Translations under genes and position numbers: made by a program
Source of the DNA: Puerhibacterium puerhi
GTDB lineage: Bacteria; Actinomycetota; Actinomycetes; Actinomycetales; Cellulomonadaceae
DNA: 64,000 nt
NCBI RefSeq assembly: GCF_009846865.1
Contig: NZ_WUWN01000016.1
Location: 1 to 64,000 of the forward strand
Direction of reading: 5' to 3'
Shown here: piece after piece, positions 1 through 64,000 of the stretch
Numbering within the stretch: position 1 is the stretch's first letter
How the letters are laid out: the number at the start of each line of letters is the position of its first letter
The notes under the pieces: generated by a model
Database searches by the model: none
What the model saw: the letters and a program-made list of their open reading frames with translations, nothing else
What the model was told of the DNA's origin: nothing

Positions 1-851
1 TCGCGCGCGCGTCGGCGGACCCCGGCACGCTCGTCGCCGCCCTCGGCGCGCAGGCTCTGCAGACGGCCTGGCGCGCGGGGCTCGCCCCGGACCGGGACGC
101 GATCGGCGCCGAGGTGCTGGACGTCGCCGGGCGGCACGGGGCCCCGACCGGGCAGATCCTCGGGCACCTGCTGCGCATGCAGGCCCGCGGCGCCCTGGGC
201 GACCTGCCCGCGGCCGAGCAGCACGCCGCCCGGGCGGCGGCCCTGGGGCGACGGCACGAGCGCCCCCTGGTCGAGGTGCTCGTCGCGTGGTTCCGCGCGA
301 TGCGGCTCGCCGTCGAGGGTGCGCCGCTCGCGCAGGCCGAGGACGCCTACCGCGCGGCGGACCGCGCGCTGGCGGGCGCCGGGATGCCGGGCATGCGGGA
401 GGGCCTGCTGCCGCTGGCGCTGCTGTGCCTGCGTGTCGCCCGGACGCCGGCGGACGCCGACCCCCGCGACGTCGTGCCCGCCGCCGTCGCGGGCGCGACG
501 GTCGACGACGGCCCGTACGCCCCCTGGACGCGGCCCTGGCGCCTGCTCGCCGCGGGCCGCCCGGACGAGGCCCGGGCGGCCGTCGCGCGGCTGCCCGACC
601 CGCCGCCGGGCCTGCTGCTCGAGGCGCAGTGGGTGCTCGCCGGGCGCGCCGCGGTCGCCGTCGGCAGCCGGGCCGTGGCCGAGCGGGCCCGGCGGGCGCT
701 CGCGCCGGCAGCGGCGGAGGTCGCCGGCGCCGGCAGCGGCACGCTGACGGCGGGGCCCGTCGCCGACCACCTCGCCGCGCTCAAGGCGTTCCTCGGCGCC
801 CCGGAGCCCGGTCGTCTCACTCCGCCGGGCCGAGCTCCTGGAAGATCGTGA
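1..851 (+). CDS. C-terminal part of a large helical-repeat regulator (partial)
   Basis: The frame is open from the first bases of the window, so the gene starts upstream and only about 283 C-terminal residues are visible. They are Ala/Leu/Arg-rich amphipathic helices, for example QARGALGDLPAAEQHAARAA, as in the TPR-like tail of SARP/BTAD or LuxR/MalT-type actinobacterial regulators. No DNA-binding domain is in view, so the regulator assignment rests on the helical-repeat pattern alone. The last 35 bases overlap the end of the convergent VOC gene. The last ~20 residues are Pro/Arg-rich and look like read-through of antisense sequence. Confidence 0.5.
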   Translation, partial: ARASADPGTLVAALGAQALQTAWRAGLAPDRDAIGAEVLDVAGRHGAPTGQILGHLLRMQARGALGDLPAAEQHAARAAALGRRHERPLVEVLVAWFRAMRLAVEGAPLAQAEDAYRAADRALAGAGMPGMREGLLPLALLCLRVARTPADADPRDVVPAAVAGATVDDGPYAPWTRPWRLLAAGRPDEARAAVARLPDPPPGLLLEAQWVLAGRAAVAVGSRAVAERARRALAPAAAEVAGAGSGTLTAGPVADHLAALKAFLGAPEPGRLTPPGRAPGRS

Positions 852-1236
852 GCTGCAGCCCGGCGGGAGCCTCGAGCCGGGCGTTGAGGGAGCGCCAGGG
901 GGTCTCGGTGGGCGGCGCGAGGAGCTCGGCGCCGCCCTCGTCGACGAGCCGTGACGTCGTGGCGCGGGAGTCGTCCACCTCGAACGCCACCCGGACGTGG
1001 CGGGCCACCTGGCGGCCGACCTCGACGTCGTCGATCAGGCGCTTCTGGGCCGGGTTGGCGATCTCGAGCGTGGCCCGGCCGGCGTCGAGGATCGCGACGT
1101 GGGCGCCGTCGCCGCCCTCGTAGGCCTCGAGCTGGGGCAGGCCGAGGACGTCGCGGTAGAAGGCCAGCGCGGCGTCGTAGTCCTCGGCCTCGACGACGAG
1201 GCGGAGCTGGCGGACGGGCGGTGCGGGCTCGGTCAT
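817..1236 (-). CDS. VOC (glyoxalase/bleomycin-resistance) family protein
   Basis: A 139-residue single VOC module. It begins with the typical strand RQLRLVVEAEDYDAALAFYR, followed by DVLGLPQ, and has a second beta-alpha-beta half around HVRVAFEVDD to LTIFQE. VOC proteins are metal-dependent lyases, dioxygenases or drug-binding proteins, and the substrate cannot be read here. The ATG at 1236 overlaps the stop of the acyltransferase gene by 4 bp (ATGA), so the two are probably translationally coupled. Confidence 0.85.
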   Translation of the reverse strand: MTEPAPPVRQLRLVVEAEDYDAALAFYRDVLGLPQLEAYEGGDGAHVAILDAGRATLEIANPAQKRLIDDVEVGRQVARHVRVAFEVDDSRATTSRLVDEGGAELLAPPTETPWRSLNARLEAPAGLQLTIFQELGPAE

Positions 1237-2462
1237 GGCGCGATCGTGGCACGGCCCGGCGCGCTGCGGTGCGAGGTGCTGCGGTGCGAGGTGCTGCGGT
1301 GCGAGGTGCGCCGGCCCGTCGGCCACAGCCGCGCCGGACGCCGCGCCGCCAGGTCCTCCACCCAGCCCACCGCGAGGATCACGAGCCCGAGCATCGCCCA
1401 CACCAGGGCGAGCTGGAGCCAGGAGCTGTCCAGCAGCCACGGGATCGACAGCTCGAGCGCAGGGACCGCCCACAGCACGTCGACCAGCGGGACGGTGAGC
1501 GCGAGCAGCACGTTGTGCCACAGGTAGATCGTGACGGCCCGGTTGTTGATCAGCGTGACGGCTGGGTCGAAGGGCCGCAGGAGGCGCGGCAGGCTCGACC
1601 ACGACGGCGAGACCCGCAGCAGCATCAGGCACGCGCCGAGGGACCACAGGGCCTGGGCGAGCGGGTTGAGGTTGAGGTCCCAGCCGTACTCGTCCGCGGC
1701 GCTCCCCGCCCACCCGATCCCGGCCAACATCAGCACCGTGCCCCCGACGAGCACGCGGCGCAGCGGGACCCGCTGGAGCACCCCGTCGTTGTGGGCGAAG
1801 CCGAGCATCCAGCACGCGGCGAACGTGACGACGTCGGTGACGGGGCTGTCGATCGGCTCGGGCAGCGCCACGACGCCGACGCCCAGGACGACGGCCGGCA
1901 CCAACGGAGCCAGCAGCGTGGGCCACGGCCACCGCCGGAACACCCGCAGCAGCAGCGGTGACAGCAGGACGAGCCAGAAGTAGGTGCGGACGTACCAGAG
2001 GATCTCGGCCGACTGGAACGCCCAGGACGGTTCCACCGCGCCGTCAGCCGGCCCGACGCTCGCGGGGGCGGCGGGGTCGCCGACCGGCACGAACCACAGC
2101 ACCACGCCCCACCAGCCGCCGGGCGCGGTGGCGGGGCGCCAGCCGGCCCACAGCAGCCCCGCGAGGATCGCGGTGACGTAGACCCACAGGGGCAGCAGCA
2201 GCCGCCGCGCACGCCCGCGGACGACGGACGGCGCGGGCCGCTGGAGCGAGCGGGCCATCAGCGACCCGGCGAGCGCGAACATCACGCCCATGGCGGGGAA
2301 CACGATGCTCAGCCAGCCGGCACCGGTGAACGCGTGGTAGGCGACCACACGGACCAGCGCGACGGCGCGCAGGAGGTCGAGATACCGGTCGCGGCCGGCG
2401 GTCCGCCGCGACGGCGGGGCGGCGACGGTCTGGACGGTGGTCGGAGGACGATCGGCGCTCAT
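1233..2462 (-). CDS. Acyltransferase-3-like multi-pass membrane protein
   Basis: About 409 residues, starting at the ATG at 2462. The N-terminus RDRYLDLLRAVALVRVVAYH matches the entry helix of acyltransferase-3 (OafA/WecH-like) proteins, including the conserved His. About ten hydrophobic segments follow, with INNRAVTIYLWHN near the end as in the family. Members acylate cell-surface polysaccharides or lipids in the membrane; the substrate here is unknown. The extreme C-terminus carries three copies of a five-residue Thr-Ser-His-Arg-Ser unit encoded by a 15-bp tandem repeat. Confidence 0.8.
   Translation of the reverse strand: MSADRPPTTVQTVAAPPSRRTAGRDRYLDLLRAVALVRVVAYHAFTGAGWLSIVFPAMGVMFALAGSLMARSLQRPAPSVVRGRARRLLLPLWVYVTAILAGLLWAGWRPATAPGGWWGVVLWFVPVGDPAAPASVGPADGAVEPSWAFQSAEILWYVRTYFWLVLLSPLLLRVFRRWPWPTLLAPLVPAVVLGVGVVALPEPIDSPVTDVVTFAACWMLGFAHNDGVLQRVPLRRVLVGGTVLMLAGIGWAGSAADEYGWDLNLNPLAQALWSLGACLMLLRVSPSWSSLPRLLRPFDPAVTLINNRAVTIYLWHNVLLALTVPLVDVLWAVPALELSIPWLLDSSWLQLALVWAMLGLVILAVGWVEDLAARRPARLWPTGRRTSHRSTSHRSTSHRSAPGRATIAP
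1264..1308 (-). repeat. 15-bp tandem repeat, three copies
   Basis: Three perfect copies of CTGCGGTGCGAGGTG (1264-1278, 1279-1293, 1294-1308) encode the repeated tail of the acyltransferase. Copy number is likely to vary by slippage without breaking the frame. Confidence 0.9.
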
Positions 2463-2716
2463 CGGCACGGCTCGCGCCGGCCGGACGCGGGGACCGTCGC
2501 GGGCGGCGCGTCGCGCCGGCAGGACGGGCTCGCGGACGTCGCTGTCATCGGTGGACCTCCCCGTTGCCGACCGCCGTCGAAGCGCCCCCGCCCGTTCAGG
2601 GTAGGCGTGCGCCGGGGACCGCGGAACGGCGGCCGTGGGTGAATCGGGGGCGCGCCGCCGCCCTGGTGGCCCGTGCCCCGCCCCTGCCATAGTCGGACGC
2701 ATGGCGACGGCGAGGA

Positions 2717-2762
2717 TGGACGCATGGCGTCGGTGATGGTGGACGCATGGCGTCGGTGATGA
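2717..2762 (+). repeat. 23-bp duplication of a start region
   Basis: Two 23-bp copies (2717-2739 and 2740-2762) differ only in the last base. Each contains the same ATG context, but they lie in different frames. The upstream copy opens an 11-codon frame (ATG 2724 to TGA 2757-2759) that overlaps the true start of the glycosyltransferase at 2747. Confidence 0.85.
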
Positions 2763-4042
2763 TGACGGCCATGCCGTTCGCCGGGCACGCCCTGCCGCTG
2801 TGCGCGGTGGCGGCCGAGCTGGTGCGGCGCGGGCACGACGTGCGCGTGCACACCGGCCGGCAGTACGCGAGGACCGTCGAGGCGGCCGGGGCGCGGCCCG
2901 TGCCCTGGCAGCGCGCCCCGGACCTCGACGAGCGCGACCTGGCCGCGACGTTCCCGCGGATGCGCGAGCGCAAGGGCTTCCGCCAGGTGCTCGTCAACCT
3001 CGAGGACCTGTTCTTGGGCACCGCCCCGGCGCAGGCCGCCGACCTCCTGGCCGCGTACGACGACGAGCCGTGGGACCTGCTGGCCGGGGACCCCATGGCC
3101 CTCGGCACCCGTCTCGCGGCGGAGCGGCTGGGCTGCCGCTGGGCCACCGTCTCGCCCATCGCCGTGTGGCCGCCCGGCAAGGGCATCCCGCCCACCGGCC
3201 TGGGCCTGACGCCCGCGCGGGGCCCGGTCGGGGCGGCACGCGACGCCGTGCTCGGCGCCGCCGTCGCCGCCGGCACGCGCCCGCTCGTGCGCCGGTACCG
3301 CCGCGCCCGCGCCGCCGCCGGCCTGCCGCCCGACCGGGAGAGCTTCGCCACGCTGTGGTTCTCGCCCCGGCTCGTCGTGGCGGCGGGCTCGCCCGCCCTC
3401 GACTACCCGCGCGCCGACCTGCCGCCGCACGTGCGCTTCGTCGGGGACCTCACCGCCGGCAGCGCCGCCCCGGCGGGGGCGGTGCTGCCGGCGTGGTGGG
3501 ACGACGTGGCGCGCGCCGAGGTGCCGGTGGTGCACGTGACCCAGGGGACGGCGAACGTGGACCCGCGCGACCTCATCCTGCCCGCGCTCGAGGCGCTCGC
3601 GGACCAGGAGGTGCTGGTCGTGGTGGGCACGGGCCACCGCACGCCGCCGCTGCCCGGCCCGCTGCCCGCCAACGCGCGGGTGGCGTCGATGGTGCCGTAC
3701 CCGGCGCTGCTGCCGCGCACCGCGGCGATGATCACCAACGGCGGCTACGGGGGAGTGCTCCAGGCGCTGCGGCACGACGTGCCGCTGGTCGTCGCGGGCG
3801 GCGACCTCGACAAGCCCGAGATCGCCGCCCGCGTCGCCTGGCACGGCGCGGGGGTCGACCTGCGCACCGGCACGCCGCGCCCGGCGGCGGTCGCCGCGGC
3901 CTGCCGTCGCGTCCTGGCGGACCCCGGCTTCCGGGCCGCCGCGGCGCGCCTCGGGGCCGACCTCCGCTCCCGCGGCGGGACGCGGACGGCGGCGGACCTG
4001 CTGGAGGAGCACCTGCGCACGCCGGTGCCCCGCGGCGAATAG
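2747..4042 (+). CDS. GT-B glycosyltransferase (UGT/MGT-like, family 1)
   Basis: A 431-residue protein with the two-domain layout of family-1 glycosyltransferases. The N-terminal acceptor domain starts MMTAMPFAGHALPLCAVAAE with the conserved His after the first strand. The C-terminal nucleotide-sugar domain has VHVTQGTANVDP, then VPYPALLPRTAAMITNGGYG and HDVPLVVAGGDLDKPE. The usual HGG donor motif reads NGG here. Such enzymes glycosylate small hydrophobic acceptors or antibiotics; the acceptor is unknown. ATG 2747 is chosen because the earlier ATGs stop within 12 codons or lack homologous sequence. Confidence 0.85.
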   Translation: MASVMMTAMPFAGHALPLCAVAAELVRRGHDVRVHTGRQYARTVEAAGARPVPWQRAPDLDERDLAATFPRMRERKGFRQVLVNLEDLFLGTAPAQAADLLAAYDDEPWDLLAGDPMALGTRLAAERLGCRWATVSPIAVWPPGKGIPPTGLGLTPARGPVGAARDAVLGAAVAAGTRPLVRRYRRARAAAGLPPDRESFATLWFSPRLVVAAGSPALDYPRADLPPHVRFVGDLTAGSAAPAGAVLPAWWDDVARAEVPVVHVTQGTANVDPRDLILPALEALADQEVLVVVGTGHRTPPLPGPLPANARVASMVPYPALLPRTAAMITNGGYGGVLQALRHDVPLVVAGGDLDKPEIAARVAWHGAGVDLRTGTPRPAAVAAACRRVLADPGFRAAAARLGADLRSRGGTRTAADLLEEHLRTPVPRGE

Positions 4043-4133
4043 TGTGCCAAGCACCGCGAAGACCACGCGCCGCGGACGTCGCGTGCGCCGGCTGCACCGC
4101 GCCCGTGGCCCACGGGTGACCCCGCCGGCCCGG

Positions 4134-4778
4134 CTACCCGACGGTCACCGCGAGGCGGTCGGGCAGGACGGCGAGGGCGACGGAGGTCAGGTCGGCCACC
4201 ACGGCGTCGGCGGCCGTGAGCCGGGCGGCGTCGTGCGAGGTGGCGACGGCGAGCGTGCGCGCCCCGGCGGCCGCGCCCGCGGCGATGCCGGCGGGGGCGT
4301 CCTCGACGACGAGGCACCGGCGGGGGTCCGCGCCGAGCGCCGCCGCGGCCTTGAGGTAGCCCTCCGGGTCCGGCTTGCCCGCGCTGACGTCCTCGGCGGC
4401 GACCAGCACCTCGGGCAGCGGCAGCCCGGCCGCGGCCAGCCGGGCGCGCATGATCGGCCGCGCGCCGGAGGTGACTGCCGCCCAGCGCCGTCGGGGCAGC
4501 CGCGCGAGCAGCGCCGGGGCGGCGGGCAGCGCCGTCACCTCGTCCAGGTCCGTGAGCTCGAGCTCGGCGAGCTCGGCGACGGCGGCGCCGCGCTCGCCGG
4601 GCGGCAGGAAGAGCGCGAGGGTGTCCTCGGTCCGGCGCCCGTGGCAGACGCGCAGGATCTCCTCGGCGTCGAGCCCGCGACGGCCGGCCCACGTCCGCCA
4701 GATCCGCTCGACGGCGGGCGTCGAGTCCACCAGCGTGCCGTCGATGTCGAACAGGACGGCCTCGACGTCGAACCTCAT
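4134..4778 (-). CDS. HAD-superfamily phosphatase (beta-phosphoglucomutase/Gph-like)
   Basis: A 214-residue HAD hydrolase. Motif I is [11 protein letters not shown], with the nucleophile and general-acid aspartates. Motif II is AAVTSGA. The lysine motif is GKPDPEGYL and the motif III/IV region is [14 protein letters not shown]. The helical cap between motifs I and II is typical of phosphoglucomutase- or sugar-phosphatase-like members. ATG 4778 is preferred over GTG 4787. Confidence 0.9.
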
Positions 4779-4905
4779 GGCCGCCACGCTATCCGCGGGG
4801 CACCTCCGGGGCGCGGCGGCGCACGGCCGGCCGGCCGCGCGGGCGCGGCGGTGCCCCGCGGCTCCCCTCGCGGGGCCGCCGTCGCCCGTCCCGGCCGGTC
4901 ACGGC

Positions 4906-5289
4906 TCAGGGCGTGGTGGACCCCCCGGCGTCGGCCGCCTTCGCCCAGTTCGTCGACCCGTACCAGTCGACGACGATCACCGTCTCGTCCCCGACGACCC
5001 AGGCGTCGTGCCCCTGCGGCAGGCTGGTGACGTCGCCGGGGCCCGCCTCGATCTCCCGGCCGTCGGCCATCCGGATCTTCAGGTGGCCCTGCAGGTGGTA
5101 CTGGAAGTGCGGGGCCTCGCACAGCTCGGTCCCCGCGATCGGCCTGACGTCGTTCGACCAGCGCCAGCCCGGCTCCAGGACGAGCCGGCCGATGGTGCTG
5201 TCGCCGACCTCCAGGATCTCGGCCTTCCCGTGCGGGAAGGTGCGCACCTCCGCCGGCTTGGCGAAGGTCTCGTGCTCCACCGTCTGCAT
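4906..5289 (-). CDS. Small cupin-domain protein
   Basis: A 127-residue single-cupin protein. The first cupin motif is around PGWRWSNDVRP to HFQYHLQGHLKI, and the second is GDVTSLPQGHDAWVVGDE. His residues are present in both, so metal binding is plausible. The role is not predictable. Confidence 0.8.
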   Translation of the reverse strand: MQTVEHETFAKPAEVRTFPHGKAEILEVGDSTIGRLVLEPGWRWSNDVRPIAGTELCEAPHFQYHLQGHLKIRMADGREIEAGPGDVTSLPQGHDAWVVGDETVIVVDWYGSTNWAKAADAGGSTTP

Positions 5290-5436
5290 CGCCGTCTCCT
5301 CTCACGGCTCGCGACTCACGCTCCGGTGCGTGGGTGGTGCACCCAGGATCGGTCCCCCCGCGGGCGGGGGACCAGGGCCCTTCGGCCCGTCGCGTCCCGG
5401 CGTCGCGCCGGCGTCGCGCCGGTGGGGTCGCGCCGG

Positions 5437-6039
5437 TCAGGTCTCGTCGGTCGCGCCGTGGGGGAGCGGCACCGGCCGGCCGGCGGCGCGGGCGACGACG
5501 TCGTCGAGCAGCGCGCCGATCGGCGGCGGTTCGGCGGGCGCCGCGGCGGCGAGCGCGCGCCCGTAGTGCTCCTTGCGGCCCGCCGTCGTGCCCCAGAACC
5601 GGTGGAGCCGGTCGACGGCGGGCCGGCCGCGCCACTCCGGCTGGCCGCTGAAGGTGCGGAACCGGTCCAGGTGGCCCTCCTGCTCGACGACGGCGAGCGT
5701 CGCCTCGACACCGAGGGCGCGGACCAGCTCGTCCTCGAGGTCGCGCACGCAGGCGTGGAAGCCGAGGGCCGCGAGCTCGGCGCGGTCGCCGCTCTCGGTC
5801 AGCCCGTGCCGGCGCAGCGCGCGGGCGACGAAGCGCTCCTCGGCCGCGTCGTACAGCCCGCAGACGCCGGCCCCGCCCGCGAGGGCGGCGTCCACCGCGC
5901 GGCCGGCGCCGCCGGCCCCGCCCATCGTCACGACGACGGCACCGGCCGCGCGCAGGTCGAGCCCGCGGCGCGCGGCGAGGGTCTCGACGGCGGCGCGGTC
6001 GCTCGCGCCCTCCACCAGGACCACCGTGCGTACCGGCAT
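5437..6039 (-). CDS. Toprim-domain protein (OLD-nuclease-type)
   Basis: About 200 residues from ATG 6039. It opens with VRTVVLVEGASDRAAVETLA, the Toprim strand with its conserved Glu. VVVTMGGAGGAG and CGLYDAAEE follow, with the acidic second motif. It is a stand-alone Toprim domain without an ATPase, as in small actinobacterial OLD-like proteins. Upstream in-frame starts exist but encode no Toprim sequence. Confidence 0.75.
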   Translation of the reverse strand: MPVRTVVLVEGASDRAAVETLAARRGLDLRAAGAVVVTMGGAGGAGRAVDAALAGGAGVCGLYDAAEERFVARALRRHGLTESGDRAELAALGFHACVRDLEDELVRALGVEATLAVVEQEGHLDRFRTFSGQPEWRGRPAVDRLHRFWGTTAGRKEHYGRALAAAAPAEPPPIGALLDDVVARAAGRPVPLPHGATDET

Positions 6040-6192
6040 GCGCCCCAGCGTCCCGCGGCCGGCGCGGCGGGGCAACGGCATACCCGCCCCGGCGGCACGG
6101 AGCGAGGGAATGGCCACTGAATAGTGTGCCAAGCGACCGTGTCACCCGCCCGGTCCGCCCATGCGGGGGGCGCCGGGCCTCGACGACCGGGG

Positions 6193-6768
6193 TCACCGGT
6201 CGCGCGGGTCCTCGACGGCCGGGTCGGGCGCCGGGTCGGCGGTCTCGGGCGCGGTGGTCGGTGCGGGCGCGGGCGCGGGCACCGCCGAGGACAGCAGCCG
6301 GACCGCCGTGCCGAGGTAGATCAGGTCGAACAGCATGTGCACCGTGACGACGAGGCGTGCCCCCGTGCCGGCGGCGTGGATGTCGCCGAACCCGACGGTG
6401 CTGACCACGGTGACGGCGAAGTAGAGAGCGTCGGTGCGGGTGCGCAGGCCGACGAACTGGCCGGGCCACAGCGTCGCGACGGCGTAGTACACGAGCGCCG
6501 CGGCGAGCACGAGCACGTACAGGGCGGTCAGCAGCCGTTCGATGCGCCGGTAGGCGACCGGGAGCCGGCGGATGCGGCGGCGGTTGCGGGCCAGCAGCAC
6601 GCCCAGGCCGGCGAGCGCGGCGACCGCGCCGGTCAGCCGCAGCCAGGGGTGCTGGGCGTCCTCGAACCGCAGCGGCAGCAGGAAGTAGGCGGCCGTCAGC
6701 AGCGCCAGGACCACCGTCGTGGTGGTCAGCAGGCGGATGACGTCACGGCCGGGGCCTGCCGGCGGCAT
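6193..6768 (-). CDS. Two-TM potassium channel-like protein
   Basis: A 191-residue membrane protein. It has an N-terminal hydrophobic pair, a basic linker and the Kch-type pore module. The pore helix and selectivity filter are ALYFAVTVVSTVGFGDIH, with the canonical TVGFGD. It is flanked by outer and inner helices. The C-terminus is a Pro/Ala-rich tail with no visible RCK domain. It likely forms a tetrameric K+ channel in the cytoplasmic membrane. Confidence 0.9.
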   Translation of the reverse strand: MPPAGPGRDVIRLLTTTTVVLALLTAAYFLLPLRFEDAQHPWLRLTGAVAALAGLGVLLARNRRRIRRLPVAYRRIERLLTALYVLVLAAALVYYAVATLWPGQFVGLRTRTDALYFAVTVVSTVGFGDIHAAGTGARLVVTVHMLFDLIYLGTAVRLLSSAVPAPAPAPTTAPETADPAPDPAVEDPRDR

Positions 6769-6801
6769 GAGCCGAGTGTGGCACGCGCCGGCCGGGGCGG
6801 C

Positions 6802-7110
6802 TCAGCGGGGGCGGGCGGCGCCCGGTCCCGTCAGGGGGACGAGCACCGCGCCGTGCTGCGCGAGCGCGGCGTCCTGCGCGGCGGCGTCGGCCCCGGCCGC
6901 CAGCTCGGGGACGCGCTCGCGTCGCGGCCCGGCGGCGCCGGCCGCGGGGGCGGGACCGCGTACCAGCGTCGCGGGCCCCAGCGCCGCCTGCTCGTACGGG
7001 GACCCCAGCAGGGGGTCGGGGGCCCAGCGCAGTGGCGGCGCGGCCGCGCTGTCGCGGTCGACGGCGGACGCGGCGACCGGGCCGGTCTCGGCGGCGGGGG
7101 AGGCGCTCAC
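6802..7110 (-). CDS. Hypothetical Ala/Pro-rich protein
   Basis: A 102-residue frame from GTG 7110. The composition is low complexity (Ala, Pro, Gly) and no domain is recognisable. Its position between two minus-strand genes and its matching codon bias are the only support. Confidence 0.4.
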   Translation of the reverse strand: MSASPAAETGPVAASAVDRDSAAAPPLRWAPDPLLGSPYEQAALGPATLVRGPAPAAGAAGPRRERVPELAAGADAAAQDAALAQHGAVLVPLTGPGAARPR

Positions 7111-7189
7111 GCCGCGATCGTAGACGCGTCGCGGCGCCCGGTCCGGCCGGTCCCGGCCCGGGCGCCGCAGGTGGTGGGCGTCGTCCCGC

Positions 7190-7672
7190 TCACCCGGCGT
7201 CGAACCGGTCCTCCTGCAGTCCGGGGTCGTCCGCCCGCACGAGGTGCGGGTCCTGCTGGGCCTGGCCGCTGTCGAAGCTCTCCCGCTCACCGGTCTCGGC
7301 CGACTCGGCGACCTCCGCCTGGCCGCTGTCGAAGCTCTCCCGCTCACCGGTCTGCGCCGAGTCGTGCAGCCCGGCCTCGCCGGTGTCGTAGCTCTCGCGC
7401 GTCTCGGGGTGGGCGGAGTCGGCTCCGGCCGCCTGGCCCGTGTCGTAGCTGTCGTCGGGGACGAGCCCCTGGTCCTCGGCGAGCCCGCCGGCGCCCTCCA
7501 CGCGCCCCGGGGAGACCGCGCCCGTCCCGGCGGGCTGCGCCGGGTCGTGCTCCGGGCCCGCGTCGGCGAGCTCGGGCTCCTCCTCCAGGTAGGGGTCCTC
7601 CTCCGGGACGTCGGGCGTGGGCACGCGCTCGTCGTCGGTGGCGCCCGGCATCTGCGACTGGTCGTTGCTCAT
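7190..7672 (-). CDS. Acidic repeat protein of unknown function
   Basis: 160 residues, strongly acidic and apparently disordered. The C-terminal half repeats a unit of about 14-16 residues around ERESFDSGQA, with variants such as DSYDTGQA and ESYDTGEA. Two DNA copies around 7255 and 7320 are almost identical. No catalytic domain, signal peptide or membrane segment is seen. Similar DUF-like acidic tails occur in actinobacterial stress or cell-envelope proteins, but no family is claimed. Confidence 0.65.
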   Translation of the reverse strand: MSNDQSQMPGATDDERVPTPDVPEEDPYLEEEPELADAGPEHDPAQPAGTGAVSPGRVEGAGGLAEDQGLVPDDSYDTGQAAGADSAHPETRESYDTGEAGLHDSAQTGERESFDSGQAEVAESAETGERESFDSGQAQQDPHLVRADDPGLQEDRFDAG

Positions 7673-7817
7673 GATGACCTCCTCGGCGTGTCCGTACGGA
7701 GTGCCGTCCGATACGTCACCGTAGGCACGCAGGCCGGGCGCTCGCAGCGCGACCCCGGGACGCCCGCGGGCCCGTACGGGGCAGACGGCGGGGCACCCGG
7801 CGTGCGAGCATCCAGGA

Positions 7818-8674
7818 GTGCTGAGCGATCTCGCGCGCCACGTCGGGGTGGGCCGCGCCGTGCAGAGCGCCGTGTTCCGGGCCGGGGTCTACGGCCACCG
7901 CCCGCCGGTGCCGGTGGCCCCCGCGGCGCTCGCGGCGGCAGCCCGCCGCCGCATGTCGGCCACGGGGTGGGCGTACGTCGCCGGCGGCGCCGGGGCCGAG
8001 CGGACCATGGCGGCCAACGCCGCAGCGTTCGCCCGCCACCGTATCGTCCCCCGGCAGATGGTCGACGTCGGTCGCCGGGACCTGAGCACCACGCTGCTCG
8101 GGCGGGAGCTGCCCGCCCCGCTGCTGCTCGCCCCGATCGGCGCGCTCGAGCTCGCCGTGCGCGGGCCGGCGCGCGCGGAGCCCGAGCTCGCCCGCGCGGC
8201 GCGCGACCTGGGGCTGCCCGTGATGATCTCGTCGCAGGCCTCCACCCCGATGGAGGACACCGCGCGCACGCTCGGCGACGCCCCGCGCTGGTTCCAGCTG
8301 TACTGGTCGGACCACGACGCGGTCGTCGAGTCCTTCGTCGCCCGGGCGGAGGCCAGCGGCGCCGGGGCGCTCGTGGTCACGCTGGACACCCACGTGCTCG
8401 GCTGGCGCCCGCGCGACCTCGACCTCGGCTACCTGCCGTTCGCCCGGGGGCAGGGGATCGCCCAGTACACCTCCGACCCGGCGTTCCGCCGCCTGGTCGA
8501 GGCGCGTGCCCGCGGCCTGCTGCCGGACGGCGGCGCGGTGCCGCCGTCGGGCCCCGCGCCGCGGCCCACGCCCGCCGCCGTGCGGTCGCTGCTGACGATG
8601 GCGCGCCGGTTCCCCGGCCCCACCGCCGCGAACCTGCGCTCACCCCTGCCGCGCGCCGCCGTCGAGACCTTCCT
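7818..8674 (+). pseudogene. FMN-dependent alpha-hydroxy-acid (lactate) oxidase/monooxygenase, 5' part, split by prophage
   Basis: The first ~283 codons of an FMN-dependent alpha-hydroxy-acid dehydrogenase, closest in layout to lactate 2-monooxygenase. It shows LLLAPIGALEL, VMISSQASTPMED (FMN-binding strand), WFQLYWSDHDAVVESFVARA and VVTLDTHVLGWRPRDLDLGY. The active-site His/Arg motif and the phosphate-binding strands lie on the other fragment at 63,213-63,710, so this piece is presumably inactive. Reading continues into phage DNA and stops at 8,792, which adds 42 foreign residues. GTG 7818 is the start. The enzyme would oxidise an L-2-hydroxy acid using flavin. Confidence 0.9.
8667..8674. other. 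attL: attL core (ACCTTCCT)
   Basis: Identical to 63,213-63,220. Host sequence lies to the left and phage sequence to the right. The phage side continues CGAAGTCTTG where the host continues GGAGGTGTTC. Both would encode Leu-Glu-Val, so the phage arm resembles the host codons beyond the core. Confidence 0.85.
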
Positions 8675-8711
8675 CGAAGTCTTGCGAACAGGGATGCCAC
8701 CCTCGAACACG

Positions 8712-8755
8712 AAAAAGCCCCCGCCACCTGGGCAAACGCTCAGGGGCGGGGGCTT
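8712..8755 (-). terminator. Strong intrinsic terminator, end of the leftward operon
   Basis: An 11-bp GC-rich stem pairs AAGCCCCCGCC (8715-8725) with GGCGGGGGCTT (8745-8755). On the minus strand it is followed by a run of T, at 8716-8712. It ends leftward transcription before the host gene is reached. Confidence 0.85.
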
Positions 8756-8762
8756 CTGCGTT

Positions 8763-8999
8763 TCAGGCCGCGTGCTCGACGAGGGACTGTAGCTTGTCCG
8801 GGCTGTAGCCGGACCAGTGTCGGTCGCCGGCCACGACCACGGGCACCTGCTGGTAGCCGAGAGAGGCGACCAGGGCGTGCGCCTCGGGGTCGGTGCTCAC
8901 GTCCTTGACGTCGTACTCCAGGCCGAGCTTGTCGAGCTTGCGGTAGGTCGCCTTGCAGCCCTGGCAGTCGGGCGTGCTGTAGACGGTTACGTGGGGCAT
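8763..8999 (-). CDS. nrdH: NrdH-like glutaredoxin/redoxin
   Basis: 78 residues with a thioredoxin fold. The active site CQGC follows VTVYSTPDC. The cis-Pro motif is QQVPVVVAGD and the end is WSGYSPDKL, matching the WSGFRPD signature of NrdH redoxins, the electron donors for ribonucleotide reductase. ATG 8999 is chosen because it opens directly into the first strand. It is the last gene of the leftward operon, in a nucleotide-metabolism group with MazG. Confidence 0.9.
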   Translation of the reverse strand: MPHVTVYSTPDCQGCKATYRKLDKLGLEYDVKDVSTDPEAHALVASLGYQQVPVVVAGDRHWSGYSPDKLQSLVEHAA

Positions 9000-9020
9000 G
9001 GGTTCCTTCCAGACAGAGAA

Positions 9021-9054
9021 CCGGGGCCGCACCGCGTCAGCGATGCAGCCCCGG
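9021..9054 (-). terminator. Hairpin between small genes, possible weak terminator
   Basis: A 7-bp stem pairs CCGGGGC (9021-9027) with GCCCCGG (9048-9054), without a convincing T tract. It could be partial attenuation before nrdH. Confidence 0.4.
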
Positions 9055-9070
9055 CAGGGGGGGGTAGTGG

Positions 9071-9265
9071 TTAGGCGTCCTGGTGCTTGGGCGCCGGGGG
9101 ATCGAAGTCGATGGCGTCCTCGTAGAGCGTCGCGAGATGGTCGCCGTAGGACGTGATCGTCACGCCGATGCTCAGGTCCCGAGCGATGGGGTTCTGATCC
9201 AGCGCCTTGTCGATGGCGCCAGACAGGTCGAGGACGAGGCGCAGGATGTCAGGGTGAAGGCTCAT
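9071..9265 (-). CDS. Small phage protein of unknown function
   Basis: 64 residues with one N-terminal amphipathic helix (HPDILRLVLDLSGAIDKAL) and an acidic Pro-containing tail. No family is recognised. It overlaps the mazG-like stop by 4 bp. Confidence 0.7.
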   Translation of the reverse strand: MSLHPDILRLVLDLSGAIDKALDQNPIARDLSIGVTITSYGDHLATLYEDAIDFDPPAPKHQDA

Positions 9266-9609
9266 CGGTTATCACCCGACCCCTGGAGGACACCGCGCTC
9301 GGCTCGGTCGGCGAGCTTGGCGAGGTTCTCGCTGGCGACGGACTCCAGCGGGGCCATCAACTCGTCCGCGATCATCGCCACGAACCAGAGGATGTCGCCG
9401 AGCTCCTTGCGGATCAGGTTGTAGCGGTCGCCGCTCAGCGCCCCGTTGTCATCCCTGATCGCCTTGGCCCAGTGGCCGGCCAGCTCTCCCGCCTCGGCGG
9501 CGAGGCCGGGGACGAGGTAGTGCAGCCCCTCGCGGCCGTCAGTGATCTCGCGACCGGGGTAGATCGCCGTCTCGCCGGCACGGAGTTGGTACTCCTCCAG
9601 GGTCAGCAT
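9262..9609 (-). CDS. MazG-like nucleotide pyrophosphohydrolase
   Basis: 115 residues, all helical. The MazG pattern of acidic helices is visible: LAAEAGELAGHWAKAI (ExxE) and later RKELGDILWFVAMIADEL (KELGD). Such phage enzymes hydrolyse (d)NTPs or (p)ppGpp-related nucleotides and shift the pool for phage replication. ATG 9609 overlaps the upstream stop (TGATG). Confidence 0.85.
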   Translation of the reverse strand: MLTLEEYQLRAGETAIYPGREITDGREGLHYLVPGLAAEAGELAGHWAKAIRDDNGALSGDRYNLIRKELGDILWFVAMIADELMAPLESVASENLAKLADRAERGVLQGSGDNR

Positions 9610-10193
9610 CAGGCGTCCTCCTTCTCGATCTCCTCGATGGCCCAGCCGAGGTACTTGTGGGCCTTCTTGAGGTCTTCCAGGGCGTTGCCCTTGTACTGAG
9701 CCCGGAGCACGTACTTGACGACGTTCCCGAGGGCGTAGTCCTTGAGCCAACCCTGGGCGCGGATCACGTCGATGACCTCGACCCCGTCGGGCATCCCCGT
9801 GGAGTAGTGCGCCGGGTGGTCGACGGCGTCGTTCTCGGCCTTCACGGGGTTGCTGATGGTCAGCTTCCCGATGTCGGTGTGGTCGACGGTGAGGTCGTTC
9901 GTCGTGAACTTCTTGGCACAGATGCGGCCGTCCGTGATGCAGCACGTGTCGCCAGGCTTGGCGTCGCAGCCCTCGGGGAGCGGCTTGAGATCCGTCGCAT
10001 GGACACTCCGACACACCGGAGCCCCGTCCATGGTCGAGGTCCACTCGCGCACATCGGAGTGAGTGGTCACCAGGAATGAACCGCTCTCCGGCGCTACAAC
10101 CTCGACGACGGTGCCGGACGGGAATTGGTGGTCCCAGTGCGCCGCATCGCCGGTCACTACGGCCAGGTCACCGGGCTCGAACTCGTGCGTCAT
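9609..10193 (-). CDS. DUF3310-containing phage protein
   Basis: 194 residues. The C-terminal ~65 residues match DUF3310 (SaV-like): DHPAHYSTGMPDGVEVIDVI, then ALGNVVKYVLRAQYKGN and DLKKAHKYL. The N-terminal part starts EFEPGDLAVVTGD and looks like a small beta-barrel with several Cys. DUF3310 is common in phage nucleotide and replication blocks and its function is unknown. ATG 10193 is preceded by GGGAGAAG. Confidence 0.85.
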   Translation of the reverse strand: MTHEFEPGDLAVVTGDAAHWDHQFPSGTVVEVVAPESGSFLVTTHSDVREWTSTMDGAPVCRSVHATDLKPLPEGCDAKPGDTCCITDGRICAKKFTTNDLTVDHTDIGKLTISNPVKAENDAVDHPAHYSTGMPDGVEVIDVIRAQGWLKDYALGNVVKYVLRAQYKGNALEDLKKAHKYLGWAIEEIEKEDA

Positions 10194-10207
10194 TTGCTTC
10201 TCCCTCA

Positions 10208-10771
10208 CTACTTTTCAGGCTTCACGTAGCCGGGGCACTTGGCGGAGCATCCCCAGCACTTCGGGTCGGCTTTCCTCACCGAGTGGGCGTCGGCGCCGTG
10301 ACCACACCGAGCGCACACGGCTCGGGTCTCCTTGGTCTTCATGGCGTCCTTGATGAACTCCCGGCGCCTCGCCGCGCTCTGCACGGGGAAGACCCCGCAC
10401 GTGCCGAACAGGCCCAGCTCGTTCTTCTCCAGGGCCTTCTTGGCGGCGTTCTCCGTGCCGTAGAGCCCGTACACGAGGTTGTGGCCCTCGTTGCGCATGG
10501 CGACCATGTGCCAGTCGCGCTCGGCGAAGAGCTCGTAGGACGTCGACACGACCGCTCGCGCGGCGGCAGCGATGTGCTTCTTGCGCCCCTCGGTGAGCGA
10601 GGCGAGGACCGCCTTGGCGGCGTCCTCCAGCGTCTCGGCGCCGTCGGCAGCCTTGAGCGCCTTCATCACCGCGGCGACCTGTGCGTCCTCCAGGACGTCG
10701 ACAACAGCCGCCACCTCCTCCTCGACGGCGCTCACCTCGTCGCCACGGACAGAGAGGCCGGGAAGTGTCAC
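10208..10771 (-). CDS. Unknown phage protein with C-terminal zinc-ribbon-like cysteines
   Basis: 187 residues from GTG 10771, with AAGGAG upstream. The N-terminal half is acidic and helical. The middle contains YELFAERDWHMVAMRNEGHN. The tail has CARCGHGADAH and CWGCSAKCPGY, a likely metal-binding module. No family is recognised. Confidence 0.7.
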   Translation of the reverse strand: MTLPGLSVRGDEVSAVEEEVAAVVDVLEDAQVAAVMKALKAADGAETLEDAAKAVLASLTEGRKKHIAAAARAVVSTSYELFAERDWHMVAMRNEGHNLVYGLYGTENAAKKALEKNELGLFGTCGVFPVQSAARRREFIKDAMKTKETRAVCARCGHGADAHSVRKADPKCWGCSAKCPGYVKPEK

Positions 10772-10806
10772 TGCACGCTCCTTGGTTCATTGATGCCGGC
10801 AAGCCT

Positions 10807-11518
10807 TCACACCGTGGTCAGCAAGTGCCGGCGGAGATTCAGGCCGATCCACTCCGTGTAGGCCGGCGGGATGCACTCGAACAGGCCGTTCCACGTCATG
10901 TCGTGGTCGATGCCCAGGAGGGCCTTCACTACGCCCTTGTCGGGCGGGACGTAGCCGCCCTTGCGGACGTACTTCGCCTCGTACTTGTCCCGACGGGCAC
11001 CGCCGTAGGCGCCAGCTACCCACTTGTGCGCCGAGTGGTCGCATGCGCGGGGCGCCTCCAGGCCCCAGTTGGTCTCGAAGAGGCGAAGCCGCTGGAGGTG
11101 GATGGTCTCGCCGTCGGTGTCCGTGGTGTGCATGTTGAACATGCAGCCGCACAGCCCCACCGGGTCGACCATGTGCGGGCCGGCGTCCTTCACGTTCTCG
11201 ATCACGAAGGGCTTGCCCGTGGCTTCCAGCGCCTCGCGCACCTGCGGGATCAGCTTGGGCCACTTGGTTTCGCGGCCGGCGTTGCCTCGCGTGTATCCCT
11301 GGCACGGGGGAGAGGCGTGGATCGCGTCGAACTCGTGACCGTGCTCCTTCACGAACTCGATGGCGTCGCCCTGGTGGAACTCGAAGGGGTAGCGCTTCTC
11401 GAAGCGCCCCTCCAGGTCAACGCCCACGACCTCGAACCCGGCGCGGTGGTAGCCGACCGCCGCCCCCCCCTTCGCACGAGAAGAGGTCGAGCAAGCGCGG
11501 TGTGCGGTAGTTCGTCAA
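10807..11518 (-). pseudogene. C5-cytosine DNA methyltransferase with a one-base frameshift
   Basis: From TTG 11518 the frame reads NYRTPRLLDLFSCEGG, then a run of eight G on the minus strand (11463-11470) shifts it. One base fewer gives GAAVGYHRAGFEVVGVDLE, the SAM-binding motif I. Downstream are ASPPCQGYT (motif IV with the catalytic Cys) and PFVIENV (motif VI), and the 3' frame is open from 11,427. Total length is 712 bp, one base more than 237 codons. It could be decay, phase variation at the G run, or a sequencing error. The TTG lies inside a copy of the dispersed 16-bp motif. It may protect phage DNA or alter host methylation. Confidence 0.8.
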
Positions 11519-11522
11519 GGCT

Positions 11523-11732
11523 TCACACCTCGTCCTGCTCAAGCGCCACAGAGGCGGCGATCACGTGCTCGTAGCGACCGAACCAGCGCCGGTAGGAGGT
11601 CTCCTCCGAGCCCTCCAGGTCGAGTTCCAGCCCGTAGTCCAAGGCCATCTGCATGGCGGCATCCCAGGCCTTCGCCTGCGCCTTGTCCGCCGAGCGCCAC
11701 GACCGGGCGCTCACTAGCACTGCAACGATCAT
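11523..11732 (-). CDS. Small phage protein of unknown function
   Basis: 69 residues from ATG 11732, which overlaps the preceding stop. The start MIVAVLVSARSWRS is beta-strand-like, followed by a helix AQAKAWDAAMQMALDYGL and an acidic end. The stop lies inside the dispersed motif copy at 11,514-11,529. Confidence 0.7.
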   Translation of the reverse strand: MIVAVLVSARSWRSADKAQAKAWDAAMQMALDYGLELDLEGSEETSYRRWFGRYEHVIAASVALEQDEV

Positions 11733-12160
11733 CCGAACCCCTCCCGGTCCAGCCCGTTCGCCACGTCGGCGAGCTTGCTTGCTGCGGCCTCCACCGAGGC
11801 CTGTACTGCGGATCGGCTCGCACCCTCCCACTCGGCCAGGAGGCCGTAGGCGGAGCGCCTGTGCGTGCCGTCGTTGATGTGCCCGTGCTCGCCCCCGAGG
11901 ATCGAGAAGCGCAGGAGGCGCCGGCGCTCGGTCGGAGTGAGAACCGGCTCCTCCCAGGCGGTGCGGACATCGGCAACCATCGCCATCCACGTCCCCGTGT
12001 GGGACGGGTCCGCCGACCCTCGCGGCATGTCCGGGTCGGCCTCGTAGGGGCTGGCGATCCCGTTGGGGATGCTGCCTTCCCAGAGGTAGGGCAGGAGCAA
12101 GGTGACGAGCTCGGAGGTGTACCCGCTAGTCGTCGCGGTGCTGATCTGCCCAGTCCTCAT
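11729..12160 (-). CDS. Sigma-region-4-like helix-turn-helix protein (candidate)
   Basis: 143 residues. The central stretch LTPTERRRLLRF resembles the start of sigma region 4. The later helix-turn-helix SAYGLLAEWEGASRSAVQAS, followed by VEAAASKLADV, matches the region 4.2 pattern (E-I-A-x-x-x-G-x-S-x-x-x-V, then A-x-x-K-L). No region 2 is present in this protein; the neighbouring upstream gene supplies a region-2-like sequence. The two genes overlap by 35 bp. This could be one half of a two-part sigma factor or simply a DNA-binding regulator. No clear Shine-Dalgarno precedes ATG 12160. Confidence 0.6.
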   Translation of the reverse strand: MRTGQISTATTSGYTSELVTLLLPYLWEGSIPNGIASPYEADPDMPRGSADPSHTGTWMAMVADVRTAWEEPVLTPTERRRLLRFSILGGEHGHINDGTHRRSAYGLLAEWEGASRSAVQASVEAAASKLADVANGLDREGFG

Positions 12161-12413
12161 AGGAGATGTCCTTGTCGTGCTTCTGGAGCTCGCGCTCCAG
12201 GTGCTTACCCAGGTGGCCCTCCAGAGCGAACGTGCGGGCGCCGTCGGTGTAGTCGACGTAGCGCCAGTGCGTCGCCAGGTAGAGCCACGCCTCCTGCTCC
12301 AGGTCTTCGACCGTCGTCACCCACGGGGATCCGTAGCGCCGGAAGGTCCGGCTGGCCGCCTGCTTGACGGACTCGACGACGTTCGGTGAGCTCAGGTCAG
12401 AGGACTGCGACAT
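12126..12413 (-). CDS. Sigma-region-2-like protein (candidate)
   Basis: 95 residues. The stretch TVEDLEQEAWLYLATHWRYV resembles the DLxQExxL core of sigma region 2.2. It is followed by FALEGHLGKHLERELQKHDK, which resembles the F-x-x-Y-L and basic helix of region 2. There is no region 4. Its downstream neighbour carries a region-4-like helix-turn-helix. Known two-part sigma factors (Bacillus SigO with RsoA) set a precedent. The assignment is by pattern, not by search. Confidence 0.6.
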   Translation of the reverse strand: MSQSSDLSSPNVVESVKQAASRTFRRYGSPWVTTVEDLEQEAWLYLATHWRYVDYTDGARTFALEGHLGKHLERELQKHDKDISYEDWADQHRDD

Positions 12414-13578
12414 CGCGCCACCCCTTCGCGTCGAGGGTCATCGCCATCACCCCAGGCGCGGACTCGGCGCCCGAGATGTTGCGCCACCAGGCCGAGCCGT
12501 TGTCCGACGTCGGGGCCACGAAGAGCCATCGGTCGTCGCCCCACGTCTGGATGCGCAGGTTGTGGAAGTGCCCGAACACCACCAGGTCGGCGGTGCCGAT
12601 GGGCGTACGGCCGGCGGCCTGCTTGGCGAGGAAGTCCGGGAACCTGTCCGGGTTGCTCACCTGGTGCCCGTGGGCGAGGCCTACGACCTTCCCGCCGAGG
12701 GCCTCGATGGCGACCGAGTCCGACGTCCGCTCCGGGGCGTAGAACTCGACGTGGCCGTAGCGCTCGGGGTAGACGCTCGCCATGTCGGCGACCTGGGTCA
12801 GAACCTCAATGCCGTAGTCCTCGGTGGCGTTGCCCATGTTCGACTTGCCCTTGCGGACCCGGCAGTGGTTCGAGCCCACCGACAGCACCTTCACCGAAGG
12901 CGCCAGGCGAGAGGCCTCGTCGATCCACGTCCACAGCACCCGGCGGAACACCCGGATCTGCTCCGTGAGGGACAGGTCGTTGGTGCGGTCCGAGGAGCCG
13001 TCGCCCGACTCGAAGTTCTCGATCCCGTCGCCAGCGTCGAAGAGGATGATCTCCTCGGGCTTCACCTCGCGGCAGTAGTCGCGGAACCCCTCCAGGCTCG
13101 CCTCCAGGCGCTCCAGGAGCTCCTCGACACCGCCGCGGGCATCCACCTTGCCCACCTGGAGGTCGGCCAGGACCGCCAGGACCGAGATGCTCTCGGCCAC
13201 CGCCTTGAAGGCGGGCGCCTTGCGCCGGTCCCGCTTCACCGCGCGGTGCAGGTCGTCCAGGTCGGGGAGCACGACGCCGGCCGCAGCGGAGCCGCGGCGA
13301 GCGAACGTGAACCGCGAGCTCTTGCCTACCTTGCCGCCGAGCATCGTCCACTCCGAGGAGCGGAGGCCGGTGACCACGTACTCGTCAGGATCCAGCCCGT
13401 AGTTCTGGAGAAGGGTGCGGGCCTCGCCCTCCGGCGCAGTGGTGGAGTCGGGCGCCAGGTTGACGGTGGCCTCCACCGTGTCCCCCTTCACCTCCAGGGC
13501 TCGCGTCAGCGCCTTGTCGGCGGGTCGGTTCACGCTCGGCGTGGGGGGCAGAGCCTTTGCAGCTTCGGCTAGTGTCAC
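12397..13578 (-). CDS. Calcineurin-like metallophosphoesterase
   Basis: 393 residues from GTG 13578, overlapping the preceding stop by 4 bp. The C-terminal two thirds carry the phosphoesterase motifs in order: LADLQVGK (D-x-x), LFDAGDGIENF (GD), VGSNHCRV (GNH), LAHGHQ and VFGHFHNL (GHxH). The N-terminal ~110 residues are phage-specific. Phage members act on DNA or nucleotides. In mycobacteriophage Bxb1 a protein of this superfamily (gp47) is the recombination directionality factor of a serine integrase, so a similar role is possible here. Confidence 0.85.
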   Translation of the reverse strand: MTLAEAAKALPPTPSVNRPADKALTRALEVKGDTVEATVNLAPDSTTAPEGEARTLLQNYGLDPDEYVVTGLRSSEWTMLGGKVGKSSRFTFARRGSAAAGVVLPDLDDLHRAVKRDRRKAPAFKAVAESISVLAVLADLQVGKVDARGGVEELLERLEASLEGFRDYCREVKPEEIILFDAGDGIENFESGDGSSDRTNDLSLTEQIRVFRRVLWTWIDEASRLAPSVKVLSVGSNHCRVRKGKSNMGNATEDYGIEVLTQVADMASVYPERYGHVEFYAPERTSDSVAIEALGGKVVGLAHGHQVSNPDRFPDFLAKQAAGRTPIGTADLVVFGHFHNLRIQTWGDDRWLFVAPTSDNGSAWWRNISGAESAPGVMAMTLDAKGWRDVAVL

Positions 13579-13802
13579 GTCAGCCTTCCTCTCCGGTACT
13601 TCTTCACAGTGCTGGCGGACACTTCGATGTCGTGGCTTGCCTTGAGCTCGCGGATAATCGCCTCTGCCGACCACGCAGGATTGTCGAGAAGGGCCATGAG
13701 GCCCTCGAACTCCTCGGGGGGTAGGCGATGGGCCAGGGTCTCCGGGAAAGACGGCCTGCGCGGCTTCTCCGGCTCTCTTCGGGCCGCTTCTGCCAGGCTC
13801 AC
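13575..13802 (-). CDS. Small helix-turn-helix protein
   Basis: 75 residues from GTG 13802, overlapping the upstream stop (GTGA). The C-terminal ALLDNPAWSAEAIIRELKAS and VSASTVKKYRRGR form a clear helix-turn-helix with a basic recognition end. It is probably a DNA-binding regulator or packaging/replication accessory. Confidence 0.75.
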   Translation of the reverse strand: MSLAEAARREPEKPRRPSFPETLAHRLPPEEFEGLMALLDNPAWSAEAIIRELKASHDIEVSASTVKKYRRGRLT

Positions 13803-14005
13803 TCGCAGTTCTCCTCGTAGAACTCGGGCCAGATGTCCTCGCGGGCGGCGATGAAGTCCTCCGCGTACTCGTCCACCCAGGCGTGCCGGGTGCAGAAGTC
13901 GCTTCCCGGATCGGCCGGCTCTCCGCACTTCTCGTCCGGCCCGAAGGCGGGGGAGTCAGGGTTCGGCGACCCCTTGAACACCACGTACTCGCAAGCTGCC
14001 GTCAC
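13799..14005 (-). CDS. Small Cys/His-containing protein
   Basis: 68 residues from GTG 14005. The cysteines in ACEYVVF, KCGEPADPGSDFCTRH form a likely zinc site (C..C..C..H), and the tail is acidic. Similar small proteins are common in actinophages and their function is unknown. It overlaps both neighbours. Confidence 0.7.
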   Translation of the reverse strand: MTAACEYVVFKGSPNPDSPAFGPDEKCGEPADPGSDFCTRHAWVDEYAEDFIAAREDIWPEFYEENCE

Positions 14006-14661
14006 GCGATCAACCCCCTCAGTCCGTCCGCTCCGTGCTTCATGTAGAGCGAGGTCACGTCCTCGCCTGACGGGAGGTAGACCGGGTTGGCGCTGCGGAT
14101 GCGCGCCACCATCTCCTCCGTGAACTTGCGACCCGCCTCATCCCCGTCGCCCCACACGTAGACGTTGGAGAATCCGGCGAAGAGCACGCGGTGGTGCTTC
14201 TTCCAGACGTTCGCGCCGGGGTATCCGACCGCTGAGCCGAACACCTTCTTGAGAATGAGGGTGTCGAACTCGCCTTCGGCGATGTGGATGTCGGGCGAGC
14301 TGCCCATGAAGGACTCGACGTTGTAGACGCGAGCCTTCTCCTCCGCGAAGCCCAGGTACTTCGGGCCGTCGGTGGTCACCCAGTCGGGCCGGCGGAACCT
14401 CATGGACACCGGGTGCCCGTCGGCCGCGAGGTAGGGGATGGACAGCCAGCCGGCGTAACGCTCGAACCCCGGGTAGTCAGTCGCTACGAGACCAAGACGG
14501 CTTCCAAGCGCGTCTTCCTTCTCGACGCCTCTTGCCTTTAGCCACGCGGCTGCCTCCCGCGTAATGGAGTTCGTAAACGTCGTCGTCGCCTTCTCCAGCC
14601 ACTCCCTCCGCTGGCGAGAGAGAGGTCTCAGTGGCGAATCGGACTGCTCCTCGGAAGTCAC
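14002..14661 (-). CDS. Phage primase, Toprim part (second of two overlapping frames)
   Basis: 219 residues if started at GTG 14661. Toprim motifs are visible: HIAEGEFDTLIL (catalytic Glu) and NVYVWGDGDEAG (DxD). Before them is the linker REAAAWLKARGVEKED and a domain with PYLAADGHPVSMRFRRPDW. The zinc-binding half is in another frame (14,477-14,866). End to end the two measure 865 bp, one base more than 288 codons, so a frameshift in an originally single gene is likely. Separate translation from a weak GGAGA site cannot be excluded. Confidence 0.8.
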   Translation of the reverse strand: MTSEEQSDSPLRPLSRQRREWLEKATTTFTNSITREAAAWLKARGVEKEDALGSRLGLVATDYPGFERYAGWLSIPYLAADGHPVSMRFRRPDWVTTDGPKYLGFAEEKARVYNVESFMGSSPDIHIAEGEFDTLILKKVFGSAVGYPGANVWKKHHRVLFAGFSNVYVWGDGDEAGRKFTEEMVARIRSANPVYLPSGEDVTSLYMKHGADGLRGLIA

Positions 14662-14866
14662 AGTTCTCCATTTCTTGAATTAGCGACCACGAGTCACCGC
14701 CACGCCCGCAGGAATGGCAGTGGTAAAGGCCCTTGTTGAGGTCGAGCGACAGAGACGGCCGTGCGTCCTTGTGAAAGGGGCACGAGACCATTCCGCGCTG
14801 CCCATGAACCGTGACCCCGTAGTGCGCGAGAACTTTCTCCAGCTCCGGCTTCGGGGTCTTGGTCAT
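14477..14866 (-). CDS. Phage primase, zinc-binding part (first of two overlapping frames)
   Basis: The first ~80 residues are a DnaG-type CHC2 zinc domain: YGVTVHGQRGMVSCPFHKD, then RPSLSLDLNKGLYHCHSCGR and GGDSWSLIQ. After about residue 80 the frame runs through sequence that reads as protein only in the downstream Toprim frame. The real join is therefore somewhere in 14,600-14,660. It starts the primer synthesis module beside the DnaB-like ATPase. Confidence 0.8.
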   Translation of the reverse strand: MTKTPKPELEKVLAHYGVTVHGQRGMVSCPFHKDARPSLSLDLNKGLYHCHSCGRGGDSWSLIQEMENCDFRGAVRFATETSLSPAEGVAGEGDDDVYELHYAGGSRVAKGKRRREGRRAWKPSWSRSD

Positions 14867-15417
14867 GCAGCCTCGGCCTCCTCGCTCGCAAGGTTGCGAA
14901 GGCGCCGGTTCTCCTTGTCGTACGCATCCCTGATCCGGTTGCGCTCGCTTTCCGGCAGGGCGGTCCAACGCTTGAAGCGAGGCGTCTCGCCGAACCGAAT
15001 CTGCTTGTTCGGCCATCTCTCCCTGACGACCTCCTCGATGAGGAGGAGCCGCTGACCGAAGGGGTCGGGGTGCTGAATGAGGCGGGTGACGAACTCCTTG
15101 CGCTCGTCGTCACTCAGGGCGTCGTAGGCGCCGGGCGTGAACTCCACAGCCCGGCGCACGGCCACCTCGTCGATGAACGGCGAGTAGTGGTCAGAGTCGG
15201 CAAGCCATGTGCGCAGCGTGCGACGAGCGTTGGAGCGCTTTGTCTGGGCGGCACGACCGGTCTCGGTGGAGAGCATCCCGAGGTTCTGCGCGATCTCATT
15301 GACCACGCTGGCGGTCACTGGAAGGTCCTCGAACTTGTCGCCCAGCTCGCGGTTGGCGATGACGGCGAACTCCTCGAAGACCCGCCGACGCAGGTCGGCC
15401 GTGGATCGGTGCGTCAC
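14863..15417 (-). CDS. Unknown phage replication-block protein
   Basis: 184 residues from GTG 15417, overlapping both neighbours. It is helical and highly charged, with FEEFAVIANRELGDKFEDLP at the N-terminus and ERNRIRDAYDKENRRLRNL at the C-terminus. Its place between nuclease and primase suggests a replication accessory such as a helicase loader. That is inference only. Confidence 0.75.
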   Translation of the reverse strand: MTHRSTADLRRRVFEEFAVIANRELGDKFEDLPVTASVVNEIAQNLGMLSTETGRAAQTKRSNARRTLRTWLADSDHYSPFIDEVAVRRAVEFTPGAYDALSDDERKEFVTRLIQHPDPFGQRLLLIEEVVRERWPNKQIRFGETPRFKRWTALPESERNRIRDAYDKENRRLRNLASEEAEAA

Positions 15418-15794
15418 GAGTCCGCCTCCAGGATGAAGTAGTCCCGGACCGTCGTGACCACGTAGGCGTCGAGGATCGACTTCCCGGGGCGCTTCACAAC
15501 GGCGATGCCGTCGACGAAGCTCGGGTTGAGGCCCCGGCGGCGGATGAAGTGCTCGCGCTCCTTCTGGGCCTCAGCCACGTAGCCGGAGAAGTTCATCTCC
15601 TTCTCCGCCTTGGCCTCGATCACCGTGTAGAGCACCTCGCCGCCGGAGCCCTCCCGGACCACGAGGTCGCCCTCGTCATCGACGCCGGCGAGCCGGAGCC
15701 GCTCGGCGTCCAGGCCGACCTCGCGGAGGGCGTTGAGAAGGTCGATCTCGAACCGTGCGCCACGCTGGCGCGCAGCCTTCTGCTTGCTAGTCAT
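15414..15794 (-). CDS. Holliday-junction-resolvase-like / PD-(D/E)XK nuclease
   Basis: 126 residues from ATG 15794; a TTG one codon upstream is also possible. The order matches the archaeal-resolvase/VRR-like nuclease core: RGARFEIDLLNALREVGLDA (Glu on helix 1), DDEGDLVVREG (Asp) and YTVIEAKAEKE (E-x-K). It probably cuts branched DNA or acts with the replication proteins. The start overlaps a dispersed motif copy (15,793-15,808). Confidence 0.75.
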   Translation of the reverse strand: MTSKQKAARQRGARFEIDLLNALREVGLDAERLRLAGVDDEGDLVVREGSGGEVLYTVIEAKAEKEMNFSGYVAEAQKEREHFIRRRGLNPSFVDGIAVVKRPGKSILDAYVVTTVRDYFILEADS

Positions 15795-15799
15795 CAACC

Positions 15800-16567
15800 C
15801 TAAACACCTTCCTTTGCGGGCTCCCAGCGGTAGAACCGGACACGCTCCGGGTCGGACCACAGGGTGATAGGGCGAACAGCGCCCGGGTCTTGCTTGCCAC
15901 CGCGGTTCTTCGTGATGGCTACGCGGTACTTGCCGGAGGTCTCGTCCAGCGCGACCGACAGCACGCGCTCAGGCTTCTCGGACATGCCGTTCTTGACCTG
16001 GTCGCGGGAGGGCGGCACCCACAGGGGAGCGCCGTGGACCTTGTCGGTGGCGTGATGGAGGACGATGATCGTCGCGCCCGTGGTGCGGGCGAGCTCGGTC
16101 AGCCGGCTCATCACTTCCATCTGGACGCTGTACTCGGCCTCGGCGTCCTCGAAGTCCATGAGGTTGTCGAAGACGAACACGTCGGGGTAGGCGTCGTGGA
16201 GCTCGACATACGCCTCGATGTGCCGTTCGATGCTGGGCCACGTCATCGGGCTCTGGAAAGAGAACTCGAAGGGGGTCGCGGCGAGGGCATCGAGATACTT
16301 CTCCATGCCCTCGCCGGTGTCCCGCGCCGTCTGGACCTGCTCGATGGTGTCGCCAGTGATGCAGGCGGCCAGACGGGAAGTGGCGTCATCGCGGCTCATG
16401 TCCGCCGAGAAGTACAGAGTCCGGCTCTTCATCATGGCGGCCAGCCACATGGCGAACAGACTCTTGCCCGACCCGGAGCGCCCCGCGATCATCAGGAGCA
16501 TCCCCTGACGAAGGCGGAACCTCCACGGGTCGTCGTACAGCTCGGCGAGCTCAGGGAGCCTCGGCAT
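15800..16567 (-). CDS. DnaB/RecA-like replicative ATPase
   Basis: 255 residues from ATG 16567. Walker A is IAGRSGSGKSLFAMWL. Walker B is VFVFDNLMDFED. HHATDKVHG resembles the DnaB/RadA signature region. ITKNRGGKQ matches the KNRxG motif of the DnaB family, where a basic residue contacts DNA. The N-terminal helicase domain is missing. Coding-like sequence (EFALLTASRAFVREGEAGVE) continues in frame upstream to 16,633 without an ATG, GTG or TTG. AAGGAG stands 6 nt before a CTG at 16,618, so a CTG start is possible. Confidence 0.85.
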   Translation of the reverse strand: MPRLPELAELYDDPWRFRLRQGMLLMIAGRSGSGKSLFAMWLAAMMKSRTLYFSADMSRDDATSRLAACITGDTIEQVQTARDTGEGMEKYLDALAATPFEFSFQSPMTWPSIERHIEAYVELHDAYPDVFVFDNLMDFEDAEAEYSVQMEVMSRLTELARTTGATIIVLHHATDKVHGAPLWVPPSRDQVKNGMSEKPERVLSVALDETSGKYRVAITKNRGGKQDPGAVRPITLWSDPERVRFYRWEPAKEGV

Positions 16568-16628
16568 CTCGACGCCTGCCTCACCCTCACGGACGAATGC
16601 ACGTGATGCAGTGAGCAGGGCGAACTCC

Positions 16629-16820
16629 TTAGATGCTCAGGGTGACGGCGATGAGTGAAAGGTTGAGGAGGATCCCGAACGCCGCGGCGAGGTAGAAGCG
16701 CGTGCGCGCGATTGGCCTACCCGAGACCTTGGCCGAGAGCGCGGCCAGCGTGAGGATGACGCCGGCGAGGATCACGTCCCAGACGAAGAACGCGATGAGG
16801 ACCCACTGCTGCCAGATCAC
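16629..16820 (-). CDS. Small two-helix membrane protein
   Basis: 63 residues from GTG 16820. Two hydrophobic helices (WVLIAFFVWDVILAGVILTL and FYLAAAFGILLNLSLIAVTL) are separated by a basic loop. It lies oddly inside the replication block. It could be a superinfection-exclusion or membrane-anchor protein. Confidence 0.7.
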   Translation of the reverse strand: MIWQQWVLIAFFVWDVILAGVILTLAALSAKVSGRPIARTRFYLAAAFGILLNLSLIAVTLSI

Positions 16821-17230
16821 TTGAGGTACTCCGGGACGTCGGCGAGAGCGGCGTCGCGCTTCTCGATGTAGGCCTCGGCCAGCTTGTACGCCTCAGCGGA
16901 GCCGTCCTCGAAGGACCAGTACGACGTGCCGCCGGTCTTCGACTTCTTCTTGGTCAGCGTGACGACGGTGCCGTCGCCCAGGCACTCCTTGAGCTGGTTC
17001 ACGAGGGCCACGGCCTCGATCTGAGCGTTGAGGAAGAGGGTCGGCTCGACGCCCTTCTCGGCGGTCTCGAACACCGCCAGGTCAGCGAAGACCACGTCCT
17101 TGAGCTCGCCCTGGTAGCACGGGTGCTGCGGCTTGAACTCCTTGGGCTCGGCCAGGATGGCGAACGCGTTGGCGTGCTCGGCCGGCTTGAAGAACGAACG
17201 GTCGGACGCGGTGAACTTCTTGAGTGCCAA
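16817..17230 (-). CDS. SSB-like phage protein
   Basis: 137 residues. It starts LKKFTASDRSFFKPAEHANA and contains DVVFADLAVF and KKKSKTGGTSYWSFEDGS. These are typical of an actinophage family with an OB-like layout found beside exonuclease and helicase genes. Single-stranded DNA binding is inferred from context and from the Lys/aromatic C-terminal strands. Confidence 0.6.
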   Translation of the reverse strand: MALKKFTASDRSFFKPAEHANAFAILAEPKEFKPQHPCYQGELKDVVFADLAVFETAEKGVEPTLFLNAQIEAVALVNQLKECLGDGTVVTLTKKKSKTGGTSYWSFEDGSAEAYKLAEAYIEKRDAALADVPEYLK

Positions 17231-17242
17231 AGTGGATCTCCC

Positions 17243-17620
17243 TCAGTGGTTGTGCTTGCTGGTGCGGGCGAAGAGCAGGTCGATGTCAGTCCGCATGTCG
17301 CCGATGGCGTTCGCGAGCGCCTCGATGTTGTCGAGGACTGACTTGTCGAACTCGGGCTCGACGCGGACGCGGACGGTGCCGATGGCCGCCTCCCCCTCTC
17401 GGGAGCGGAGCGTCACGATCTCCTGCTGGAGTCGGTCGATCTCGTCGCGGGCCTGCGTCAGCTCGCGGCCGGCGTCCTCGTAGGCCTGGCGGTACTCGTT
17501 ATGCCGCACTCCGGCGGCCTCGGCGCGCTCCTCGGCGGAGTAGTACAGCCGCCGCCACGAGTCGGCGCTCGCCCTCCAGTAGTCCCTGTCCTCCCGCAGC
17601 CGCTTCTCGGTGCTACGCAT
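17243..17620 (-). CDS. Coiled-coil phage protein
   Basis: 125 residues, almost entirely charged heptads, for example RELTQARDEIDRLQQEIVTL. No enzymatic motif is seen. It sits between the SSB-like gene and the gene downstream of the exonuclease. Confidence 0.65.
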   Translation of the reverse strand: MRSTEKRLREDRDYWRASADSWRRLYYSAEERAEAAGVRHNEYRQAYEDAGRELTQARDEIDRLQQEIVTLRSREGEAAIGTVRVRVEPEFDKSVLDNIEALANAIGDMRTDIDLLFARTSKHNH

Positions 17621-18161
17621 TCAGGGCCTCCGTGCGTGCCTTGGCCGCGGCGGCAACGTCAGGCCGCGCGAACTCCGACTTGAACTTGAGGAACACCTGC
17701 TGGAGCTCCGACTTCGACGTGGCCGCCTCGATGGCCTCGAACACCGGCTCCCGCTTCGGCTCCTCGACGGGCGGGTTGGTGGCCGGCGTGGCGTCGGCCC
17801 ACGGGTCGTCGGCCTTCTCCTCGATGACCTCGCCATCCAGGACTCGCACCGCGACGTCGACCGGGGTCTCGGTGCTGTCCGCCGGGGGAGTGCCGTCAAG
17901 GCTAAACACCTTGTCCTCACCCTTGGCGCCTCGGTCGCTCAAGCGACGCGGCTTCGACGAGTCCTCCTGGCGCCACAGGCGCTCCACCTCGGTCACGAGC
18001 TGAACCAGAGTGAGGCCGTCGGTCTCGACACCGAACGCCTTCCCGAGATCCCGCTTGATCGACTCGGGCGAGCCGTGGGCGACAAGCCACGTCCCGTCCT
18101 GTGCGTATCGCTCCGATTCACGCCGCTTGAGCGTGATCGAGAGCCCCTCCTCAGATGCCAT
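17613..18161 (-). CDS. Unknown phage protein downstream of the exonuclease
   Basis: 182 residues. The N-terminal ~70 residues form a compact domain starting LSITLKRRESERYAQDGTWL. A long acidic linker with many Pro follows, then a helical C-terminus ATSKSELQQVFLKFKSEF. A perfect copy of the dispersed motif (17,895-17,910) lies inside the coding sequence. A promoter-like element lies 40 bp upstream. Confidence 0.7.
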   Translation of the reverse strand: MASEEGLSITLKRRESERYAQDGTWLVAHGSPESIKRDLGKAFGVETDGLTLVQLVTEVERLWRQEDSSKPRRLSDRGAKGEDKVFSLDGTPPADSTETPVDVAVRVLDGEVIEEKADDPWADATPATNPPVEEPKREPVFEAIEAATSKSELQQVFLKFKSEFARPDVAAAAKARTEALNA

Positions 18162-18200
18162 TCGGCTTCCTCCCGATGTCTGGGGTCCCTGCCAGGGGTA

Positions 18201-18230
18201 CTTCTAACCGATGTTGACTGGTCGTGTCAA
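18201..18230 (-). promoter_or_regulatory. Promoter-like element with dispersed motif
   Basis: On the minus strand TTGACA (18,230-18,225) and TAGAAG (18,206-18,201) are separated by 18 bp. The -35 box is part of a dispersed motif copy (18,226-18,241). The spacer shares CAACATCG with the element at 53,183-53,222. It would drive the gene at 18,161. Confidence 0.6.
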
Positions 18231-18232
18231 GC

Positions 18233-19141
18233 CTAAACACCGGGCCACTTTCTCGCCTGTCGCACCAGGTAGGGGACACCTCGACCCTGGCGCTGCCGGC
18301 GGGCCACGCGCAGGGTCCTCGGCTCCTTGCGACCAGGCTCGTAGTAATGCGTGTCGATGTACTGCGACTTGCCCGCGAGCTTGGTGATGGCGGACTTCGC
18401 CGCCACGAGGCGGGACTCGGCCGCCTTGAAGGCGTCGTCGGCGGTGATGAACTCCTGGGCCAACTGCTCAGGGATGATCTCCACCTTGCCCTCGATGATG
18501 CTGTCGTTGAGCCGCTTGAGTGCGCTCAGAGTCGCCGGATGGTCGTCCAGCGGGGGCTCCACGTCGCTGTCCAGGAGTGCGCGGAACTCGCGCACACGAG
18601 CCTCCAGCTCTTCCAGCCGGCTCGTGTCGCGCTCCACCACATACTCGCGGAAGTCCAGGAACGGGCCGATCACGGGCACGTACACCCGGGCGAGGTCCGT
18701 CTGGCAGAGCATCTGCCAGTCCACCTGTGCCAGGTAGTAGGGCGGGATCTCATCCGTGCCCTCCTTGCCCCAGCCATCCCACTTGGCCGTGCTCTTCGCC
18801 TCGGCGCCGATGCGCTCGAAGTCCGTGGTCAGCGCCAGCGCGTCCAGCGTGGCGATGCCCCAGTCCTCGAACGGGACGGTCACCTGCTCCTCGTAGTCGA
18901 GGAGGTCCGGGTGGCGATCACGCCACCACGCCAGGATCGACGGCTCCAGGTAGGTGCCACGACTCTGCGAGTCCGTGGTCACCTCCTCGCGCGGGACCCT
19001 GCCCTTCATCTCCAGCCAGGTCGCCAGGGGAGAGGACCACGGGGACACCCCGAGGATCGCCGCCACCTTGCTCCCGGACACCAGCTTGGACCACGCCTCA
19101 CTGCCCGGCGTGAGGTCCACGTCCTGCGTGCTAACGCTCAA
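18233..19141 (-). CDS. YqaJ-type/RecB-like viral exonuclease
   Basis: 302 residues from TTG 19141. The start PGSEAWSKLVSGSKVAAILG, followed by VSPWSSPLATW, is the hallmark of the YqaJ viral recombinase family. GTYLEPSILAWW, TLDALALTTD and IGAEAKST supply the acidic/Lys nuclease core. It would resect DNA ends for recombination or replication. No RecT-like annealing protein is obvious next to it. The stop TAG lies inside a dispersed motif copy. Confidence 0.85.
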   Translation of the reverse strand: MSVSTQDVDLTPGSEAWSKLVSGSKVAAILGVSPWSSPLATWLEMKGRVPREEVTTDSQSRGTYLEPSILAWWRDRHPDLLDYEEQVTVPFEDWGIATLDALALTTDFERIGAEAKSTAKWDGWGKEGTDEIPPYYLAQVDWQMLCQTDLARVYVPVIGPFLDFREYVVERDTSRLEELEARVREFRALLDSDVEPPLDDHPATLSALKRLNDSIIEGKVEIIPEQLAQEFITADDAFKAAESRLVAAKSAITKLAGKSQYIDTHYYEPGRKEPRTLRVARRQRQGRGVPYLVRQARKWPGV

Positions 19142-19405
19142 CTAGAGCCACCCTTCGATCTCGCGTGCGTCGGTCGGGGTGAGGTAGAGCCGCAGGCAGT
19201 CGTCCACCTCCGGCACCTCGCCGATCTCCTCGAACGGGATCACCTCCAGACCCTGACGCTTCGCCTCAGCCAGCGCCGCGGCGAGGCCCTCGTCGTCCGT
19301 TGCGTCGTCGACCGGCGTCTCGATGTAGAGATCGCCGCCCTCCCAGTCGAGGACCAGCTCCGTGCCGGCCCCAAACAGGATGACGCTCTTCCCCCTGGGT
19401 GCCAC
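19142..19405 (-). CDS. Small acidic phage protein
   Basis: 87 residues from GTG 19405, which has GAGGGAG 7 nt upstream. Beta-rich start VILFGAGTELVLDWEGGDL, then acidic helices and DCLRLYLTPTDAREIEGWL. It is of unknown function. Its stop abuts the TTG start of the exonuclease (TAGTTG). Confidence 0.65.
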   Translation of the reverse strand: MAPRGKSVILFGAGTELVLDWEGGDLYIETPVDDATDDEGLAAALAEAKRQGLEVIPFEEIGEVPEVDDCLRLYLTPTDAREIEGWL

Positions 19406-19476
19406 TCCTTGACTCCCTCTCAATGTAAACCGTTGACGCCCCTCGCGCCGTCAAGGCTTTCTACCCTGGCAACGGA

Positions 19477-19526
19477 ACGGGGCGCAAGGCCCGGCGAACC
19501 TTTTCACCCTCGGCCTCACGCCCCGT
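19477..19526 (-). terminator. GC-rich hairpin after the candidate repressor
   Basis: ACGGGGCG (19,477-19,484) pairs with CGCCCCGT (19,519-19,526), and an inner AGGCC/GGCCT extends the stem. There is no T tract on either strand. It probably separates repressor transcription from the replication operon. Confidence 0.45.
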
Positions 19527-19559
19527 CGAAGAGGATGCCCCGCTAGAGGGGCTTGCGGG

Positions 19560-20015
19560 TCACTCCCGCGATGGCAGAGCTCGCTCCACCTTGTCGGGGA
19601 CCCGGATCAGGTCAGTGTCTATGCCCGGGCGCGCCGGCACGGCGAAGAAGTAGGGCTCGACGTCGGGGTCGTAGTGGACCACCCGGCCACTCTTCTGCAA
19701 CTTCGCCTTCCAAGACTCCAGGCGCCGAAGGCCATCCTCGGGCACGGGGAGACCCGCGCGGCGTCGTGCCTCGCGGGTCAGCATCACGTAGTGCCCTCGG
19801 TTGCGGTGTTCGTCCCGGACCTTCCAGGGAAGTAGTTGCGGATCCCACGCGACTCGGCGCTTGAGCCCGCGCCGACGCCCGTAGTTGGACCACATCTGAA
19901 TCGTGGTCTCGATGTTGTACTTCTCGCGGTAGCGGTCAACCATCTGCGGGTAGGTGGCCCCCTCATCGAACCAACGCTTGACCTCAGTGTGGTCCTGGAT
20001 CTTGCTCGCCGGCAT
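19560..20015 (-). CDS. Candidate immunity repressor / DNA-binding regulator
   Basis: 151 residues from ATG 20015, preceded by GGGAGGGGAAG. The N-terminal ~60 residues contain a helix-turn-helix: KRWFDEGATYPQMVDRYREK and IQMWSNYGRRRGLKRR, with a very basic recognition end. The rest is REARRRAGLPVPEDG and a compact domain ending ARPGIDTDLIRVP. It is a well-conserved actinophage type, sometimes labelled repressor. Position supports this: it faces the only rightward gene of the left arm across a 166-bp region holding motif copies. No other repressor candidate is visible. Confidence 0.55.
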   Translation of the reverse strand: MPASKIQDHTEVKRWFDEGATYPQMVDRYREKYNIETTIQMWSNYGRRRGLKRRVAWDPQLLPWKVRDEHRNRGHYVMLTREARRRAGLPVPEDGLRRLESWKAKLQKSGRVVHYDPDVEPYFFAVPARPGIDTDLIRVPDKVERALPSRE

Positions 20016-20181
20016 CGTTCTTCCCCTCCCTTCGCGCTTGGCGTCTACTACTGCTCTGACTGGATCGTCCACCCGCTCAACCCTGCTGTCAAGGGTGAAC
20101 AGTGCCCCAGTGTTGCACGACTAAACACCTCGCGCCTACGCTAGACACCCATCGAAGAACACAGGACGCGGGTGAAATTGC

Positions 20182-20430
20182 ATGGCACGCAAACAGGTAG
20201 TGGTCTGCGACGTCTGCGAGGCTGTGGGTAAGCCCACAACCCGCTATCGGATCACGCGAGAGGGTCAGCGATTCGAGGTTGACCTCTGCGTGGATCACGC
20301 CAAGCGCATCGAGGCGCTCCTGTCCGGCAAGGCCAGTGCGCGAGCAACCCCTGCACGGTTCGAAGACACGTTCGCGACCTTCGAGGAGATCGAGGCGCGC
20401 AAGCGGCAGCGCCAGAGCGAGAGCGCCTGA
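20182..20430 (+). CDS. Lsr2-dimerisation-like small protein with a zinc knuckle
   Basis: 82 residues and the only rightward gene in the left arm. After a Cys pair (VVCDVCEAVG) it reads YRITREGQRFEVDLCVDHAK. This aligns with the Lsr2 N-terminal hairpin and helix (in this prophage VRFALDGKAYEIDLSAAHAK). The second Cys and the His could complete a zinc site. No AT-hook or R-G-R tail is present. It may modulate Lsr2-like xenogeneic silencing. Divergence from the candidate repressor suggests it is part of the genetic switch. No strong Shine-Dalgarno is seen. Confidence 0.65.
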   Translation: MARKQVVVCDVCEAVGKPTTRYRITREGQRFEVDLCVDHAKRIEALLSGKASARATPARFEDTFATFEEIEARKRQRQSESA

Positions 20431-20441
20431 GACAGCAAGAG

Positions 20442-20478
20442 AGCCCCCTCACCCGCCGGGAAGGCGAGCGAGGGGGCT
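20442..20478. terminator. Bidirectional terminator between convergent genes
   Basis: AGCCCCCTC (20,442-20,450) pairs with GAGGGGGCT (20,470-20,478). It lies between the end of the rightward gene at 20,430 and the end of the holin at 20,495. Confidence 0.75.
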
Positions 20479-20494
20479 AGTTGCTTCTGGGGGG

Positions 20495-20683
20495 TCACTC
20501 CGACTCGGAGCTCTCCGCGGGCGTGTTGGCGTCAGCGAGGCCAAGCAGGGCGTTCAGGAGGAGTCCCCAGAGGGCACCCTCCTCGCCGTTCAGCAGGCCG
20601 TAGCCAACGGCAACGGCAACGGCAGCGTTGCCGACGCGGTACAGGTATCGCCGCGTCTTGGCGCTGGGCATCTTGAACTTCAT
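20495..20683 (-). CDS. Holin-like protein
   Basis: 62 residues with a basic N-terminus, then two hydrophobic segments (VGNAAVAVAVGYGLL and EEGALWGLLLNALLGLADA) and a charged tail, the layout of small actinophage holins. It is next to the endolysin and XhlA-like genes. GGAGG precedes ATG 20683. A terminator hairpin stands just upstream. Confidence 0.75.
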   Translation of the reverse strand: MKFKMPSAKTRRYLYRVGNAAVAVAVGYGLLNGEEGALWGLLLNALLGLADANTPAESSESE

Positions 20684-20717
20684 GGTCCCTCCAAATGCCC
20701 TTCTGAGGGCATGAGAA

Positions 20718-20746
20718 AAGCCCCTAGGGCAATCACCCTGGGGCTT
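20718..20746 (-). terminator. Terminator just upstream of the holin
   Basis: On the minus strand AAGCCCCAGGG pairs with CCCTAGGGGCTT and is followed by TTTTC. The flank GGCATGAGAAAAGCCC (20,708-20,723, plus strand) is shared exactly with the terminators before the major tail and major capsid genes. Confidence 0.75.
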
Positions 20747-20771
20747 GCGGGTTGGTGGCGGAGAGGGGCGC

Positions 20772-21014
20772 CTAGGCCCCTAGAACGCGGCTCAGGACTT
20801 CTCCGAGACCGGCGCCGCCGACCATTGAGGCTCCGGCGATAATCCAGAGTCGACGCTCGATGTTGCGAATGCGGGCTTCGTGATCGTCCCGGGAATCGTT
20901 CAGCTCCTTGAGCTGCCCTTCGATGCGAATGACCCGCTCCCTCGTATCAAGGCTTACTTCGTAGATGGATTCGAGGGAGACCTTGGCGTGCGGGTTTTCC
21001 GACAAGGGAGTCAC
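20772..21014 (-). CDS. XhlA-like holin accessory protein
   Basis: 80 residues. A coiled coil (IRIEGQLKELNDSRDDHEAR) is followed by one C-terminal transmembrane helix (LWIIAGASMVGGAGLGEVL), the layout of haemolysin XhlA proteins that cooperate with holin and endolysin. GTG 21014 overlaps the endolysin stop. Confidence 0.8.
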   Translation of the reverse strand: MTPLSENPHAKVSLESIYEVSLDTRERVIRIEGQLKELNDSRDDHEARIRNIERRLWIIAGASMVGGAGLGEVLSRVLGA

Positions 21015-22009
21015 CCCGCGTTGGTCAGCGTGACCGTGAGGCCGTCAAGCGCCTCGTCGATCTTGTCGAGGACGGCCTTCTTGATCGCCTCGCCATCCAG
21101 GCCCTTGGACTGCGCGAGCGCAGCGACGGCAGCCTCCAGGCCGTTGATCTTCGCGGCGTCGCGCTCGGTCTTCGCCTGCGAGGCCATGAGCTTGGCCGGC
21201 CAGTCGGGCGTGACACCCTTGACCAGCGTGCTGTCGAGGCGGGCGATGGCGGCCATGAGCTTGGCCGGCCAGTCGGGCGTGACACCCTTGACCAGCGTGC
21301 TGTCGAGGCGGGCGATGGCGGCCATGAGGTTGGCCGTCCAGGGCACGCCGTCCTTGCCGGTGCGCGGCACCTTGTTGCCGTTCAGCAGGACCTTCTCGGC
21401 GGCGCGCTTGAAGTCGAGGATCTCCTTGAGGGCAGCATCCTGCGCGGGGGTCATGTCATCCTCCTCGGGCTTCTCGCCCTTGTGTTTGTCCTTGGTCGGG
21501 TCGTAGACCAGGTGCCACGGCTCCTGGATCCGGCCCCGGCCCTCCGTCTCCGTCCAGCCGTGCTCGGCGAGGATCGGGAAGGCCTTCTTGCGACGGGGGT
21601 TGTCGAAGTCGCCCACGCCGCCGAAGTCGATGACGTCGACAGCCAGGGCCCAGCCGTGGTTCGAGATGCCGGGCGGGGCAGCGTGCGCGGTGCCGGTGAA
21701 GTGGTAGCGCCGGCCCTGCCAGACGCAGCAGGCCGTCTCGCTCGCCTTGGCCACGCGGTGCCGCGCGAGGAAGAACTCGACCTGCTCGTCGTAGGTGCGG
21801 TTCCAGCCGCGGACGCGGAGCTTGATGCCGGTGCGCCGCTCGACATCGGCGATGGCGCGGTTCCACGACTCGGCAGCGTCCTTGCGCAGGAACGCGCGCT
21901 GGTCGCCGCTGTTGCCGTGCTTTCCGTAGGGCATGAGTTCGGCCAGTAGCCCCGGAGGGCACTGGCCGTTGGTGTATGTCTTGCCGCCGAAGGTTTTTGT
22001 CGCGGCCAT
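21011..22009 (-). CDS. Endolysin, M15-type peptidase with C-terminal repeats
   Basis: 332 residues. The first ~165 residues are a VanY/M15 zinc peptidase: ISNHGWALAVDVIDFGG (H and D ligands) and EPWHLVYDP (third ligand with the WH pair). An RGWNRTYDEQ substrate loop precedes them. It should cut cross-links or stem-peptide bonds of peptidoglycan. The C-terminal part is helical and contains a 23-residue unit present twice exactly plus a partial copy. It may be a linker or wall-binding region. Confidence 0.9.
   Translation of the reverse strand: MAATKTFGGKTYTNGQCPPGLLAELMPYGKHGNSGDQRAFLRKDAAESWNRAIADVERRTGIKLRVRGWNRTYDEQVEFFLARHRVAKASETACCVWQGRRYHFTGTAHAAPPGISNHGWALAVDVIDFGGVGDFDNPRRKKAFPILAEHGWTETEGRGRIQEPWHLVYDPTKDKHKGEKPEEDDMTPAQDAALKEILDFKRAAEKVLLNGNKVPRTGKDGVPWTANLMAAIARLDSTLVKGVTPDWPAKLMAAIARLDSTLVKGVTPDWPAKLMASQAKTERDAAKINGLEAAVAALAQSKGLDGEAIKKAVLDKIDEALDGLTVTLTNAG
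21186..21323 (-). repeat. Perfect 69-bp tandem duplication in the endolysin gene
   Basis: Units 21,186-21,254 and 21,255-21,323 are identical, and a diverged third copy begins at 21,324. Identity at third positions indicates a recent in-frame duplication. Confidence 0.9.
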
Positions 22010-22015
22010 AGAGCC

Positions 22016-22195
22016 TCACATTCCAGTTGTCTCGGAGCTGTCGGGGGCGTCGGCCTCGTCGCCCACAAGGGCAGAGGCCTCATCCGCGGTCAGCCAGCCG
22101 AGAGCCACCGCGCCACGGATGTTGCGCTCCGTGAGCCCGTCGTGGTCCTTCATCGCCCAGCGCTCGATGTACCGCTGTCCGTGCGCGTCAGCCAT
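22016..22195 (-). CDS. Small phage protein between tail fibre and endolysin
   Basis: 59 residues from ATG 22195, overlapping the tail-fibre end by 8 bp. KDHDGLTERNIRGAVALGWL and TADEASALVG form a compact helical domain like the small XkdX-type proteins found after tail-fibre genes. Confidence 0.7.
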   Translation of the reverse strand: MADAHGQRYIERWAMKDHDGLTERNIRGAVALGWLTADEASALVGDEADAPDSSETTGM

Positions 22196-25100
22196 TGGGC
22201 TCCTCGCTCTCCTCCGGGTCATACCCGTAGATCTCGCTGATGATGTCGTCGTCGGCGAACTTGTCGTAGACCGGGCTCGGCTGCCATGCCGTGGGCTCCT
22301 TGCCCTCCAGCACCTCAATGCGGTTGGTCAAGTCCCGCAGCACGAGGATCAGCTCGGCCGCCAGGCGGTCGTAGGCGAAGCCGTTCGGCTTGCCGTCCAC
22401 ATCGCGCGTGACGAGCTCCGGCGCGATGTCCTGCACCTCTTCGACCACCACGCCGACCTGCCTCGTGGTCGGAAGGTCATCGCCTCGCATCCGGGCGTCG
22501 ATGGCCGCCTGCTTGTCCAACCATGACCGCACCGGCATGTGCAGCAGGCGCGTGTTCGGCTCCACGTCCTGGACGTCGTACTTGTACTGCTTGAGGGACG
22601 TGGAGCGCGCCAGGGTGTAGTCGGACGAGATGTAGACGTTCGCGCCGGCCGACGTGGTGCGCAGGTAGACGGATCGGCTACGGACGCGCGGGCCATCGGT
22701 GGTCGCCATGACCTCAAGAAGGCCCCAGCCGCGATTGTCGTTGCCGCCGTAGATCTGCAAGCCCGGGTCGCCCGGGGTTCGCAGGATGTGCCCAAGGCGG
22801 TTGCCAGTGTCCGCTCCGAAGAACTCCATGATGGTCTCGCCGCTGGATACCTCGGGCGACACGCGGAACATCATCTTGTCGAGCGGCGAGCTGATCGAGA
22901 GCGACTGGGCTGTATACGAGCCGCGCTGCACACCCTTCTCGTCGTAGATGAGCATGCCGCCTTCCCAGAGCTGAAGGCGTCGCACATCCTTGGCGTCTCG
23001 GTACACCTGGATCGGAAGGCCGGCGGTGCTGATCTGAGTCGTCCAGCGATAGACGTCGTTACTGTCGTACAACCAGATGCCGGGGCGCGTGATGTCGTTC
23101 GAGGCGTTGCTCAGAACCATGCGGGTAGCGGAAGAGGCTGTCTGGACGATGGCGCCGGTGATGACCTTGCCGTTGAGGGCGTTGGCGGCGATCTTGTCCG
23201 CCGTGATGGCGTTGGCAGCGATCTTCCCTGCGGTGACCGCGTTCGCCTCGATCTTGTCGGCCGTGACCGCATTGGCCGCGAGCTTGTCCGTGGTGACGGC
23301 GTTCGACTTGAGCTTGTCCGCGGTGATGGCACCATCGACGATGAGCGAAGAGTCGGCGGCGTTCGTGAGCGTCGGGTTCACAACGAGCAAAGAGCCGCTA
23401 GAAAACCACGTCTTCTGTAGATATACGCTGATCGAAACGACGCCCGGCTTCGGCGTGAAGATGAAGTCGAGGTAGGGGATGTCGGCGCCGAACGCATTCG
23501 CGGCGATGGGGTCCGAGTTGAGGTACTCCAGGGTGGTGCCCGCGTCCTGCCCCTGGGTGGCGACAACCCAGCGCACCTGGCGCGTGACGCCAGAGGGCAT
23601 GGAGCCCGCGATGCCTACCCCGACCCGGAGGCGGTAGGACGCCCCCGGCTCCACATCGAAGGCCTGCTCGCGGCCGTTGCGTGCGGTGTACCCAGAGCCG
23701 AGCCGGATCGCATACCCGAAATTGCCGTCGGTGGTGTTGCCCCCGTCAGCCTTGATGCACCAACCAACGTCCGAATCTTTGAATGCCTGCACCGTGGAGC
23801 CCGACCAGCCCCCGTGCGGCTCGACGCCGGCGGCCGGGTCCCAGGGGATCATGTTCGGCCCCGAGCCGATGATGACCTCCGACGCGAGCACACGCCCTGC
23901 GGCGATCTTCTTCGCCCACAGGTTCTCTGCGACGGCAGTGTTGAAGCCCGCCCCAACGGCGGTGATCTGGTCGGCGTTCAGCTTGACGAAGGAGCCGACG
24001 GCGCCGGCAACCTCTTGGGCGTTCACCTGCCGCGCACCCACGGCGCCATCCACGATGAGGGACGCATCGCTCATCGCATACATGGCGACGAACGCGACCT
24101 CGAACACGGTCCCGGCGGCTCCGCTGGCATGCACCGACACGCTCATGCGGTCGCGGTTGGTGTACATCGCGAACGACCCGCCGGAGAGCCCGTCGCTCGT
24201 GAGCGTCACCCACTGCCCGCGTGTTGCGGTCGAGGCGTCGAGCTCGTTGGTCAAGAGCGGCCACGCGTTGCTAGCCCCGTCGCGGAACAGACCTGCGCGG
24301 AGGCGAAGTCGCCCCGTCGAGCCGGACACCACGCGAGCGCGCATGACGAACCGGAACCGCTTACCCCCCTCAACCTGCGGAGTGTCCCCGCTGGTCGGCC
24401 ACGCGGCATTGGGAACGCTGTAGTCGTTCGTCGTGGGCGCGAACCGCATCACCGGTGTCGGGGCGCCGTCCGGCCCATCCTGGACGGTGGTGTAGGACGC
24501 AGCGCCAGCGTTCACCCAGCCCTGCCCACCCTGGGCGAAGTCGGGCTCGGCGAGTAGGTTCGCGCCGCTGCCGATGACGACCTCGTCCGCGAGCACCTTC
24601 CCCGCGGCGATCTTCTTCGCCCAGAGGTTCTCGGCGACCGCAGTCTGGAAGCCGGCGCCGATGGCCGTGATCTGGTCGGCCCGCAGGTCCAGGAAGGTGC
24701 CGACGGCGCCGGCCACCTCCTCGGCGTCCAGCCGCGCGGTGGCGATAGTCCCGGACGTGATCTTGGACGCGGCCAGGTTCGGGATGATCGTCGGGTCGAG
24801 CCCGTAGGGCTGCCAGTCGGTCCCGTCCCAGCGCCACGCTGCGGTGCGAGCCCCAGAGGCGTTGCGCTGCTCCCAGACCGCACCCACGGGCCGTCCGGCG
24901 CCATCCGCCTTCGTCGGCGCCGCGGTGCTGCTGGTGAGCAGTTTCTCGGCGAGGTCAGCCGCTTCCTGTGCGCGCTCGATGCTGTCCGGCAGCGTCGTGG
25001 TGATCGCCGTCTCAGCCTTGTCGAGCCGGGTGTTGAGACCGCCGAGCTGGGTGTTGAGCTGCCCCATCTCGTTGTTGAGCTCGGTACGCGCCTCGTTCAA

Positions 25101-25466
25101 CTGCGTGTCGAGGTTGGTGAGGTCGGTGCGCAGGTTCGGCAGCGTGGTGTTCTCAAGCTCGTCGAGATCGACCGCGAGATCACCCAGGTTGTTTGCGAGC
25201 TCGCCCATCTCACGGTCGAGCTCTTCACGAGCCTCCGTCAGCTCGGAGGCAACCTGCTCCGCGATGTCGCCGGCGCCGCGAGCCGCGTCGTAGAGGTCAG
25301 GAACGGTGATGTCGAGGAAGTCCTCACTCGAACCGTCCGCGCTCTCTCCGGTCGGGATCTGGAGGGAGGACCATGCCAGTCGGGGCGAGTTCTCGACGGC
25401 GGCGAGGCGGCGCTTGATCGTGGTGATGTCAGTCGCAAGGCGTCGGAATTCGCGCGACTCGGGCAT
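22188..25466 (-). CDS. Tail fibre / receptor-binding protein with S74-type chaperone
   Basis: 1092 residues. The N-terminal ~230 residues are a coiled coil. Two copies of a module follow, each with EVAGAVG, ADQITA and AENLWAKKIAAG, then a beta-sandwich of about 170-190 residues. A stretch of repeated ANAVTADKI-type units (triple-helix-like) leads to a beta-rich region. The C-terminus carries an intramolecular chaperone: SLKQYK (Ser/Lys five apart), VGVVVEEVQDIAPELV and YDRLAAELILVLRD. The chaperone should trimerise the fibre and may cleave itself off before the Ser. ATG overlaps the previous stop by one base (TAATG). Confidence 0.85.
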   Translation of the reverse strand: MPESREFRRLATDITTIKRRLAAVENSPRLAWSSLQIPTGESADGSSEDFLDITVPDLYDAARGAGDIAEQVASELTEAREELDREMGELANNLGDLAVDLDELENTTLPNLRTDLTNLDTQLNEARTELNNEMGQLNTQLGGLNTRLDKAETAITTTLPDSIERAQEAADLAEKLLTSSTAAPTKADGAGRPVGAVWEQRNASGARTAAWRWDGTDWQPYGLDPTIIPNLAASKITSGTIATARLDAEEVAGAVGTFLDLRADQITAIGAGFQTAVAENLWAKKIAAGKVLADEVVIGSGANLLAEPDFAQGGQGWVNAGAASYTTVQDGPDGAPTPVMRFAPTTNDYSVPNAAWPTSGDTPQVEGGKRFRFVMRARVVSGSTGRLRLRAGLFRDGASNAWPLLTNELDASTATRGQWVTLTSDGLSGGSFAMYTNRDRMSVSVHASGAAGTVFEVAFVAMYAMSDASLIVDGAVGARQVNAQEVAGAVGSFVKLNADQITAVGAGFNTAVAENLWAKKIAAGRVLASEVIIGSGPNMIPWDPAAGVEPHGGWSGSTVQAFKDSDVGWCIKADGGNTTDGNFGYAIRLGSGYTARNGREQAFDVEPGASYRLRVGVGIAGSMPSGVTRQVRWVVATQGQDAGTTLEYLNSDPIAANAFGADIPYLDFIFTPKPGVVSISVYLQKTWFSSGSLLVVNPTLTNAADSSLIVDGAITADKLKSNAVTTDKLAANAVTADKIEANAVTAGKIAANAITADKIAANALNGKVITGAIVQTASSATRMVLSNASNDITRPGIWLYDSNDVYRWTTQISTAGLPIQVYRDAKDVRRLQLWEGGMLIYDEKGVQRGSYTAQSLSISSPLDKMMFRVSPEVSSGETIMEFFGADTGNRLGHILRTPGDPGLQIYGGNDNRGWGLLEVMATTDGPRVRSRSVYLRTTSAGANVYISSDYTLARSTSLKQYKYDVQDVEPNTRLLHMPVRSWLDKQAAIDARMRGDDLPTTRQVGVVVEEVQDIAPELVTRDVDGKPNGFAYDRLAAELILVLRDLTNRIEVLEGKEPTAWQPSPVYDKFADDDIISEIYGYDPEESEEPNG

Positions 25467-26590
25467 TAGACCTCCACGAGTGTCAGTGTCATTTGGTCCG
25501 CGTTGTCGGGCTCGGTGACCATCTCGACGATTCGTGCCCAGCGGTCCAGCGCGACCCATCCGGTGTGGCCGGAGACGAAGATTTCGTCGCCGACATCGAA
25601 GGAGCCGAGTCGCGCGTGCGGGTGGTCGATGACGTTCACCACGTGCATCCGCGGCTTGCCGACAAGCCACGAGAGTTCACGCCGTGCGGAGTTGGACAGG
25701 GCGGTCTTCGAGCGCGCCGTCTTGTCCGTGTAGACGTGGACGCGACGCAGCCCGCTCGCGCCGGAGCGGTGCAGGGTGGTGTTGACCATCGCCTTGCCCT
25801 CGCCGGCGCCGAGCGCCAGTACGTCGGAGGCGTAGTCGTCGTCGTCCGCGTCGAGCGTCGGGGTCACCGAGACGTTCTCGCCCAGGGCGAAGCGCAGATC
25901 CTCGCGGCGAGACCCGATGGTCGGGAAGCCGAGCTGGAGTCGGTGGCGCAGGGAGTTGCCCGACCAGGAGGTGTGCTCCAGGTAGTCGAACGGGGTCTGC
26001 ACCGCCAGGTCGTCGATCACGCGGCCGAGGTCGTGCGTCGACCACCACTCCAGGGGGAAGGGCTCCGCCTCGTGGTGGGTCCAGCCCTCCGGGAGCTTCT
26101 TGGGGTCGGCCGGCTTGACGACGTTCCCCTTGGCGTCCGTCCAATACTCGGCAGTGCCGATGCGCACGGTGCTCTTGGTGGCGTCCACCTGGACGCCCAG
26201 GTCGCCGTTCTCCTGGTCCTGGAGGTGGCTCCAGATGAGGCGGACCATGTCCAGCGGGTCGACGTTGAGGCGAGCCTGCGTGGAGCCCGTCCAGGGCATC
26301 CTCTGGGGGTAGCCCGAGATCCCCATGCAGTCGATCTCGGCCCGTTGCCCATCGAGGGTCCAGGGCATGAGGATCCCGCCGCCGCGGATGTAACCGTCGG
26401 CCTCTGCCCAGATGGCCGTGCCCCAGGGGCGGAGCACGGCGTCCAGGCGGCTGAGGTGGATGGGGATGGTGCCCGTGAGGCGACCGGGGCCGGACAGCGT
26501 GCGGGTGATCTCGACGTTGCTGAGGGGCAGCTCCCAGTCGAGGAACTCGCCTGACGGAATCGCCTGAGCGATGTACCGCCAGCGCGTCAC
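25466..26590 (-). CDS. Minor tail protein (Gp37-like)
   Basis: 374 residues from GTG 26590, overlapping the previous stop (GTGA). It begins SGEFLDWELPLSNVEITRTL and contains TGTIPIHLSRL and AIWAEADGYIRGGGILM, as in the baseplate/minor tail family of actinophages related to siphovirus ReqiPepy6 Gp37. It probably forms part of the tail tip hub. Confidence 0.8.
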   Translation of the reverse strand: MTRWRYIAQAIPSGEFLDWELPLSNVEITRTLSGPGRLTGTIPIHLSRLDAVLRPWGTAIWAEADGYIRGGGILMPWTLDGQRAEIDCMGISGYPQRMPWTGSTQARLNVDPLDMVRLIWSHLQDQENGDLGVQVDATKSTVRIGTAEYWTDAKGNVVKPADPKKLPEGWTHHEAEPFPLEWWSTHDLGRVIDDLAVQTPFDYLEHTSWSGNSLRHRLQLGFPTIGSRREDLRFALGENVSVTPTLDADDDDYASDVLALGAGEGKAMVNTTLHRSGASGLRRVHVYTDKTARSKTALSNSARRELSWLVGKPRMHVVNVIDHPHARLGSFDVGDEIFVSGHTGWVALDRWARIVEMVTEPDNADQMTLTLVEV

Positions 26591-27558
26591 TTCGTGTCCT
26601 CGTAGAAGTAGACGTCGTAGAGCACCTGGCTCTGATTGAGCGCGAGGGTGCCCGACTTGCCGCTGGAGCGGGTGCCGTACAGCGAGATCGCCTGAGTCGT
26701 CTCCAGCCACCCGTCAGGCACATCGAAGCCGCCCGTCACGGTGAGGCTGGCACGCGAGGTGACCGCGTTCGACGGCTGCTCGAAGTCGTAGGGAAGGTTG
26801 CTGGAGATCTGTCCGCCAAGGCGCACGTCGATCAAGCCGGAAGTCGAGCCGGTCACGAACAGCGAGGACAGGTGCGCAGTCACCTGGACCTTGGTGGCCC
26901 ACTGCGGCACGTAGACCGTCGGGAGCCAAGAGGTCCACCGGGTCTTGCTCGTGCTGGTCAGGGCGGAGTTGCCGCCCGGCACCGTGGCCTCGATGATCCG
27001 GTTGCTTCGAGGGGCGACCAGCCGGCGGACGTCGGTGATCATGTCCGCGGTGATCGTGGCCGTGTTCGCTGGGATGTTGATGCGCGCCAGGGCGATGCAC
27101 GGGTACTGGAGGCCGAGGCCATGAGTACCGGCGGTGTTCGCGGGCACGCCCTCGATCACGTCGATGTAGGCGTAGTCCATCGCCTGCGGATCGGCCGGCC
27201 ACGTGCCCTCGTACTGCGGGTCCTTGATCCGCGCGATGACCAGGTCCGTGCGCCCGCCAGAAGAGCCGGTGGGGGTGATGCGGATGTCCGTCGAGCTGCC
27301 ACCGAAGAGCACGTACGACTGGAACGTCCCGCCCGAGTAGGCGGAGTTGGCCGCACCGATGCCGGGGAACACCCGGATGTTCGGGCCAGGCGTGGTCGTG
27401 GGGGTGACCTTGAAGGAGGTCGGCGTACCGACTCCGGAGGTTCCCATCGTCGACATGTGGGCGAGGGCGCGAGCAACCTCCACCGGGTGCTCAACACCCC
27501 CGCCGATCATCCAAGGCTTACCGTCAAGCGTCACAAAGTCCTCCAGGCGTCGCTCCAC
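26587..27558 (-). CDS. Minor tail protein
   Basis: 323 residues, beta-rich, with a C-terminal jelly-roll-like domain (WASKVQV-like strand VYVPQWATKVQVTAHLSSLF). The N-terminus contains WMIGGGVEHPVEVARALAHM. Typical of tail-tip proteins located between the distal tail protein and the fibre. Confidence 0.75.
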   Translation of the reverse strand: MERRLEDFVTLDGKPWMIGGGVEHPVEVARALAHMSTMGTSGVGTPTSFKVTPTTTPGPNIRVFPGIGAANSAYSGGTFQSYVLFGGSSTDIRITPTGSSGGRTDLVIARIKDPQYEGTWPADPQAMDYAYIDVIEGVPANTAGTHGLGLQYPCIALARINIPANTATITADMITDVRRLVAPRSNRIIEATVPGGNSALTSTSKTRWTSWLPTVYVPQWATKVQVTAHLSSLFVTGSTSGLIDVRLGGQISSNLPYDFEQPSNAVTSRASLTVTGGFDVPDGWLETTQAISLYGTRSSGKSGTLALNQSQVLYDVYFYEDTK

Positions 27559-28400
27559 GCGACGGTTACCGACGCCTCACCAGAGCCGCCGCCAAATTGA
27601 ATTTCGTGAGTACCCGGCGCGAGTCGAAGGTCAGCGAGCCGGGTAGTGCGATTGAGCATTCCTGCGACAGAGGCGCCGTCATTGCGAAGCACTGTCATTG
27701 CGCGCGAGTCCACGGTCACGGACTGGCCGGCGGCAATGGATCCGTTGAGGCGGACCATCTTTCCGCCGATGCGAGCCCACGGGTTTGTCGCATGCCCCGT
27801 GAAGGTGACCTTGATCGGCGCCGGAATGTCGCCACCTACCGTGATGAACCGATAGGCGATGTCCGACGTCTTGGTCGTCGTCAGGGGCGAGACGAGGGGC
27901 GCGACGATTCCACCGGTCGACGGCGGGATTCCGAAGACCTGCGCCGACTGCGATGTGTCGTCGAAGTGGATCGCCTCGGTGAGCTGGAACTCAGCGGTCA
28001 CCTCGGCACGGCCGCGCGTGACCAGAGGGTCCGCGGTGGGGACGGTCAGTCGTCGAGGACGTCCCCACACCCGGCGCCATCGACCAGCGATGTAGTAGCG
28101 CAGCGGGACGTCCGTGCCAGGTGACGCAGTGTTCGCCGTGCGCCACGCCTGCACCAGGCGCGCCACGGCGTCCTGCGCCCCCGCCTCGCCCCCGGGAACC
28201 AGGGAGCGGAAGCGGAGGCGCCAGACGGGCGGGATCGCAGTGTCCCGCCCAAACAGCGTGCGTCCATTGATCACTGCGTCCGTCGTTTCGACGCCGAGAT
28301 CAATGACCTCCCAATCGAGAGTTCGCCATGGCCCGTTGACGTGTCCGAATTCGTAGCCACTGAGGGAGAAGACCTCAGTGTCATTCGGCTCAACCGGCAT
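27531..28400 (-). CDS. Distal tail (Dit-like) / minor tail protein
   Basis: 289 residues from ATG 28400, preceded by GGAGGACGCT. An N-terminal tube-like beta domain carries a helix AVARLVQAWRTANTASPGTD. A C-terminal galectin-like part follows with VTVDSRAMTVLRNDG and a beta-sandwich. It comes directly after the tape measure and overlaps its end by 11 bp, the position of Dit in siphoviruses. Confidence 0.8.
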   Translation of the reverse strand: MPVEPNDTEVFSLSGYEFGHVNGPWRTLDWEVIDLGVETTDAVINGRTLFGRDTAIPPVWRLRFRSLVPGGEAGAQDAVARLVQAWRTANTASPGTDVPLRYYIAGRWRRVWGRPRRLTVPTADPLVTRGRAEVTAEFQLTEAIHFDDTSQSAQVFGIPPSTGGIVAPLVSPLTTTKTSDIAYRFITVGGDIPAPIKVTFTGHATNPWARIGGKMVRLNGSIAAGQSVTVDSRAMTVLRNDGASVAGMLNRTTRLADLRLAPGTHEIQFGGGSGEASVTVAWSDAWRTL

Positions 28401-31400
28401 AGCGTCCTCCACGGGAGATACCACGGACTTCATGGGCAATTGCCTGGGCGATTTCCTCGGCGGTAGCGCCAGGCTTGGTCACCGAGACCTGGATGTTGAC
28501 GTCGCCCGAAGGGGCGCCCACAGGTACGGGGGAATCGGCGATGGTGCCGTAGGGGGCGGATGCGACCGGAACGGCCGTGTCAATGCGGCCCTCGAAAGGG
28601 CTCTGAACATCCGTCGAGCTGACTACGTCGGCGACGCGATTCATGGCTCGGCGAAGGTGCGACATTCGCTCCTCGATGCCGACGACCAGGCCGTCGACCA
28701 CATAGCCACCCATCTCTCGCGTGACACGAGAGGGCGAGTGGATGTCGAGTGCGCTCTGGATCGCCGACTTGGCGATGCCAGCGAGGCGTGAAGCCGCCGC
28801 CCGGACCGCTCCCTGCTTGGCACTGATGCCGTTGGCGAACCCCTGCCCCGCGGCGAGGCCGTCAGAGAACAGGAGCGATCCAGCGCCGGGCACATCAACG
28901 ACCTGGGCCAGGCCCGCTGCCGCCGTCATCACGAAGATCGCCGACGTCGAGATGCCGTTCGCGAACGAGTTACCGGCGGCGAGACCCTGCGTGTGCAGCA
29001 GGAGCGCGGTCATGCCGTCGAGGGCGACAGGCACGGAGCCTGCGACTTCCCGCCCTGCGCCCTGGGCTTCACCGGCAGTGCCGGAGATCCCGGTCGCGAA
29101 CGAACCACCCGCCACGGCACCAACCCCGGCAAGTGCGCCACCGGCAGCGCCGGCCCCGCTCACCGCCGCGGCGGCAAGGGAGGCGCCCACGCCCTGGACG
29201 GCCGTGAGCTGGTCGAGTACGCCCTCCTTGTAGCGCAGGGCCGCGGCGGCTCCGGCCTCACCCACTGCCGGCTGCCCCGCGTTGAGGCCATCGACCAGTT
29301 GGCCCACGGCACCGCCCGCCCCGATGTTGAGCGTGATGCCCATGTCTTCGAGGTACTGCTGGGCCTCCGGCGACAGCTTGGACAGCTCGGCCGCGACGTC
29401 CTCACTCATCTGGGCGAACGCGGAGCCGACCGCGCCCGCGGCGCCCTCAGTCTTGAGGCGGACGATCTCCTCAAGGCGCGAGAACTCCTCATCCGAGGCG
29501 TCGACAAGCTGGGCGACCATTGGGGCGCCCTCCTCGCCGAGCCGGGCGAGCTCCTGGATCACGGCGTCGGAGACGCCTCGCTCCTTGATGGCGACCAGGT
29601 TGTCGGCCCACTCACTCATCGCGGTGGCCTGCTCTTCGAGCTTGGTCAGCCACGCATCAACGGAGGGCAGGGCCTCCTCGTCGAGCCCCGTGGAGAGGTT
29701 GATGAACTCCTTGGAGGTGTCGTTGATCGACTGGAGGAGCGACGGCGTCAGTCCGTTGACGCGATTGATCGCGTCCTCGTACTGGGCGAATGCAGCCTGC
29801 TGCGCAGCGGCCGCCTGGGCGGAGCGCTGGGCGGCGAGCTCCTCGGCGATTGCCTGGCTCTCCAGCGCCTCCTTGTACTGGGGGAGGTGCTCCGTGACGT
29901 CCTGGAGCGACTGGCCCTTCTCGGACAGCTTGAGGTTGACGTAGTCGAGGGCGGCGCCGAGTGCCTCCTCGTTGCCCGAGAGCACGAGGTCAGCAAGGGC
30001 CTTGTCCAGCCCCTCGACGTCCTCTGCCGCCTGGTTGAAGGCGGGCGTGTTGAGCCAGGACCAGCCGGTGAAGGACTTGCCCGACTCGACCTTGTCCCAG
30101 AACCCACCCGTCGACTTCTCCAGGCGCTCGAAGGCGTCCGCGAGTCCGTCGATCTGGTTGGCCGAGAAGGCGCTGTCAGCGAAGGGCGCGAGGAACGTCT
30201 TCTGGAACCAGTTCGGCTCACGGCCGGCGAAGAGCTTGTCGATCTCCTCGATGGTGGTCGCGCCGGCCGCCAGTGCGTCGAACGACTTGACGAGCTTGCT
30301 GGAGTCAGGCGCGTTGACGTTCATCTTCGACAGCCCGTCGGCCACGAGGCCGACACCTGTCGCGACGGCGGCGATGGCGATGAGGCTCTTGGAGATGCCG
30401 TTGATCGCCTTGCCCATGCGCTCGGCGTCAGGCGCCCTGCCGAAGAAGGTCGTCAGGCCGGTGATGGTCTCCACCAGCGACTTGCTCGCAAGGGCGAGCT
30501 TGAGGCCGCCGAGGGCCAGGACGACGCCAGCGAGCGCAGGCCCGGAGCCCAGTGCGGACGTACCGAGCGCGACCAGCCCCTCGGCGAGCCCGGTCACGGC
30601 GGGCAGGGTGACTTCGAGGATGTCGCCGACCGTGTCCGCCAGAGACTCGATGGCAGGCGTCAGGCTGGGCAGGATGTCGACAGCCGCCCGCGAGAGCGAC
30701 GTGATGAGCTCTCCCAGGAGCGGGCCGAACTCGCGGGCCAGGGTGCCGGCCAGGGTGCCGATGGCTCCGAGAGCGTCGCCCAGCGGCTTCCAGATGCCGT
30801 CGAGGGCGGAGATGCCCTCGCGGATGCCGTCGAGGAAGTCGAGGAACCCGTAGGCGAATCCGTCGGTGTTGAGCGCCTCGAAGATCCCGCGCACGAGATC
30901 GCCGATGCCCTCGCCCGCGGTTCGCATCGCCGGGGCGATGACCTTCGGGAAGTCGGTGAAGAACCGCTTGACCGCAGGACCCGACTCCCTCGCGATGAGG
31001 GACATGGCGTCATGGGCGGCGGTCAGGACGTCAACGAGGTTCGAGCGGAAGGGCTCGCGGTTGACGACGTCCGCGACCTTGCGCAGCGTGTCGTGCAGTT
31101 GCGCCAGGGAAGAGCCGCCCGCCTCATCGGCAGCCTCAGCGATTCCCCAGAAGATTCGGCCGGTCTCGCGAAGGACGCCGCCCAGGTGACCGAGCTGCGT
31201 GATGGCCGTGTCGATGTAGTCGTTCAGACGGCCCGTGCGGTCCGCCTCGACCAGCCAGTCGGCGAAGCCCTCCGCAACGCGCTTGTACCAGCCCGCCAGG
31301 CGGGGGAGGTACTCGGCTCCGCGACGGCCAAGGACCTCGATGGAGGTCGCCAGAGCGCCGTTCGCGCTGGCGGCGATGGCGATGGAGGTCGCCAGGTTCG

Positions 31401-32418
31401 AGAACATCGGATGGAGCGACCCGTCCAGCGCCCCGTTCAGTTCAGCGGCGAGGCCACCGAACCAGACGCCCAGGGCGCGCGAGGTCTTGATCAGACCGCC
31501 CTCGAACTGCGGGAAGAGGTCGTCGACCACGCGGCGAATCGGCCCCTCGGCGATCCCCCAGAAGGCATCCGACATCGAGTCCTGGAGCCGGCTGAGTCGC
31601 TGGCCGACCTCGGGGATGACCGCGTTGAAGTCCTTGAGGACTGCGACCGCGGCGCCGATGCCGAACGCGAAGCCGCCCGCCATGCCCGGCAGGGCGAACA
31701 CGAGTCCGCCGATCTGAGCCAGCGCCTTCGACAGCGCGAAGGTGTTGCTCAGCGCCGCCAGGAGACCGGCGCCGAGACCCATGACCGCCTCGGCGATGGT
31801 GCCGATGAGCGGGATGTTCTTGTCGAGGTTCTTGAACAGGTCCCAGATGTTGCGCAGGGTGCTCGACAGCAGGCGCACGCCCGCCAGTGCGGCGAGGGTC
31901 GCCTCGGCTCGGGCGACGGACGCCTTCGAGACGTTGACGAACATGGTGACCACACGGTCACGCGAGACCCGGGCGAGCTCGGCGCGAGCGACAATCGAGT
32001 TGACCTTCGCTTCAAGGTCGACAGAGTCGCCGTCGTAGTCCTCGATCAGGTCATCGAGTTCCTTCTTGACCTTCTTGCGCGACTCGTCGTCCAGCTCGGC
32101 GAGGATCTTGATTTGCTTGTCTCGCAGGTAGCGGTCAAGCGTCTCCGAGACGGCGCGCGTGTGGACCAGGAGGCCGTCCGTGTCGAGGGCGGCCTCGAAG
32201 TAGATCCGCCGCTTGCGCCGCTCGGAGGTGCGGTTCATGCGGGTGACCACGGCGTCGGCGTGCTTCTCAAGCATCTTTGTGTTGAGAACAGCATCGACCG
32301 TCAGCTTGAGGCGGTTCTCGATCTGCTCAAGCTGACGCTTGAGGTCGCGTCGGAAATTGCTCGTGTCTGGATAGACTCGAACACTAACCCGACCAATGGT
32401 CACGCCGGCGTCTGCCAT
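28390..32418 (-). CDS. Tape measure protein
   Basis: 1342 residues, the longest gene, and directly downstream of the tail assembly chaperones. It is mainly helical. Coiled-coil regions at the N-terminus (RDLKRQLEQIENRL) are followed by hydrophobic segments around LIGTIAEAVMGLGAGLLAAL and a small-residue-rich C-terminus with IHSPSRVTREMGGYVVDGLV, the common tape-measure end motif. Its length sets the tail length and it is ejected with DNA. ATG 32418 overlaps the chaperone fusion end. Confidence 0.95.
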   Translation of the reverse strand: MADAGVTIGRVSVRVYPDTSNFRRDLKRQLEQIENRLKLTVDAVLNTKMLEKHADAVVTRMNRTSERRKRRIYFEAALDTDGLLVHTRAVSETLDRYLRDKQIKILAELDDESRKKVKKELDDLIEDYDGDSVDLEAKVNSIVARAELARVSRDRVVTMFVNVSKASVARAEATLAALAGVRLLSSTLRNIWDLFKNLDKNIPLIGTIAEAVMGLGAGLLAALSNTFALSKALAQIGGLVFALPGMAGGFAFGIGAAVAVLKDFNAVIPEVGQRLSRLQDSMSDAFWGIAEGPIRRVVDDLFPQFEGGLIKTSRALGVWFGGLAAELNGALDGSLHPMFSNLATSIAIAASANGALATSIEVLGRRGAEYLPRLAGWYKRVAEGFADWLVEADRTGRLNDYIDTAITQLGHLGGVLRETGRIFWGIAEAADEAGGSSLAQLHDTLRKVADVVNREPFRSNLVDVLTAAHDAMSLIARESGPAVKRFFTDFPKVIAPAMRTAGEGIGDLVRGIFEALNTDGFAYGFLDFLDGIREGISALDGIWKPLGDALGAIGTLAGTLAREFGPLLGELITSLSRAAVDILPSLTPAIESLADTVGDILEVTLPAVTGLAEGLVALGTSALGSGPALAGVVLALGGLKLALASKSLVETITGLTTFFGRAPDAERMGKAINGISKSLIAIAAVATGVGLVADGLSKMNVNAPDSSKLVKSFDALAAGATTIEEIDKLFAGREPNWFQKTFLAPFADSAFSANQIDGLADAFERLEKSTGGFWDKVESGKSFTGWSWLNTPAFNQAAEDVEGLDKALADLVLSGNEEALGAALDYVNLKLSEKGQSLQDVTEHLPQYKEALESQAIAEELAAQRSAQAAAAQQAAFAQYEDAINRVNGLTPSLLQSINDTSKEFINLSTGLDEEALPSVDAWLTKLEEQATAMSEWADNLVAIKERGVSDAVIQELARLGEEGAPMVAQLVDASDEEFSRLEEIVRLKTEGAAGAVGSAFAQMSEDVAAELSKLSPEAQQYLEDMGITLNIGAGGAVGQLVDGLNAGQPAVGEAGAAAALRYKEGVLDQLTAVQGVGASLAAAAVSGAGAAGGALAGVGAVAGGSFATGISGTAGEAQGAGREVAGSVPVALDGMTALLLHTQGLAAGNSFANGISTSAIFVMTAAAGLAQVVDVPGAGSLLFSDGLAAGQGFANGISAKQGAVRAAASRLAGIAKSAIQSALDIHSPSRVTREMGGYVVDGLVVGIEERMSHLRRAMNRVADVVSSTDVQSPFEGRIDTAVPVASAPYGTIADSPVPVGAPSGDVNIQVSVTKPGATAEEIAQAIAHEVRGISRGGRYAG

Positions 32419-33166
32419 GTGACACCCTTTCCGCTATCGCGCATGAGTTTGCCCATCCAGGCACGGTGTAGATCAGCCACGGTGACGGGCTTGCTCTGCT
32501 TCTTGACGACCTTCGGTCGCGGGTACTTCGGCAGTTCCGGCGCCTTCTTCTTCCAGTTGCCGGTCGCCTGCGTGTTGAACTGCATGGCGTCAAAGAAGTC
32601 CGCCATCATGTATCGGTCTCGGGTCCAGCCGAAGTGTTCGACCCACTTCTCGCGGCCGCCCTTGTGCATGGCGAGAGTCATGGAATCCTCGGGGAGCCTC
32701 TGGATCTTCGCCATTACGAAAGAGGCGCGGACTTCGCCGTCCATCACCTGTCGAATGACTTCAACGAAGTCCGTTTGGTAATGGAAGGCGAAGTCCGCGT
32801 ATAGGGCCTCTCCGTAGTCGTCGATCAGCTCTCCGAGGGCGAGGCTTCCCCCAGGTCGGTCCCCTCAATCCACATCTCGAAGTAGGTCAGGAGGACGCCC
32901 TTGTCGCCGCCGGCCGCGGCGACCAGCCGCTTGCCGCCGGCCGGGGTCTTGGCCGCGTCGATCAGAAGCCCGGAGATGACCTCGTCCTCGTCGGCGCCCT
33001 CCTCGCTGATGGACTCCTTGAGGTTGGCGAGGCGGTCGCGCACCTTCTTGTCGAGGCGCAGCGGGTTGACCAGCTCGACAGGCTCCTTGCCGTCCTCCAG
33101 GTCGAAGACCGTGGGGCCGAACTTCTTGTCGGCGGCGGCGCGAATGTCGCTAAGCTTGATAGCCAT
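32400..33166 (-). CDS. Tail assembly chaperone fusion (GT-like) by -1 frameshift
   Basis: The upstream chaperone reads zero frame to the slippery heptamer GGGGGAA (minus strand, 32,852-32,846). A -1 slip continues as GELIDDYGEALYADFAFHYQ and VEVIRQVMDGEV, ending at 32,400 just inside the tape-measure start. The second frame is open well upstream of any start codon, which shows it is expressed by frameshifting as in lambda G/GT. Both products should coat the tape measure during tail assembly. Confidence 0.85.
32825..33166 (-). CDS. Tail assembly chaperone (G-like)
   Basis: 113 residues from ATG 33166. The sequence FGPTVFDLEDGKEPVELVNP and RVRDRLANL-type helices are as in actinophage chaperones. 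It is read alone most of the time. A slippery GGGGGAA near its end allows a longer fusion. Confidence 0.9.
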   Translation of the reverse strand: MAIKLSDIRAAADKKFGPTVFDLEDGKEPVELVNPLRLDKKVRDRLANLKESISEEGADEDEVISGLLIDAAKTPAGGKRLVAAAGGDKGVLLTYFEMWIEGTDLGEASPSES

Positions 33167-33273
33167 TTGGTTGACGGACCTTTCAGGCGTGTGGGTGGTG
33201 GGTGGCAGACCGAAGGCAGGGGAGGACCCCGGCCCTGAGCGGGTCCGCCGATCACTCAGGGCCGGGGGAGTTG

Positions 33274-33834
33274 TCAGGAGCCGGTGACGCGACCCATCGG
33301 GGTCACGGCGTAGGTCCACTCGTTCGTGTCGTGCTGGAGCGGCGTGATCGCCAGCGGCAGCGAGGCGAGGGACTCGGTGTCCGCGAGGTCGACGTCGTCG
33401 CCGCGGAAGATCGAGACCTTCGGGGCGTAGATCGCGAACACGTGGGACTGGTCCTTGAAGACGGCCAGGAATGCGCACTCGGTCGGCGCGGGCACGGTCG
33501 GGACGCCGAGAAGCGAACCGTCGTCCTTGACGTCGACCATGTTGGTGCCGTAGTAGAGCTTGAGCCCCGGCTCGTCCCACTGCTGGAGGTTGATCGTGAA
33601 CGTCTCCGTGCGGTCGGAGTAGACCACCCGCAGGTTCTTGTTCTGGAGCGTGCCCAGCGTGGTCGCCTCGCCGCCCTCGGAGGCGATAGCCATGATCTCC
33701 TCAAGGGAGGTGTGGCCGATCTCGTCCCAGGGGTTGGCGGGCGTGTCGAGAGAAGTCGGGAACTCGGTGCCGACCGGAGCCGTGTACAGCCGGCCGGTCG
33801 AGATGACAAGCGTTGCAGCGTCGTTACGCGCCAT
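33274..33834 (-). CDS. Major tail protein
   Basis: 186 residues from ATG 33834. Beta-rich, with SEGGEATTLGTLQNKNLRVV and FTINLQQWDEPGLKLYYG, typical of siphovirus tail tube subunits. It precedes the chaperones, as expected. A terminator with a shared 16-bp flank stands just upstream. Confidence 0.9.
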   Translation of the reverse strand: MARNDAATLVISTGRLYTAPVGTEFPTSLDTPANPWDEIGHTSLEEIMAIASEGGEATTLGTLQNKNLRVVYSDRTETFTINLQQWDEPGLKLYYGTNMVDVKDDGSLLGVPTVPAPTECAFLAVFKDQSHVFAIYAPKVSIFRGDDVDLADTESLASLPLAITPLQHDTNEWTYAVTPMGRVTGS

Positions 33835-33866
33835 TGATGGATTCCTCCGTGAGAGGGCATGAGAAA

Positions 33867-33894
33867 AGCCCGCCCTCACGGAGAGGAACGGGCT
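33867..33894 (-). terminator. Terminator just upstream of the major tail gene
   Basis: AGCCCG (33,867-33,872) pairs with CGGGCT (33,889-33,894), with TTTTC following on the minus strand. The flank GGCATGAGAAAAGCCC (33,856-33,871) is shared with two other late terminators. Confidence 0.65.
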
Positions 33895-33912
33895 CGGTGG
33901 AATGTCTTTGGA

Positions 33913-34419
33913 TCAGTCGCGCGCGAAGGGGCGGCGAATCTTGATCGTGTAGAGCGACTCATATCGAGTCACGCTCGTCGGAAGGTCGGCGTACTGCACC
34001 GGCCCCTGTGACGTCGCCCAGTCCGACTTTCGCGTCGGTCGGTTCGTCATGCGCAAGGCGCTCAGCGAGCCATGCTCCGTAGAGTCCTGCTCACGGAAAG
34101 CTCGGAAGAGGGCGACTCGAATGGCATCCGAGAAGAGCGAGGCCTTGCGATCCCCGTCGGGGTCCTCGGTGAAGACGTGAACGAAGATCGAGGCCCAGTC
34201 GATGAAGCGCATGTCGCCCGTCCAGAACTGGTTCGTGGGGGCGACGCGGATCACCGCGAACGGGAACATCCGAGGCTCGGGGATCTCGGAGTAGATCCGT
34301 GCGCCCGGGAGGCGCCGGCGGACGATGGGCAGGATGACGTCCTCCACCGGGGAGAACTCAGCCGTCTCCAGGACGGAATCAGGCAGGTCCGGCATCTCGT
34401 CAGGAGGGAACAGGGACAC
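33913..34419 (-). CDS. Tail terminator / head-tail connector
   Basis: 168 residues. VEDVILPIVRRRLPGARIYS and FVHVFTEDPDGDRKASLFSD fit the tail-terminator (gpU-like) fold. The position just before the major tail protein supports it. Confidence 0.75.
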   Translation of the reverse strand: MSLFPPDEMPDLPDSVLETAEFSPVEDVILPIVRRRLPGARIYSEIPEPRMFPFAVIRVAPTNQFWTGDMRFIDWASIFVHVFTEDPDGDRKASLFSDAIRVALFRAFREQDSTEHGSLSALRMTNRPTRKSDWATSQGPVQYADLPTSVTRYESLYTIKIRRPFARD

Positions 34420-34422
34420 GGC

Positions 34423-34839
34423 CTACCTCCTGTTGTTGCGGTTGTTGGATCGGAAGCGGCCATCCCGCATGCGGGGGCCGATGGACCGACCGTCCACGGG
34501 AACCGAGAAGGCCAGGCGCAGAGGCGCCACGGGGTCCATCTCGCCCCAGGTGGACGACGTGCCGGGTCCTCGACCGAACTCGATGGACATGGCCGCACCG
34601 AGTCCGCGGTCGTCGGAGAGGACCACGTAGCGGTCGAGCTTCCCCTTCACGACCTCGATGTCGGAGTGCTCTCCGTACTCGCCCTCGGGCCACTTGCGGC
34701 CGTGCGCCGCGAGGATTGCGTCGGCACGCTTGGCGCCGATGGCGGCCACATCGTCGAGCGCCCACTGCGTCACGCGGTGGTAGGCGATGACCTTCGTCGC
34801 CCTCATCCCGTTGCTGGCGCGCCTGTAGACCTCAGCCAC
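34423..34839 (-). CDS. DUF5403-like head-tail connector
   Basis: 138 residues from GTG 34839. Helical start, then DIEVVKGKLDRYVVLSDDRG and AAMSIEFGRGPGTSSTWGEM. The Arg/Asn-rich tail RFRSNNRNNRR is unusual. It is in the connector block between capsid and tail genes. Confidence 0.7.
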   Translation of the reverse strand: MAEVYRRASNGMRATKVIAYHRVTQWALDDVAAIGAKRADAILAAHGRKWPEGEYGEHSDIEVVKGKLDRYVVLSDDRGLGAAMSIEFGRGPGTSSTWGEMDPVAPLRLAFSVPVDGRSIGPRMRDGRFRSNNRNNRR

Positions 34840-35203
34840 CAGGCGCCTCCTTGGGGGGAGGGCTCGGGCGCTGGCGGAGGTCGATGCTCCAGTGCCGGGT
34901 CTGCCGAGTGCCCCAGCGCAGGGACGGGGGCGTCACGACGTCCCACTCCTCGCCGTCGAGCTCAGCGCGAGACCACAGGTCGACTCCAGGGATGCCGGCG
35001 TCCACGATCACGCGCGTCACGTTGATCTCGACCTGGCCGGCGCCAACCTCCGCGCGCTGGGAGCGCTGTGGGATGACCGCCGCTCGGACGGTCACCTTCG
35101 AGTCGGGGTCGGCGACCTTCTTGAGGTTGCCGCGAGAGTCGGTGATCAGCTTGGTGCGCCAGAAGGTCACGTACCGGCCGCGCCGCCTCTGCACACTGCT
35201 CAC
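34832..35203 (-). CDS. Head closure-like connector protein
   Basis: 123 residues from GTG 35203, overlapping the previous stop (GTGA). The beta-barrel-like sequence VTVRAAVIPQRSQRAEVGAG and VTRVIVDAGIPGVDLWSRAE suits a head-closure protein. The region upstream of GTG in the same frame is antisense-like and is excluded. Confidence 0.7.
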   Translation of the reverse strand: MSSVQRRRGRYVTFWRTKLITDSRGNLKKVADPDSKVTVRAAVIPQRSQRAEVGAGQVEINVTRVIVDAGIPGVDLWSRAELDGEEWDVVTPPSLRWGTRQTRHWSIDLRQRPSPPPKEAPGG

Positions 35204-35667
35204 CAGGGCTCCGTGTCGCTCGCGTAGTAGGGGAACGGTCGCTCGCCCGGCCAGCCGGAGACCGGCACGTAGTACGGGCGGTCGTCCGCCGCGCCAGGGC
35301 GCGTCTTCCATGCCGTCATCGGGATCGAGCCGAAGCCGACGCCTCGCGTGATGGTGGAGAGCGTCTTCTTCTCGTCCTCGGTCAGGTAGACCGACCCGGC
35401 CTTGTCGCCGATGTCGGCCCACTGGAGGGTCTCGTCGCCCGCTCGTGACGTGACGAGACCCTGGTTGTTGACGACGTAGCGCCTCGCCGCGGCCAGGACG
35501 ATGGTCTTGGCGACCGGGGGGATGTTCTGAGGGGTCCAGTTGAGCCCCTGGGCTCGCACGAGCGCGGAGGCGTCCTCAAGGGCGCTCTCGGCAAGGACCT
35601 TCTCCTGCTCGTCGAGCACCCAGTCGAGCCGGTTCTGGAGCTCCTCAAGGGATGCCAGCGGTTCCAC
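35200..35667 (-). CDS. Head-tail adaptor (gp6-like)
   Basis: 155 residues. The N-terminal helices LEELQNRLDWVLDEQEKVLA and VAKTIVLAAARRYVVNNQGL match HK97 gp6-type adaptors. It is first after the major capsid gene. Confidence 0.8.
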   Translation of the reverse strand: MEPLASLEELQNRLDWVLDEQEKVLAESALEDASALVRAQGLNWTPQNIPPVAKTIVLAAARRYVVNNQGLVTSRAGDETLQWADIGDKAGSVYLTEDEKKTLSTITRGVGFGSIPMTAWKTRPGAADDRPYYVPVSGWPGERPFPYYASDTEPW

Positions 35668-35747
35668 TGCTCACCTCCTGAGCACAGCTAGAGCGGGTGG
35701 TGGACCGGAGTAGTGCCCACCACCCGCTCCGCAGGGGTCAGGGGAGA

Positions 35748-36782
35748 TCAGCTACCGGCCAGCGGGATGCCGGTGAACTCCGACAGCTCCTCGTTGTCCG
35801 TGGTGGTGGACACGGTGTTGCCCGAGCCGGAGGTCTTGATCTCGACGGCGCGCACGAAGTGGTTCTCCTTCGAGACGGTGCCGTTGTGCGGCGTCTCCGC
35901 AGCGACCGCCACGATGGGGTCCTCGACGTACTGGAAGCCGGGGTACATGTTGAACACGGAGCGGTCCTGGAACCGCTCGGTGTCGTAGTCCATGAGCCAG
36001 CGCAGACCCACGTTCAGCTCGCCACCGGACGAACCGGAGCCACCGAACGGGACCGACTGCGGCACGGACGGCGTACCCGACAGGAAGATGAACGCCGAAC
36101 GGACGAAGGCGTAGGCCGAGTCCGAGGCGATCTCCTGCGAGACGGCGATGGTCAGGCCGTAGAGCTCGCCGATGATCGCGCGCTCCAGGGCGGCACGGGC
36201 GCGGGTCTCGCCCACCGCCGAGGCGATGGAGAGCGCGTCGTCCGCCAGCGCCTTCTCCTCCCAGTCGGTGCCCAGCAGGAGGACCCGCTGACCGTCCGGG
36301 ACGTTGAGGCGGTTGAGGGCCTGGCGCGCGGCGCGAGCGACCTTACGGATGTCCGCGTCCTCGCCGGCGTCGATGAAGACCTCGTAGGGGGCGCCTCGCA
36401 GAGCGTCCACCGACTCGTGCTCCAGACCGCGACGAATCGAGTCGGTCTGGGCGCCGATCAGTCGACCGAAGCCGCCGCCGAAGTCGAAGTCCTTCTGCTC
36501 GTCCGTCAGCTTCACGGCCGAGTACACGTCGTCACCGAACGTGACGGTGACCTTCCGCTCGCTGTACTCGTCGAACTGGATCGGCTGCGAGCGGTCGTTG
36601 CGCCAGCCGTACCGGCGGTAGGGCAGCACGCCGGGCACGACGACACTCACGGCGTCGCCCTCGGCGCCCTTGAACTCGTCGATGCCCTTACGCGCGAAGA
36701 ACGTCGGGACAACGAGCTTTCGCTCCAGGAGGGTCGCAGCAGTTGCGGCGACCTTCTCCGGCTTCACGGGGTTGTGAGCCAT
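35748..36782 (-). CDS. Major capsid protein
   Basis: 344 residues. It begins AHNPVKPEKVAATAATLLER and contains KVTVTFGDDVYSAVKLTDEQ, VDALRGAPYEVFIDAG and DGQRVLLLGTDWEEKAL, as in HK97-fold, P22-coat-like capsid proteins of actinophages. It is preceded by the scaffold and followed by connector genes. A terminator is located just upstream of its ribosome binding site. Confidence 0.9.
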   Translation of the reverse strand: MAHNPVKPEKVAATAATLLERKLVVPTFFARKGIDEFKGAEGDAVSVVVPGVLPYRRYGWRNDRSQPIQFDEYSERKVTVTFGDDVYSAVKLTDEQKDFDFGGGFGRLIGAQTDSIRRGLEHESVDALRGAPYEVFIDAGEDADIRKVARAARQALNRLNVPDGQRVLLLGTDWEEKALADDALSIASAVGETRARAALERAIIGELYGLTIAVSQEIASDSAYAFVRSAFIFLSGTPSVPQSVPFGGSGSSGGELNVGLRWLMDYDTERFQDRSVFNMYPGFQYVEDPIVAVAAETPHNGTVSKENHFVRAVEIKTSGSGNTVSTTTDNEELSEFTGIPLAGS

Positions 36783-36808
36783 TGGTTACCTTTCGGGAGG
36801 CATGAGAA

Positions 36809-36837
36809 AAGCCCCCCGCGAAAATCGCGAAGGGCTT
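36809..36837 (-). terminator. Terminator just upstream of the major capsid gene
   Basis: AAGCCC (36,809-36,814) pairs with GGGCTT (36,832-36,837), with an inner CGCG/CGCG stem and TTTTC on the minus strand. The flank GGCATGAGAAAAGCCC is at 36,799-36,814. Confidence 0.8.
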
Positions 36838-36855
36838 CGAGAGATCGGTGTGTTG

Positions 36856-37431
36856 TCACCAGGACGACGCGCGGTACACGTCCTCGACGAGATCGTCGAT
36901 GTCCTCGGTGCTGGGGGTGTCGGTCGGGTCCAGCCCGCCCTTGGGGTCGCTGCCACCACCACGCGCGGGGCGAGCGAACTGCTTGAGGATCTCGGCGTCG
37001 GACGCCAGCTCCTCCTCGGTGGACCCCTTGAGCCGCTCGGCGAGCTCGTCAGGGAGGTTGAACTTGCGCGCGACCTTCTCGCGCGTGAGCGAGAGCTCCA
37101 GCTCGGAGACCTTCTGGTTGTACTCGTCGACCGCCGCCTGGAACTCCTCGGGCGTCTTGGCGTCCTTGAGCTTGTCGCGGAGGTCGTTTCGCTCCGTGCG
37201 GTAGCGAGCGGCCTCACGACGTGTGCGGCTCAGCTCGTCCCTCGCCCATGCGGGGAGGTCGTCCTCCTTGTTGCCACCCTTGTCCTCGTCCTTGGGGGTG
37301 GGGGTGCCGTCCTCCTTCGGCTTCGACTCGTCCGCCGGGGGCGTGTCGTCCTTGGGGCCGGAGCCGCCCTCGTCAGAGGGCTCCTCAATGAACATCAGGC
37401 GGGGGTTGCGGAGGTGCATCTTCGGGGTCAC
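36856..37431 (-). CDS. Capsid scaffolding protein
   Basis: 191 residues from GTG 37431, with AGGAGG 6 nt upstream. A disordered acidic N-terminus is followed by a long coiled coil (LSRTRREAARYRTERNDLRD to LREKVARKF-like helices) and a short C-terminal helix. This is the layout of scaffolds just upstream of the major capsid gene. Confidence 0.85.
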   Translation of the reverse strand: MTPKMHLRNPRLMFIEEPSDEGGSGPKDDTPPADESKPKEDGTPTPKDEDKGGNKEDDLPAWARDELSRTRREAARYRTERNDLRDKLKDAKTPEEFQAAVDEYNQKVSELELSLTREKVARKFNLPDELAERLKGSTEEELASDAEILKQFARPARGGGSDPKGGLDPTDTPSTEDIDDLVEDVYRASSW

Positions 37432-37485
37432 TCGTCGCCTCCTGGGCGTCATGTGGTGTTGTGCGGAAAGCCCCAGCACCGGGCC

Positions 37486-37509
37486 GGGGAAGGGGGAAGG
37501 GGGAAGGGG
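37486..37509 (+). other. G-quadruplex motif between scaffold and MuF genes
   Basis: Four G runs (37,486-37,489; 37,492-37,496; 37,499-37,503; 37,506-37,509) are separated by AA each time. They lie on the non-coding strand of the late operon, that is the template strand, in a 165-bp gap. Confidence 0.7.
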
Positions 37510-37596
37510 CCGTCGCGGTAGCTGCAACTACCCACGGCCTCTGCGCGCAGCGCAGCAATGCGAGGAGCCGTGGAGGACACCAGGGGGAGGGCGGCT

Positions 37597-38757
37597 CTAC
37601 TCGCGTGAGAGGTATCGGTCTTGCCACTCACGCCCGTCAGCGGACGCGAGCCATCGCTCCCAGTGGGCGATGCGCTGTTCCTCGGGCATGTCGGCGGTGA
37701 GGCGGAAGAACTTCCGCCAGAGCGCCACGGCCGCCTTGCCGCTCGTGCCGTCGGTGACCTTCGGCCACCACTCGCCATAGATGCGGTTGAGGCGGTAGAT
37801 GTCGGACTCGTCGTACTGCCGCGTTGAGTAGACGGGCTCGGCGTAGCACTTGCAGTTGTCGTGATAGAGGTCGCCGTCAGCGGTGATGGTCGCGGAGGCC
37901 TTCGAGCGGTAGAGGACCAGGCCGCGGGAGATGAGCATGGCGCACCACCCGCAGGGCGTCCCCGTGCGCGAGCGGCGCACATAGCCGATGGCACGGGGGT
38001 CCTCCTCCGCGTCGCGGAAGATTTCACCGCGCCCCGCGTTGAGGGCGATGCGCTCGGCCGCTGCCGCCTGCCGCGCGCCGGCCTGCGCCTTGGCCTCAGA
38101 CCGCTCGGCATCGACTTCGGAGGCGGGCGCCTCGTCGTCGAGCCCCTGGATGCGCTTGAGGTAGCCCTCCTCGCCGAGCGCCTTGAGCACGACGCGAAGT
38201 TCCTCTTCGGCGTCCTCGTCCTCTTCGGCCCGCTGGCGCTCGGTGCGGGCGATGTCCTCGCGCAGTGCGCGACGAAGCTCGTCGTCCGTCAGGTCGAACA
38301 GGTCCACGCCCTCGTCGTCGCGAGGGGCCGTGGGGCCAGGGGCGTCGTCGCGGGGGCGGGTGGGGGTCTCCACCGGCTCCACGGGGACGTAGAGGTCGTC
38401 GCCGGCGTCGTCAGGAAGCTGCGACTCGGCAAGCTCGGCAAACGCCGTGCGGAGTTGCCCGAGCGTGACGTAGGTCGGGTCCGGGTCGTTCGGGTCCGGG
38501 ACCGTGCTGCCCGTCATCAACGCCCGAGTCAGGCGGTAGAAGGCGATGCCGAGTTCGCGAGACTGCGAGCGGCGCGACATCACCATCTCGACGGCGTCTT
38601 CGAGCCATGCCGCCGCGGTGCCCTGAGCGTCGGTTGCAGACAGCCGGCGCCACAGCACCAGGGCCTCTTCGATGGTCTGGGCGCCGATCCTGACGAGTGC
38701 CGCCTGGAAGGCGAGTGACGCTGCCGAGGCCTCTGCGAGAAGGTCGTCGGGGTCCAT
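37597..38757 (-). CDS. MuF-like minor capsid protein
   Basis: 386 residues. The N-terminal half is helical and acidic. The MuF core is TPCGWCAMLISRGLVLYRSK with the conserved CxxC, then GDLYHDNCKCYAEPVY. It follows portal and precedes scaffold, as in SPP1-type phages. No C-terminal toxin domain is visible. Confidence 0.85.
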   Translation of the reverse strand: MDPDDLLAEASAASLAFQAALVRIGAQTIEEALVLWRRLSATDAQGTAAAWLEDAVEMVMSRRSQSRELGIAFYRLTRALMTGSTVPDPNDPDPTYVTLGQLRTAFAELAESQLPDDAGDDLYVPVEPVETPTRPRDDAPGPTAPRDDEGVDLFDLTDDELRRALREDIARTERQRAEEDEDAEEELRVVLKALGEEGYLKRIQGLDDEAPASEVDAERSEAKAQAGARQAAAAERIALNAGRGEIFRDAEEDPRAIGYVRRSRTGTPCGWCAMLISRGLVLYRSKASATITADGDLYHDNCKCYAEPVYSTRQYDESDIYRLNRIYGEWWPKVTDGTSGKAAVALWRKFFRLTADMPEEQRIAHWERWLASADGREWQDRYLSRE

Positions 38758-38770
38758 CGGCTACCTCTCG

Positions 38771-40264
38771 TCAGGCGGCGTCTTGCGCGCCGCTCCTGGT
38801 GGGCTGCGGGATCGATCGGGTGGACCGGCCGCCAGAGGCTCGGGTGAGGGCCTCGGCCATCTGGAGCTCGGCGTCCCCCTCCTCGGCCAGCTCTTCCCAG
38901 CGCGTGAGCTCGGCCTGCGTGACGCCACGAACGCGCGGCCACAGGCCGCGCGCCGGGATGCCGAGGTTCTGGGCGAGCTTGCCGAGTGCATCGGCGTCCT
39001 GGGCCATCGAGCGCGACTCCATGTCGCGCCACACGACCTCGCCGTGGAAGTCCTCGGCGCGGGCGGTGTCGCCCTCCAGGCGTGCGGCCAGGCGGAAGAC
39101 GCGCTCCCAGGCCTCGCCGAAGGCGTGCTGGTACTGGCCCACCTTCCGGTTGAAGGTGGTCTCAGCCGCGTTGAGGGCCTCGGCGCTCAGGTTGGCGATC
39201 TGCCCCAGCAGGTAGGTCGGAGGCGTCTGCGTGGCCGCAGACAGGCGCTCGGACACGTCCTTAAGGGCGGAGATGTAGCCATCCAGGGGCGTCTCGTCCA
39301 GAGTGCCGAACTCGACCTCGGGGTCCTCGGCGTAGAGCATCTGCTTGCCGTTGACCTGGACGCGCAGGGGCTTCGGCTGCCCGTTGTCGTCAAGCTCAGG
39401 CTCGAAGCCGATGACGTGGCCGTCCTCGTCGAAGATCGGCTTCTGCACCATCGGCGGAGCCATGCCCGTGACCGTGCGCACTTTGAAGGAGCCGTAGGTC
39501 TGGGCGATCAGCAGGTCGAACGCCGTCTGGTTGAGGCGGTCCTGGAGCGGGATGATCTCCTCGACGATGCCGTGCGTGCGGCCGTCAAGGTCGACCTCGA
39601 TGGCGAACCGAGTGACTGGGCACTCGTCGGCACCCGTGTCTCCGACCTCTTCGAGCCGCAGCTTGTCGTAGTCGTCGGTGAAGGACACCTCGTACTCGAT
39701 GGGGCCGTCCCAGAAGCGCGCCTTGCCGGGGCGCTTAGCGGTAGGCCATCGGGACACGTGGATCGCGGCGACCGGGTCCTCGTCAGAGGCCGGGTCGTCG
39801 TAGATCGCAGACGTGCGCAGGGGGCTCAGGCCGCGGGTGTAGGTCTTGCCATCGTCCCCGATCTCGGTGACCGTGAAGCTGTGCCCGTAGGCGACGGCGG
39901 CCAGGTAGATGGCCGTCTGCCTCGCGTCGAGGCGCGAGCGCTGCCAGTGGTCCCACGACGGATCGTTGACGATCTCCGTCGCGTGGTCGCTCTTGCCAGC
40001 GGCCTGACGGCCGGCGCGGAAGCCGTCCACGTAGCACCCCTGGACGGGGGCGCGCACGAGGAGCGGCACCTTGTTGTCGATGGCACGCTTCGCGAGGAGC
40101 TTGTACTCGTCGTCCGCCATCTCCGGCATGTAGGGGTCCGGGTGGTCCCCCTGGAGGTAGGCGTCGACCGTGAGTAGATGCTCTTCGAGGTCGTGCTTGA
40201 GGATGTTGAGGAGAAGGATGGCCCGCCCGCGGGGCGAATCGGTGTTGATTTCCTCGGCTGCCAC
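38771..40264 (-). CDS. Portal protein
   Basis: 497 residues, SPP1 gp6-like. Visible landmarks are the N-terminal wing (YKLLAKRAIDNKVPLLVRAP), GIVEEIIPLQDRLNQTAFDL and the helical LIAQTYGSF, and TPPTYLLGQIANLSAEALNA before the crown. It forms the dodecameric DNA gate between terminase and neck. Confidence 0.9.
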   Translation of the reverse strand: MAAEEINTDSPRGRAILLLNILKHDLEEHLLTVDAYLQGDHPDPYMPEMADDEYKLLAKRAIDNKVPLLVRAPVQGCYVDGFRAGRQAAGKSDHATEIVNDPSWDHWQRSRLDARQTAIYLAAVAYGHSFTVTEIGDDGKTYTRGLSPLRTSAIYDDPASDEDPVAAIHVSRWPTAKRPGKARFWDGPIEYEVSFTDDYDKLRLEEVGDTGADECPVTRFAIEVDLDGRTHGIVEEIIPLQDRLNQTAFDLLIAQTYGSFKVRTVTGMAPPMVQKPIFDEDGHVIGFEPELDDNGQPKPLRVQVNGKQMLYAEDPEVEFGTLDETPLDGYISALKDVSERLSAATQTPPTYLLGQIANLSAEALNAAETTFNRKVGQYQHAFGEAWERVFRLAARLEGDTARAEDFHGEVVWRDMESRSMAQDADALGKLAQNLGIPARGLWPRVRGVTQAELTRWEELAEEGDAELQMAEALTRASGGRSTRSIPQPTRSGAQDAA

Positions 40265-40282
40265 GGGTTGCCTTTCGCGAGG

Positions 40283-41980
40283 TCAGAAAGCCCACATGCG
40301 CCCGGTGCGTTCGCGCTTGGCTTCCTTTCCGCGAGCCGCGATATCGGAAGCTGCTTTGTGCGCGAGCATGAGCGCCGCATAGGCGTCGACCTTCTTGGGG
40401 GAGTCAGGAGACTCCTTGGAGAAGGAGACGCCCCAGTCATTGGTGCGGCGCCGTGCATTCATCACGTGGCGCTGGAGCGTTAGGTCGTTGTTGTGGTGGA
40501 TGCGCTGGTCGAGGACGGCGTTCATCAGCGCCTCGTGCGCGTAGGTGGAGGCCTTCTTGCTGCGCATGTCCCAGCCGATGGGGGAGTTGCCTGTCGCCTT
40601 GACGACCAGCCCCTCGGCGTAGGCCTTGGTCCACTCGGTGATGTAGGACTCCCAGAGGGAGACGTCGGCGTAGAAGCCGCGCACCTTGTAGAGGGCGAAG
40701 GCCTCGTGGACGCGGGAGTCGACTTCCTCCTGCGGCACCTGCCACTTCTTGCCCTCGGCGCCCTGGAGCGAGTCCCAGCCGATGGGCTTCTCCCAGAGCC
40801 CGAGGATCTGCACGAAGCCGTCGGAGAGGCGGTAGCCCACCAGAGCGGTGGCGTCGTCGGTCTTGCCACCGTCGAAGCCGAGGGTGATCTCGTCGCCGGG
40901 GCGGAGTTGCTCGTCCTCGAAGCCCTTGGACAGCCGGCGCCACTCGTCAATCGAGTAGATCGAGTCCTCGTCCGCGATGATCTGGTTGAGCCAGACGCGG
41001 CGAGACAGGGCCGGGCTGAACGTGATGTCGAGGATGGACTCGACGACGTCCTGCGGGTTGAGCCAGTAGGCGTCGCCGCGGACGCCCTCGATAATCCGAG
41101 GCAGGAGCACCGGATCGAGCGGAGCCTGGGGGTGCGCCTCGATGGAGTCGTACATGAGGCCGACGTCGGCGGCGCGGCCCTCCTGCACCTGCTCGTAGGA
41201 GTTTCGGATGCGCTCAGCGGCGCTGTCCTCGCCCGGGACGTAGGCGTTGGTCAGGGCGACGTAGCGGCCACCGACCTTCTTGACGTTTCGCTCGATGGCC
41301 TCGTACATGGCGATGCCCTGGTTGCCGGACACCCAGTGCCAGACCTCGTTCGCCACCACGAACGTCGAGCGGAAGCCCTCCAGCGAGCGGGGGTTGCTTG
41401 TGACGGCCACGAGGTTGATCGAGCCGTTGAGGCCGCGGATCTGCTCGCGCCCGATCTCCAGGCTGAACTCCGCCTTGAGGGCGTCAGAGATGAGCGACGG
41501 GAAGAGGGAGAAGGTGGTCTTGGTCTGGTCGCGCGACACAGCCGCGACCTGGACCCAGGCGCGCGGGTGGCGCTTGCCGACCGGGTTGCCGTCCTTGTCC
41601 CAGTGCGAGAAGCGCGAGGGGCCGCAGAACTCGATCAGGCAGATGACTGCCAGAAGCGGGTCCTTGCCGGCGCCCTTGAGGCGCTGCATGCAGGCCTTGC
41701 GGTAGATGAATCGCCCGTTGGCGTCGACCGCGTAGAACCAGAGCAAGAAGCGCATCTGCTCGGGCGTGAACTTCCAGAACTTCGACTCGTCGTCGAGGTC
41801 CCGGATGCGCGTCGCGCACCAGCCGATGATCTGCCAGCCGAGCGTCTTCTCCGGCAGCTTCCAGGACCCGTCAGGGTTCCGCTGCCAGGTGGGGCCGATG
41901 TAGGTCGGCTCCAGCACCTCGGCGTCGAGATCCAGCTTCTCCAACCGCTCCCGCTCTTCGGCGGTGAGCGGCGCCGTCAC
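40283..41980 (-). CDS. terL: Terminase large subunit
   Basis: 565 residues. The ATPase half begins RFIYRKACMQRLKGAGKDPL (Walker-A-like Lys region) and continues SRDQTKTTFSLFPSLISD and FRSTFVVANEVWHW (Walker B). The nuclease half has ITLGFDGGKTDDATALVGYR (metal-binding Asp) and GFYADVSLWESYI. It packages DNA into the prohead. GTG 41980 overlaps the small-subunit stop. Confidence 0.9.
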   Translation of the reverse strand: MTAPLTAEERERLEKLDLDAEVLEPTYIGPTWQRNPDGSWKLPEKTLGWQIIGWCATRIRDLDDESKFWKFTPEQMRFLLWFYAVDANGRFIYRKACMQRLKGAGKDPLLAVICLIEFCGPSRFSHWDKDGNPVGKRHPRAWVQVAAVSRDQTKTTFSLFPSLISDALKAEFSLEIGREQIRGLNGSINLVAVTSNPRSLEGFRSTFVVANEVWHWVSGNQGIAMYEAIERNVKKVGGRYVALTNAYVPGEDSAAERIRNSYEQVQEGRAADVGLMYDSIEAHPQAPLDPVLLPRIIEGVRGDAYWLNPQDVVESILDITFSPALSRRVWLNQIIADEDSIYSIDEWRRLSKGFEDEQLRPGDEITLGFDGGKTDDATALVGYRLSDGFVQILGLWEKPIGWDSLQGAEGKKWQVPQEEVDSRVHEAFALYKVRGFYADVSLWESYITEWTKAYAEGLVVKATGNSPIGWDMRSKKASTYAHEALMNAVLDQRIHHNNDLTLQRHVMNARRRTNDWGVSFSKESPDSPKKVDAYAALMLAHKAASDIAARGKEAKRERTGRMWAF

Positions 41981-42519
41981 TGCGCGAGCCCCAGGGCTGC
42001 GCGAGCCTCGTCGATGGCGATGACCTCGGCCGAGTCCTCCTCGGGCGCCGGCTCAGTGAGCTCGATGCGGGCCTTGAGTCGGTCGATCTCGGTCATGCCT
42101 AGGCGCCCGAGGGCGTCGAGGAGCGCGCTCAGCTTCATTGCCGAGCCGCCCTTCGATGGCGTGGGAGGGAACTTGGGCAGCTTGCCCTCGGCGATCAGCC
42201 GGTCTCGCTCCGCCTTCGGGGTCGCGTCCCAGCGCTCCCGAACCTCGATGGCCTTCTCGCGGCGGTCCTCCTCGTGCTTGTAGCGGGAGACCTCGTCGCA
42301 GATGGCGTAGGCGAAGGCCCAGTCCGAGTTCTGGAACCGAGCGGACTGGCCGCTGGTCTTGAGCGCCTCGAACATGCGGCGGGCGATGGGGTGCCAGGAC
42401 TTCGGGATGTTCGGGATGGTGACCGGCTGGAGCTCCAGATGGATCGTGGGCTGCTGGTCGCCCCCCTTGCGCTCTCGGGGCCGCGCGAGCTCGGACTCGC
42501 GCTTCGGGCGTGCGGGCAT
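41977..42519 (-). CDS. terS: Terminase small subunit-like protein
   Basis: 180 residues. The central helices IPKSWHPIARRMFEALKTSG and SDWAFAYAICDEVSRYKHEE are typical of actinophage small terminases, with basic ends. GGAGG precedes ATG 42519. It directly precedes and overlaps terL. Confidence 0.8.
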   Translation of the reverse strand: MPARPKRESELARPRERKGGDQQPTIHLELQPVTIPNIPKSWHPIARRMFEALKTSGQSARFQNSDWAFAYAICDEVSRYKHEEDRREKAIEVRERWDATPKAERDRLIAEGKLPKFPPTPSKGGSAMKLSALLDALGRLGMTEIDRLKARIELTEPAPEEDSAEVIAIDEARAALGLAQ

Positions 42520-42540
42520 TCGGCCTACCTCCGGGGTGGC

Positions 42541-42855
42541 TCAGAGCAGGCCCGGATGCCTCTCGGGCCTGAGAAACTTCTTGGCGTTCTGCGCCTTCTT
42601 GGCGTTCAGGGCTCTTGCTCCCTCGCTGCTGCTCTTCACGCGGTGGTGGTCATCGCAGATGGACTGGAGGTTGTCGAGGGAGTGGTCGTCGCCCGGAATG
42701 ATGTGATCGACCTGGGTTGCGGCGTTCGGGCATCGCCTTCCATCTGGGAGGGGGATGCAGCACCGCCCGCCGTCGCGGCGAAACACGCGATGGCGGATTG
42801 CTTGCCAGTCCTTCGGGAGTCGGTCGCGCCGGTTCGAGTTGGTCCAACCAGGCAC
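42541..42855 (-). CDS. HNH endonuclease
   Basis: 104 residues from GTG 42855. The classic HNH order is CCIPLPDGRRC, ATQVDHIIPGDDHSLDNLQ and ICDDHHRVK, with a zinc-binding Cys pair. HNH proteins next to terminases assist cos cleavage in many phages. Confidence 0.9.
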   Translation of the reverse strand: MPGWTNSNRRDRLPKDWQAIRHRVFRRDGGRCCIPLPDGRRCPNAATQVDHIIPGDDHSLDNLQSICDDHHRVKSSSEGARALNAKKAQNAKKFLRPERHPGLL

Positions 42856-42865
42856 GGGCGCCTCC

Positions 42866-43501
42866 TCAGAATCGGACGACTCGCTCGTTCCACTCGGGGA
42901 CGCCGTAGGCGTGCGCCTTGCGCGGCAGCACGCGGGGTCCGTCGGCGGGGTTGAGGAGCGTCGGGCCGTCGCGGTGGTCTACCAGCGACGGGAACGTGTA
43001 GCGGATCGGCAGGCCGGCGTCGCGGAAGTAGCGCCCGAGCCTGCGGTCGTAGGGGAGCGCGCTGTGCTCGACGAACGCGAGCATCGGGTCGACGTGCTCG
43101 GTGGGCATCGCGACCCCCACGCCCCACAGGAGCGAGACCGTCTCCAGCCACGAGGCGCCGATGGTCTCGGCCGCCCTCACCGCACTGTCGATGTGCGAAT
43201 GAGGCATCGGGTAGGAGGTCCCGACGTAGAGACCGATGCATGTCCGCGGCGCCGTGGCGATGCCGTCAGCGAATCGGTAGCGCAGGTCCATCGGTGCGAT
43301 GGCGTCGTCCTGGAGCACCAGGCCCCAGTCGGCGCGTCGGTCGATGGCGCCCCAGGCTCGATCCCCGGTGTCGTTCTCGCCGCGGCCCTCGTCCCAGACG
43401 ATGCGATCCGCGCCGACCGTCCACGCGAGCTCCTTGGCCTGCGCCTCTCGGCGCGGGTGCGCCATGACGACGACGGAGAGAGTCAGCGGTGCTTCCACCA
43501 T
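42866..43501 (-). CDS. Phage glycosyltransferase-like protein
   Basis: 211 residues. LSVVVMAHPRREAQAKELAW begins like GT-A proteins and WGLVLQDDAIAPMDLRYRFA carries the QDD metal/nucleotide motif of GT25/GT2-like enzymes. It overlaps the longer glycosyltransferase upstream by 19 bp. Its location beside head genes suggests virion glycosylation. Confidence 0.75.
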   Translation of the reverse strand: MVEAPLTLSVVVMAHPRREAQAKELAWTVGADRIVWDEGRGENDTGDRAWGAIDRRADWGLVLQDDAIAPMDLRYRFADGIATAPRTCIGLYVGTSYPMPHSHIDSAVRAAETIGASWLETVSLLWGVGVAMPTEHVDPMLAFVEHSALPYDRRLGRYFRDAGLPIRYTFPSLVDHRDGPTLLNPADGPRVLPRKAHAYGVPEWNERVVRF

Positions 43502-44928
43502 GCCCAGGGGGTCCTCTCTTCGGCGCGGAACGCGGTGTGGACCCCAGGCCCCGTGACAACGCGGTCGCCGAAGCGCTCGTGCGCCACGATGCCGAACGCG
43601 ATCATGTCGCCGATGGCCGCGGGTGCGGGGTCGGTGCCCCAGAACCGCTGCGCCTCCAGGTCGTAGTAGAGCTGGACGATGCCGTGCGCGAAGGCCATGA
43701 CGTCATCGCGCGTGCCCCCGAGGAGGCCGGCGTTGAGCATCGGGTCGCGGCGGTGCGCCTTGAGGAACTCCTGGTAGCGACCGGCCGGGTGATGCTTGAG
43801 CGCCCACTCGTCGTCGTAGGTCTTCGGCTCAGAGCCGACGTAGACCTTGCCGGGCTCCATCTCGTCCCACGGGGCGTGGAGCATCTCGACGTCCGAGCCA
43901 TCGGTGGCCCACACGTAGCGGTACTCGGGGTGCTCCCGGAGGTGCTGGTAGATGTGCAGCCAGCGACGCATGTAGACGTTCATGTCCACGGCCGGCACGC
44001 GCTCCAGCACTGCGCCCGACGGCGACGACTCCAGCTCGTCGGCCAGCACCACCGCGCGGGCGCCGTTGATCGAGTCGGCCCACGCCTTGAGGGTGGACGC
44101 CTCGGCCTTCCACTTCTTCGCCCGCTGCGGGTCAGGCTGCGACGTCAGGAGCGTCGTGATGACGACGTCCACAGGGTCGCGGTACGGCACGTGGGCGAAG
44201 TAGCCCTCGTCGCGCCGTCGATTGTGGATCTCGGCGTTGCGCTTCGTGAGCTCTTGGCGGTCGGCTAGCGGAACCGAGCGCTCAACGGCCTGGTGCTCGT
44301 CCAGGCTGTAGATCAACTTCTCGGAGCCCGCGACGTCGGCGTAGCGCCACGTGGTCAGGCCGGCGTGGTGAATCCTGTTCGCCAGGTCGCTGTGCTCGTA
44401 CATCCCGCGCCCGTAGACGGGGTCGAAACCGCCGACCTTCTCGACCGCGGAGCGGTGGTAGTAGAGCATCAAGCCGCGCTGCCCGGTGTAGGCGACGTGC
44501 TTGTCGTCCCGATAGACCTCTGCGATGTCCCGCAGCTTGCGAGGGCCTGCAAGGTCGAGGAACTGGTACGACAGGTGCGGCTCGGGGGAATCGACGTAGG
44601 GCTTCCACCAGCCGTCGGCGATGGGCCACGCGTCGTCATCCCAGAGGAAGAGGTGCTCGACGCCAGCGTCCATCAAGAGCTCAAGGCTCTTGTTCTTTGC
44701 GGCCACAATGCCGCGAGACTTCTCGAAGCGGAAGTCCGCATTGTCGACGGGGGTGGAAGAGCCATCGTCGATCACGACGAGGACTGCGGCGGGAGGAAGG
44801 TGCTTGCGGTGATGCTCTAGCGCCTTTGCTAGAACATCGTGCCTGTTGTGCGTCGTGACGGCGACGCCAATTCGCGGCGCTGCCTTATCGGCGGGGACGA
44901 AGGTGGTTCCATCAACGATGACTTCCAA
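43483..44928 (-). CDS. Two-domain GT2-like glycosyltransferase
   Basis: 481 residues from TTG 44928. The N-terminal GT-A domain reads IGVAVTTHNRHDVLAKALEH, LVVIDDGSSTPVDN and HLFLWDDDAWPIADGW (DDD). GGFDPVYGRGMYEHSDLANR carries the ED-like acceptor motif. The C-terminal ~220 residues form a second GT-like domain with YVWATDGSDVEMLHAPWDEM. It is the first gene of the late operon. It probably modifies capsid or tail proteins. Confidence 0.8.
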   Translation of the reverse strand: MEVIVDGTTFVPADKAAPRIGVAVTTHNRHDVLAKALEHHRKHLPPAAVLVVIDDGSSTPVDNADFRFEKSRGIVAAKNKSLELLMDAGVEHLFLWDDDAWPIADGWWKPYVDSPEPHLSYQFLDLAGPRKLRDIAEVYRDDKHVAYTGQRGLMLYYHRSAVEKVGGFDPVYGRGMYEHSDLANRIHHAGLTTWRYADVAGSEKLIYSLDEHQAVERSVPLADRQELTKRNAEIHNRRRDEGYFAHVPYRDPVDVVITTLLTSQPDPQRAKKWKAEASTLKAWADSINGARAVVLADELESSPSGAVLERVPAVDMNVYMRRWLHIYQHLREHPEYRYVWATDGSDVEMLHAPWDEMEPGKVYVGSEPKTYDDEWALKHHPAGRYQEFLKAHRRDPMLNAGLLGGTRDDVMAFAHGIVQLYYDLEAQRFWGTDPAPAAIGDMIAFGIVAHERFGDRVVTGPGVHTAFRAEERTPWAWWKHR

Positions 44929-45044
44929 CTTGTCCCCTGTTCAGTTGTCACGACGGGCAGAGCGAAGAGAAGGGCACTCGCTCTCAACGCGAGGCAGCGG
45001 GAGGAGGGAGGGATTCTGCGGCGGAGGGCGAGTGCCAAGCACTA

Positions 45045-45157
45045 AAGCCCTAGTCTTTAGGGCTTAGAACTTTAGGAGAAGTAGAGCCCGTTAGGGCTCT
45101 CTAGCCTCTAAGAAGTAGAGGGTCTCTAGCCCTCCTAGACCCTAGAGGACTAGGAGG
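45045..45157. repeat. Row of four stem-loops with CTAG/TAGGG elements
   Basis: Perfect stems: AAGCCCTA/TAGGGCTT (45,045-45,065), AGAGCCC/GGGCTCT (45,083-45,100), CCTCTA/TAGAGG (45,105-45,121) and CCTCCTAG/CTAGGAGG (45,131-45,157). CTAG occurs about nine times in 250 bp here, although it is usually rare in bacterial DNA. A wider GGTCTCA/TGAGACC pair (45,188-45,194 and 45,256-45,262) follows. Confidence 0.8.
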
Positions 45158-45292
45158 AAGTAGGTACTAGGAGAAGAGGAAGGTAGAGGTCTCAGAGCCC
45201 TAGTGTCTTGAGCCCTTGTCTCTTATCTCTTACCCCTCTATAGGGTAGTAGGACTTGAGACCCCCGCCGCGTTGGGGTCTAGAGAGGGTGAT

Positions 45293-45305
45293 CTGTGTCA
45301 CACAG
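45293..45305. promoter_or_regulatory. Operator-like palindrome CTGTGTCACACAG
   Basis: A perfect 6-bp inverted repeat around one central base in the divergent control region. It is a plausible binding site for a dimeric regulator. Confidence 0.5.
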
Positions 45306-45691
45306 GCTCTGACCTGCGACGATACCCGCCAGAATTCTCAGGCCGAGCCCAACGGCGAGCTCGGCGGGTGGCGAAGGGACCCTCCCCCAGGGGGTGCCCA
45401 CCTCGGGTGCCCCGGAATCCCCGAGAAGGCGTGTGTGCCTCTCTGGGGGCCTCAAAGTTGCGCACCCTTCCCGGTCTACCTGGACGCCATGAAAGGCCGG
45501 GAGAATGCGATTCTGACCCCTTCCCGAGGGGTGAATGAGCTGAAGGTGGAACATCCTGAAAGTGGCGCTCGGTCTGCGGCTGAGACCCGGCGGTGGGGCG
45601 TCACCCCGGCTGGGGGTCATAGCCCAGGGTTGGTGGGTCCTGAGTTGGGGGCGCACGCGCCCGAGCGCACGTGCCCTGGCACGGGGGCTCA

Positions 45692-45835
45692 CACAGCGCG
45701 AGCGCATGAGCCGAGCACATGAGCCGAGCGCGCATCGCTTGGCACTGTGGCGCTGTGAAGGGAGCGCATGCACAGCGCTCGTCACACAGCGCGAAGGAAT
45801 GGCGCTTGGACACATCGCTTCGGCGCTGCGCTGTG
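45692..45835. repeat. Iterated octamer CACAGCGC
   Basis: Five copies in 144 bp: plus strand at 45,692, 45,771 and 45,785; reverse complement at 45,750 and 45,828. A sixth copy is at 46,476. Two adjacent direct copies of ATGAGCCGAGC also occur near 45,710. The clustering is iteron-like. Confidence 0.55.
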
Positions 45836-46060
45836 CGTGCGTGAGCGCGGCGCGCAAGGGCGCATCACATTGCGCCTGTCGCTCGTGCTGCCCGTCGCTC
45901 AGCCGTGCCGCTAGGCGTGCTGTGTGGAGCGTGTACAGCGCGGTGTGTATGGGCACTGTGTGGGCGCTTGTGCCTACCGCCGGCGCCCCTGGCGCACGAC
46001 ATGTGTGGGTGAAGCTCACCGGCCCTGATCTGCGAAGACACGCCCGCTCGAAGAAATCTC

Positions 46061-46099
46061 GTGTGAAGAGTTGACAGCATCCCGTGTAGAGGGTTGACT
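46061..46099 (+). promoter_or_regulatory. Tandem dispersed-motif copies, likely right-arm promoter region
   Basis: GTGTGAAGAGTTGACA (46,061-46,076) and GTGTAGAGGGTTGACT (46,084-46,099) lie 23 bp apart upstream of the first rightward genes. Both contain a TTGAC -35-like core; good -10 boxes are not obvious. Confidence 0.5.
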
Positions 46100-46440
46100 A
46101 CAGACATCGCCACGGAGCGGGGAACCACTCCCGGAGGCGGTCCTAGGTCGGACGTAGACCCGCTGAGCAGGGCTAGCGGCAGTCCGGGAACGGGACAACT
46201 ACACACAGGGCATCGCGAACGATTCCGCGAACTAGCAACGTCCCCCGACAGTGCGCAGAGCGCACGGGGTAGGGGAGTGACCCAGCGCATAGGCGCGGAA
46301 GAATCCGGGAGTGCAAGCCACCTTCACACCGTGGACCACCGGGAAGTAACGACAGCCCAGTCTCACGAGCGCCCCGCGTGGCGGGGAAACGTGAGCACAA
46401 AGACGCGACGCCGTGAGAGGGCGCGCGCACCAACATTCTT

Positions 46441-46509
46441 CGCCTAGGTGCTGGCCGTTCAGACGGGCACTAGCGCACAGCGCTACGCGGTTCGATTCCG
46501 CGCTAGGCA
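46441..46509 (+). ncRNA. tRNA-like element without D-arm (Leu CAG-like)
   Basis: The acceptor GCCTAG pairs with CTAGGC. The T-arm is perfect (CGCGG, loop TTCGATT, CCGCG). A 5-bp extra arm TAGCG/CGCTA (46,471-46,485) fits a class II tRNA. A loop TTCAGAC (46,458-46,464) has U33, CAG and A37, on an imperfect stem. Only five bases separate acceptor and anticodon stems, so no D-arm can form. It could be a decayed tRNA gene or a tRNA mimic. Confidence 0.45.
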
Positions 46510-46546
46510 CTCGGAAGGCTTCAACAACTCACGAAAGGTGCGGACG

Positions 46547-46873
46547 GTGAACGCTCTGGAAATCGTGCGGAACGTGCTCGGCGAGGCCGACGGCGTCGCT
46601 TCTATCGAGTGGGCGGACAGTGAAGAGGTGGGGGTCGTCGTTCGGTTCTCGGACGGTGGCCGACTCGTGGCGCTGAACGCGGACAACGTCTGCGAGTGGC
46701 ACGACGGCGGCATCGGGGACCACGTGCGCGCCTACGCCTACGCGACGCCGGACGTCTACGACCACGAGACGGGGGAGTCGTTCGACCCCATCGGCGCGGT
46801 CCCGTCGTCGTTCCTGAGTGAAGCGGTCTTCTGGGCCGCTCACGCCCCCGCCGAGGATCTGGAGGCCGTGTGA
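46547..46873 (+). CDS. First rightward gene, unknown
   Basis: 108 residues from GTG 46547, with AAAGG upstream. Acidic. The sequence VGVVVRFSDGGRLVALNADN and SSFLSEAVFWAAHAP is well-formed protein sequence but matches no family I recognise. Confidence 0.65.
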   Translation: MNALEIVRNVLGEADGVASIEWADSEEVGVVVRFSDGGRLVALNADNVCEWHDGGIGDHVRAYAYATPDVYDHETGESFDPIGAVPSSFLSEAVFWAAHAPAEDLEAV

Positions 46874-46944
46874 AGCCTGACCACCTGACCACTGTGCAGC
46901 GCCGAGGCCCGTAGTCCATTCCGTGACGGGGGCCACGGATGAGA

Positions 46945-47011
46945 GCCCACGCGAACACGGGACGCGCGTCGAGAAGGGGCGCGCGGGCGGGTTCGATTCC
47001 CGCCGTGGGCA
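46945..47011 (+). ncRNA. tRNA-like element without D-arm (Phe GAA-like)
   Basis: The acceptor stem is perfect, GCCCACG (46,945-46,951) with CGTGGGC (47,004-47,010). The T-arm is perfect (GCGGG, TTCGATT, CCCGC). An anticodon arm GCGTC/GGCGC carries loop GAGAAGG (46,971-46,977), so 34-36 is GAA, but position 33 is A instead of U. A four-base variable region fits. The 14 bases where the D-arm should be have no stem. Confidence 0.45.
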
Positions 47012-47058
47012 CAACGGACGTCGCACGGCGCGGCGTCCCTGAGTCGAGAGGTAGAGCG

Positions 47059-47436
47059 ATGGTTGCTGACGGGCGCTGGAATTGGATGCCTAGCGGGCTG
47101 AATCTGACCGGCCTCGGCTGGATTCACGACGTCGCCGACGAGTGGGCGGAAGCTCACCCCATCGCCACGGCGACGTTTGACGTAGGCGCGCCCGCGTCGG
47201 TGCGCGTGCAGCACGTCTCCGGCGAGCGGTCGGTGGTCGTGGAGTGGGACGCCACGCTGGGTGAGTATCAGATCACCGTGGGCGACGTGGACGCGGGTAC
47301 GCGCACGACCTTTGAGCGCTCCCGTGCTGCCGCCACGCGGGCCATGCTCGACGCGCTGAACGCATGGCTTCCCGTGGACATGCCCGCGGGTGAGTACGCG
47401 GCACTGTCTCAGCGGCTCTACGCCACGCCGGCGTGA
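47059..47436 (+). CDS. Unknown phage protein
   Basis: 125 residues from ATG 47059. A beta-rich middle (SVRVQHVSGERSVVVEWDAT) is followed by helix RAAATRAMLDALNAWLP. No family is recognised. Confidence 0.65.
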   Translation: MVADGRWNWMPSGLNLTGLGWIHDVADEWAEAHPIATATFDVGAPASVRVQHVSGERSVVVEWDATLGEYQITVGDVDAGTRTTFERSRAAATRAMLDALNAWLPVDMPAGEYAALSQRLYATPA

Positions 47437-47536
47437 CGCGCGGTCCTGACGCGCTTAGGGCGCCACTAGGGGGATGACCTCTGGTGGCGCTCCATGTGTT
47501 GCAGGCCCCATGACACACACGAGAGGAAACGGAACC

Positions 47537-47725
47537 ATGGGAAAGTCCTTCAACGACCTGACGCGCCGTAACCAGCTGACCGGCGCGGGTGACGACGACG
47601 TGACGCGCGAGCGTGTGAAGCGCGAGAGCGTGCGGCGTGAGCGCTACCGGGCGCGCGCTGCGATCCGTAGGGGCGCGTGGGACGCGCTGACGAACAACCG
47701 CCGACGCGCCGTTAGCGTCGCCTGA
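47537..47725 (+). CDS. Small, very basic phage protein
   Basis: 62 residues from ATG 47537. It is rich in Arg (VTRERVKRESVRRERYRARA), suggesting nucleic-acid binding. Its stop is immediately before a dispersed-motif copy. Confidence 0.6.
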   Translation: MGKSFNDLTRRNQLTGAGDDDVTRERVKRESVRRERYRARAAIRRGAWDALTNNRRRAVSVA

Positions 47726-47743
47726 GTGTGGAGGCTTGACGCT

Positions 47744-48535
47744 GTGGTGAGCACTTCGACTCCTACCGCCCAGTGTGACCGCTGCGAGGCGGAAGGGTGC
47801 ATCTACCCAAGAGAGAAGACGTATGGCGAGGCGCGGCACTGCCTGTGCTGCGGCAAGAGCAACAGGAAGCTGACTCCGATGACGCACACCGAGGCCGAAA
47901 GGCTCACCATGACTGCCCACCTCACCCACGCCCAGGCCGCCGCCCGCGACACTCTGCGCGATCTCCTGCCGCCCGGGGCCACCGTCCGCGTCATCATCCG
48001 CCACGTCTCCGCCTCCGGCATGATGCGCACCATTTCGCCCGTCGTCGTTGTCGGCGACAGCGTGCGCGACCTCTCCGGCCTGGTCGCCCGCGCCGGGATC
48101 GGTTTCCGCGAGGACTCGAAGCGCTACGGCCTGCGCGTGGGCGGCGCGGGGATGGATATGGGCTTCCACCTGGTGTACTCCCTCTCGTCGGCGCTCTACC
48201 CCGACGGCTTCAAGTGCACCGGCCACCAGTACACGGAGACGCGCCGCAACGGCCGCCGCGTGCTCGGATGCCCGAGCAACGCCCACGCGAACCACTACGG
48301 CGCCATGGCGCGCGTATGGAACGAGACGCACCCCGACAAGCTCGCGGCCATGGATGACGCGGATTACCGGCGCTCCCTGCCGTCCCTCACGCCCGACGAG
48401 CGCAAGGCCGCCCAGCGCGAGCTGGAGAGCATCGTCGCCGAGCGACAGGCATGGATCGCCGCCCAGCCGAACTACCGCCGCGGCGTCCTCCACCGTGACG
48501 GCGGCTACGCGCTGCACTACGGCGGCGCCCTCTGA
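47744..48535 (+). CDS. Conserved phage/plasmid protein of unknown function
   Basis: 263 residues from GTG 47744, with GGAGG of a dispersed-motif copy 9 nt upstream. The N-terminal ~55 residues hold a Cys cluster (CDRCEAEGC, CLCCGK). The main part, beginning AHLTHAQAAARDTLRDLLPP, contains IIRHVSASGMMRTIS and GGAGMDMGFHLVYSLSSALY. This is characteristic of a family found in many phages and plasmids without known function. ATG 47910 is an alternative start that would omit the Cys cluster. Confidence 0.75.
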   Translation: MVSTSTPTAQCDRCEAEGCIYPREKTYGEARHCLCCGKSNRKLTPMTHTEAERLTMTAHLTHAQAAARDTLRDLLPPGATVRVIIRHVSASGMMRTISPVVVVGDSVRDLSGLVARAGIGFREDSKRYGLRVGGAGMDMGFHLVYSLSSALYPDGFKCTGHQYTETRRNGRRVLGCPSNAHANHYGAMARVWNETHPDKLAAMDDADYRRSLPSLTPDERKAAQRELESIVAERQAWIAAQPNYRRGVLHRDGGYALHYGGAL

Positions 48536-48636
48536 CGGTCGGCCCCGCCAGCGTGGCGGCCCGGCGCCGACGCCGGGACGTCGCGCGGGCAGTACCGCCC
48601 GCACCTCCGTACGCCTCACGAAAGAGAGCCGGACCC

Positions 48637-49638
48637 ATGCCGCACCCCCGCATCTTCTCGCCCCGCACGCTCGCGTCGGCCGCCGTCGGCCGTCTCGTGC
48701 ACACGACACTCGACCACCACGCCGCGACCGCCTACGCCGACGCCCGCGAGCGCGGCGAGACGGTCACCCTCGCGCTGCACCGCGCCCGCGCCGAGTACGT
48801 GGCCGGCCGCGTGCTCGACGTCGCCGCGCCGGGCGACGTCGCCGACGCGCTCGACCTCTCCGACGTCTACGCGGCCGACGTCTACACCGTGAACCTCGCC
48901 GAGCTGGCGCGTCTGTGGCCGCTGCTGGACGACCAGGGCGGGCAGGTCTACACCCGCGACGAGGCGGGCGCCCTGCACCGCGTGCGCACGCCCTACCCGC
49001 TCGACGGGCGCCGCGTGCGGCTCTACGTCGCCGTGCTGCCGGACGACGAGACGACGCCGGACGGCGAGGCGTACGACGCCGACGGCGACGACGACCCGCG
49101 CGCCGCGTACGACGCTGGGGAATGGCGGTTCGTCGGCGTCGCGGTCGCGGCCGTCGACTGGCAGGGCCGCTGCGCCCGCGCCGCGCTCTGGGGGCTCGAC
49201 CAGGGGCGCTACTGGCCCGGCAGCGACGAGGCGCAGATTCTCCACGTGCTCGGGGACCTCATCGGCGACGTGGCCCGCCGGCTCGACGCCGACGCGATCC
49301 CGTCCGAGGCGCGCGCCACGTGCGGCCACTGCGGCAGCGTGTGGGACGCCGAGCTCATGCCGACGCCGGCCGGCCGGTGCCCCTTCGAGGCGGAGCACGA
49401 GTACCCCGACGAGGACGCGCGCGACCACGCCGAGACGGTGCCGGGCGCCGTGGGCTACGTGCCCATGCGCGACGAGGACGACGACGCCCGCCCCGGCATC
49501 ACCCTCACCCGCGACCAGCTCGAAGCGTGGGCGGGTCGCCAGCTCACCGACGACGAGGTGAGCGACCTCGACGACGCCCTCCCGCTCTCGTCGCTCCCCG
49601 AGGTCGTCGGGACGATCGCCGCCGGCTGGGAGGCGTGA
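48637..49638 (+). CDS. Unknown protein with high-GC codon use
   Basis: 333 residues from ATG 48637. The N-terminus is helical and Arg-rich. There is an acidic middle and a zinc-ribbon-like CGHCGSVWDAELMPTPAGRC. The C-terminus contains LTRDQLEAWAGRQLTDDEVS. Third positions are markedly more GC-rich than in neighbouring genes and resemble host genes, so it may have been acquired separately. Confidence 0.7.
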   Translation: MPHPRIFSPRTLASAAVGRLVHTTLDHHAATAYADARERGETVTLALHRARAEYVAGRVLDVAAPGDVADALDLSDVYAADVYTVNLAELARLWPLLDDQGGQVYTRDEAGALHRVRTPYPLDGRRVRLYVAVLPDDETTPDGEAYDADGDDDPRAAYDAGEWRFVGVAVAAVDWQGRCARAALWGLDQGRYWPGSDEAQILHVLGDLIGDVARRLDADAIPSEARATCGHCGSVWDAELMPTPAGRCPFEAEHEYPDEDARDHAETVPGAVGYVPMRDEDDDARPGITLTRDQLEAWAGRQLTDDEVSDLDDALPLSSLPEVVGTIAAGWEA

Positions 49639-49640
49639 CC

Positions 49641-50264
49641 GTGGCGAACAAGACGCGTAACACGCTGGTTGCCCTGACGGTGGCTCTCGCCGCCGCGATC
49701 CCTACCGTGACGCTGGACCAGGCGCGCCGCGCTGACGCCCGGGACTACGCCATGACGCTGAGTGAGGCGACCGAGGCGCAGGCCCAGGCCGAGGCGCGCG
49801 CCGACAGGCTCGCCGCTGAGCTGGGTGAGGCCGAGGAGGTGAGCGCGGAGCACGCGCGGAAGGTCGCCGACCTGACTACCCGTGTGGACGCCCTGACGGG
49901 GCAGGTGGAGACGCTCACGACCGAGCGCGACAAGGCCAACGCTGCCGCGGCCGAGGCCGAGCGCCGGCGCGTGGAAGAGCCCGTGGTGCGTGAGGTCGTG
50001 AAGTGGAAGACGCGCACCGTGTCGGCGCCCGCCGACGACGTGGAGCGCTTCGAGGATGGCTCGTGGAAGAACCACACCACGGGCGAGACGGGATGCACGC
50101 CGGGTGAGCTGTGCGACGACTCGCCCACCAACCTGCCGCCGTGCGAGGTGGAGGACGGGAGCACCGGCCCGCTGCCGTGCTTCTGGAATGCCAAGGAGCA
50201 GGGCAACGGTGAGGGCCGGTCATTCTGGCTGGACGCGGCTCGCCAGACCCACTACGTGAAGTGA
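49641..50264 (+). CDS. Membrane-anchored or secreted coiled-coil protein
   Basis: 207 residues from GTG 49641, with GGGAGG upstream. A hydrophobic N-terminal segment (TLVALTVALAAAIPTVTL) precedes a coiled coil of about 90 residues and a Cys-containing C-terminal domain (GCTPGELCDDS, PPCEVEDG). It is probably exported and disulfide-bonded. The role is unknown. Confidence 0.7.
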   Translation: MANKTRNTLVALTVALAAAIPTVTLDQARRADARDYAMTLSEATEAQAQAEARADRLAAELGEAEEVSAEHARKVADLTTRVDALTGQVETLTTERDKANAAAAEAERRRVEEPVVREVVKWKTRTVSAPADDVERFEDGSWKNHTTGETGCTPGELCDDSPTNLPPCEVEDGSTGPLPCFWNAKEQGNGEGRSFWLDAARQTHYVK

Positions 50265-50282
50265 TATGGGAGGATCCCGCAC

Positions 50283-50486
50283 ATGGCGCAGAAGGTAGTG
50301 ACTTCCATCCTTGACGATATCGACGGTAGCGACGCCGCCGAGACGGTGCGCTTCGCGCTGGACGGAAAGGCGTACGAGATCGACCTCTCCGCTGCCCACG
50401 CAAAGAAGTTCCGCAAGAGCCTTGACCCCTACGTGAAGGCCGCGCGGAAGGTGCGCAAGACGCGGGGGAGGAATGGCCGTGGCTGA
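50283..50486 (+). CDS. Lsr2 dimerisation domain without DNA-binding domain
   Basis: 67 residues from ATG 50283, preceded by GGGAGG. MAQKVVTSILDDIDGSDAAE and TVRFALDGKAYEIDLSAAHA follow the Lsr2 N-terminal domain closely (beta hairpin and helix). Full Lsr2 proteins have about 110 residues with a C-terminal Arg-Gly-Arg DNA-binding domain. Here only KVRKTRGRNGRG remains. It could co-oligomerise with host Lsr2 and interfere with silencing, or bind DNA through the basic tail. Confidence 0.85.
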   Translation: MAQKVVTSILDDIDGSDAAETVRFALDGKAYEIDLSAAHAKKFRKSLDPYVKAARKVRKTRGRNGRG

Positions 50487-50733
50487 CGGAAGCGTCCCGG
50501 AGTTCCGGGCTGTCGTTGAGTGCACTTACGACCCGTGCACCTACTGCCATCGGCCGCGTCAACGTTATGCGGCGGATCATCCAAGCGGGCCCTTCGCCAC
50601 CGCCGAGCAGGCGCGAGAGCATGGCGAGGGGATCGCGCACAAGGTCTACGGATTCAGCGTGCACCGCGTGCTGATTGAGGCGCGCCAGGTGACACCGTGG
50701 GAGACGGTCAGCGTCGAGGTGGAGGCCGGGTGA
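50473..50733 (+). CDS. Small phage protein with Cys pairs
   Basis: 86 residues from ATG 50473, overlapping the Lsr2-like gene. ECTYDPCTYCHRPRQRY is a likely zinc knuckle, and an alpha/beta remainder follows. Unknown. Confidence 0.65.
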   Translation: MAVADGSVPEFRAVVECTYDPCTYCHRPRQRYAADHPSGPFATAEQAREHGEGIAHKVYGFSVHRVLIEARQVTPWETVSVEVEAG

Positions 50734-50993
50734 CGACGGAGGCGCAGCCGCTCGTGACCACGGACGCCTTCCAGAGCGTCCCCGATGACTGGCAGGCGCC
50801 CGCGCAGACGCGCAAGGGCGCCGGCTCAGGCAACAAGGCGCCCGCCCGGCGCAAGCGCTATGACGTGCTGAGCCGGGAGACAGGGCGCCTCATGTTCAGC
50901 ACAGACTCCGAGCTCGTGGCCCAGGCACCCCTTCCGGGTGAGGTGGTGTGGGACCGCGTGACGGGGCGTGCCTACTATGGCCCAACTGTGTAG
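50730..50993 (+). CDS. Small phage protein
   Basis: 87 residues from GTG 50730, overlapping the previous stop. A basic middle (KGAGSGNKAPARRKRYDVLS) is followed by a short beta domain. The end overlaps a dispersed-motif copy. Unknown. Confidence 0.6.
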   Translation: MTTEAQPLVTTDAFQSVPDDWQAPAQTRKGAGSGNKAPARRKRYDVLSRETGRLMFSTDSELVAQAPLPGEVVWDRVTGRAYYGPTV

Positions 50994-51015
50994 CCTTGCC
51001 GGGAGGTGTGAAGGT

Positions 51016-51180
51016 GTGAAGTACCTCATCAAGATTGACGACCACGACGTGGAGGAGACTCCTAGCGTCCCGTGGACCGCGAACATCTACTACGACGGTG
51101 ACCCCACGCCCATCTCGGTGGGCTTCGGGAACAGCCCTGGCAGCGCTGTGCGTGACGCGATGCGCGAGGTGGACTGGTGA
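51016..51180 (+). CDS. Small phage protein
   Basis: 54 residues from GTG 51016, just after a motif copy and GGGAGG. YLIKIDDHDVEETPSVPWTA looks like a small beta domain. Unknown. Confidence 0.6.
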   Translation: MKYLIKIDDHDVEETPSVPWTANIYYDGDPTPISVGFGNSPGSAVRDAMREVDW

Positions 51181-51389
51181 GCCGCAAGGACCCCCGCGCC
51201 GGCCTGACCGGCGACGAACGGCGCTGGTGCGTGCCCTACACGGTGAAGGGCGCACACCGAGGCTTCGGCACCCTGACGATCCGAGCCGCTGACGCGGCAG
51301 ACGCACTGAGGCGCGCTGAGCTGTGGCACGCGGAGTTACCCAAGCGGACGACCCGAGCCGTCGTCTACGGCGTACCTGTGGAGGCTTGA
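51177..51389 (+). CDS. Small phage protein
   Basis: 70 residues from GTG 51177, overlapping the previous stop. WCVPYTVKGAHRGFGTLTIR and AADAADALRRAELWHAELPK suggest an alpha/beta fold. The stop lies in a motif copy. Confidence 0.6.
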   Translation: MSRKDPRAGLTGDERRWCVPYTVKGAHRGFGTLTIRAADAADALRRAELWHAELPKRTTRAVVYGVPVEA

Positions 51390-51392
51390 CAC

Positions 51393-51767
51393 ATGACGTT
51401 CAAGGCTGGCGACACCGTGCGTTGGCGCGGGCATGGCGAGTACCGACCCTTCGGCGACGTGTTCGTCCTCCTGGACAAGGCGCCCGCCGTGCGGCGCTTC
51501 CTGACGCACAACGCGGCGCGGTGCGAGACGCCGGAGGGCACGGAGATTGGAAGCCACTTCGAGCGCAAGTGCGCCTCGTGGCACTGGCGCAACGGCTCGC
51601 ACCGCCTCGGTGGCGGGCAGGGGCAGGCGTGGTGGCTCCAGGACGCGCACACGGGCGCCGTGTCGCCTGACTACGTGGCACGGGAGTCCGAGCTGGAGCC
51701 GATGCTCACGTGGCAGGACACGGCGGCCATCAACCAGCTCTTCGATGACGAGAGGGAGGCGGCATGA
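51393..51767 (+). CDS. Unknown phage protein
   Basis: 124 residues from ATG 51393. GGAGG of the motif copy serves as ribosome binding site 8 nt upstream. It starts FKAGDTVRWRGHGEYRPFGD, an SH3-like strand pattern. Unknown function. Confidence 0.65.
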   Translation: MTFKAGDTVRWRGHGEYRPFGDVFVLLDKAPAVRRFLTHNAARCETPEGTEIGSHFERKCASWHWRNGSHRLGGGQGQAWWLQDAHTGAVSPDYVARESELEPMLTWQDTAAINQLFDDEREAA

Positions 51768-51907
51768 GTCGCATGGCTGAGCTGGCGATGGTCTGCGAGG
51801 GCTACGGCATCGACCCGCGCCGGCCTGACGCGCTGACGCTGGCGACGTTCGCCGCTGACGTCGAGGACGACCTGCACCGGCTCCCGGTGCGCGAGGGGGA
51901 GAAGTGA
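51764..51907 (+). CDS. Very small phage protein
   Basis: 47 residues from ATG 51764, with GAGGGAGG upstream and overlaps on both sides (ATGA, GTGA). Unknown. Confidence 0.6.
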   Translation: MSRMAELAMVCEGYGIDPRRPDALTLATFAADVEDDLHRLPVREGEK

Positions 51908-52079
51908 ATCGAGAGGCACTGATCACGGAGCTGAACACGACGCTCGTCGAGATGGGGAGCAACCGCTCCCGGAGTGGGAGACGGACCTATGGACCGACAA
52001 GTTCCTCTACGGCGTGAGCCGCGTCGTGCTGGCCGTGGCCGAGGCGCGAGACGCGGGGATTCACCTCGCGGCGGCCTGA
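51904..52079 (+). pseudogene. Small gene broken by a one-base deletion
   Basis: From GTG 51904 the frame reads NREALITELNTTLVEMG. At a run of four G (51,955-51,958) adding one G would continue EQPLPEWETDLWTDKFLYGV and SRVVLAVAEARDAGIHLAAA to the stop at 52,079. As given, length is 176 bp, one short of 59 codons. Either a real mutation or a homopolymer error. Confidence 0.65.
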
Positions 52080-52090
52080 CGCGAGAGGCC

Positions 52091-52165
52091 ATGCATGACG
52101 GCTGGTGCTCGGTCGCCGGCTGCACCAACCCTGACGTCTGGCACGAGCACAAGGAGAAGCGATGA
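52091..52165 (+). CDS. Tiny Cys/His protein
   Basis: 24 residues from ATG 52091, with GCGAGAGG before it. WCSVAGCTNPDVWHEH has the C-x5-C-x6-H-x-H spacing of a small zinc finger. It overlaps the next start (GATGAG). Confidence 0.5.
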   Translation: MHDGWCSVAGCTNPDVWHEHKEKR

Positions 52166-52443
52166 GCGAGCTTGACGCAATCCCCACGGAGGAGACGGTC
52201 CCCGTGGTCCTGGCGGTCCCGAACGGCCTGGAGCGTGACGGAGAGCCCCTCTACGTCCAGCGCGTGTTCGAGGTGACCACCACGACGCTCCTGGCGGTGC
52301 AGGCGCTCTTGGAGAACGGGATCACCGATGACGTCGGGATCAAGGTAGCGATGACCGCGATGGACATTGCCGGCTGTGGCGTGGAGCCGGGGCTGGCAGA
52401 GCAGATCGCTGCGCACCTGGCGGAGAAGGGGAGACTGGCATGA
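52162..52443 (+). CDS. Small acidic phage protein
   Basis: 93 residues. VPVVLAVPNGLERDGEPLYV, then helices to the end. GGAG lies upstream of ATG 52162. Unknown. Confidence 0.65.
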   Translation: MSELDAIPTEETVPVVLAVPNGLERDGEPLYVQRVFEVTTTTLLAVQALLENGITDDVGIKVAMTAMDIAGCGVEPGLAEQIAAHLAEKGRLA

Positions 52444-52805
52444 CGAGCGCCGCCCCCGAGGTGGAGTGGCGCATCGAGGGCACCTGGCTCGTGGAGGTCG
52501 CCAACGAGCACACGTGCGGCACTGGCCCGCATGGGCACTACGGCGCCCACGAGCCCGGCTGTGGCCTGGTGCCGATCCAAGACCTGTCGCAGCTCGACGG
52601 CTTCGCTGAGTTGCTGGAACGGGCGCGGGCGGATGGCGCCCGAGGGGCGCTGCTGAGTGCGAGGGCTGGACTGGAGCGGGCGATGCTCGGCACCACGGAC
52701 GGCGACCTCATCTCCCCCGACAGCGACGTGCCCGCGGGCGAGATGTACCGTCTGGCCGCCGAGCACATCGCCTCCCGCGCTGAGGCGGTGGCCGAGGGGC
52801 TATGA
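52440..52805 (+). CDS. Unknown phage protein
   Basis: 121 residues, overlapping both neighbours by 4 bp. A His/Cys-rich segment (EHTCGTGPHGHYGAHEPGCG) may bind metal; the second half is helical. Unknown. Confidence 0.65.
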   Translation: MTSAAPEVEWRIEGTWLVEVANEHTCGTGPHGHYGAHEPGCGLVPIQDLSQLDGFAELLERARADGARGALLSARAGLERAMLGTTDGDLISPDSDVPAGEMYRLAAEHIASRAEAVAEGL

Positions 52806-52906
52806 CTGACGTGGAGGCTCGCGCTCGTGAGCTCTACGCCTACTTCGCTGGCAAGATCGCCATTGAGGTGCTGGTGAGCGCAATCGAGCGCGGCCAGATC
52901 AAGTGA
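52802..52906 (+). CDS. Tiny helical protein
   Basis: 34 residues from ATG 52802 (overlapping TGA). EARARELYAYFAGKIAIEVL forms one long helix. Unknown. Confidence 0.5.
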   Translation: MTDVEARARELYAYFAGKIAIEVLVSAIERGQIK

Positions 52907-52951
52907 CGCTTCACCCGTGCCCGCCGGCGCTGACTCGCGTACCGTGCGGGC

Positions 52952-53140
52952 ATGGTCATTCACCGCATCGAGGACGACCGGCCCGATGACCGGAGGCGCG
53001 ACGTCGTCAACCGGCTGCCGCACGACCGCCGCGGGTGGCCCCTGTGGGCCAAGCTCACGGTGACATTCGTCGTCGGCGTGACGGCCATCGTCCTGTTCAT
53101 GGGCTGGGTCTCCCAGCTCAACGTGCAGTCGCCGTACTGA
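52952..53140 (+). CDS. Single-pass membrane protein
   Basis: 62 residues. A basic, charged N-terminal 30 residues precede one helix (LTVTFVVGVTAIVLFMGWV) and a short outside tail. Unknown; possibly lysogenic conversion. Confidence 0.65.
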   Translation: MVIHRIEDDRPDDRRRDVVNRLPHDRRGWPLWAKLTVTFVVGVTAIVLFMGWVSQLNVQSPY

Positions 53141-53182
53141 CCGGCGCCAGGGTGAAGTCTCTGGCGCCTTGTCGCGGTGTAG

Positions 53183-53222
53183 GTGTGGAGCCTTGACACG
53201 CAACATCAACATCGCCTAGACA
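53183..53222 (+). promoter_or_regulatory. Promoter-like element with dispersed motif
   Basis: GTGTGGAGCC leads into TTGACA (53,193-53,198). TAGACA (53,217-53,222) stands 18 bp further. The spacing and the spacer CAACATCG match the element at 18,201-18,230. TTG 53,193 also opens an 8-codon frame ending TAG, and two further short frames follow before 53,287. Confidence 0.6.
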
Positions 53223-53286
53223 TGACCCGGCAGGCGTCGGGAGAGAGGGACTGACCATGAACCTGACCACCCCGCGGAGGCGCTAG

Positions 53287-53532
53287 GTGAGCCGAGAGAA
53301 GACGTGGTTCGACCTGCGGCTGGAGTTCGAGTCGCGAGTGCGCGGTGATGCCCGAGAGGCGGAGATGCGCTCGCGCTTCAAGGCCGTGGACAAGACCGTG
53401 AACCCGCCCAAGCCTCACGACAGCGTGGACCTCGGCCCCCGATGCGAGTGGAGCGACCTCCACAAGAGCTCTTGCTGGCACTGCAAGGGCATCGACGACA
53501 ACGACTTTCCCATCGCCGAGGAGGCGGTCTAG
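53287..53532 (+). CDS. Small phage protein with Cys/His cluster
   Basis: 81 residues from GTG 53287, preceded by GGAGG. RCEWSDLHKSSCWHCKG is a likely zinc site. Unknown. Confidence 0.6.
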   Translation: MSREKTWFDLRLEFESRVRGDAREAEMRSRFKAVDKTVNPPKPHDSVDLGPRCEWSDLHKSSCWHCKGIDDNDFPIAEEAV

Positions 53533-54039
53533 ATGAAGACCAAGGCCCCCGTTTCTGCTGTCGAGTTCCCGGTGAGCGACCTTCCCGACGCGACCATCGA
53601 CACCGGGAACAGCTACAGCCAGACCAAGATCGTGCGCTTCCGTTCCATCACGCCGGCGCAGAGGGCGGAGACGCGAGAGGCGGCCATCAAGGCTGCTGAG
53701 CGCCACTACCAACTCGCGGAGGACCACATCGCCGCCGCCCTGTGGCTCCGGTACGACTACGAGCCCAAGCCCGAACCTCACTGGGAGGAGCGCGTCGAGA
53801 ACCTCGCCATCACACTGGTGAAGCCGGAGCCGCACCTGAGCACCGATGACTTCCATCAGGCCTCTATCAACTTCGAGCGCGAGTGGGGCGCCTGGCCGAA
53901 TGACCTCGCGTACTTCGGTCGCGACCCCTTCTGGAACATCGAGCACGGCAAGGTGCACTACCGCCACCACTTCGGCGGCAAGAAGGTGACGCGCGTGCTC
54001 GTGGACGCCGAGGGTAACTCCGTCGAGGACGAGGACTGA
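53533..54039 (+). CDS. Unknown phage protein
   Basis: 168 residues. The helix ETREAAIKAAERHYQLAEDH and the aromatic-rich end NIEHGKVHYRHHFGGKKVTR are distinctive. No family is recognised. Confidence 0.65.
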   Translation: MKTKAPVSAVEFPVSDLPDATIDTGNSYSQTKIVRFRSITPAQRAETREAAIKAAERHYQLAEDHIAAALWLRYDYEPKPEPHWEERVENLAITLVKPEPHLSTDDFHQASINFEREWGAWPNDLAYFGRDPFWNIEHGKVHYRHHFGGKKVTRVLVDAEGNSVEDED

Positions 54040-54040
54040 C

Positions 54041-54338
54041 ATGGAGTTCATCAAGCTCACGTTCACCGAGGGTGGCGCCTTCTACGTCCGCCCCGAACTC
54101 ATCCACACCGTCGGCGAGGTGGTTCCCGAAGAGCCTCGCCCGATCTTCCCCGGCAAGGTCGAGAAGGCGCCCGAGCCGTACACCGTGATCGACGTCCACG
54201 GGCACCGCCGGTACGTCAAGGAGTCCGTGGACGTCGGTCCTGAGCCTCATCGACTCGTGGGCGCTGGCCGCGCTGGGCGAGTCCATCGACACCTTCAACG
54301 AGGGCGACATCACCACGCGAGTACGTGTGGAGCCTTGA
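54041..54338 (+). pseudogene. FlbD-like small protein with a one-base insertion
   Basis: From ATG 54041 it reads EFIKLTFTEGGAFYVRPELI, then YTVIDVHGHRRYVKESVDV, the pattern of FlbD-like proteins (F-Y-x-N/R-P-x-L-I ... V-K-E-S-V-x-x-V). Near 54,234-54,238 one extra base shifts the frame. Removing it continues VLSLIDSWALAALGESIDTF to a stop at 54,338. The length of 298 bp is one over 99 codons. Its stop falls in a motif copy. Confidence 0.6.
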
Positions 54339-54339
54339 C

Positions 54340-54456
54340 GTGGAAGCCCTCGGGCTCCTGTTCATCGTCGGTCCCTTCGCCGCCGTGTGGCTCTGGGCGA
54401 AGGCAGCACAGCACATCGACCGGCGCCGAGAGCGCCGATGGGAGGACAGCGCATGA
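54340..54456 (+). CDS. Tiny membrane protein
   Basis: 38 residues from GTG 54340, directly after a motif copy whose GGAG is 6 nt upstream. LGLLFIVGPFAAVWLWAKAA is one membrane helix, followed by a basic tail RRRERRWED. It overlaps the RNA ligase start (ATGA). Confidence 0.6.
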   Translation: MEALGLLFIVGPFAAVWLWAKAAQHIDRRRERRWEDSA

Positions 54457-55772
54457 CCTTTGAGCTCCGCGGCAACCCCAACTACGCCGCGATGATCCAC
54501 GAGTACGACCCGGCCAACGAGGTCGTGCTCCCGAACCGCGACCGCGTGGTCGGCTACAAGGTGCTCGGCTACCAGAGCATCGTCCAGAAGGGTGCGTATC
54601 AGGCGGGTGAGCTGGTCGTCGTGTTCGGCGCCGGTACCCAGGTGTCCGAGGACTACGCCTGGTACAACGACCTGTACCGCCACGAGCACCTCAACGGGAG
54701 GCCGGGAGCCAAGGGCTACCTGGAGGACAACCGCCGGGTGAAGGCGATCAAGTTCGGCGGACACCGCTCCGACGCTCTGGTGATGCCACTGGCGTCGCTC
54801 GCATGGTTCGCTCCGAAGGGCGGCCTGCCTGAGCTCGTGGAGAACGCCAAGCCCGGCCTCGCCTTCGACCATGTGAACGGCGAGGAGATCAGCCGGAAGT
54901 ACCTGCTGCCGGTCAAGCGCGACGGGCGTTCGCTTGCCACGAAGCAGGGTCAGAAGCGTGTGCGCGTGACCACGGAGATGTTCCCCGAGCACTTCGACAC
55001 GCCCAACGGCTTCCGCGTGGGCGACACGCTGTTCCAGCCCGGAGACCACGTGGTGGTTACTCAGAAGCTCCACGGCACCAGCGTCCGCCTCGGGCGCGTG
55101 CCGGTGCTGCGGGATCTCAAGTGGTACGAGCGCCTGGCCCAGCGCCTCGGGGTGAAGGTGCAGACGCACGAGCACGGCGTCGTCGTGGGCTCGCGCCGGG
55201 TCACCAAGTCGATCAACGGTGAGGCCGAGGCCGGCAAGCAGCACTTCTACGCCGACGACCTGTGGACCGAGGTCACGCGCCCGATGCACGCCCTCATCCC
55301 CGAGGGCTTCCTGGTCTTCGCCGAGATCGTCGGCTGGACGCCGGACGGTGCGCCGATCCAGAAGGACTACACCTACGACGTCCCGCGCGGTGAGGCGCAC
55401 GTCTACGTCTACCGCGTGGCGACGATCAACGGTGAGGGCGACGTCGTGGACCTGCCCTGGCGCGCCGTGGAGCGCTTCTGCGAGGCCCGCGGGTGGAAGC
55501 ACGTGCCGGTCCTCACCTCCGGCTATTGGCACGACAGCCGCCCCGAGATCGACGTCCTGATGGACGAGCGCTACGCAGACATGGGGCTCCCGGCGATCCC
55601 GCTGTCGGACCCGAAGCTGCCGGACGAGGGAGTAGTCGTCCGCGCGGACACGGGCTTCACGCCGACCGTGGCGAAGTACAAGTCGCCGGCGTTCCTGCGG
55701 CACGAGGACGTCGTACTGGACCAGGGCGAGGCGGACGTCGAGTCCGTCGAGGACGTGGAGGTGGCCGCGTGA
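54453..55772 (+). CDS. RNA ligase (Rnl5/DraRnl-like)
   Basis: 439 residues from ATG 54453, preceded by GGGAGG; the earlier GTG 54387 is in the preceding gene. An N-terminal OB-like domain (VVGYKVLGYQSIVQKGAYQA) resembles Deinococcus RNA ligase. The nucleotidyltransferase motifs are VVTQKLHGTSVRLG (motif I, Lys nucleophile), FLVFAEIVGW (IIIa), DEGVVVRAD (IV) and VAKYKSPAFL (V). It joins RNA ends after repair. The kinase-phosphatase two genes downstream supplies 5'-P/3'-OH ends. Confidence 0.9.
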   Translation: MTFELRGNPNYAAMIHEYDPANEVVLPNRDRVVGYKVLGYQSIVQKGAYQAGELVVVFGAGTQVSEDYAWYNDLYRHEHLNGRPGAKGYLEDNRRVKAIKFGGHRSDALVMPLASLAWFAPKGGLPELVENAKPGLAFDHVNGEEISRKYLLPVKRDGRSLATKQGQKRVRVTTEMFPEHFDTPNGFRVGDTLFQPGDHVVVTQKLHGTSVRLGRVPVLRDLKWYERLAQRLGVKVQTHEHGVVVGSRRVTKSINGEAEAGKQHFYADDLWTEVTRPMHALIPEGFLVFAEIVGWTPDGAPIQKDYTYDVPRGEAHVYVYRVATINGEGDVVDLPWRAVERFCEARGWKHVPVLTSGYWHDSRPEIDVLMDERYADMGLPAIPLSDPKLPDEGVVVRADTGFTPTVAKYKSPAFLRHEDVVLDQGEADVESVEDVEVAA

Positions 55773-56209
55773 GCGAGCATCGCTACTTCCAGTCCAACAT
55801 CACGCGGACGATATACCAGGACACCAGCGCGGTTGCCGGGCCCGAGTGGTTCGCGAGGAACCCCGACTTCACCGAGGTCCAGGTGGTTCCGGTGGACGCC
55901 ATCGTGATCCGCCGCGAGGAGCTGCCTGAGGTGAAGGCGCACTCCTCGATCCCGAACAGCGTCGAGGCCGGTGATGCCTTCCTCCGATTCGACGGCCTGA
56001 ACGATCCGCGCGAGCACGCCGAGTCGCGACTCCGGGACTGGGCTGCCATCGCGGCCCATCTCCGCGAGCACCCGCCCGTGGACGAGGCGCAGGTGAAGGC
56101 GGTGACGCAGGCGCTCTACGAGGCGACAGAGGACCCCTTCGACATCGACGTGCCAGACGTCGCCCGCCGGCTGGTGGAGCGCGGTGTCCGTGTGGGCGAG
56201 GGGGCGTAG
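55769..56209 (+). CDS. Unknown phage protein
   Basis: 146 residues from GTG 55769, overlapping the ligase stop. FTEVQVVPVDAIVIRREELP, then ALYEATEDPFDIDVPDVARR near the end. Unknown; it sits within the RNA-repair segment. Confidence 0.65.
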   Translation: MSEHRYFQSNITRTIYQDTSAVAGPEWFARNPDFTEVQVVPVDAIVIRREELPEVKAHSSIPNSVEAGDAFLRFDGLNDPREHAESRLRDWAAIAAHLREHPPVDEAQVKAVTQALYEATEDPFDIDVPDVARRLVERGVRVGEGA

Positions 56210-56406
56210 TGAGCCGGATCAAGGTGCGGCGCACGACGCGCCAGTGCCCCAACCGCTGCGGCGACGAGTATCACTGGGTCGCCCACTACGAGCATGACCG
56301 CTGGCGCCCTGAGCGCTGGCTCTGGACCGACAACCACCGAGTCGCGCTGGAGGGCGCCCTCACTCATCTGGTGCCCTCTCAACTAGCAGAAAGTGTGGAG
56401 CCTTGA
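56209..56406 (+). CDS. Small basic phage protein
   Basis: 65 residues from GTG 56209. A Cys pair (RQCPNRCGDEYHW) and many Arg/Trp. Its stop lies in the motif copy that also contains the next start. Confidence 0.6.
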   Translation: MSRIKVRRTTRQCPNRCGDEYHWVAHYEHDRWRPERWLWTDNHRVALEGALTHLVPSQLAESVEP

Positions 56407-57341
56407 CGACACTAAAGGATCAGCTCGTCATCTGCCGCGGCTATCCCGCGAGCGGCAAGAGCACCAAGGCGCTGTCCTGGGTGGACTCGGCGCCCGAGGC
56501 CCGAGCCCGGGTCAACCGGGACGAGCTCCGCATGGCCCTGTACGGCAAGTACACGGGCCTGAGCAACGACCAGGAGCGCGCGGTCACGTTCGCCCAGGTG
56601 GCGTCCGTGACGGCACTCCTGCGGGCGGGGAAGAGCGTCGTCGTGGACGACACCAACCTGCGCGCCAAGAACGCTCGCGACTGGGTGGACATCGCCGAGC
56701 GCGAGGGTGCTCAGTGGGCCATCTGGGACTTCGAGACGCCCGTCGAGGAGTGCATCGACCGGGACCGACGCCGCTCGGCCCGAGGTGGGCGCTCGGTGGG
56801 GGAGAAGGTCATCCGGGACTTCGCCAAGCGCTACCCGCTGGGGCGCTGGCCGGAGATCAAGCCGACCCCGCGCCGGCACGACGACCCGCCGGCCAAGTAC
56901 GAGCCGGACGAGAGCAAGCCCCCGGCGATCATCGTCGACCTCGACGGGACGCTGGCGCACAACGTCACCGGGCGCGAGTTCTTCGGCAAGGGCCTGGAGC
57001 GCGTCTACGAGGACGACGTCGACCCGAACGTCAACTTCGTCGTCAACGCGTTCTTCGGGGACGCGGAGGTCATCTTCATGTCTGGCCGCAACGAGTCGGC
57101 AAGGGACGAGACCGAGCGCTGGCTCACGGAGAAGGCCGACTGGTGGCCAGACGAGTACCGGCTCTTCATGCGGGCGGACGGCGACTACCGGCCCGACTTC
57201 ATCGTCAAGGCGGAGCTGTTCGACAAGCACGTCCGCCACGAGTTCAACGTCAAGCTCGCGCTCGACGACCGGGACCAGGTCGTCAACCTCTGGCGGGGAA
57301 TGGGAATCCCCTGCTGGCAGGTCGCGCCGGGCGCTTTCTGA
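56403..57341 (+). CDS. Polynucleotide kinase / 3'-phosphatase (T4 Pnkp-like)
   Basis: 312 residues from TTG 56403, which lies inside a motif copy; no other start fits. The N-terminal P-loop kinase is CRGYPASGKSTKA, with RVNRDELRMALYG and VVVDDTNLRAKNARDW (as in T4 Pnkp). The C-terminal HAD phosphatase is IIVDLDGTLAHN, IFMSGRNES and KLALDDRDQVVNLWR. It heals broken RNA ends (5'-OH kinase, 2',3'-phosphate removal) for the ligase. Confidence 0.9.
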   Translation: MTTLKDQLVICRGYPASGKSTKALSWVDSAPEARARVNRDELRMALYGKYTGLSNDQERAVTFAQVASVTALLRAGKSVVVDDTNLRAKNARDWVDIAEREGAQWAIWDFETPVEECIDRDRRRSARGGRSVGEKVIRDFAKRYPLGRWPEIKPTPRRHDDPPAKYEPDESKPPAIIVDLDGTLAHNVTGREFFGKGLERVYEDDVDPNVNFVVNAFFGDAEVIFMSGRNESARDETERWLTEKADWWPDEYRLFMRADGDYRPDFIVKAELFDKHVRHEFNVKLALDDRDQVVNLWRGMGIPCWQVAPGAF

Positions 57342-57350
57342 GGAGGGGCA

Positions 57351-57845
57351 ATGACCACTACCACGCTGAACGTCATCGACGTCTTCCCGCTGGGCGTAGG
57401 CGTCGCCATCCCGAAGCTCGACCCCGAGGCCAAGGAGAAGTGGCTCAAGGCGCTTCGCTCGGGTGAGTACGTGCAGGCCAAGAACAAGCTCAACGACGGT
57501 GCCGGTGGCTTCTGCTGCCTTGGGGTCCTCTGCGACATCTCGGGGCGAGGCGAGTTCCGCGCCACCTCGGGGCAGGACTACTTCACGTTCGTCGACAGCG
57601 ACGGCCACTCCGACTACAACATGCCCATCATCCTCGTGGAGCGATGGGCGTACGGCATCAGTGTCCTGTCGCAGTGGCAGGTGCCCATGCCCGTCGAGGT
57701 GGTGCAGCGCCGCCACGGGGATGAGGAGGTGCAGCGCCGCCTTCGGCTCGGGTTCCACGAAGGGGGCGTTGAGCTCAACGAGCTCAACGACACCTACGAC
57801 CTCACCTTCGAGGAGATCGCCGACGTCATCGAAATCCACCTGTGA
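57351..57845 (+). CDS. Phage protein, paralogue A
   Basis: 164 residues, with GGAGGGG before ATG 57351. KLDPEAKEKWLKALRSGEYV, FCCLGVLCDIS and the end LNDTYDLTFEEIADVIE are shared with the gene at 58,276. The two are duplicates separated by an HNH gene. Such CCLGVLCD proteins occur widely in phages; function unknown. Confidence 0.8.
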   Translation: MTTTTLNVIDVFPLGVGVAIPKLDPEAKEKWLKALRSGEYVQAKNKLNDGAGGFCCLGVLCDISGRGEFRATSGQDYFTFVDSDGHSDYNMPIILVERWAYGISVLSQWQVPMPVEVVQRRHGDEEVQRRLRLGFHEGGVELNELNDTYDLTFEEIADVIEIHL

Positions 57846-58279
57846 TGGACACCCGGTTCTGGAAGAAGGTCGAGCCAACGGGCTTCTGCTGGAACTGGGC
57901 GGCGGGGCGAGATCGTGACGGATACGGCCGCTTCGGGCTGAACCGCGTAAGCGTTCTCGCCCACCGAGTCGCTTACGAGGCGCTCGTGGGTCCGATCCCG
58001 GCCGGGCACCATCTTGACCACCTGTGCCGCAACAAGACCTGCGTGAACCCGGACCATCTGGAGCCGGTCACGGCGGCCGAGAATATGCGTCGGCGGAACG
58101 CCATTCTCACGCACTGCAAGAACGGTCACGCCCTAGAGGGGAGCAACCTCAAGGTTGATCGCCGCGGCCATCGCTACTGCCGCGCGTGCGGATCGAACAA
58201 CGCGCGACGATATAGAAGGAGAATGGCTGGCGCCATGCGCAACCCAAATTCTGAGACGAAGGCATTGGAGTACCTGTGA
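57845..58279 (+). CDS. HNH homing-type endonuclease
   Basis: 144 residues from ATG 57845 (TGATG overlap). The order is RFWKKVEPTGFCWNWAAGRD, LAHRVAYEALVGPIPAG, HHLDHLCRNKTCVNPDHLEP (HNH core) and CKNGH with CRACGS (zinc). Its location between two paralogous genes suggests insertion as a selfish element. Confidence 0.9.
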   Translation: MDTRFWKKVEPTGFCWNWAAGRDRDGYGRFGLNRVSVLAHRVAYEALVGPIPAGHHLDHLCRNKTCVNPDHLEPVTAAENMRRRNAILTHCKNGHALEGSNLKVDRRGHRYCRACGSNNARRYRRRMAGAMRNPNSETKALEYL

Positions 58280-58701
58280 CCGACACTCTCAAGCTCGACC
58301 CGGCGGTCAAGGAGGAGTGGCTGGAGGCCCTCCGCTCCGGGAAGTACAAGCAGGCCCGCTCGGCTCTGCACGACACCCGAACCGATAGCTACTGCTGCCT
58401 CGGCGTTCTTTGTGACATCGCAGCGAAGCACGGTGTCGGCGGGTGGGACACGAAGAGGCCGGCCGGGGACAAGCTCGTGTACGTCGACCCCGACGGCATG
58501 GTGGGTTACGGCTTCCCGCCCGAGGGGGTCGTGGACTGGGCGCACGGCGGCTATCGGCCGACTGAGGAGGAGCCCGAGCCCTTCGGCGTGCCCGCCCCCA
58601 GCCCCGACGCCGACGGCACGTTCGTCAACCTCTGGGAGCTCAACGACAACTACGGCTTCACGTTTGAGCAGATCGCCGACGTGATCGAGAAGAACCTGTA
58701 G
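58276..58701 (+). CDS. Phage protein, paralogue B
   Basis: 141 residues from GTG 58276. KLDPAVKEEWLEALRSGKYK, YCCLGVLCDIA and LNDNYGFTFEQIADVIEKNL mirror paralogue A. The middle is shorter and more acidic. Confidence 0.8.
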   Translation: MTDTLKLDPAVKEEWLEALRSGKYKQARSALHDTRTDSYCCLGVLCDIAAKHGVGGWDTKRPAGDKLVYVDPDGMVGYGFPPEGVVDWAHGGYRPTEEEPEPFGVPAPSPDADGTFVNLWELNDNYGFTFEQIADVIEKNL

Positions 58702-58703
58702 CC

Positions 58704-58970
58704 ATGCTCGATGTCGAAGAGCGCGAAGACGTCGACATCAACCTCGGCGAACAGATCCCTTGCGACTGGGCATGGTCCGAATGCCGCGAGGATGTCTCCT
58801 TCATTGGGCGGACGAGTTGCTGCGGTCGCGAGTTCTTCGCATGCGCCGGCCACAAAGCGCTCGCCGACGAATGGAAGCGCCTCATTGGCTCGATCAGCCC
58901 GGTGCTGTGCGCGCACTGCAAGCGGCTGAGCCGTCCCGGCGAATTCCACTACAAGTGGAGGGCGATCTAG
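58704..58970 (+). CDS. Cys-rich zinc-binding protein
   Basis: 88 residues. Cysteines at CDWAWSEC, TSCCGREFFACAGH and LCAHCK suggest two zinc sites. Unknown. Confidence 0.7.
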   Translation: MLDVEEREDVDINLGEQIPCDWAWSECREDVSFIGRTSCCGREFFACAGHKALADEWKRLIGSISPVLCAHCKRLSRPGEFHYKWRAI

Positions 58971-59122
58971 TGGCCAAGGAGGATTCCGGTCCCAAGTCGG
59001 ACGTGTGGGCGAACAACGTCGTCACCGCGGCCAAGGAGGCTTACAAGAAGAACCGCCCGCCCAAGCTCACCAACGAGCAGCGGGTCCACCTCAAGACGCT
59101 TCTGGGAGCGGCTAATGAGTGA
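58970..59122 (+). CDS. Small basic phage protein
   Basis: 50 residues from GTG 58970, overlapping TAG. AAKEAYKKNRPPKLTNEQRV is basic and helical. Unknown. Confidence 0.55.
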   Translation: MAKEDSGPKSDVWANNVVTAAKEAYKKNRPPKLTNEQRVHLKTLLGAANE

Positions 59123-59276
59123 AGAGATTGCAGGCAAGCTCCACTTCAAGGGAGACCTGCGCGAGCGCCAGTTCGGCATCGCCGGCCCTGCCACCAACGG
59201 CGCGATGTTCGAGGCCGTGATGACCGAGTACGACGAGGACCGCGACATCACGACGGTCTTCTACCGCGAGTTCTAG
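59115..59276 (+). CDS. Small phage protein
   Basis: 53 residues from ATG 59115, overlapping the previous gene. Beta-rich (KLHFKGDLRERQFGIAGPAT). Unknown. Confidence 0.55.
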   Translation: MSEEIAGKLHFKGDLRERQFGIAGPATNGAMFEAVMTEYDEDRDITTVFYREF

Positions 59277-59294
59277 TCCCACGGGAGGGGATGC

Positions 59295-59900
59295 ATGAAG
59301 AAGAAGATCATCGGCGCTCTCGGCGCCGCCGCCCTGGTGTTCGCCCTCGCAGCCTGCGAGGAGGGCACTGCCTCAGACAAGGCCTACGACGAGATCGCCA
59401 AGGAGGCGAGCGGTCGGCAGCCCTACAAGCCTCAGAACGACGTCGAGTACAACAACTACAACAAGGCCCAGGAGCTCTACGACGACCCGTCGTCGATCAT
59501 CTGGTGCACGACCACGTGGGGCAACGCCTCCGCGCCTCTCGTCACCGTGCCCGTCGCCGGCAAGCTCACCTCGTCGTCGGTGTCCTACTTCCCGAACTAC
59601 TCGCCCAAGTGGTCGAACAACAACGGTGGCCTCCTGGTCGAGAACCGCTCCGTGGACGGCATGTACCACGGCAACCCGCCCGGCTACCGCTACGGCTTCA
59701 CGCCCGGTGGTCAGTATGTCGACTTTTTCAACATGCCGACCGTCTGCACCACGGCCCTGACGGAGTTCCAGCGCCAGTCGACGGAGGTCTCGATCTCCAA
59801 CGACGACGTCGCCGCTCAGCTCCAGCAGCGCGCCGAGGACGCCCTCAAGGCGGGCAACGCGGACGAGGCCCAGAAGATCCTTGAGGAGGTCGCCAAGTGA
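59295..59900 (+). CDS. Prophage lipoprotein
   Basis: 201 residues, with GGGAGGGG before ATG 59295. The signal peptide KKKIIGALGAAALVFALAAC ends in a lipobox (LAAC), so it should be lipidated and exposed outside. The mature part is rich in Asn, Tyr and Ser, with SIIWCTTTWGNASAPLVTVP. A helical C-terminus is DALKAGNADEAQKILEEVAK. It may act in superinfection exclusion or host surface change. Confidence 0.85.
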   Translation: MKKKIIGALGAAALVFALAACEEGTASDKAYDEIAKEASGRQPYKPQNDVEYNNYNKAQELYDDPSSIIWCTTTWGNASAPLVTVPVAGKLTSSSVSYFPNYSPKWSNNNGGLLVENRSVDGMYHGNPPGYRYGFTPGGQYVDFFNMPTVCTTALTEFQRQSTEVSISNDDVAAQLQQRAEDALKAGNADEAQKILEEVAK

Positions 59901-60217
59901 CGGCACGCATCGTCGCGATCCGGGATGACGGATCGCAGGCGGACGTCACCGAGGGTGTGCAGATCGCCTACGACCTCCTTCGCCAGTCCCTCGACTGGGG
60001 CTCCGGCTTCCTCGACACCCAGGAGGTCGACGCCGTGATCCGCCTGTCCGAGGCGTGCGACTTCCCTGACTTTGAGCAGCTCATCGCTGAGGTCTGGCGC
60101 AAGCGGTACGCGGACAGCATCCCCTACGAGGAGCGTTACACCACGCGAATCCCGAGCCAGCCCACGACAGAGCAGCGCGAGGCGTTCCTCGCGGGCATCC
60201 GAAAGGAGAGCGCATGA
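59897..60217 (+). CDS. Unknown phage protein
   Basis: 106 residues from GTG 59897. RIVAIRDDGSQADVTEGVQI, then helices with LIAEVWRKRYADSIPYEERY. Unknown. Confidence 0.65.
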   Translation: MTARIVAIRDDGSQADVTEGVQIAYDLLRQSLDWGSGFLDTQEVDAVIRLSEACDFPDFEQLIAEVWRKRYADSIPYEERYTTRIPSQPTTEQREAFLAGIRKESA

Positions 60218-60636
60218 AGCGACTCATCTGGAGCGCCATCGGCATCTTCGTTGCCATCGCGGTAGGCGGCACGCTCCTGGGCTTCGGCCTGGGGTGGTTC
60301 AACCGCGGCGTCGAGGTCGTCAGCCCGACGAACGTCACGGAGCAGCACCGCCAGGTGATCGGCAAGTACGAGGCGATGCAGGCCGCGGCCAACAACGCGT
60401 GCTCGGCCCAGCGCTCGGAGTCCAGCGAGGACGGCCCGACCCTCGTGGAGGGTCCCGAGCTCGCCTACGCGGCCACCGTCCGGTCCATCGCCGCCGACTA
60501 CAACCGCCGCATGGAGAACCTCTTCGAGGCGAAGCTCGTGGCGCCGGCCGGCTACCCGGACGAGGCGCCGTTCATCGACCAGGGGCCGGACACCGACTGG
60601 TGCGCCGTGGCCGCAGACCTGGCGGTGTACCCGTGA
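60214..60636 (+). CDS. Membrane-anchored phage protein
   Basis: 140 residues. One N-terminal helix (LIWSAIGIFVAIAVGGTLLG) and an outside domain with two Cys and helices around VIGKYEAMQAAANNACSAQR. A common type in actinophage accessory arms; role unknown. Confidence 0.75.
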   Translation: MKRLIWSAIGIFVAIAVGGTLLGFGLGWFNRGVEVVSPTNVTEQHRQVIGKYEAMQAAANNACSAQRSESSEDGPTLVEGPELAYAATVRSIAADYNRRMENLFEAKLVAPAGYPDEAPFIDQGPDTDWCAVAADLAVYP

Positions 60637-60830
60637 GCGCGCTCGGCCTGGTGCTTGGCATCGCGCTGGCGCTTGGAGTGGTGTTGCTTGCGCTCGGCGC
60701 CATCTCGATGGAGTGGCTTGACGTCAACCCCCAGGCCCTGTTCCCTCCCGTGTCTGCCATCACGGGCTTCGTCATCCTGGTTGCCGTGGCGCTGGTCTCG
60801 GCAATCACCGGCACCAAGGTTGGAGGTTGA
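60633..60830 (+). CDS. Two-helix membrane protein
   Basis: 65 residues from GTG 60633. Two hydrophobic helices (LGLVLGIALALGVVLLALGA and SAITGFVILVAVALVSAITG). Could be a second holin or exclusion protein. Confidence 0.7.
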   Translation: MSALGLVLGIALALGVVLLALGAISMEWLDVNPQALFPPVSAITGFVILVAVALVSAITGTKVGG

Positions 60831-60834
60831 TGAG

Positions 60835-61278
60835 TTGACCAACCGCACCATCACCATCGAGCACAACGGCAAGACCTACACCGGCCACATCGGCACGATC
60901 AAGAGCACCTCGCTCGGCATGGAGGGGCACGGGGTCTGGGTCGCCTTCCTCCACACCGAGTGGCTGGGCGGGGGCGTCGGGGTCGGCGGCTACGTCCTCG
61001 ACACTCCGCAGGAGGCGGCCGAGGACGAGCACAAGCGTCGCATCGGCACGGCGTTCGGCATGGACCACGTCATGCAGATCGTCGAGACCGTCGGCGTCGA
61101 CACGTGGGAGCAGCTCACGGGTCGCCAGGTCATCGTCCTGTTCGAGGGCGACGGCGGCTGGGGGGCTCAGTCGAAGGGCATCGCCGGCCTTGTCAACGAC
61201 AAGGTGTTGATCCTTGACGAGCACGCCCAGGCGTGGCGCGACGGCGAGTTCAAGGCTCGCGAGAAGGAGAGCGCATGA
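60835..61278 (+). CDS. Unknown phage protein
   Basis: 147 residues from TTG 60835, with GGAGG upstream. ITIEHNGKTYTGHIGTIKST and GVWVAFLHTEWLGGGVGVGG are typical of a widespread actinophage family without known function. Confidence 0.7.
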   Translation: MTNRTITIEHNGKTYTGHIGTIKSTSLGMEGHGVWVAFLHTEWLGGGVGVGGYVLDTPQEAAEDEHKRRIGTAFGMDHVMQIVETVGVDTWEQLTGRQVIVLFEGDGGWGAQSKGIAGLVNDKVLILDEHAQAWRDGEFKAREKESA

Positions 61279-61487
61279 CCGCAGAGACCGAGAACCTGAC
61301 CCAGCACGTCGAACTCGCGGGGGAGCGGGACGCTGGCGGAACCGTCGTCGTGCGCATCCTGGCGAGCGAGGATGTCGACACCTTCGAGGCGCTTCTCACG
61401 GCGCTCAACATGGTGTCGCCTGAGCGGCTGGCACCCACGCTGATGGAGCTGGACCCTATTCGCTTCGCCGAGGCGGTGGGGGAGTGA
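61275..61487 (+). CDS. Small acidic phage protein
   Basis: 70 residues from ATG 61275, overlapping the previous stop. Mixed alpha/beta. Unknown; close enough to the integrase to be considered an accessory candidate. Confidence 0.6.
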   Translation: MTAETENLTQHVELAGERDAGGTVVVRILASEDVDTFEALLTALNMVSPERLAPTLMELDPIRFAEAVGE

Positions 61488-61714
61488 GCGGCCTAGCAAA
61501 GGTCATGCTCGACCAGACGGAGAAGGCCCGGCTCATCCACAAGCTCTCGGGCTTCGACGACCACGAGCTCGTCCTCATGCGCGCCGGCGACGTCCGGGCG
61601 CTCCTGACGTTGATCACGGCCCTGGCGACTCCGGAGCCAATCGCGCTCTCGCGCGAGGAGGCGGACCGGTTCGAGATCAACGTGAAGGCGGATCGGTCGG
61701 GGCGTTCCATCTAG
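61484..61714 (+). CDS. Small phage protein, last of the right arm
   Basis: 76 residues from GTG 61484. Helical (KARLIHKLSGFDDHELVLMR). Unknown. Confidence 0.6.
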   Translation: MSGLAKVMLDQTEKARLIHKLSGFDDHELVLMRAGDVRALLTLITALATPEPIALSREEADRFEINVKADRSGRSI

Positions 61715-61726
61715 CAGCACCACACG

Positions 61727-61786
61727 GGCGGGGACCGCCCTTCCTAGACGCTCACGCAGCGTCCGGGGAGGCGGTCCCCGCCTTTT
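61727..61786 (+). terminator. Strong terminator between right arm and integrase
   Basis: A 13-bp stem pairs GGCGGGGACCGCC (61,727-61,739) with GGCGGTCCCCGCC (61,770-61,782), followed by TTTT. The integrase stop codon lies in its loop. Confidence 0.9.
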
Positions 61787-63176
61787 CGTGTTTCCAGGCC
61801 CACTGCACTCGCTCGATGCCCTGCACCCCAGGCTTGAGCTCGATGTCGAGGAGCCACCTGATCACCGCGCGCTTGCGCTCCAGGTCCAGCCCCTCCCACA
61901 TCTGCGCGGCGTTCGGAGCGCCGGCCAGCCCATCGAGAGCGTGGCCGCCCGCAAAGGTGCTCAGGCGGGCCTCCACGGCCTCCAGGCTCTCGCGGGCACG
62001 AGCGGTGCCAGCCACCATCTGTTCGCGCGTCAGAAGGCCTTCTGCGTAGTCCACGGCGAGACCGTTCAGGCGCTCCTCCAGGAACGCCTTCTTCGCCCGC
62101 AGCTCGTCCACCTCGGCGTTCTTCTCGCCCGTGTGCAGGAGGTCGGCGCTGTCTGGGTCGGAGAGGAACTCCACCACGAGCGTCGAGACGTAGGCGTCCA
62201 GGTCGGGACGCTTGATCAGGGTGCATCCCTTCCCCTGGCAGCGGTAGATGTCCGTGCTGCGGTTGGAGCGTGCGCGGTAGGTCACGTGCGAGCCGCACTT
62301 GCCACAGCGGACGATGCCTGACAGTAGGTAGATCGGCTTCGGCCCAGGCTTGTTGGGCATGCGCCTGGAGCGGACTATCGACAGGTAGGCCTCTTGCTCG
62401 TCAACGGTGACGATGGCCGGCCACTGGGCATCGCCGACGATGCTCCCGTTGTACTTCCGTCGACCCGAGATCCGCGGGTTGCTCAGCACCCATCGGACGG
62501 ACGTGGCCGTCCACTCCGCGTCGCGCTCCTTGGCGTCCTCCTTGCGGAGGTACTCGTGCCGGGCGCTGCGGATCCCGAGGTCGTTCCAGTGGCGGGCGAT
62601 GGCGCCCGTGCTCACGCCGGCCAGCACGTCCTTCATCGCCTGTCGGATCAGCTCCGCCTCGGACTCGCGCACGGTCATCTGGTCGTGCTCATAGCCGAAG
62701 GGGCGGAAGCCGGGGGTGGGGCGCCCTTGCCCTGCCCTCTGCTCCCAGGCGGCCCGCTGGCGCTCAGCCTTGCGCTCCACCTCAGCGCGCGCGACGGCGG
62801 CCAGGATGCGGGCGATCATGCGCCCGGTGTCGGTGGTCAGGTCGATGTCGCCCGTGGCCGTCGCGATGGCGACGTTGTGCTTCTCGGCCAGGTCGATGAT
62901 CCGCTCAAGATCCTTCATCGAGCGGGTCAGTCGGTCCAGCGCCCAGGCGACCACGACATCCACCTGGTCCGTCTCGATGGCGTGCAGGACCCGCTCCCAG
63001 CCGGGGCGCTTCTTCTTCCCGTACGCTGAGATCGAGTTGTCTTCCTCGATGCCGACAAGGGTCCACTCCCGGGACTCGGCGAGGGCGCGAATGGCGCGAG
63101 CCTGCCGATCAACGGCCAGCCCCTCGCCCGTCGAGTCGAGGGAGGCGCGTGTGTAGCCCAGTGCTCGGATGACCAT
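61752..63176 (-). CDS. int: Large serine integrase
   Basis: 474 residues from ATG 63176. The catalytic domain starts RALGYTRASLDSTGEG, with the nucleophile Ser12. It has DVVVAWALDRLTRSMKDLER and TDTGRMIARILAAVARAEVE. The recombinase domain begins RPTPGFRPFGYE. A zinc ribbon (GIVRCGKCGSHVTYR, YRCQGKGC) and a coiled coil (ELRAKKAFLEERLNGL) follow. It integrated the phage at the adjacent attR. The same frame runs on to 63,980, but that part is antisense host sequence. No clear Shine-Dalgarno is visible. Confidence 0.95.
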   Translation of the reverse strand: MVIRALGYTRASLDSTGEGLAVDRQARAIRALAESREWTLVGIEEDNSISAYGKKKRPGWERVLHAIETDQVDVVVAWALDRLTRSMKDLERIIDLAEKHNVAIATATGDIDLTTDTGRMIARILAAVARAEVERKAERQRAAWEQRAGQGRPTPGFRPFGYEHDQMTVRESEAELIRQAMKDVLAGVSTGAIARHWNDLGIRSARHEYLRKEDAKERDAEWTATSVRWVLSNPRISGRRKYNGSIVGDAQWPAIVTVDEQEAYLSIVRSRRMPNKPGPKPIYLLSGIVRCGKCGSHVTYRARSNRSTDIYRCQGKGCTLIKRPDLDAYVSTLVVEFLSDPDSADLLHTGEKNAEVDELRAKKAFLEERLNGLAVDYAEGLLTREQMVAGTARARESLEAVEARLSTFAGGHALDGLAGAPNAAQMWEGLDLERKRAVIRWLLDIELKPGVQGIERVQWAWKHEKAGTASPDAA

Positions 63177-63178
63177 GT

Positions 63179-63205
63179 TTAGAGCGTACGGCAGCGATGC
63201 TCTAA
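63179..63205. promoter_or_regulatory. Inverted repeat before the integrase
   Basis: TTAGAGC (63,179-63,185) and GCTCTAA (63,199-63,205) flank 13 bp between the integrase start and the attR core. It may be an integrase binding arm or an operator. On the minus strand 63,215-63,199 begins GGTGTGGAGG, like the dispersed motif. Confidence 0.6.
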
Positions 63206-63212
63206 CCTCCAC

Positions 63213-63220
63213 ACCTTCCT
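63213..63220. other. attR: attR core (ACCTTCCT)
   Basis: Identical to attL at 8,667-8,674. Phage lies to the left and the host oxidase gene resumes in frame to the right. Confidence 0.85.
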
Positions 63221-63710
63221 GGAGGTGTTCTCCCGCTCCACCCTGACGTGGGACGACCTGGCGTGGCTGCGGCGTCGCACGGCGCTGCCGATCCTCGTCA
63301 AGGGCGTCCAGCACCCCGACGACGCGCGCCGGGCGCTGGACGCCGGCGCCGACGGCGTGGTGGTGTCCAACCACGGCGGGCGCCAGGTCGACAACGCCGT
63401 CGCCTCCCTCGACGCGCTGCCGGGCGTCGTCGACGCCGTCGGCGGGCGCGCGCCCGTGCTGTTCGACTCGGGCGTGCGCACGGGCGCCGACGTCTTCGTC
63501 GCCCTGGCCCTGGGGGCCGACGCCGTCCTGCTCGGGCGCCCGTGGGTGTACGGGCTCGCGCTGGCCGGCGCCGCGGGCGTGCGCGCCGTCGTGGCGCACG
63601 TGCTGGCCGAGCTCGACATCACCATGGCCCTCGCGGGTGCCCGGACCGTCGCCGAGATCGGGCCCCAGCACCTCGCGCCCGCCTCGGACCGCCAGGCGGC
63701 CGGCGGGTGA
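63213..63710 (+). pseudogene. FMN-dependent alpha-hydroxy-acid (lactate) oxidase/monooxygenase, 3' part
   Basis: Continues exactly from 8,666: FLEVFSRSTLTWDDLAWLRR, LPILVKGVQHPDDA (Lys near flavin), VVSNHGGRQVDN (catalytic His and Arg), VLFDSGVRTGADVFVALALG and AVLLGRPWVYGLA (FMN phosphate). The restored enzyme would have about 448 residues. This part has no own start signal. Confidence 0.9.
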
Positions 63711-63768
63711 CCGCCGTGGCCAGCGCGCCGCCACCCGTCGTTCACCCGGCTCGGGCAGACTCCGCGCC

Positions 63769-64000
63769 ATGAGCGACGTCACGCCCACCGCCGCCGCACC
63801 GTCGGGGCCGCCGGGGGCCGAGCCGACCACCCCGCCGACCACCCCGCCCGCCACGGGCCTGGAACTGCGCACGGGCGCCGTGCCCCGCAGGCAGGTCGCC
63901 TCGTGGGCGCTGTGGGACTGGGCGACGCAGCCGTTCAACTCCGTCATCGTGACGTTCGTGTTCACGGCGCTGTACCTCACCGGGAGCTCGTTCCTGCCGG
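63769..64000 (+). CDS. UMF1/Atg22-type MFS transporter (partial)
   Basis: From ATG 63769 to the window end. After a Pro/Thr-rich N-terminus, VASWALWDWATQPFNSVIVT and FVFTALYLTGSSF match the first membrane helix of the UMF1/Atg22 family of MFS permeases. Confidence 0.8.
   Translation, partial: MSDVTPTAAAPSGPPGAEPTTPPTTPPATGLELRTGAVPRRQVASWALWDWATQPFNSVIVTFVFTALYLTGSSFLP

Follow-up and report, generated by a model that had tools for sequence, protein, structure and literature searches.

A prophage-borne RNA ligase and polynucleotide kinase-phosphatase pair in Puerhibacterium puerhi as a putative RNA-repair module

The window, a stretch of 64,000 nucleotides from Puerhibacterium puerhi (contig NZ_WUWN01000016.1), contains a prophage in which genes for an RNA ligase and a T4-type polynucleotide kinase-phosphatase (Pnkp) lie near each other on the forward strand. 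Ligase and Pnkp pairs of this kind are known from related phages. Judged from sequence and predicted structure, it is probably a two-step RNA-repair module, and its likeliest use (probability about 0.6) would be restoring nuclease-cut host RNA, tRNA foremost. Pnkp would heal ribonuclease breaks by stripping the 3'-phosphate or cyclic phosphate and phosphorylating the 5'-OH, leaving 3'-OH and 5'-phosphate ends. The ligase would self-adenylate on K205, transfer AMP to the 5'-phosphate, and seal the ends. Host RNA, tRNA first, that is cut by host nucleases at infection could be mended in this way, and phage translation would continue. We infer that both enzymes are active, that they act on RNA and not on DNA, that tRNA is the target, and that counter-defence is the purpose.

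The prophage and its gene pair

The prophage (8667..63212, 54,546 bp) lies within an FMN-dependent dehydrogenase gene. Its limits were set by the flanking halves of the host gene, which cover FMN_dh positions 1-165 and 201-349, and by the single open frame of 448 aa obtained when the flanks were joined at the 8-base core ACCTTCCT. A large serine integrase (Resolvase, Recombinase, and Zn ribbon) is encoded on the reverse strand (61752..63176). The prophage setting assumed in the first-pass annotation was thus confirmed by the integrase and the rejoined gene. Its label "actinobacterial" is supported by the four WhiB genes that the host genome carries (of 14 control genomes, Corynebacterium glutamicum alone was positive). 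The ligase was rejected as a host core gene: of the 99 related genomes searched, a set that includes the window's own, only that one has it. Eight prophage proteins were compared with known defence families (PADLOC) and gave no match.

The ligase gene (54453..55772, forward strand) starts with ATG at 54453, and its stop codon ends at 55772. It encodes 439 aa, with an N-terminal OB-like domain and a PF09414 nucleotidyltransferase domain carrying motif I, KLHG, at K205. The protein matched PF09414 RNA_ligase at 1.1e-15 (58.6 bits, cut-off 27) and belongs to the RNA ligase family phrog_968, whose profile was matched over its full length (6.4e-87, positions 5-397 of 398). Ten residues (K205, H207, G208, T209, E291, Y320, E392, G393, K408, and K410), which we take to be those of motifs I, III, IIIa, IV, and V, were invariant in 52 aligned ligase sequences, the window's included. 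The nucleotidyltransferase motifs claimed earlier are accordingly all there by family match and by conservation.

The Pnkp gene (56403..57341, forward strand, TTG start) encodes 312 aa, a P-loop kinase followed by an HAD phosphatase. Matches were obtained to HAD_PNKP (1.3e-42), AAA_33 (8.3e-22), and phrog_505 (2.1e-88) and, among solved structures, to T4 Pnkp (1ltq, 9.8e-31) and to 4xrp, titled "Pnkp1" (1e-36), nearly end to end. The P-loop, NRD..R, DDTN, DLDGT, SGR, and LDDR stretches align opposite their T4 counterparts. With an N-terminal kinase, a C-terminal phosphatase, and the T4 catalytic stretches kept, the protein was classed as a T4-type Pnkp, and both halves were present as first described. 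Both genes of the pair are intact and, by sequence, catalytically complete.

Two small genes without assigned function lie between them on the same strand, one of 146 aa (55769..56209), whose start overlaps the ligase stop, and one of 65 aa (56209..56406), whose stop overlaps the TTG start of Pnkp. Throughout the run, each start codon overlaps the preceding stop codon (GTGA at 55769, a single base at 56209, and TTGA at 56403). The first-pass annotation had suggested that these genes may be partners of the pair. Both exist, but a conserved partnership was rejected from the distribution of their relatives. The 65-aa gene was seen only in this prophage, with no relative in the other phage records, viral contigs, or ligase loci searched. 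Relatives of the 146-aa gene were found in four other viral contigs, in which the ligase was not detected (one search set had no positive control).

Class of the ligase

The predicted structure of the ligase (pLDDT 91.6) was most similar to the RNA ligase of Naegleria gruberi (5cot and the 6vt series; Rnl5 type), with Z 24.5-26.0 over 309-314 residues and an alignment spanning residues 6 to 422, both domains included. The two enzymes share the OB plus nucleotidyltransferase arrangement over most of their length at 17-19% identity, the Naegleria protein being about 100 residues shorter. Matches to T4 Rnl2 (Z 16.2) and to T4 Rnl1 entries (Z 12.6-14.0) were lower. Solved structures searched by phmmer with the full ligase gave no match at E up to 0.01, and the nucleotidyltransferase part alone gave a chance match only.

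The enzyme that repairs tRNA-Lys in T4 is Rnl1, of Pfam family PF09511 (PMC4599027). The window ligase did not match PF09511 at E up to 0.1 and is not placed in that family, which was also absent from the families matched at 0.01 by 14 members of the ligase family. The T4 pair differs in the same way: its Pnkp and that of the window are homologous over almost their full length, but its sealing enzyme is of another class. The modelled ligase has the Rnl5-type architecture, an N-terminal OB module with a C-terminal nucleotidyltransferase, and is thus, as far as the model tells, not T4 Rnl1-like but built like a nick-sealing Rnl5-type enzyme. Because the fold is of the Naegleria type and not Rnl1, the sealing of anticodon loops is something we only infer.

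Rnl5-type enzymes seal 3'-OH/5'-phosphate nicks in duplexes with RNA on the 3'-OH side. Since the window ligase is built like them, the pair may instead mend nicks in base-paired RNA (tRNA stems, rRNA helices, or tmRNA) and not open anticodon loops, an alternative that we regard as possible though not probable. The fold match to the Naegleria ligase across both domains and the PDB title of 5cot, which says nick-sealing, agree with it, as do the 14 ligase relatives, of which 13 match TIGR02306 at the N-terminus and 11 match the PF21189 OB fold there. However, motif I reads KLHG in the window ligase family and KLDG in the Naegleria enzyme, and TIGR02306 matched the window ligase at 30.6 bits against a curated cut-off of 151.15, its best stretch covering profile positions 14-98 of 341. 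By this score the ligase is not filed as a member of TIGR02306 (DRB0094).

Pairing across phages and related systems

A single-protein search of genome contigs confirmed no ligase relative, and a search with an alignment gave 15 loci. Pnkp was matched (E < 1e-5) in the fetched flanks of 66 of 95 ligase loci, the window's own included, and always on the ligase strand. It lay downstream of the ligase in 24 of the 65 other loci and upstream in 41; the linkage therefore outlasts gene order. The 95 loci include several near-duplicates (e.g. L040/L112 and L035/L113), of which the whole-record search omitted only L112. Among 21 viral contigs with no Pnkp in the flanks, 13 had a match elsewhere in the record (E < 1e-70). 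Altogether, 72 of 80 ligase-carrying viral contigs (own included; the best-scoring 80 of 204) had a Pnkp match, seven had none (two of these being 86 and 90 kb long), and in one the match was limited to 24 residues at the contig end. The base rate was 2136 of 50,697 phage records. In whole ligase-carrying records, phrog_505 was found in 14 of 15, in one of them as the kinase half only. Ligase and Pnkp distances were correlated (r 0.89, n = 62, uncorrected for shared phage descent). The pairing is not due to chance. The RNA-repair cassette proposed in the first-pass annotation thus stands in that the full healing and sealing set co-occurs across phages, but the sealing enzyme is PF09414/Naegleria-like and not the Rnl1 of the T4 comparison.

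An RNA-repair role is proposed in print for mycobacteriophages of clusters J, E, and L, with Omega gp136 and gp162, and such pairs are proposed there to counter RNA-cleaving host defence (PMC3706429). The same reading has been published for Microbacterium phages of cluster ED (PMC7302621). On overexpression, LeBron gp74 was mildly and gp85 highly toxic (PMC13148394), which suggests that these families act in the cell. The pairs of Omega (gp136/gp162), Thresher (gp90/gp94), and LeBron (gp74/gp85) belong to the same ligase and Pnkp families as that of the window, with identities among the mycobacteriophage matches listed of 41-47% for the ligase and about 43% for Pnkp. In PMC3706429, A paper on the Pnkp of Omega and Cjw1 (Zhu and others 2004) is cited there. 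Pnkp lies upstream of the ligase in Thresher, LeBron, and Optimus, but downstream in the window prophage. At least one tRNA gene is reported for clusters J, E, and L (PMC3706429), whereas the window prophage has none above cut-off and was not filed with their triad of Pnk, ligase, and tRNA gene.

The closest named record among the matches listed was Stenotrophomonas virus Jojan60 (ligase 49%, Pnkp 47%). Its ligase and kinase are adjacent and in the same order as in the window, but with no annotated gene between them, where the window prophage has two, and it has four tRNA matches. Among the papers listed, few of them from subscription journals, no title or abstract opening reported biochemistry of the phage ligase family, which is weak evidence of absence.

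tRNA-like folds and probable role

No tRNA gene was found in the prophage with RF00005 at the Rfam cut-off; such genes were present in 13 of 15 whole ligase-carrying records with the window's own counted, and in 13 of 14 without it. Two tRNA-like folds with an acceptor stem and a T-arm were observed on the forward strand. In the first (46442..46508), a central hairpin with a 3-base loop replaces the anticodon arm, and the second (46945..47010) has a central hairpin of 8 bp closed by a 7-base loop. ARAGORN called a tRNA-Arg(acg) at 46920-47010, which the Rfam tRNA model does not call. A group I intron or an intron-bearing tRNA at 46.1-46.5 kb was rejected, having no Rfam support and a fold z-score of only -1.69. 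No DNA resembling 46080-47060 was found in phages.

Any link between these folds and the cassette is hypothetical. As a speculation to which we give little weight, the KxHG ligase with its Rnl5-type OB module might, with Pnkp, mend nicks in folded RNA beyond those of Rnl1, working with the two tRNA-like RNAs (acceptor and T-arm with an abnormal anticodon arm) as uncuttable decoys or processed partners. It is improbable that the ligase matures phage RNA, such as ribozyme- or nuclease-processed tRNA precursors, rather than mending damage. The two folds would suit such maturation, and "RNA ligase, DRB0094 family" is reported in 54.5% of theta-ribozyme phage genomes, a 140-fold enrichment (PMC10879173), the authors suggesting tRNA aminoacylation or maturation, and not ligation, as the role. 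However, a search of the window at the gathering cut-off, and of 44800-61700 with E allowed up to 1, gave no HDV-like ribozyme family, the prophage has no above-cut-off tRNA gene to mature, and the pairing with Pnkp suits damaged ends. Repair of DNA ends or nicks in phage replication is likewise improbable: T4 Pnkp acts on DNA too, but at the thresholds applied the ligase matched families of RNA ligases and none of DNA ligases. RNA ligases also stood at the top of its structural matches, and apart from 3qwu ("putative" DNA ligase, 14.7) no entry named as a DNA ligase exceeded Z 11.7.

The repair of nuclease-cut host RNA remains the preferred reading. Points against it are the non-Rnl1 ligase, the lack of a prophage tRNA gene above cut-off, the failure to find a PrrC-like host protein, and the seven viral contigs with no Pnkp match. 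The suggestion in the first-pass annotation that the pair defends against tRNA-cleaving immunity agrees with the proposal in print for related phages, but the search of the host genome gave no PrrC-like AAA_13 protein and only a single PIN (VapC-like) one.

With these results, the known module of phage RNA repair now includes a prophage that has no recognisable tRNA gene, and the actinophage ligase of the pair is seen to be, in its predicted build, of the OB plus nucleotidyltransferase kind. This build leads to a testable prediction on the breaks that are sealed, duplex nicks as against anticodon loops, and the type of break bears on which host nucleases such phages meet.

Prophage and cassette

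The span 8667-63212 (54,546 bp) is regarded as a prophage because a serine integrase lies at one end, its proteins match phage families, and it splits an FMN-dependent dehydrogenase that is rejoined at the attachment core. Of ten of its proteins scanned against PHROGs, two fell in families of unknown function and the other eight in families for terminase, head, tail, recombination, replication, methyltransferase or integrase. One flank covers positions 1-165 and the other 201-349 of a single dehydrogenase profile; joined at the 8-base core, they form a single open frame. The host genome (3.9 Mb, with the window on its contig 8) carries four WhiB genes, which suggest an actinobacterial host. 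An IMG/VR contig of 55,359 bp encodes an identical ligase and is apparently the same prophage. A glutaredoxin-like gene (8763-8999) occupies the extreme left prophage end, adjoining the attachment core.

The first-pass annotation had correctly observed an RNA ligase (54453-55772) and a polynucleotide kinase-phosphatase, Pnkp (56403-57341); both belong to the prophage's rightward arm. Two small genes (55769-56209 and 56209-56406) separate them. Since start and stop codons overlap, all four genes are probably carried on one transcript and translated in succession. The small genes had been suggested as partners of the enzymes, which their distribution does not support: no relatives of the second were found in phage records, viral contigs or 94 other ligase loci. 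For the first, phage records gave no relative and other viral contigs gave four, all on contigs where a search for the ligase found nothing. Both were therefore rejected as conserved cassette partners. Immediately downstream of the cassette are two phrog_18067 paralogues (57351-57845 and 58276-58701, 40% identity), with an HNH endonuclease gene (57842-58279) between them.

Ligase class and Pnkp

The ligase matches PF09414 (58.6 bits) and, over its whole length, phrog_968 (6.4e-87). With classes assigned to Pfam families following PMC4599027, it falls outside Rnl1, whose family PF09511 it does not match. Across 52 aligned ligases (the window, viral contigs and genome contigs), K205, H207, G208, T209, E291, G294, Y308, Y320, E392, G393, K408 and K410 are invariant. 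The structure predicted from this alignment had a mean pLDDT of 91.6, and its top solved matches, far ahead of the rest, were 13 entries of the Naegleria gruberi RNA ligase (Foldseek E 4.4e-14 to 4.1e-13; VIA-align Z 24.5-26.0 over 309-314 residues, N-terminal OB domain included). T4 Rnl2 came next in VIA-align (Z 16.2, residues 172-417), followed by RNA editing ligase 1, archaeal ligases and T4 Rnl1 (Z 12.6-14.0). The earlier analogy to T4 Rnl1 is thus unsupported, given both the Pfam class and the Naegleria match.

The OB domain was also recovered by sequence, with a profile of 14 ligase relatives, 13 of which match TIGR02306 (E up to 0.01). The window's ligase scores 30.6 bits against this family, best in its N-terminal part, under the cut-off of 151.15, and its family has KLHG at motif I where the Naegleria enzyme has KLDG. 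Judged from the modelled fold and the OB domain, the architecture is Rnl5-type, yet the score and motif I keep the protein out of the curated family. Pnkp is T4-type, kinase followed by HAD phosphatase, and aligns to T4 Pnkp almost end to end with the catalytic stretches in register.

The ligase gene is interrupted in some relatives. In Mycobacterium phage Bobby (L014, 4001-6403), an intein (Hint, LAGLIDADG_2) directly follows the motif I KLHG. The gene is also broken in three genomes of actinobacteria (L120:6665-7156, L121:6666-7262, L123:6684-7157) by a LAGLIDADG-like ORF read in a different frame, at two different places and always with a possible start codon for the downstream part. These genes look split by homing endonucleases, with LAGLIDADG Pfam scores below cut-off; no Rfam intron matched at cut-off.

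Ligase and Pnkp in other phages

In 66 of 95 ligase loci (own record counted), tblastn found Pnkp within the fetched flanks, always on the ligase strand. In the 65 other loci it lies downstream (24) or upstream (41), within 150 bp in 16. Of the 29 loci lacking a flank Pnkp, 28 were searched as whole records; L112 was left out, since its contig agrees with L040 in length and match. Among the viral records, 13 have a match elsewhere (E below 1e-70), one has a 24-residue match at the contig end, and seven have none (five contigs of 31 kb or less, two of 86 and 90 kb). The seven bacterial genomes comprise three with a strong match elsewhere, three with weak or partial matches only, and one with none. 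Both genes are present in 72 of the best-scoring 80 of 204 viral contigs, own included; the base rate of any Pnkp match is 2136 in 50,697 phage records. Pairwise distances of the two proteins correlate (r 0.89, 62 loci), which shared descent alone could produce. The Pnkp family phrog_505 occurs in 14 of 15 whole records, own included, and is absent from SRB7757.

In Bacillus phage vB_BcoS-136 (L013:6214-7230), the gene beside the ligase encodes a fusion of a kinase with an HD domain, which replaces the HAD phosphatase. LeBron and Octobien14 (L009, L010) have annotated phosphoribosyl pyrophosphate transferase and nicotinate ribosyltransferase genes near the ligase or Pnkp, possibly for NAD salvage.

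tRNA-like folds and function

tRNA genes are present in 13 of the 15 whole records, the exceptions being the window's prophage and phage Bobby. ARAGORN calls one tRNA-Arg(acg) in the window (46920-47010); no Rfam family reached cut-off anywhere in it, and the host's 50 tRNA matches are all on other contigs. A descriptor (paired T-arm, TTCRANY loop, closing acceptor stem of 6-7 bp) matched twice in the window; 30 first-order random sequences gave 0.03 matches on average. Both matches have an acceptor stem and T-arm, and in both the central arm is abnormal. The predicted central hairpin of 46442-46508 has a 3-base loop, and neither ARAGORN nor Rfam tRNA names this fold. That of 46945-47010, named by ARAGORN and not by Rfam tRNA, is an 8-bp stem capped by a 7-base loop and could, on the predicted fold, be a much altered anticodon arm; against tRNA-Sec it scores 24.4 bits, under the cut-off of 47. 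The two may be degenerate tRNAs or other non-coding RNAs. By eye, an intergenic tract (45040-45270) is apparently dense in CTAG-like words and is followed by GCGC-rich short repeats (about 45680-45990).

Unusual tRNA-like genes occur in the fetched flanks of other loci of this ligase. Three are ARAGORN calls lacking a 3-base anticodon (L034:1561-1635, L053:2231-2324 and L118:13037-13138; 41 loci scanned). L034 has the closest ligase (68% in the alignment) and a normal tRNA-Phe. A stricter descriptor gave 45 matches in 105 records (random mean 0.67), three lacking an ARAGORN call (L039:10634-10690, L046:10665-10731, L074:10099-10168).

Because two complete enzymes travel together, RNA healing and sealing is the plain reading of the cassette from its sequence. 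Earlier papers already propose RNA repair for gp136 and gp162 of Omega together with phage tRNAs (PMC3706429), Microbacterium cluster ED (PMC7302621), and jumbo-phage RNA ligases with kinase-HAD proteins (PMC7824862). One passage reports overexpression toxicity in M. smegmatis, high for LeBron gp85, a member of the window's ligase family, and mild for gp74, its Pnkp (PMC13148394). A role in tRNA maturation instead has been floated, in a passage of PMC10879173, for the 'DRB0094 family' ligases of theta-ribozyme phages, but no HDV-like ribozyme matched here. Defence against tRNA-cleaving immunity had also been suggested; a search of the host genome found no PrrC-like protein and one PIN (VapC-like) protein, so the search points to no specific enemy. 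The earlier interpretation is partly right: RNA repair is the probable reading of the cassette, as already printed for relatives, and the useful gain is the correction of the ligase class away from Rnl1.
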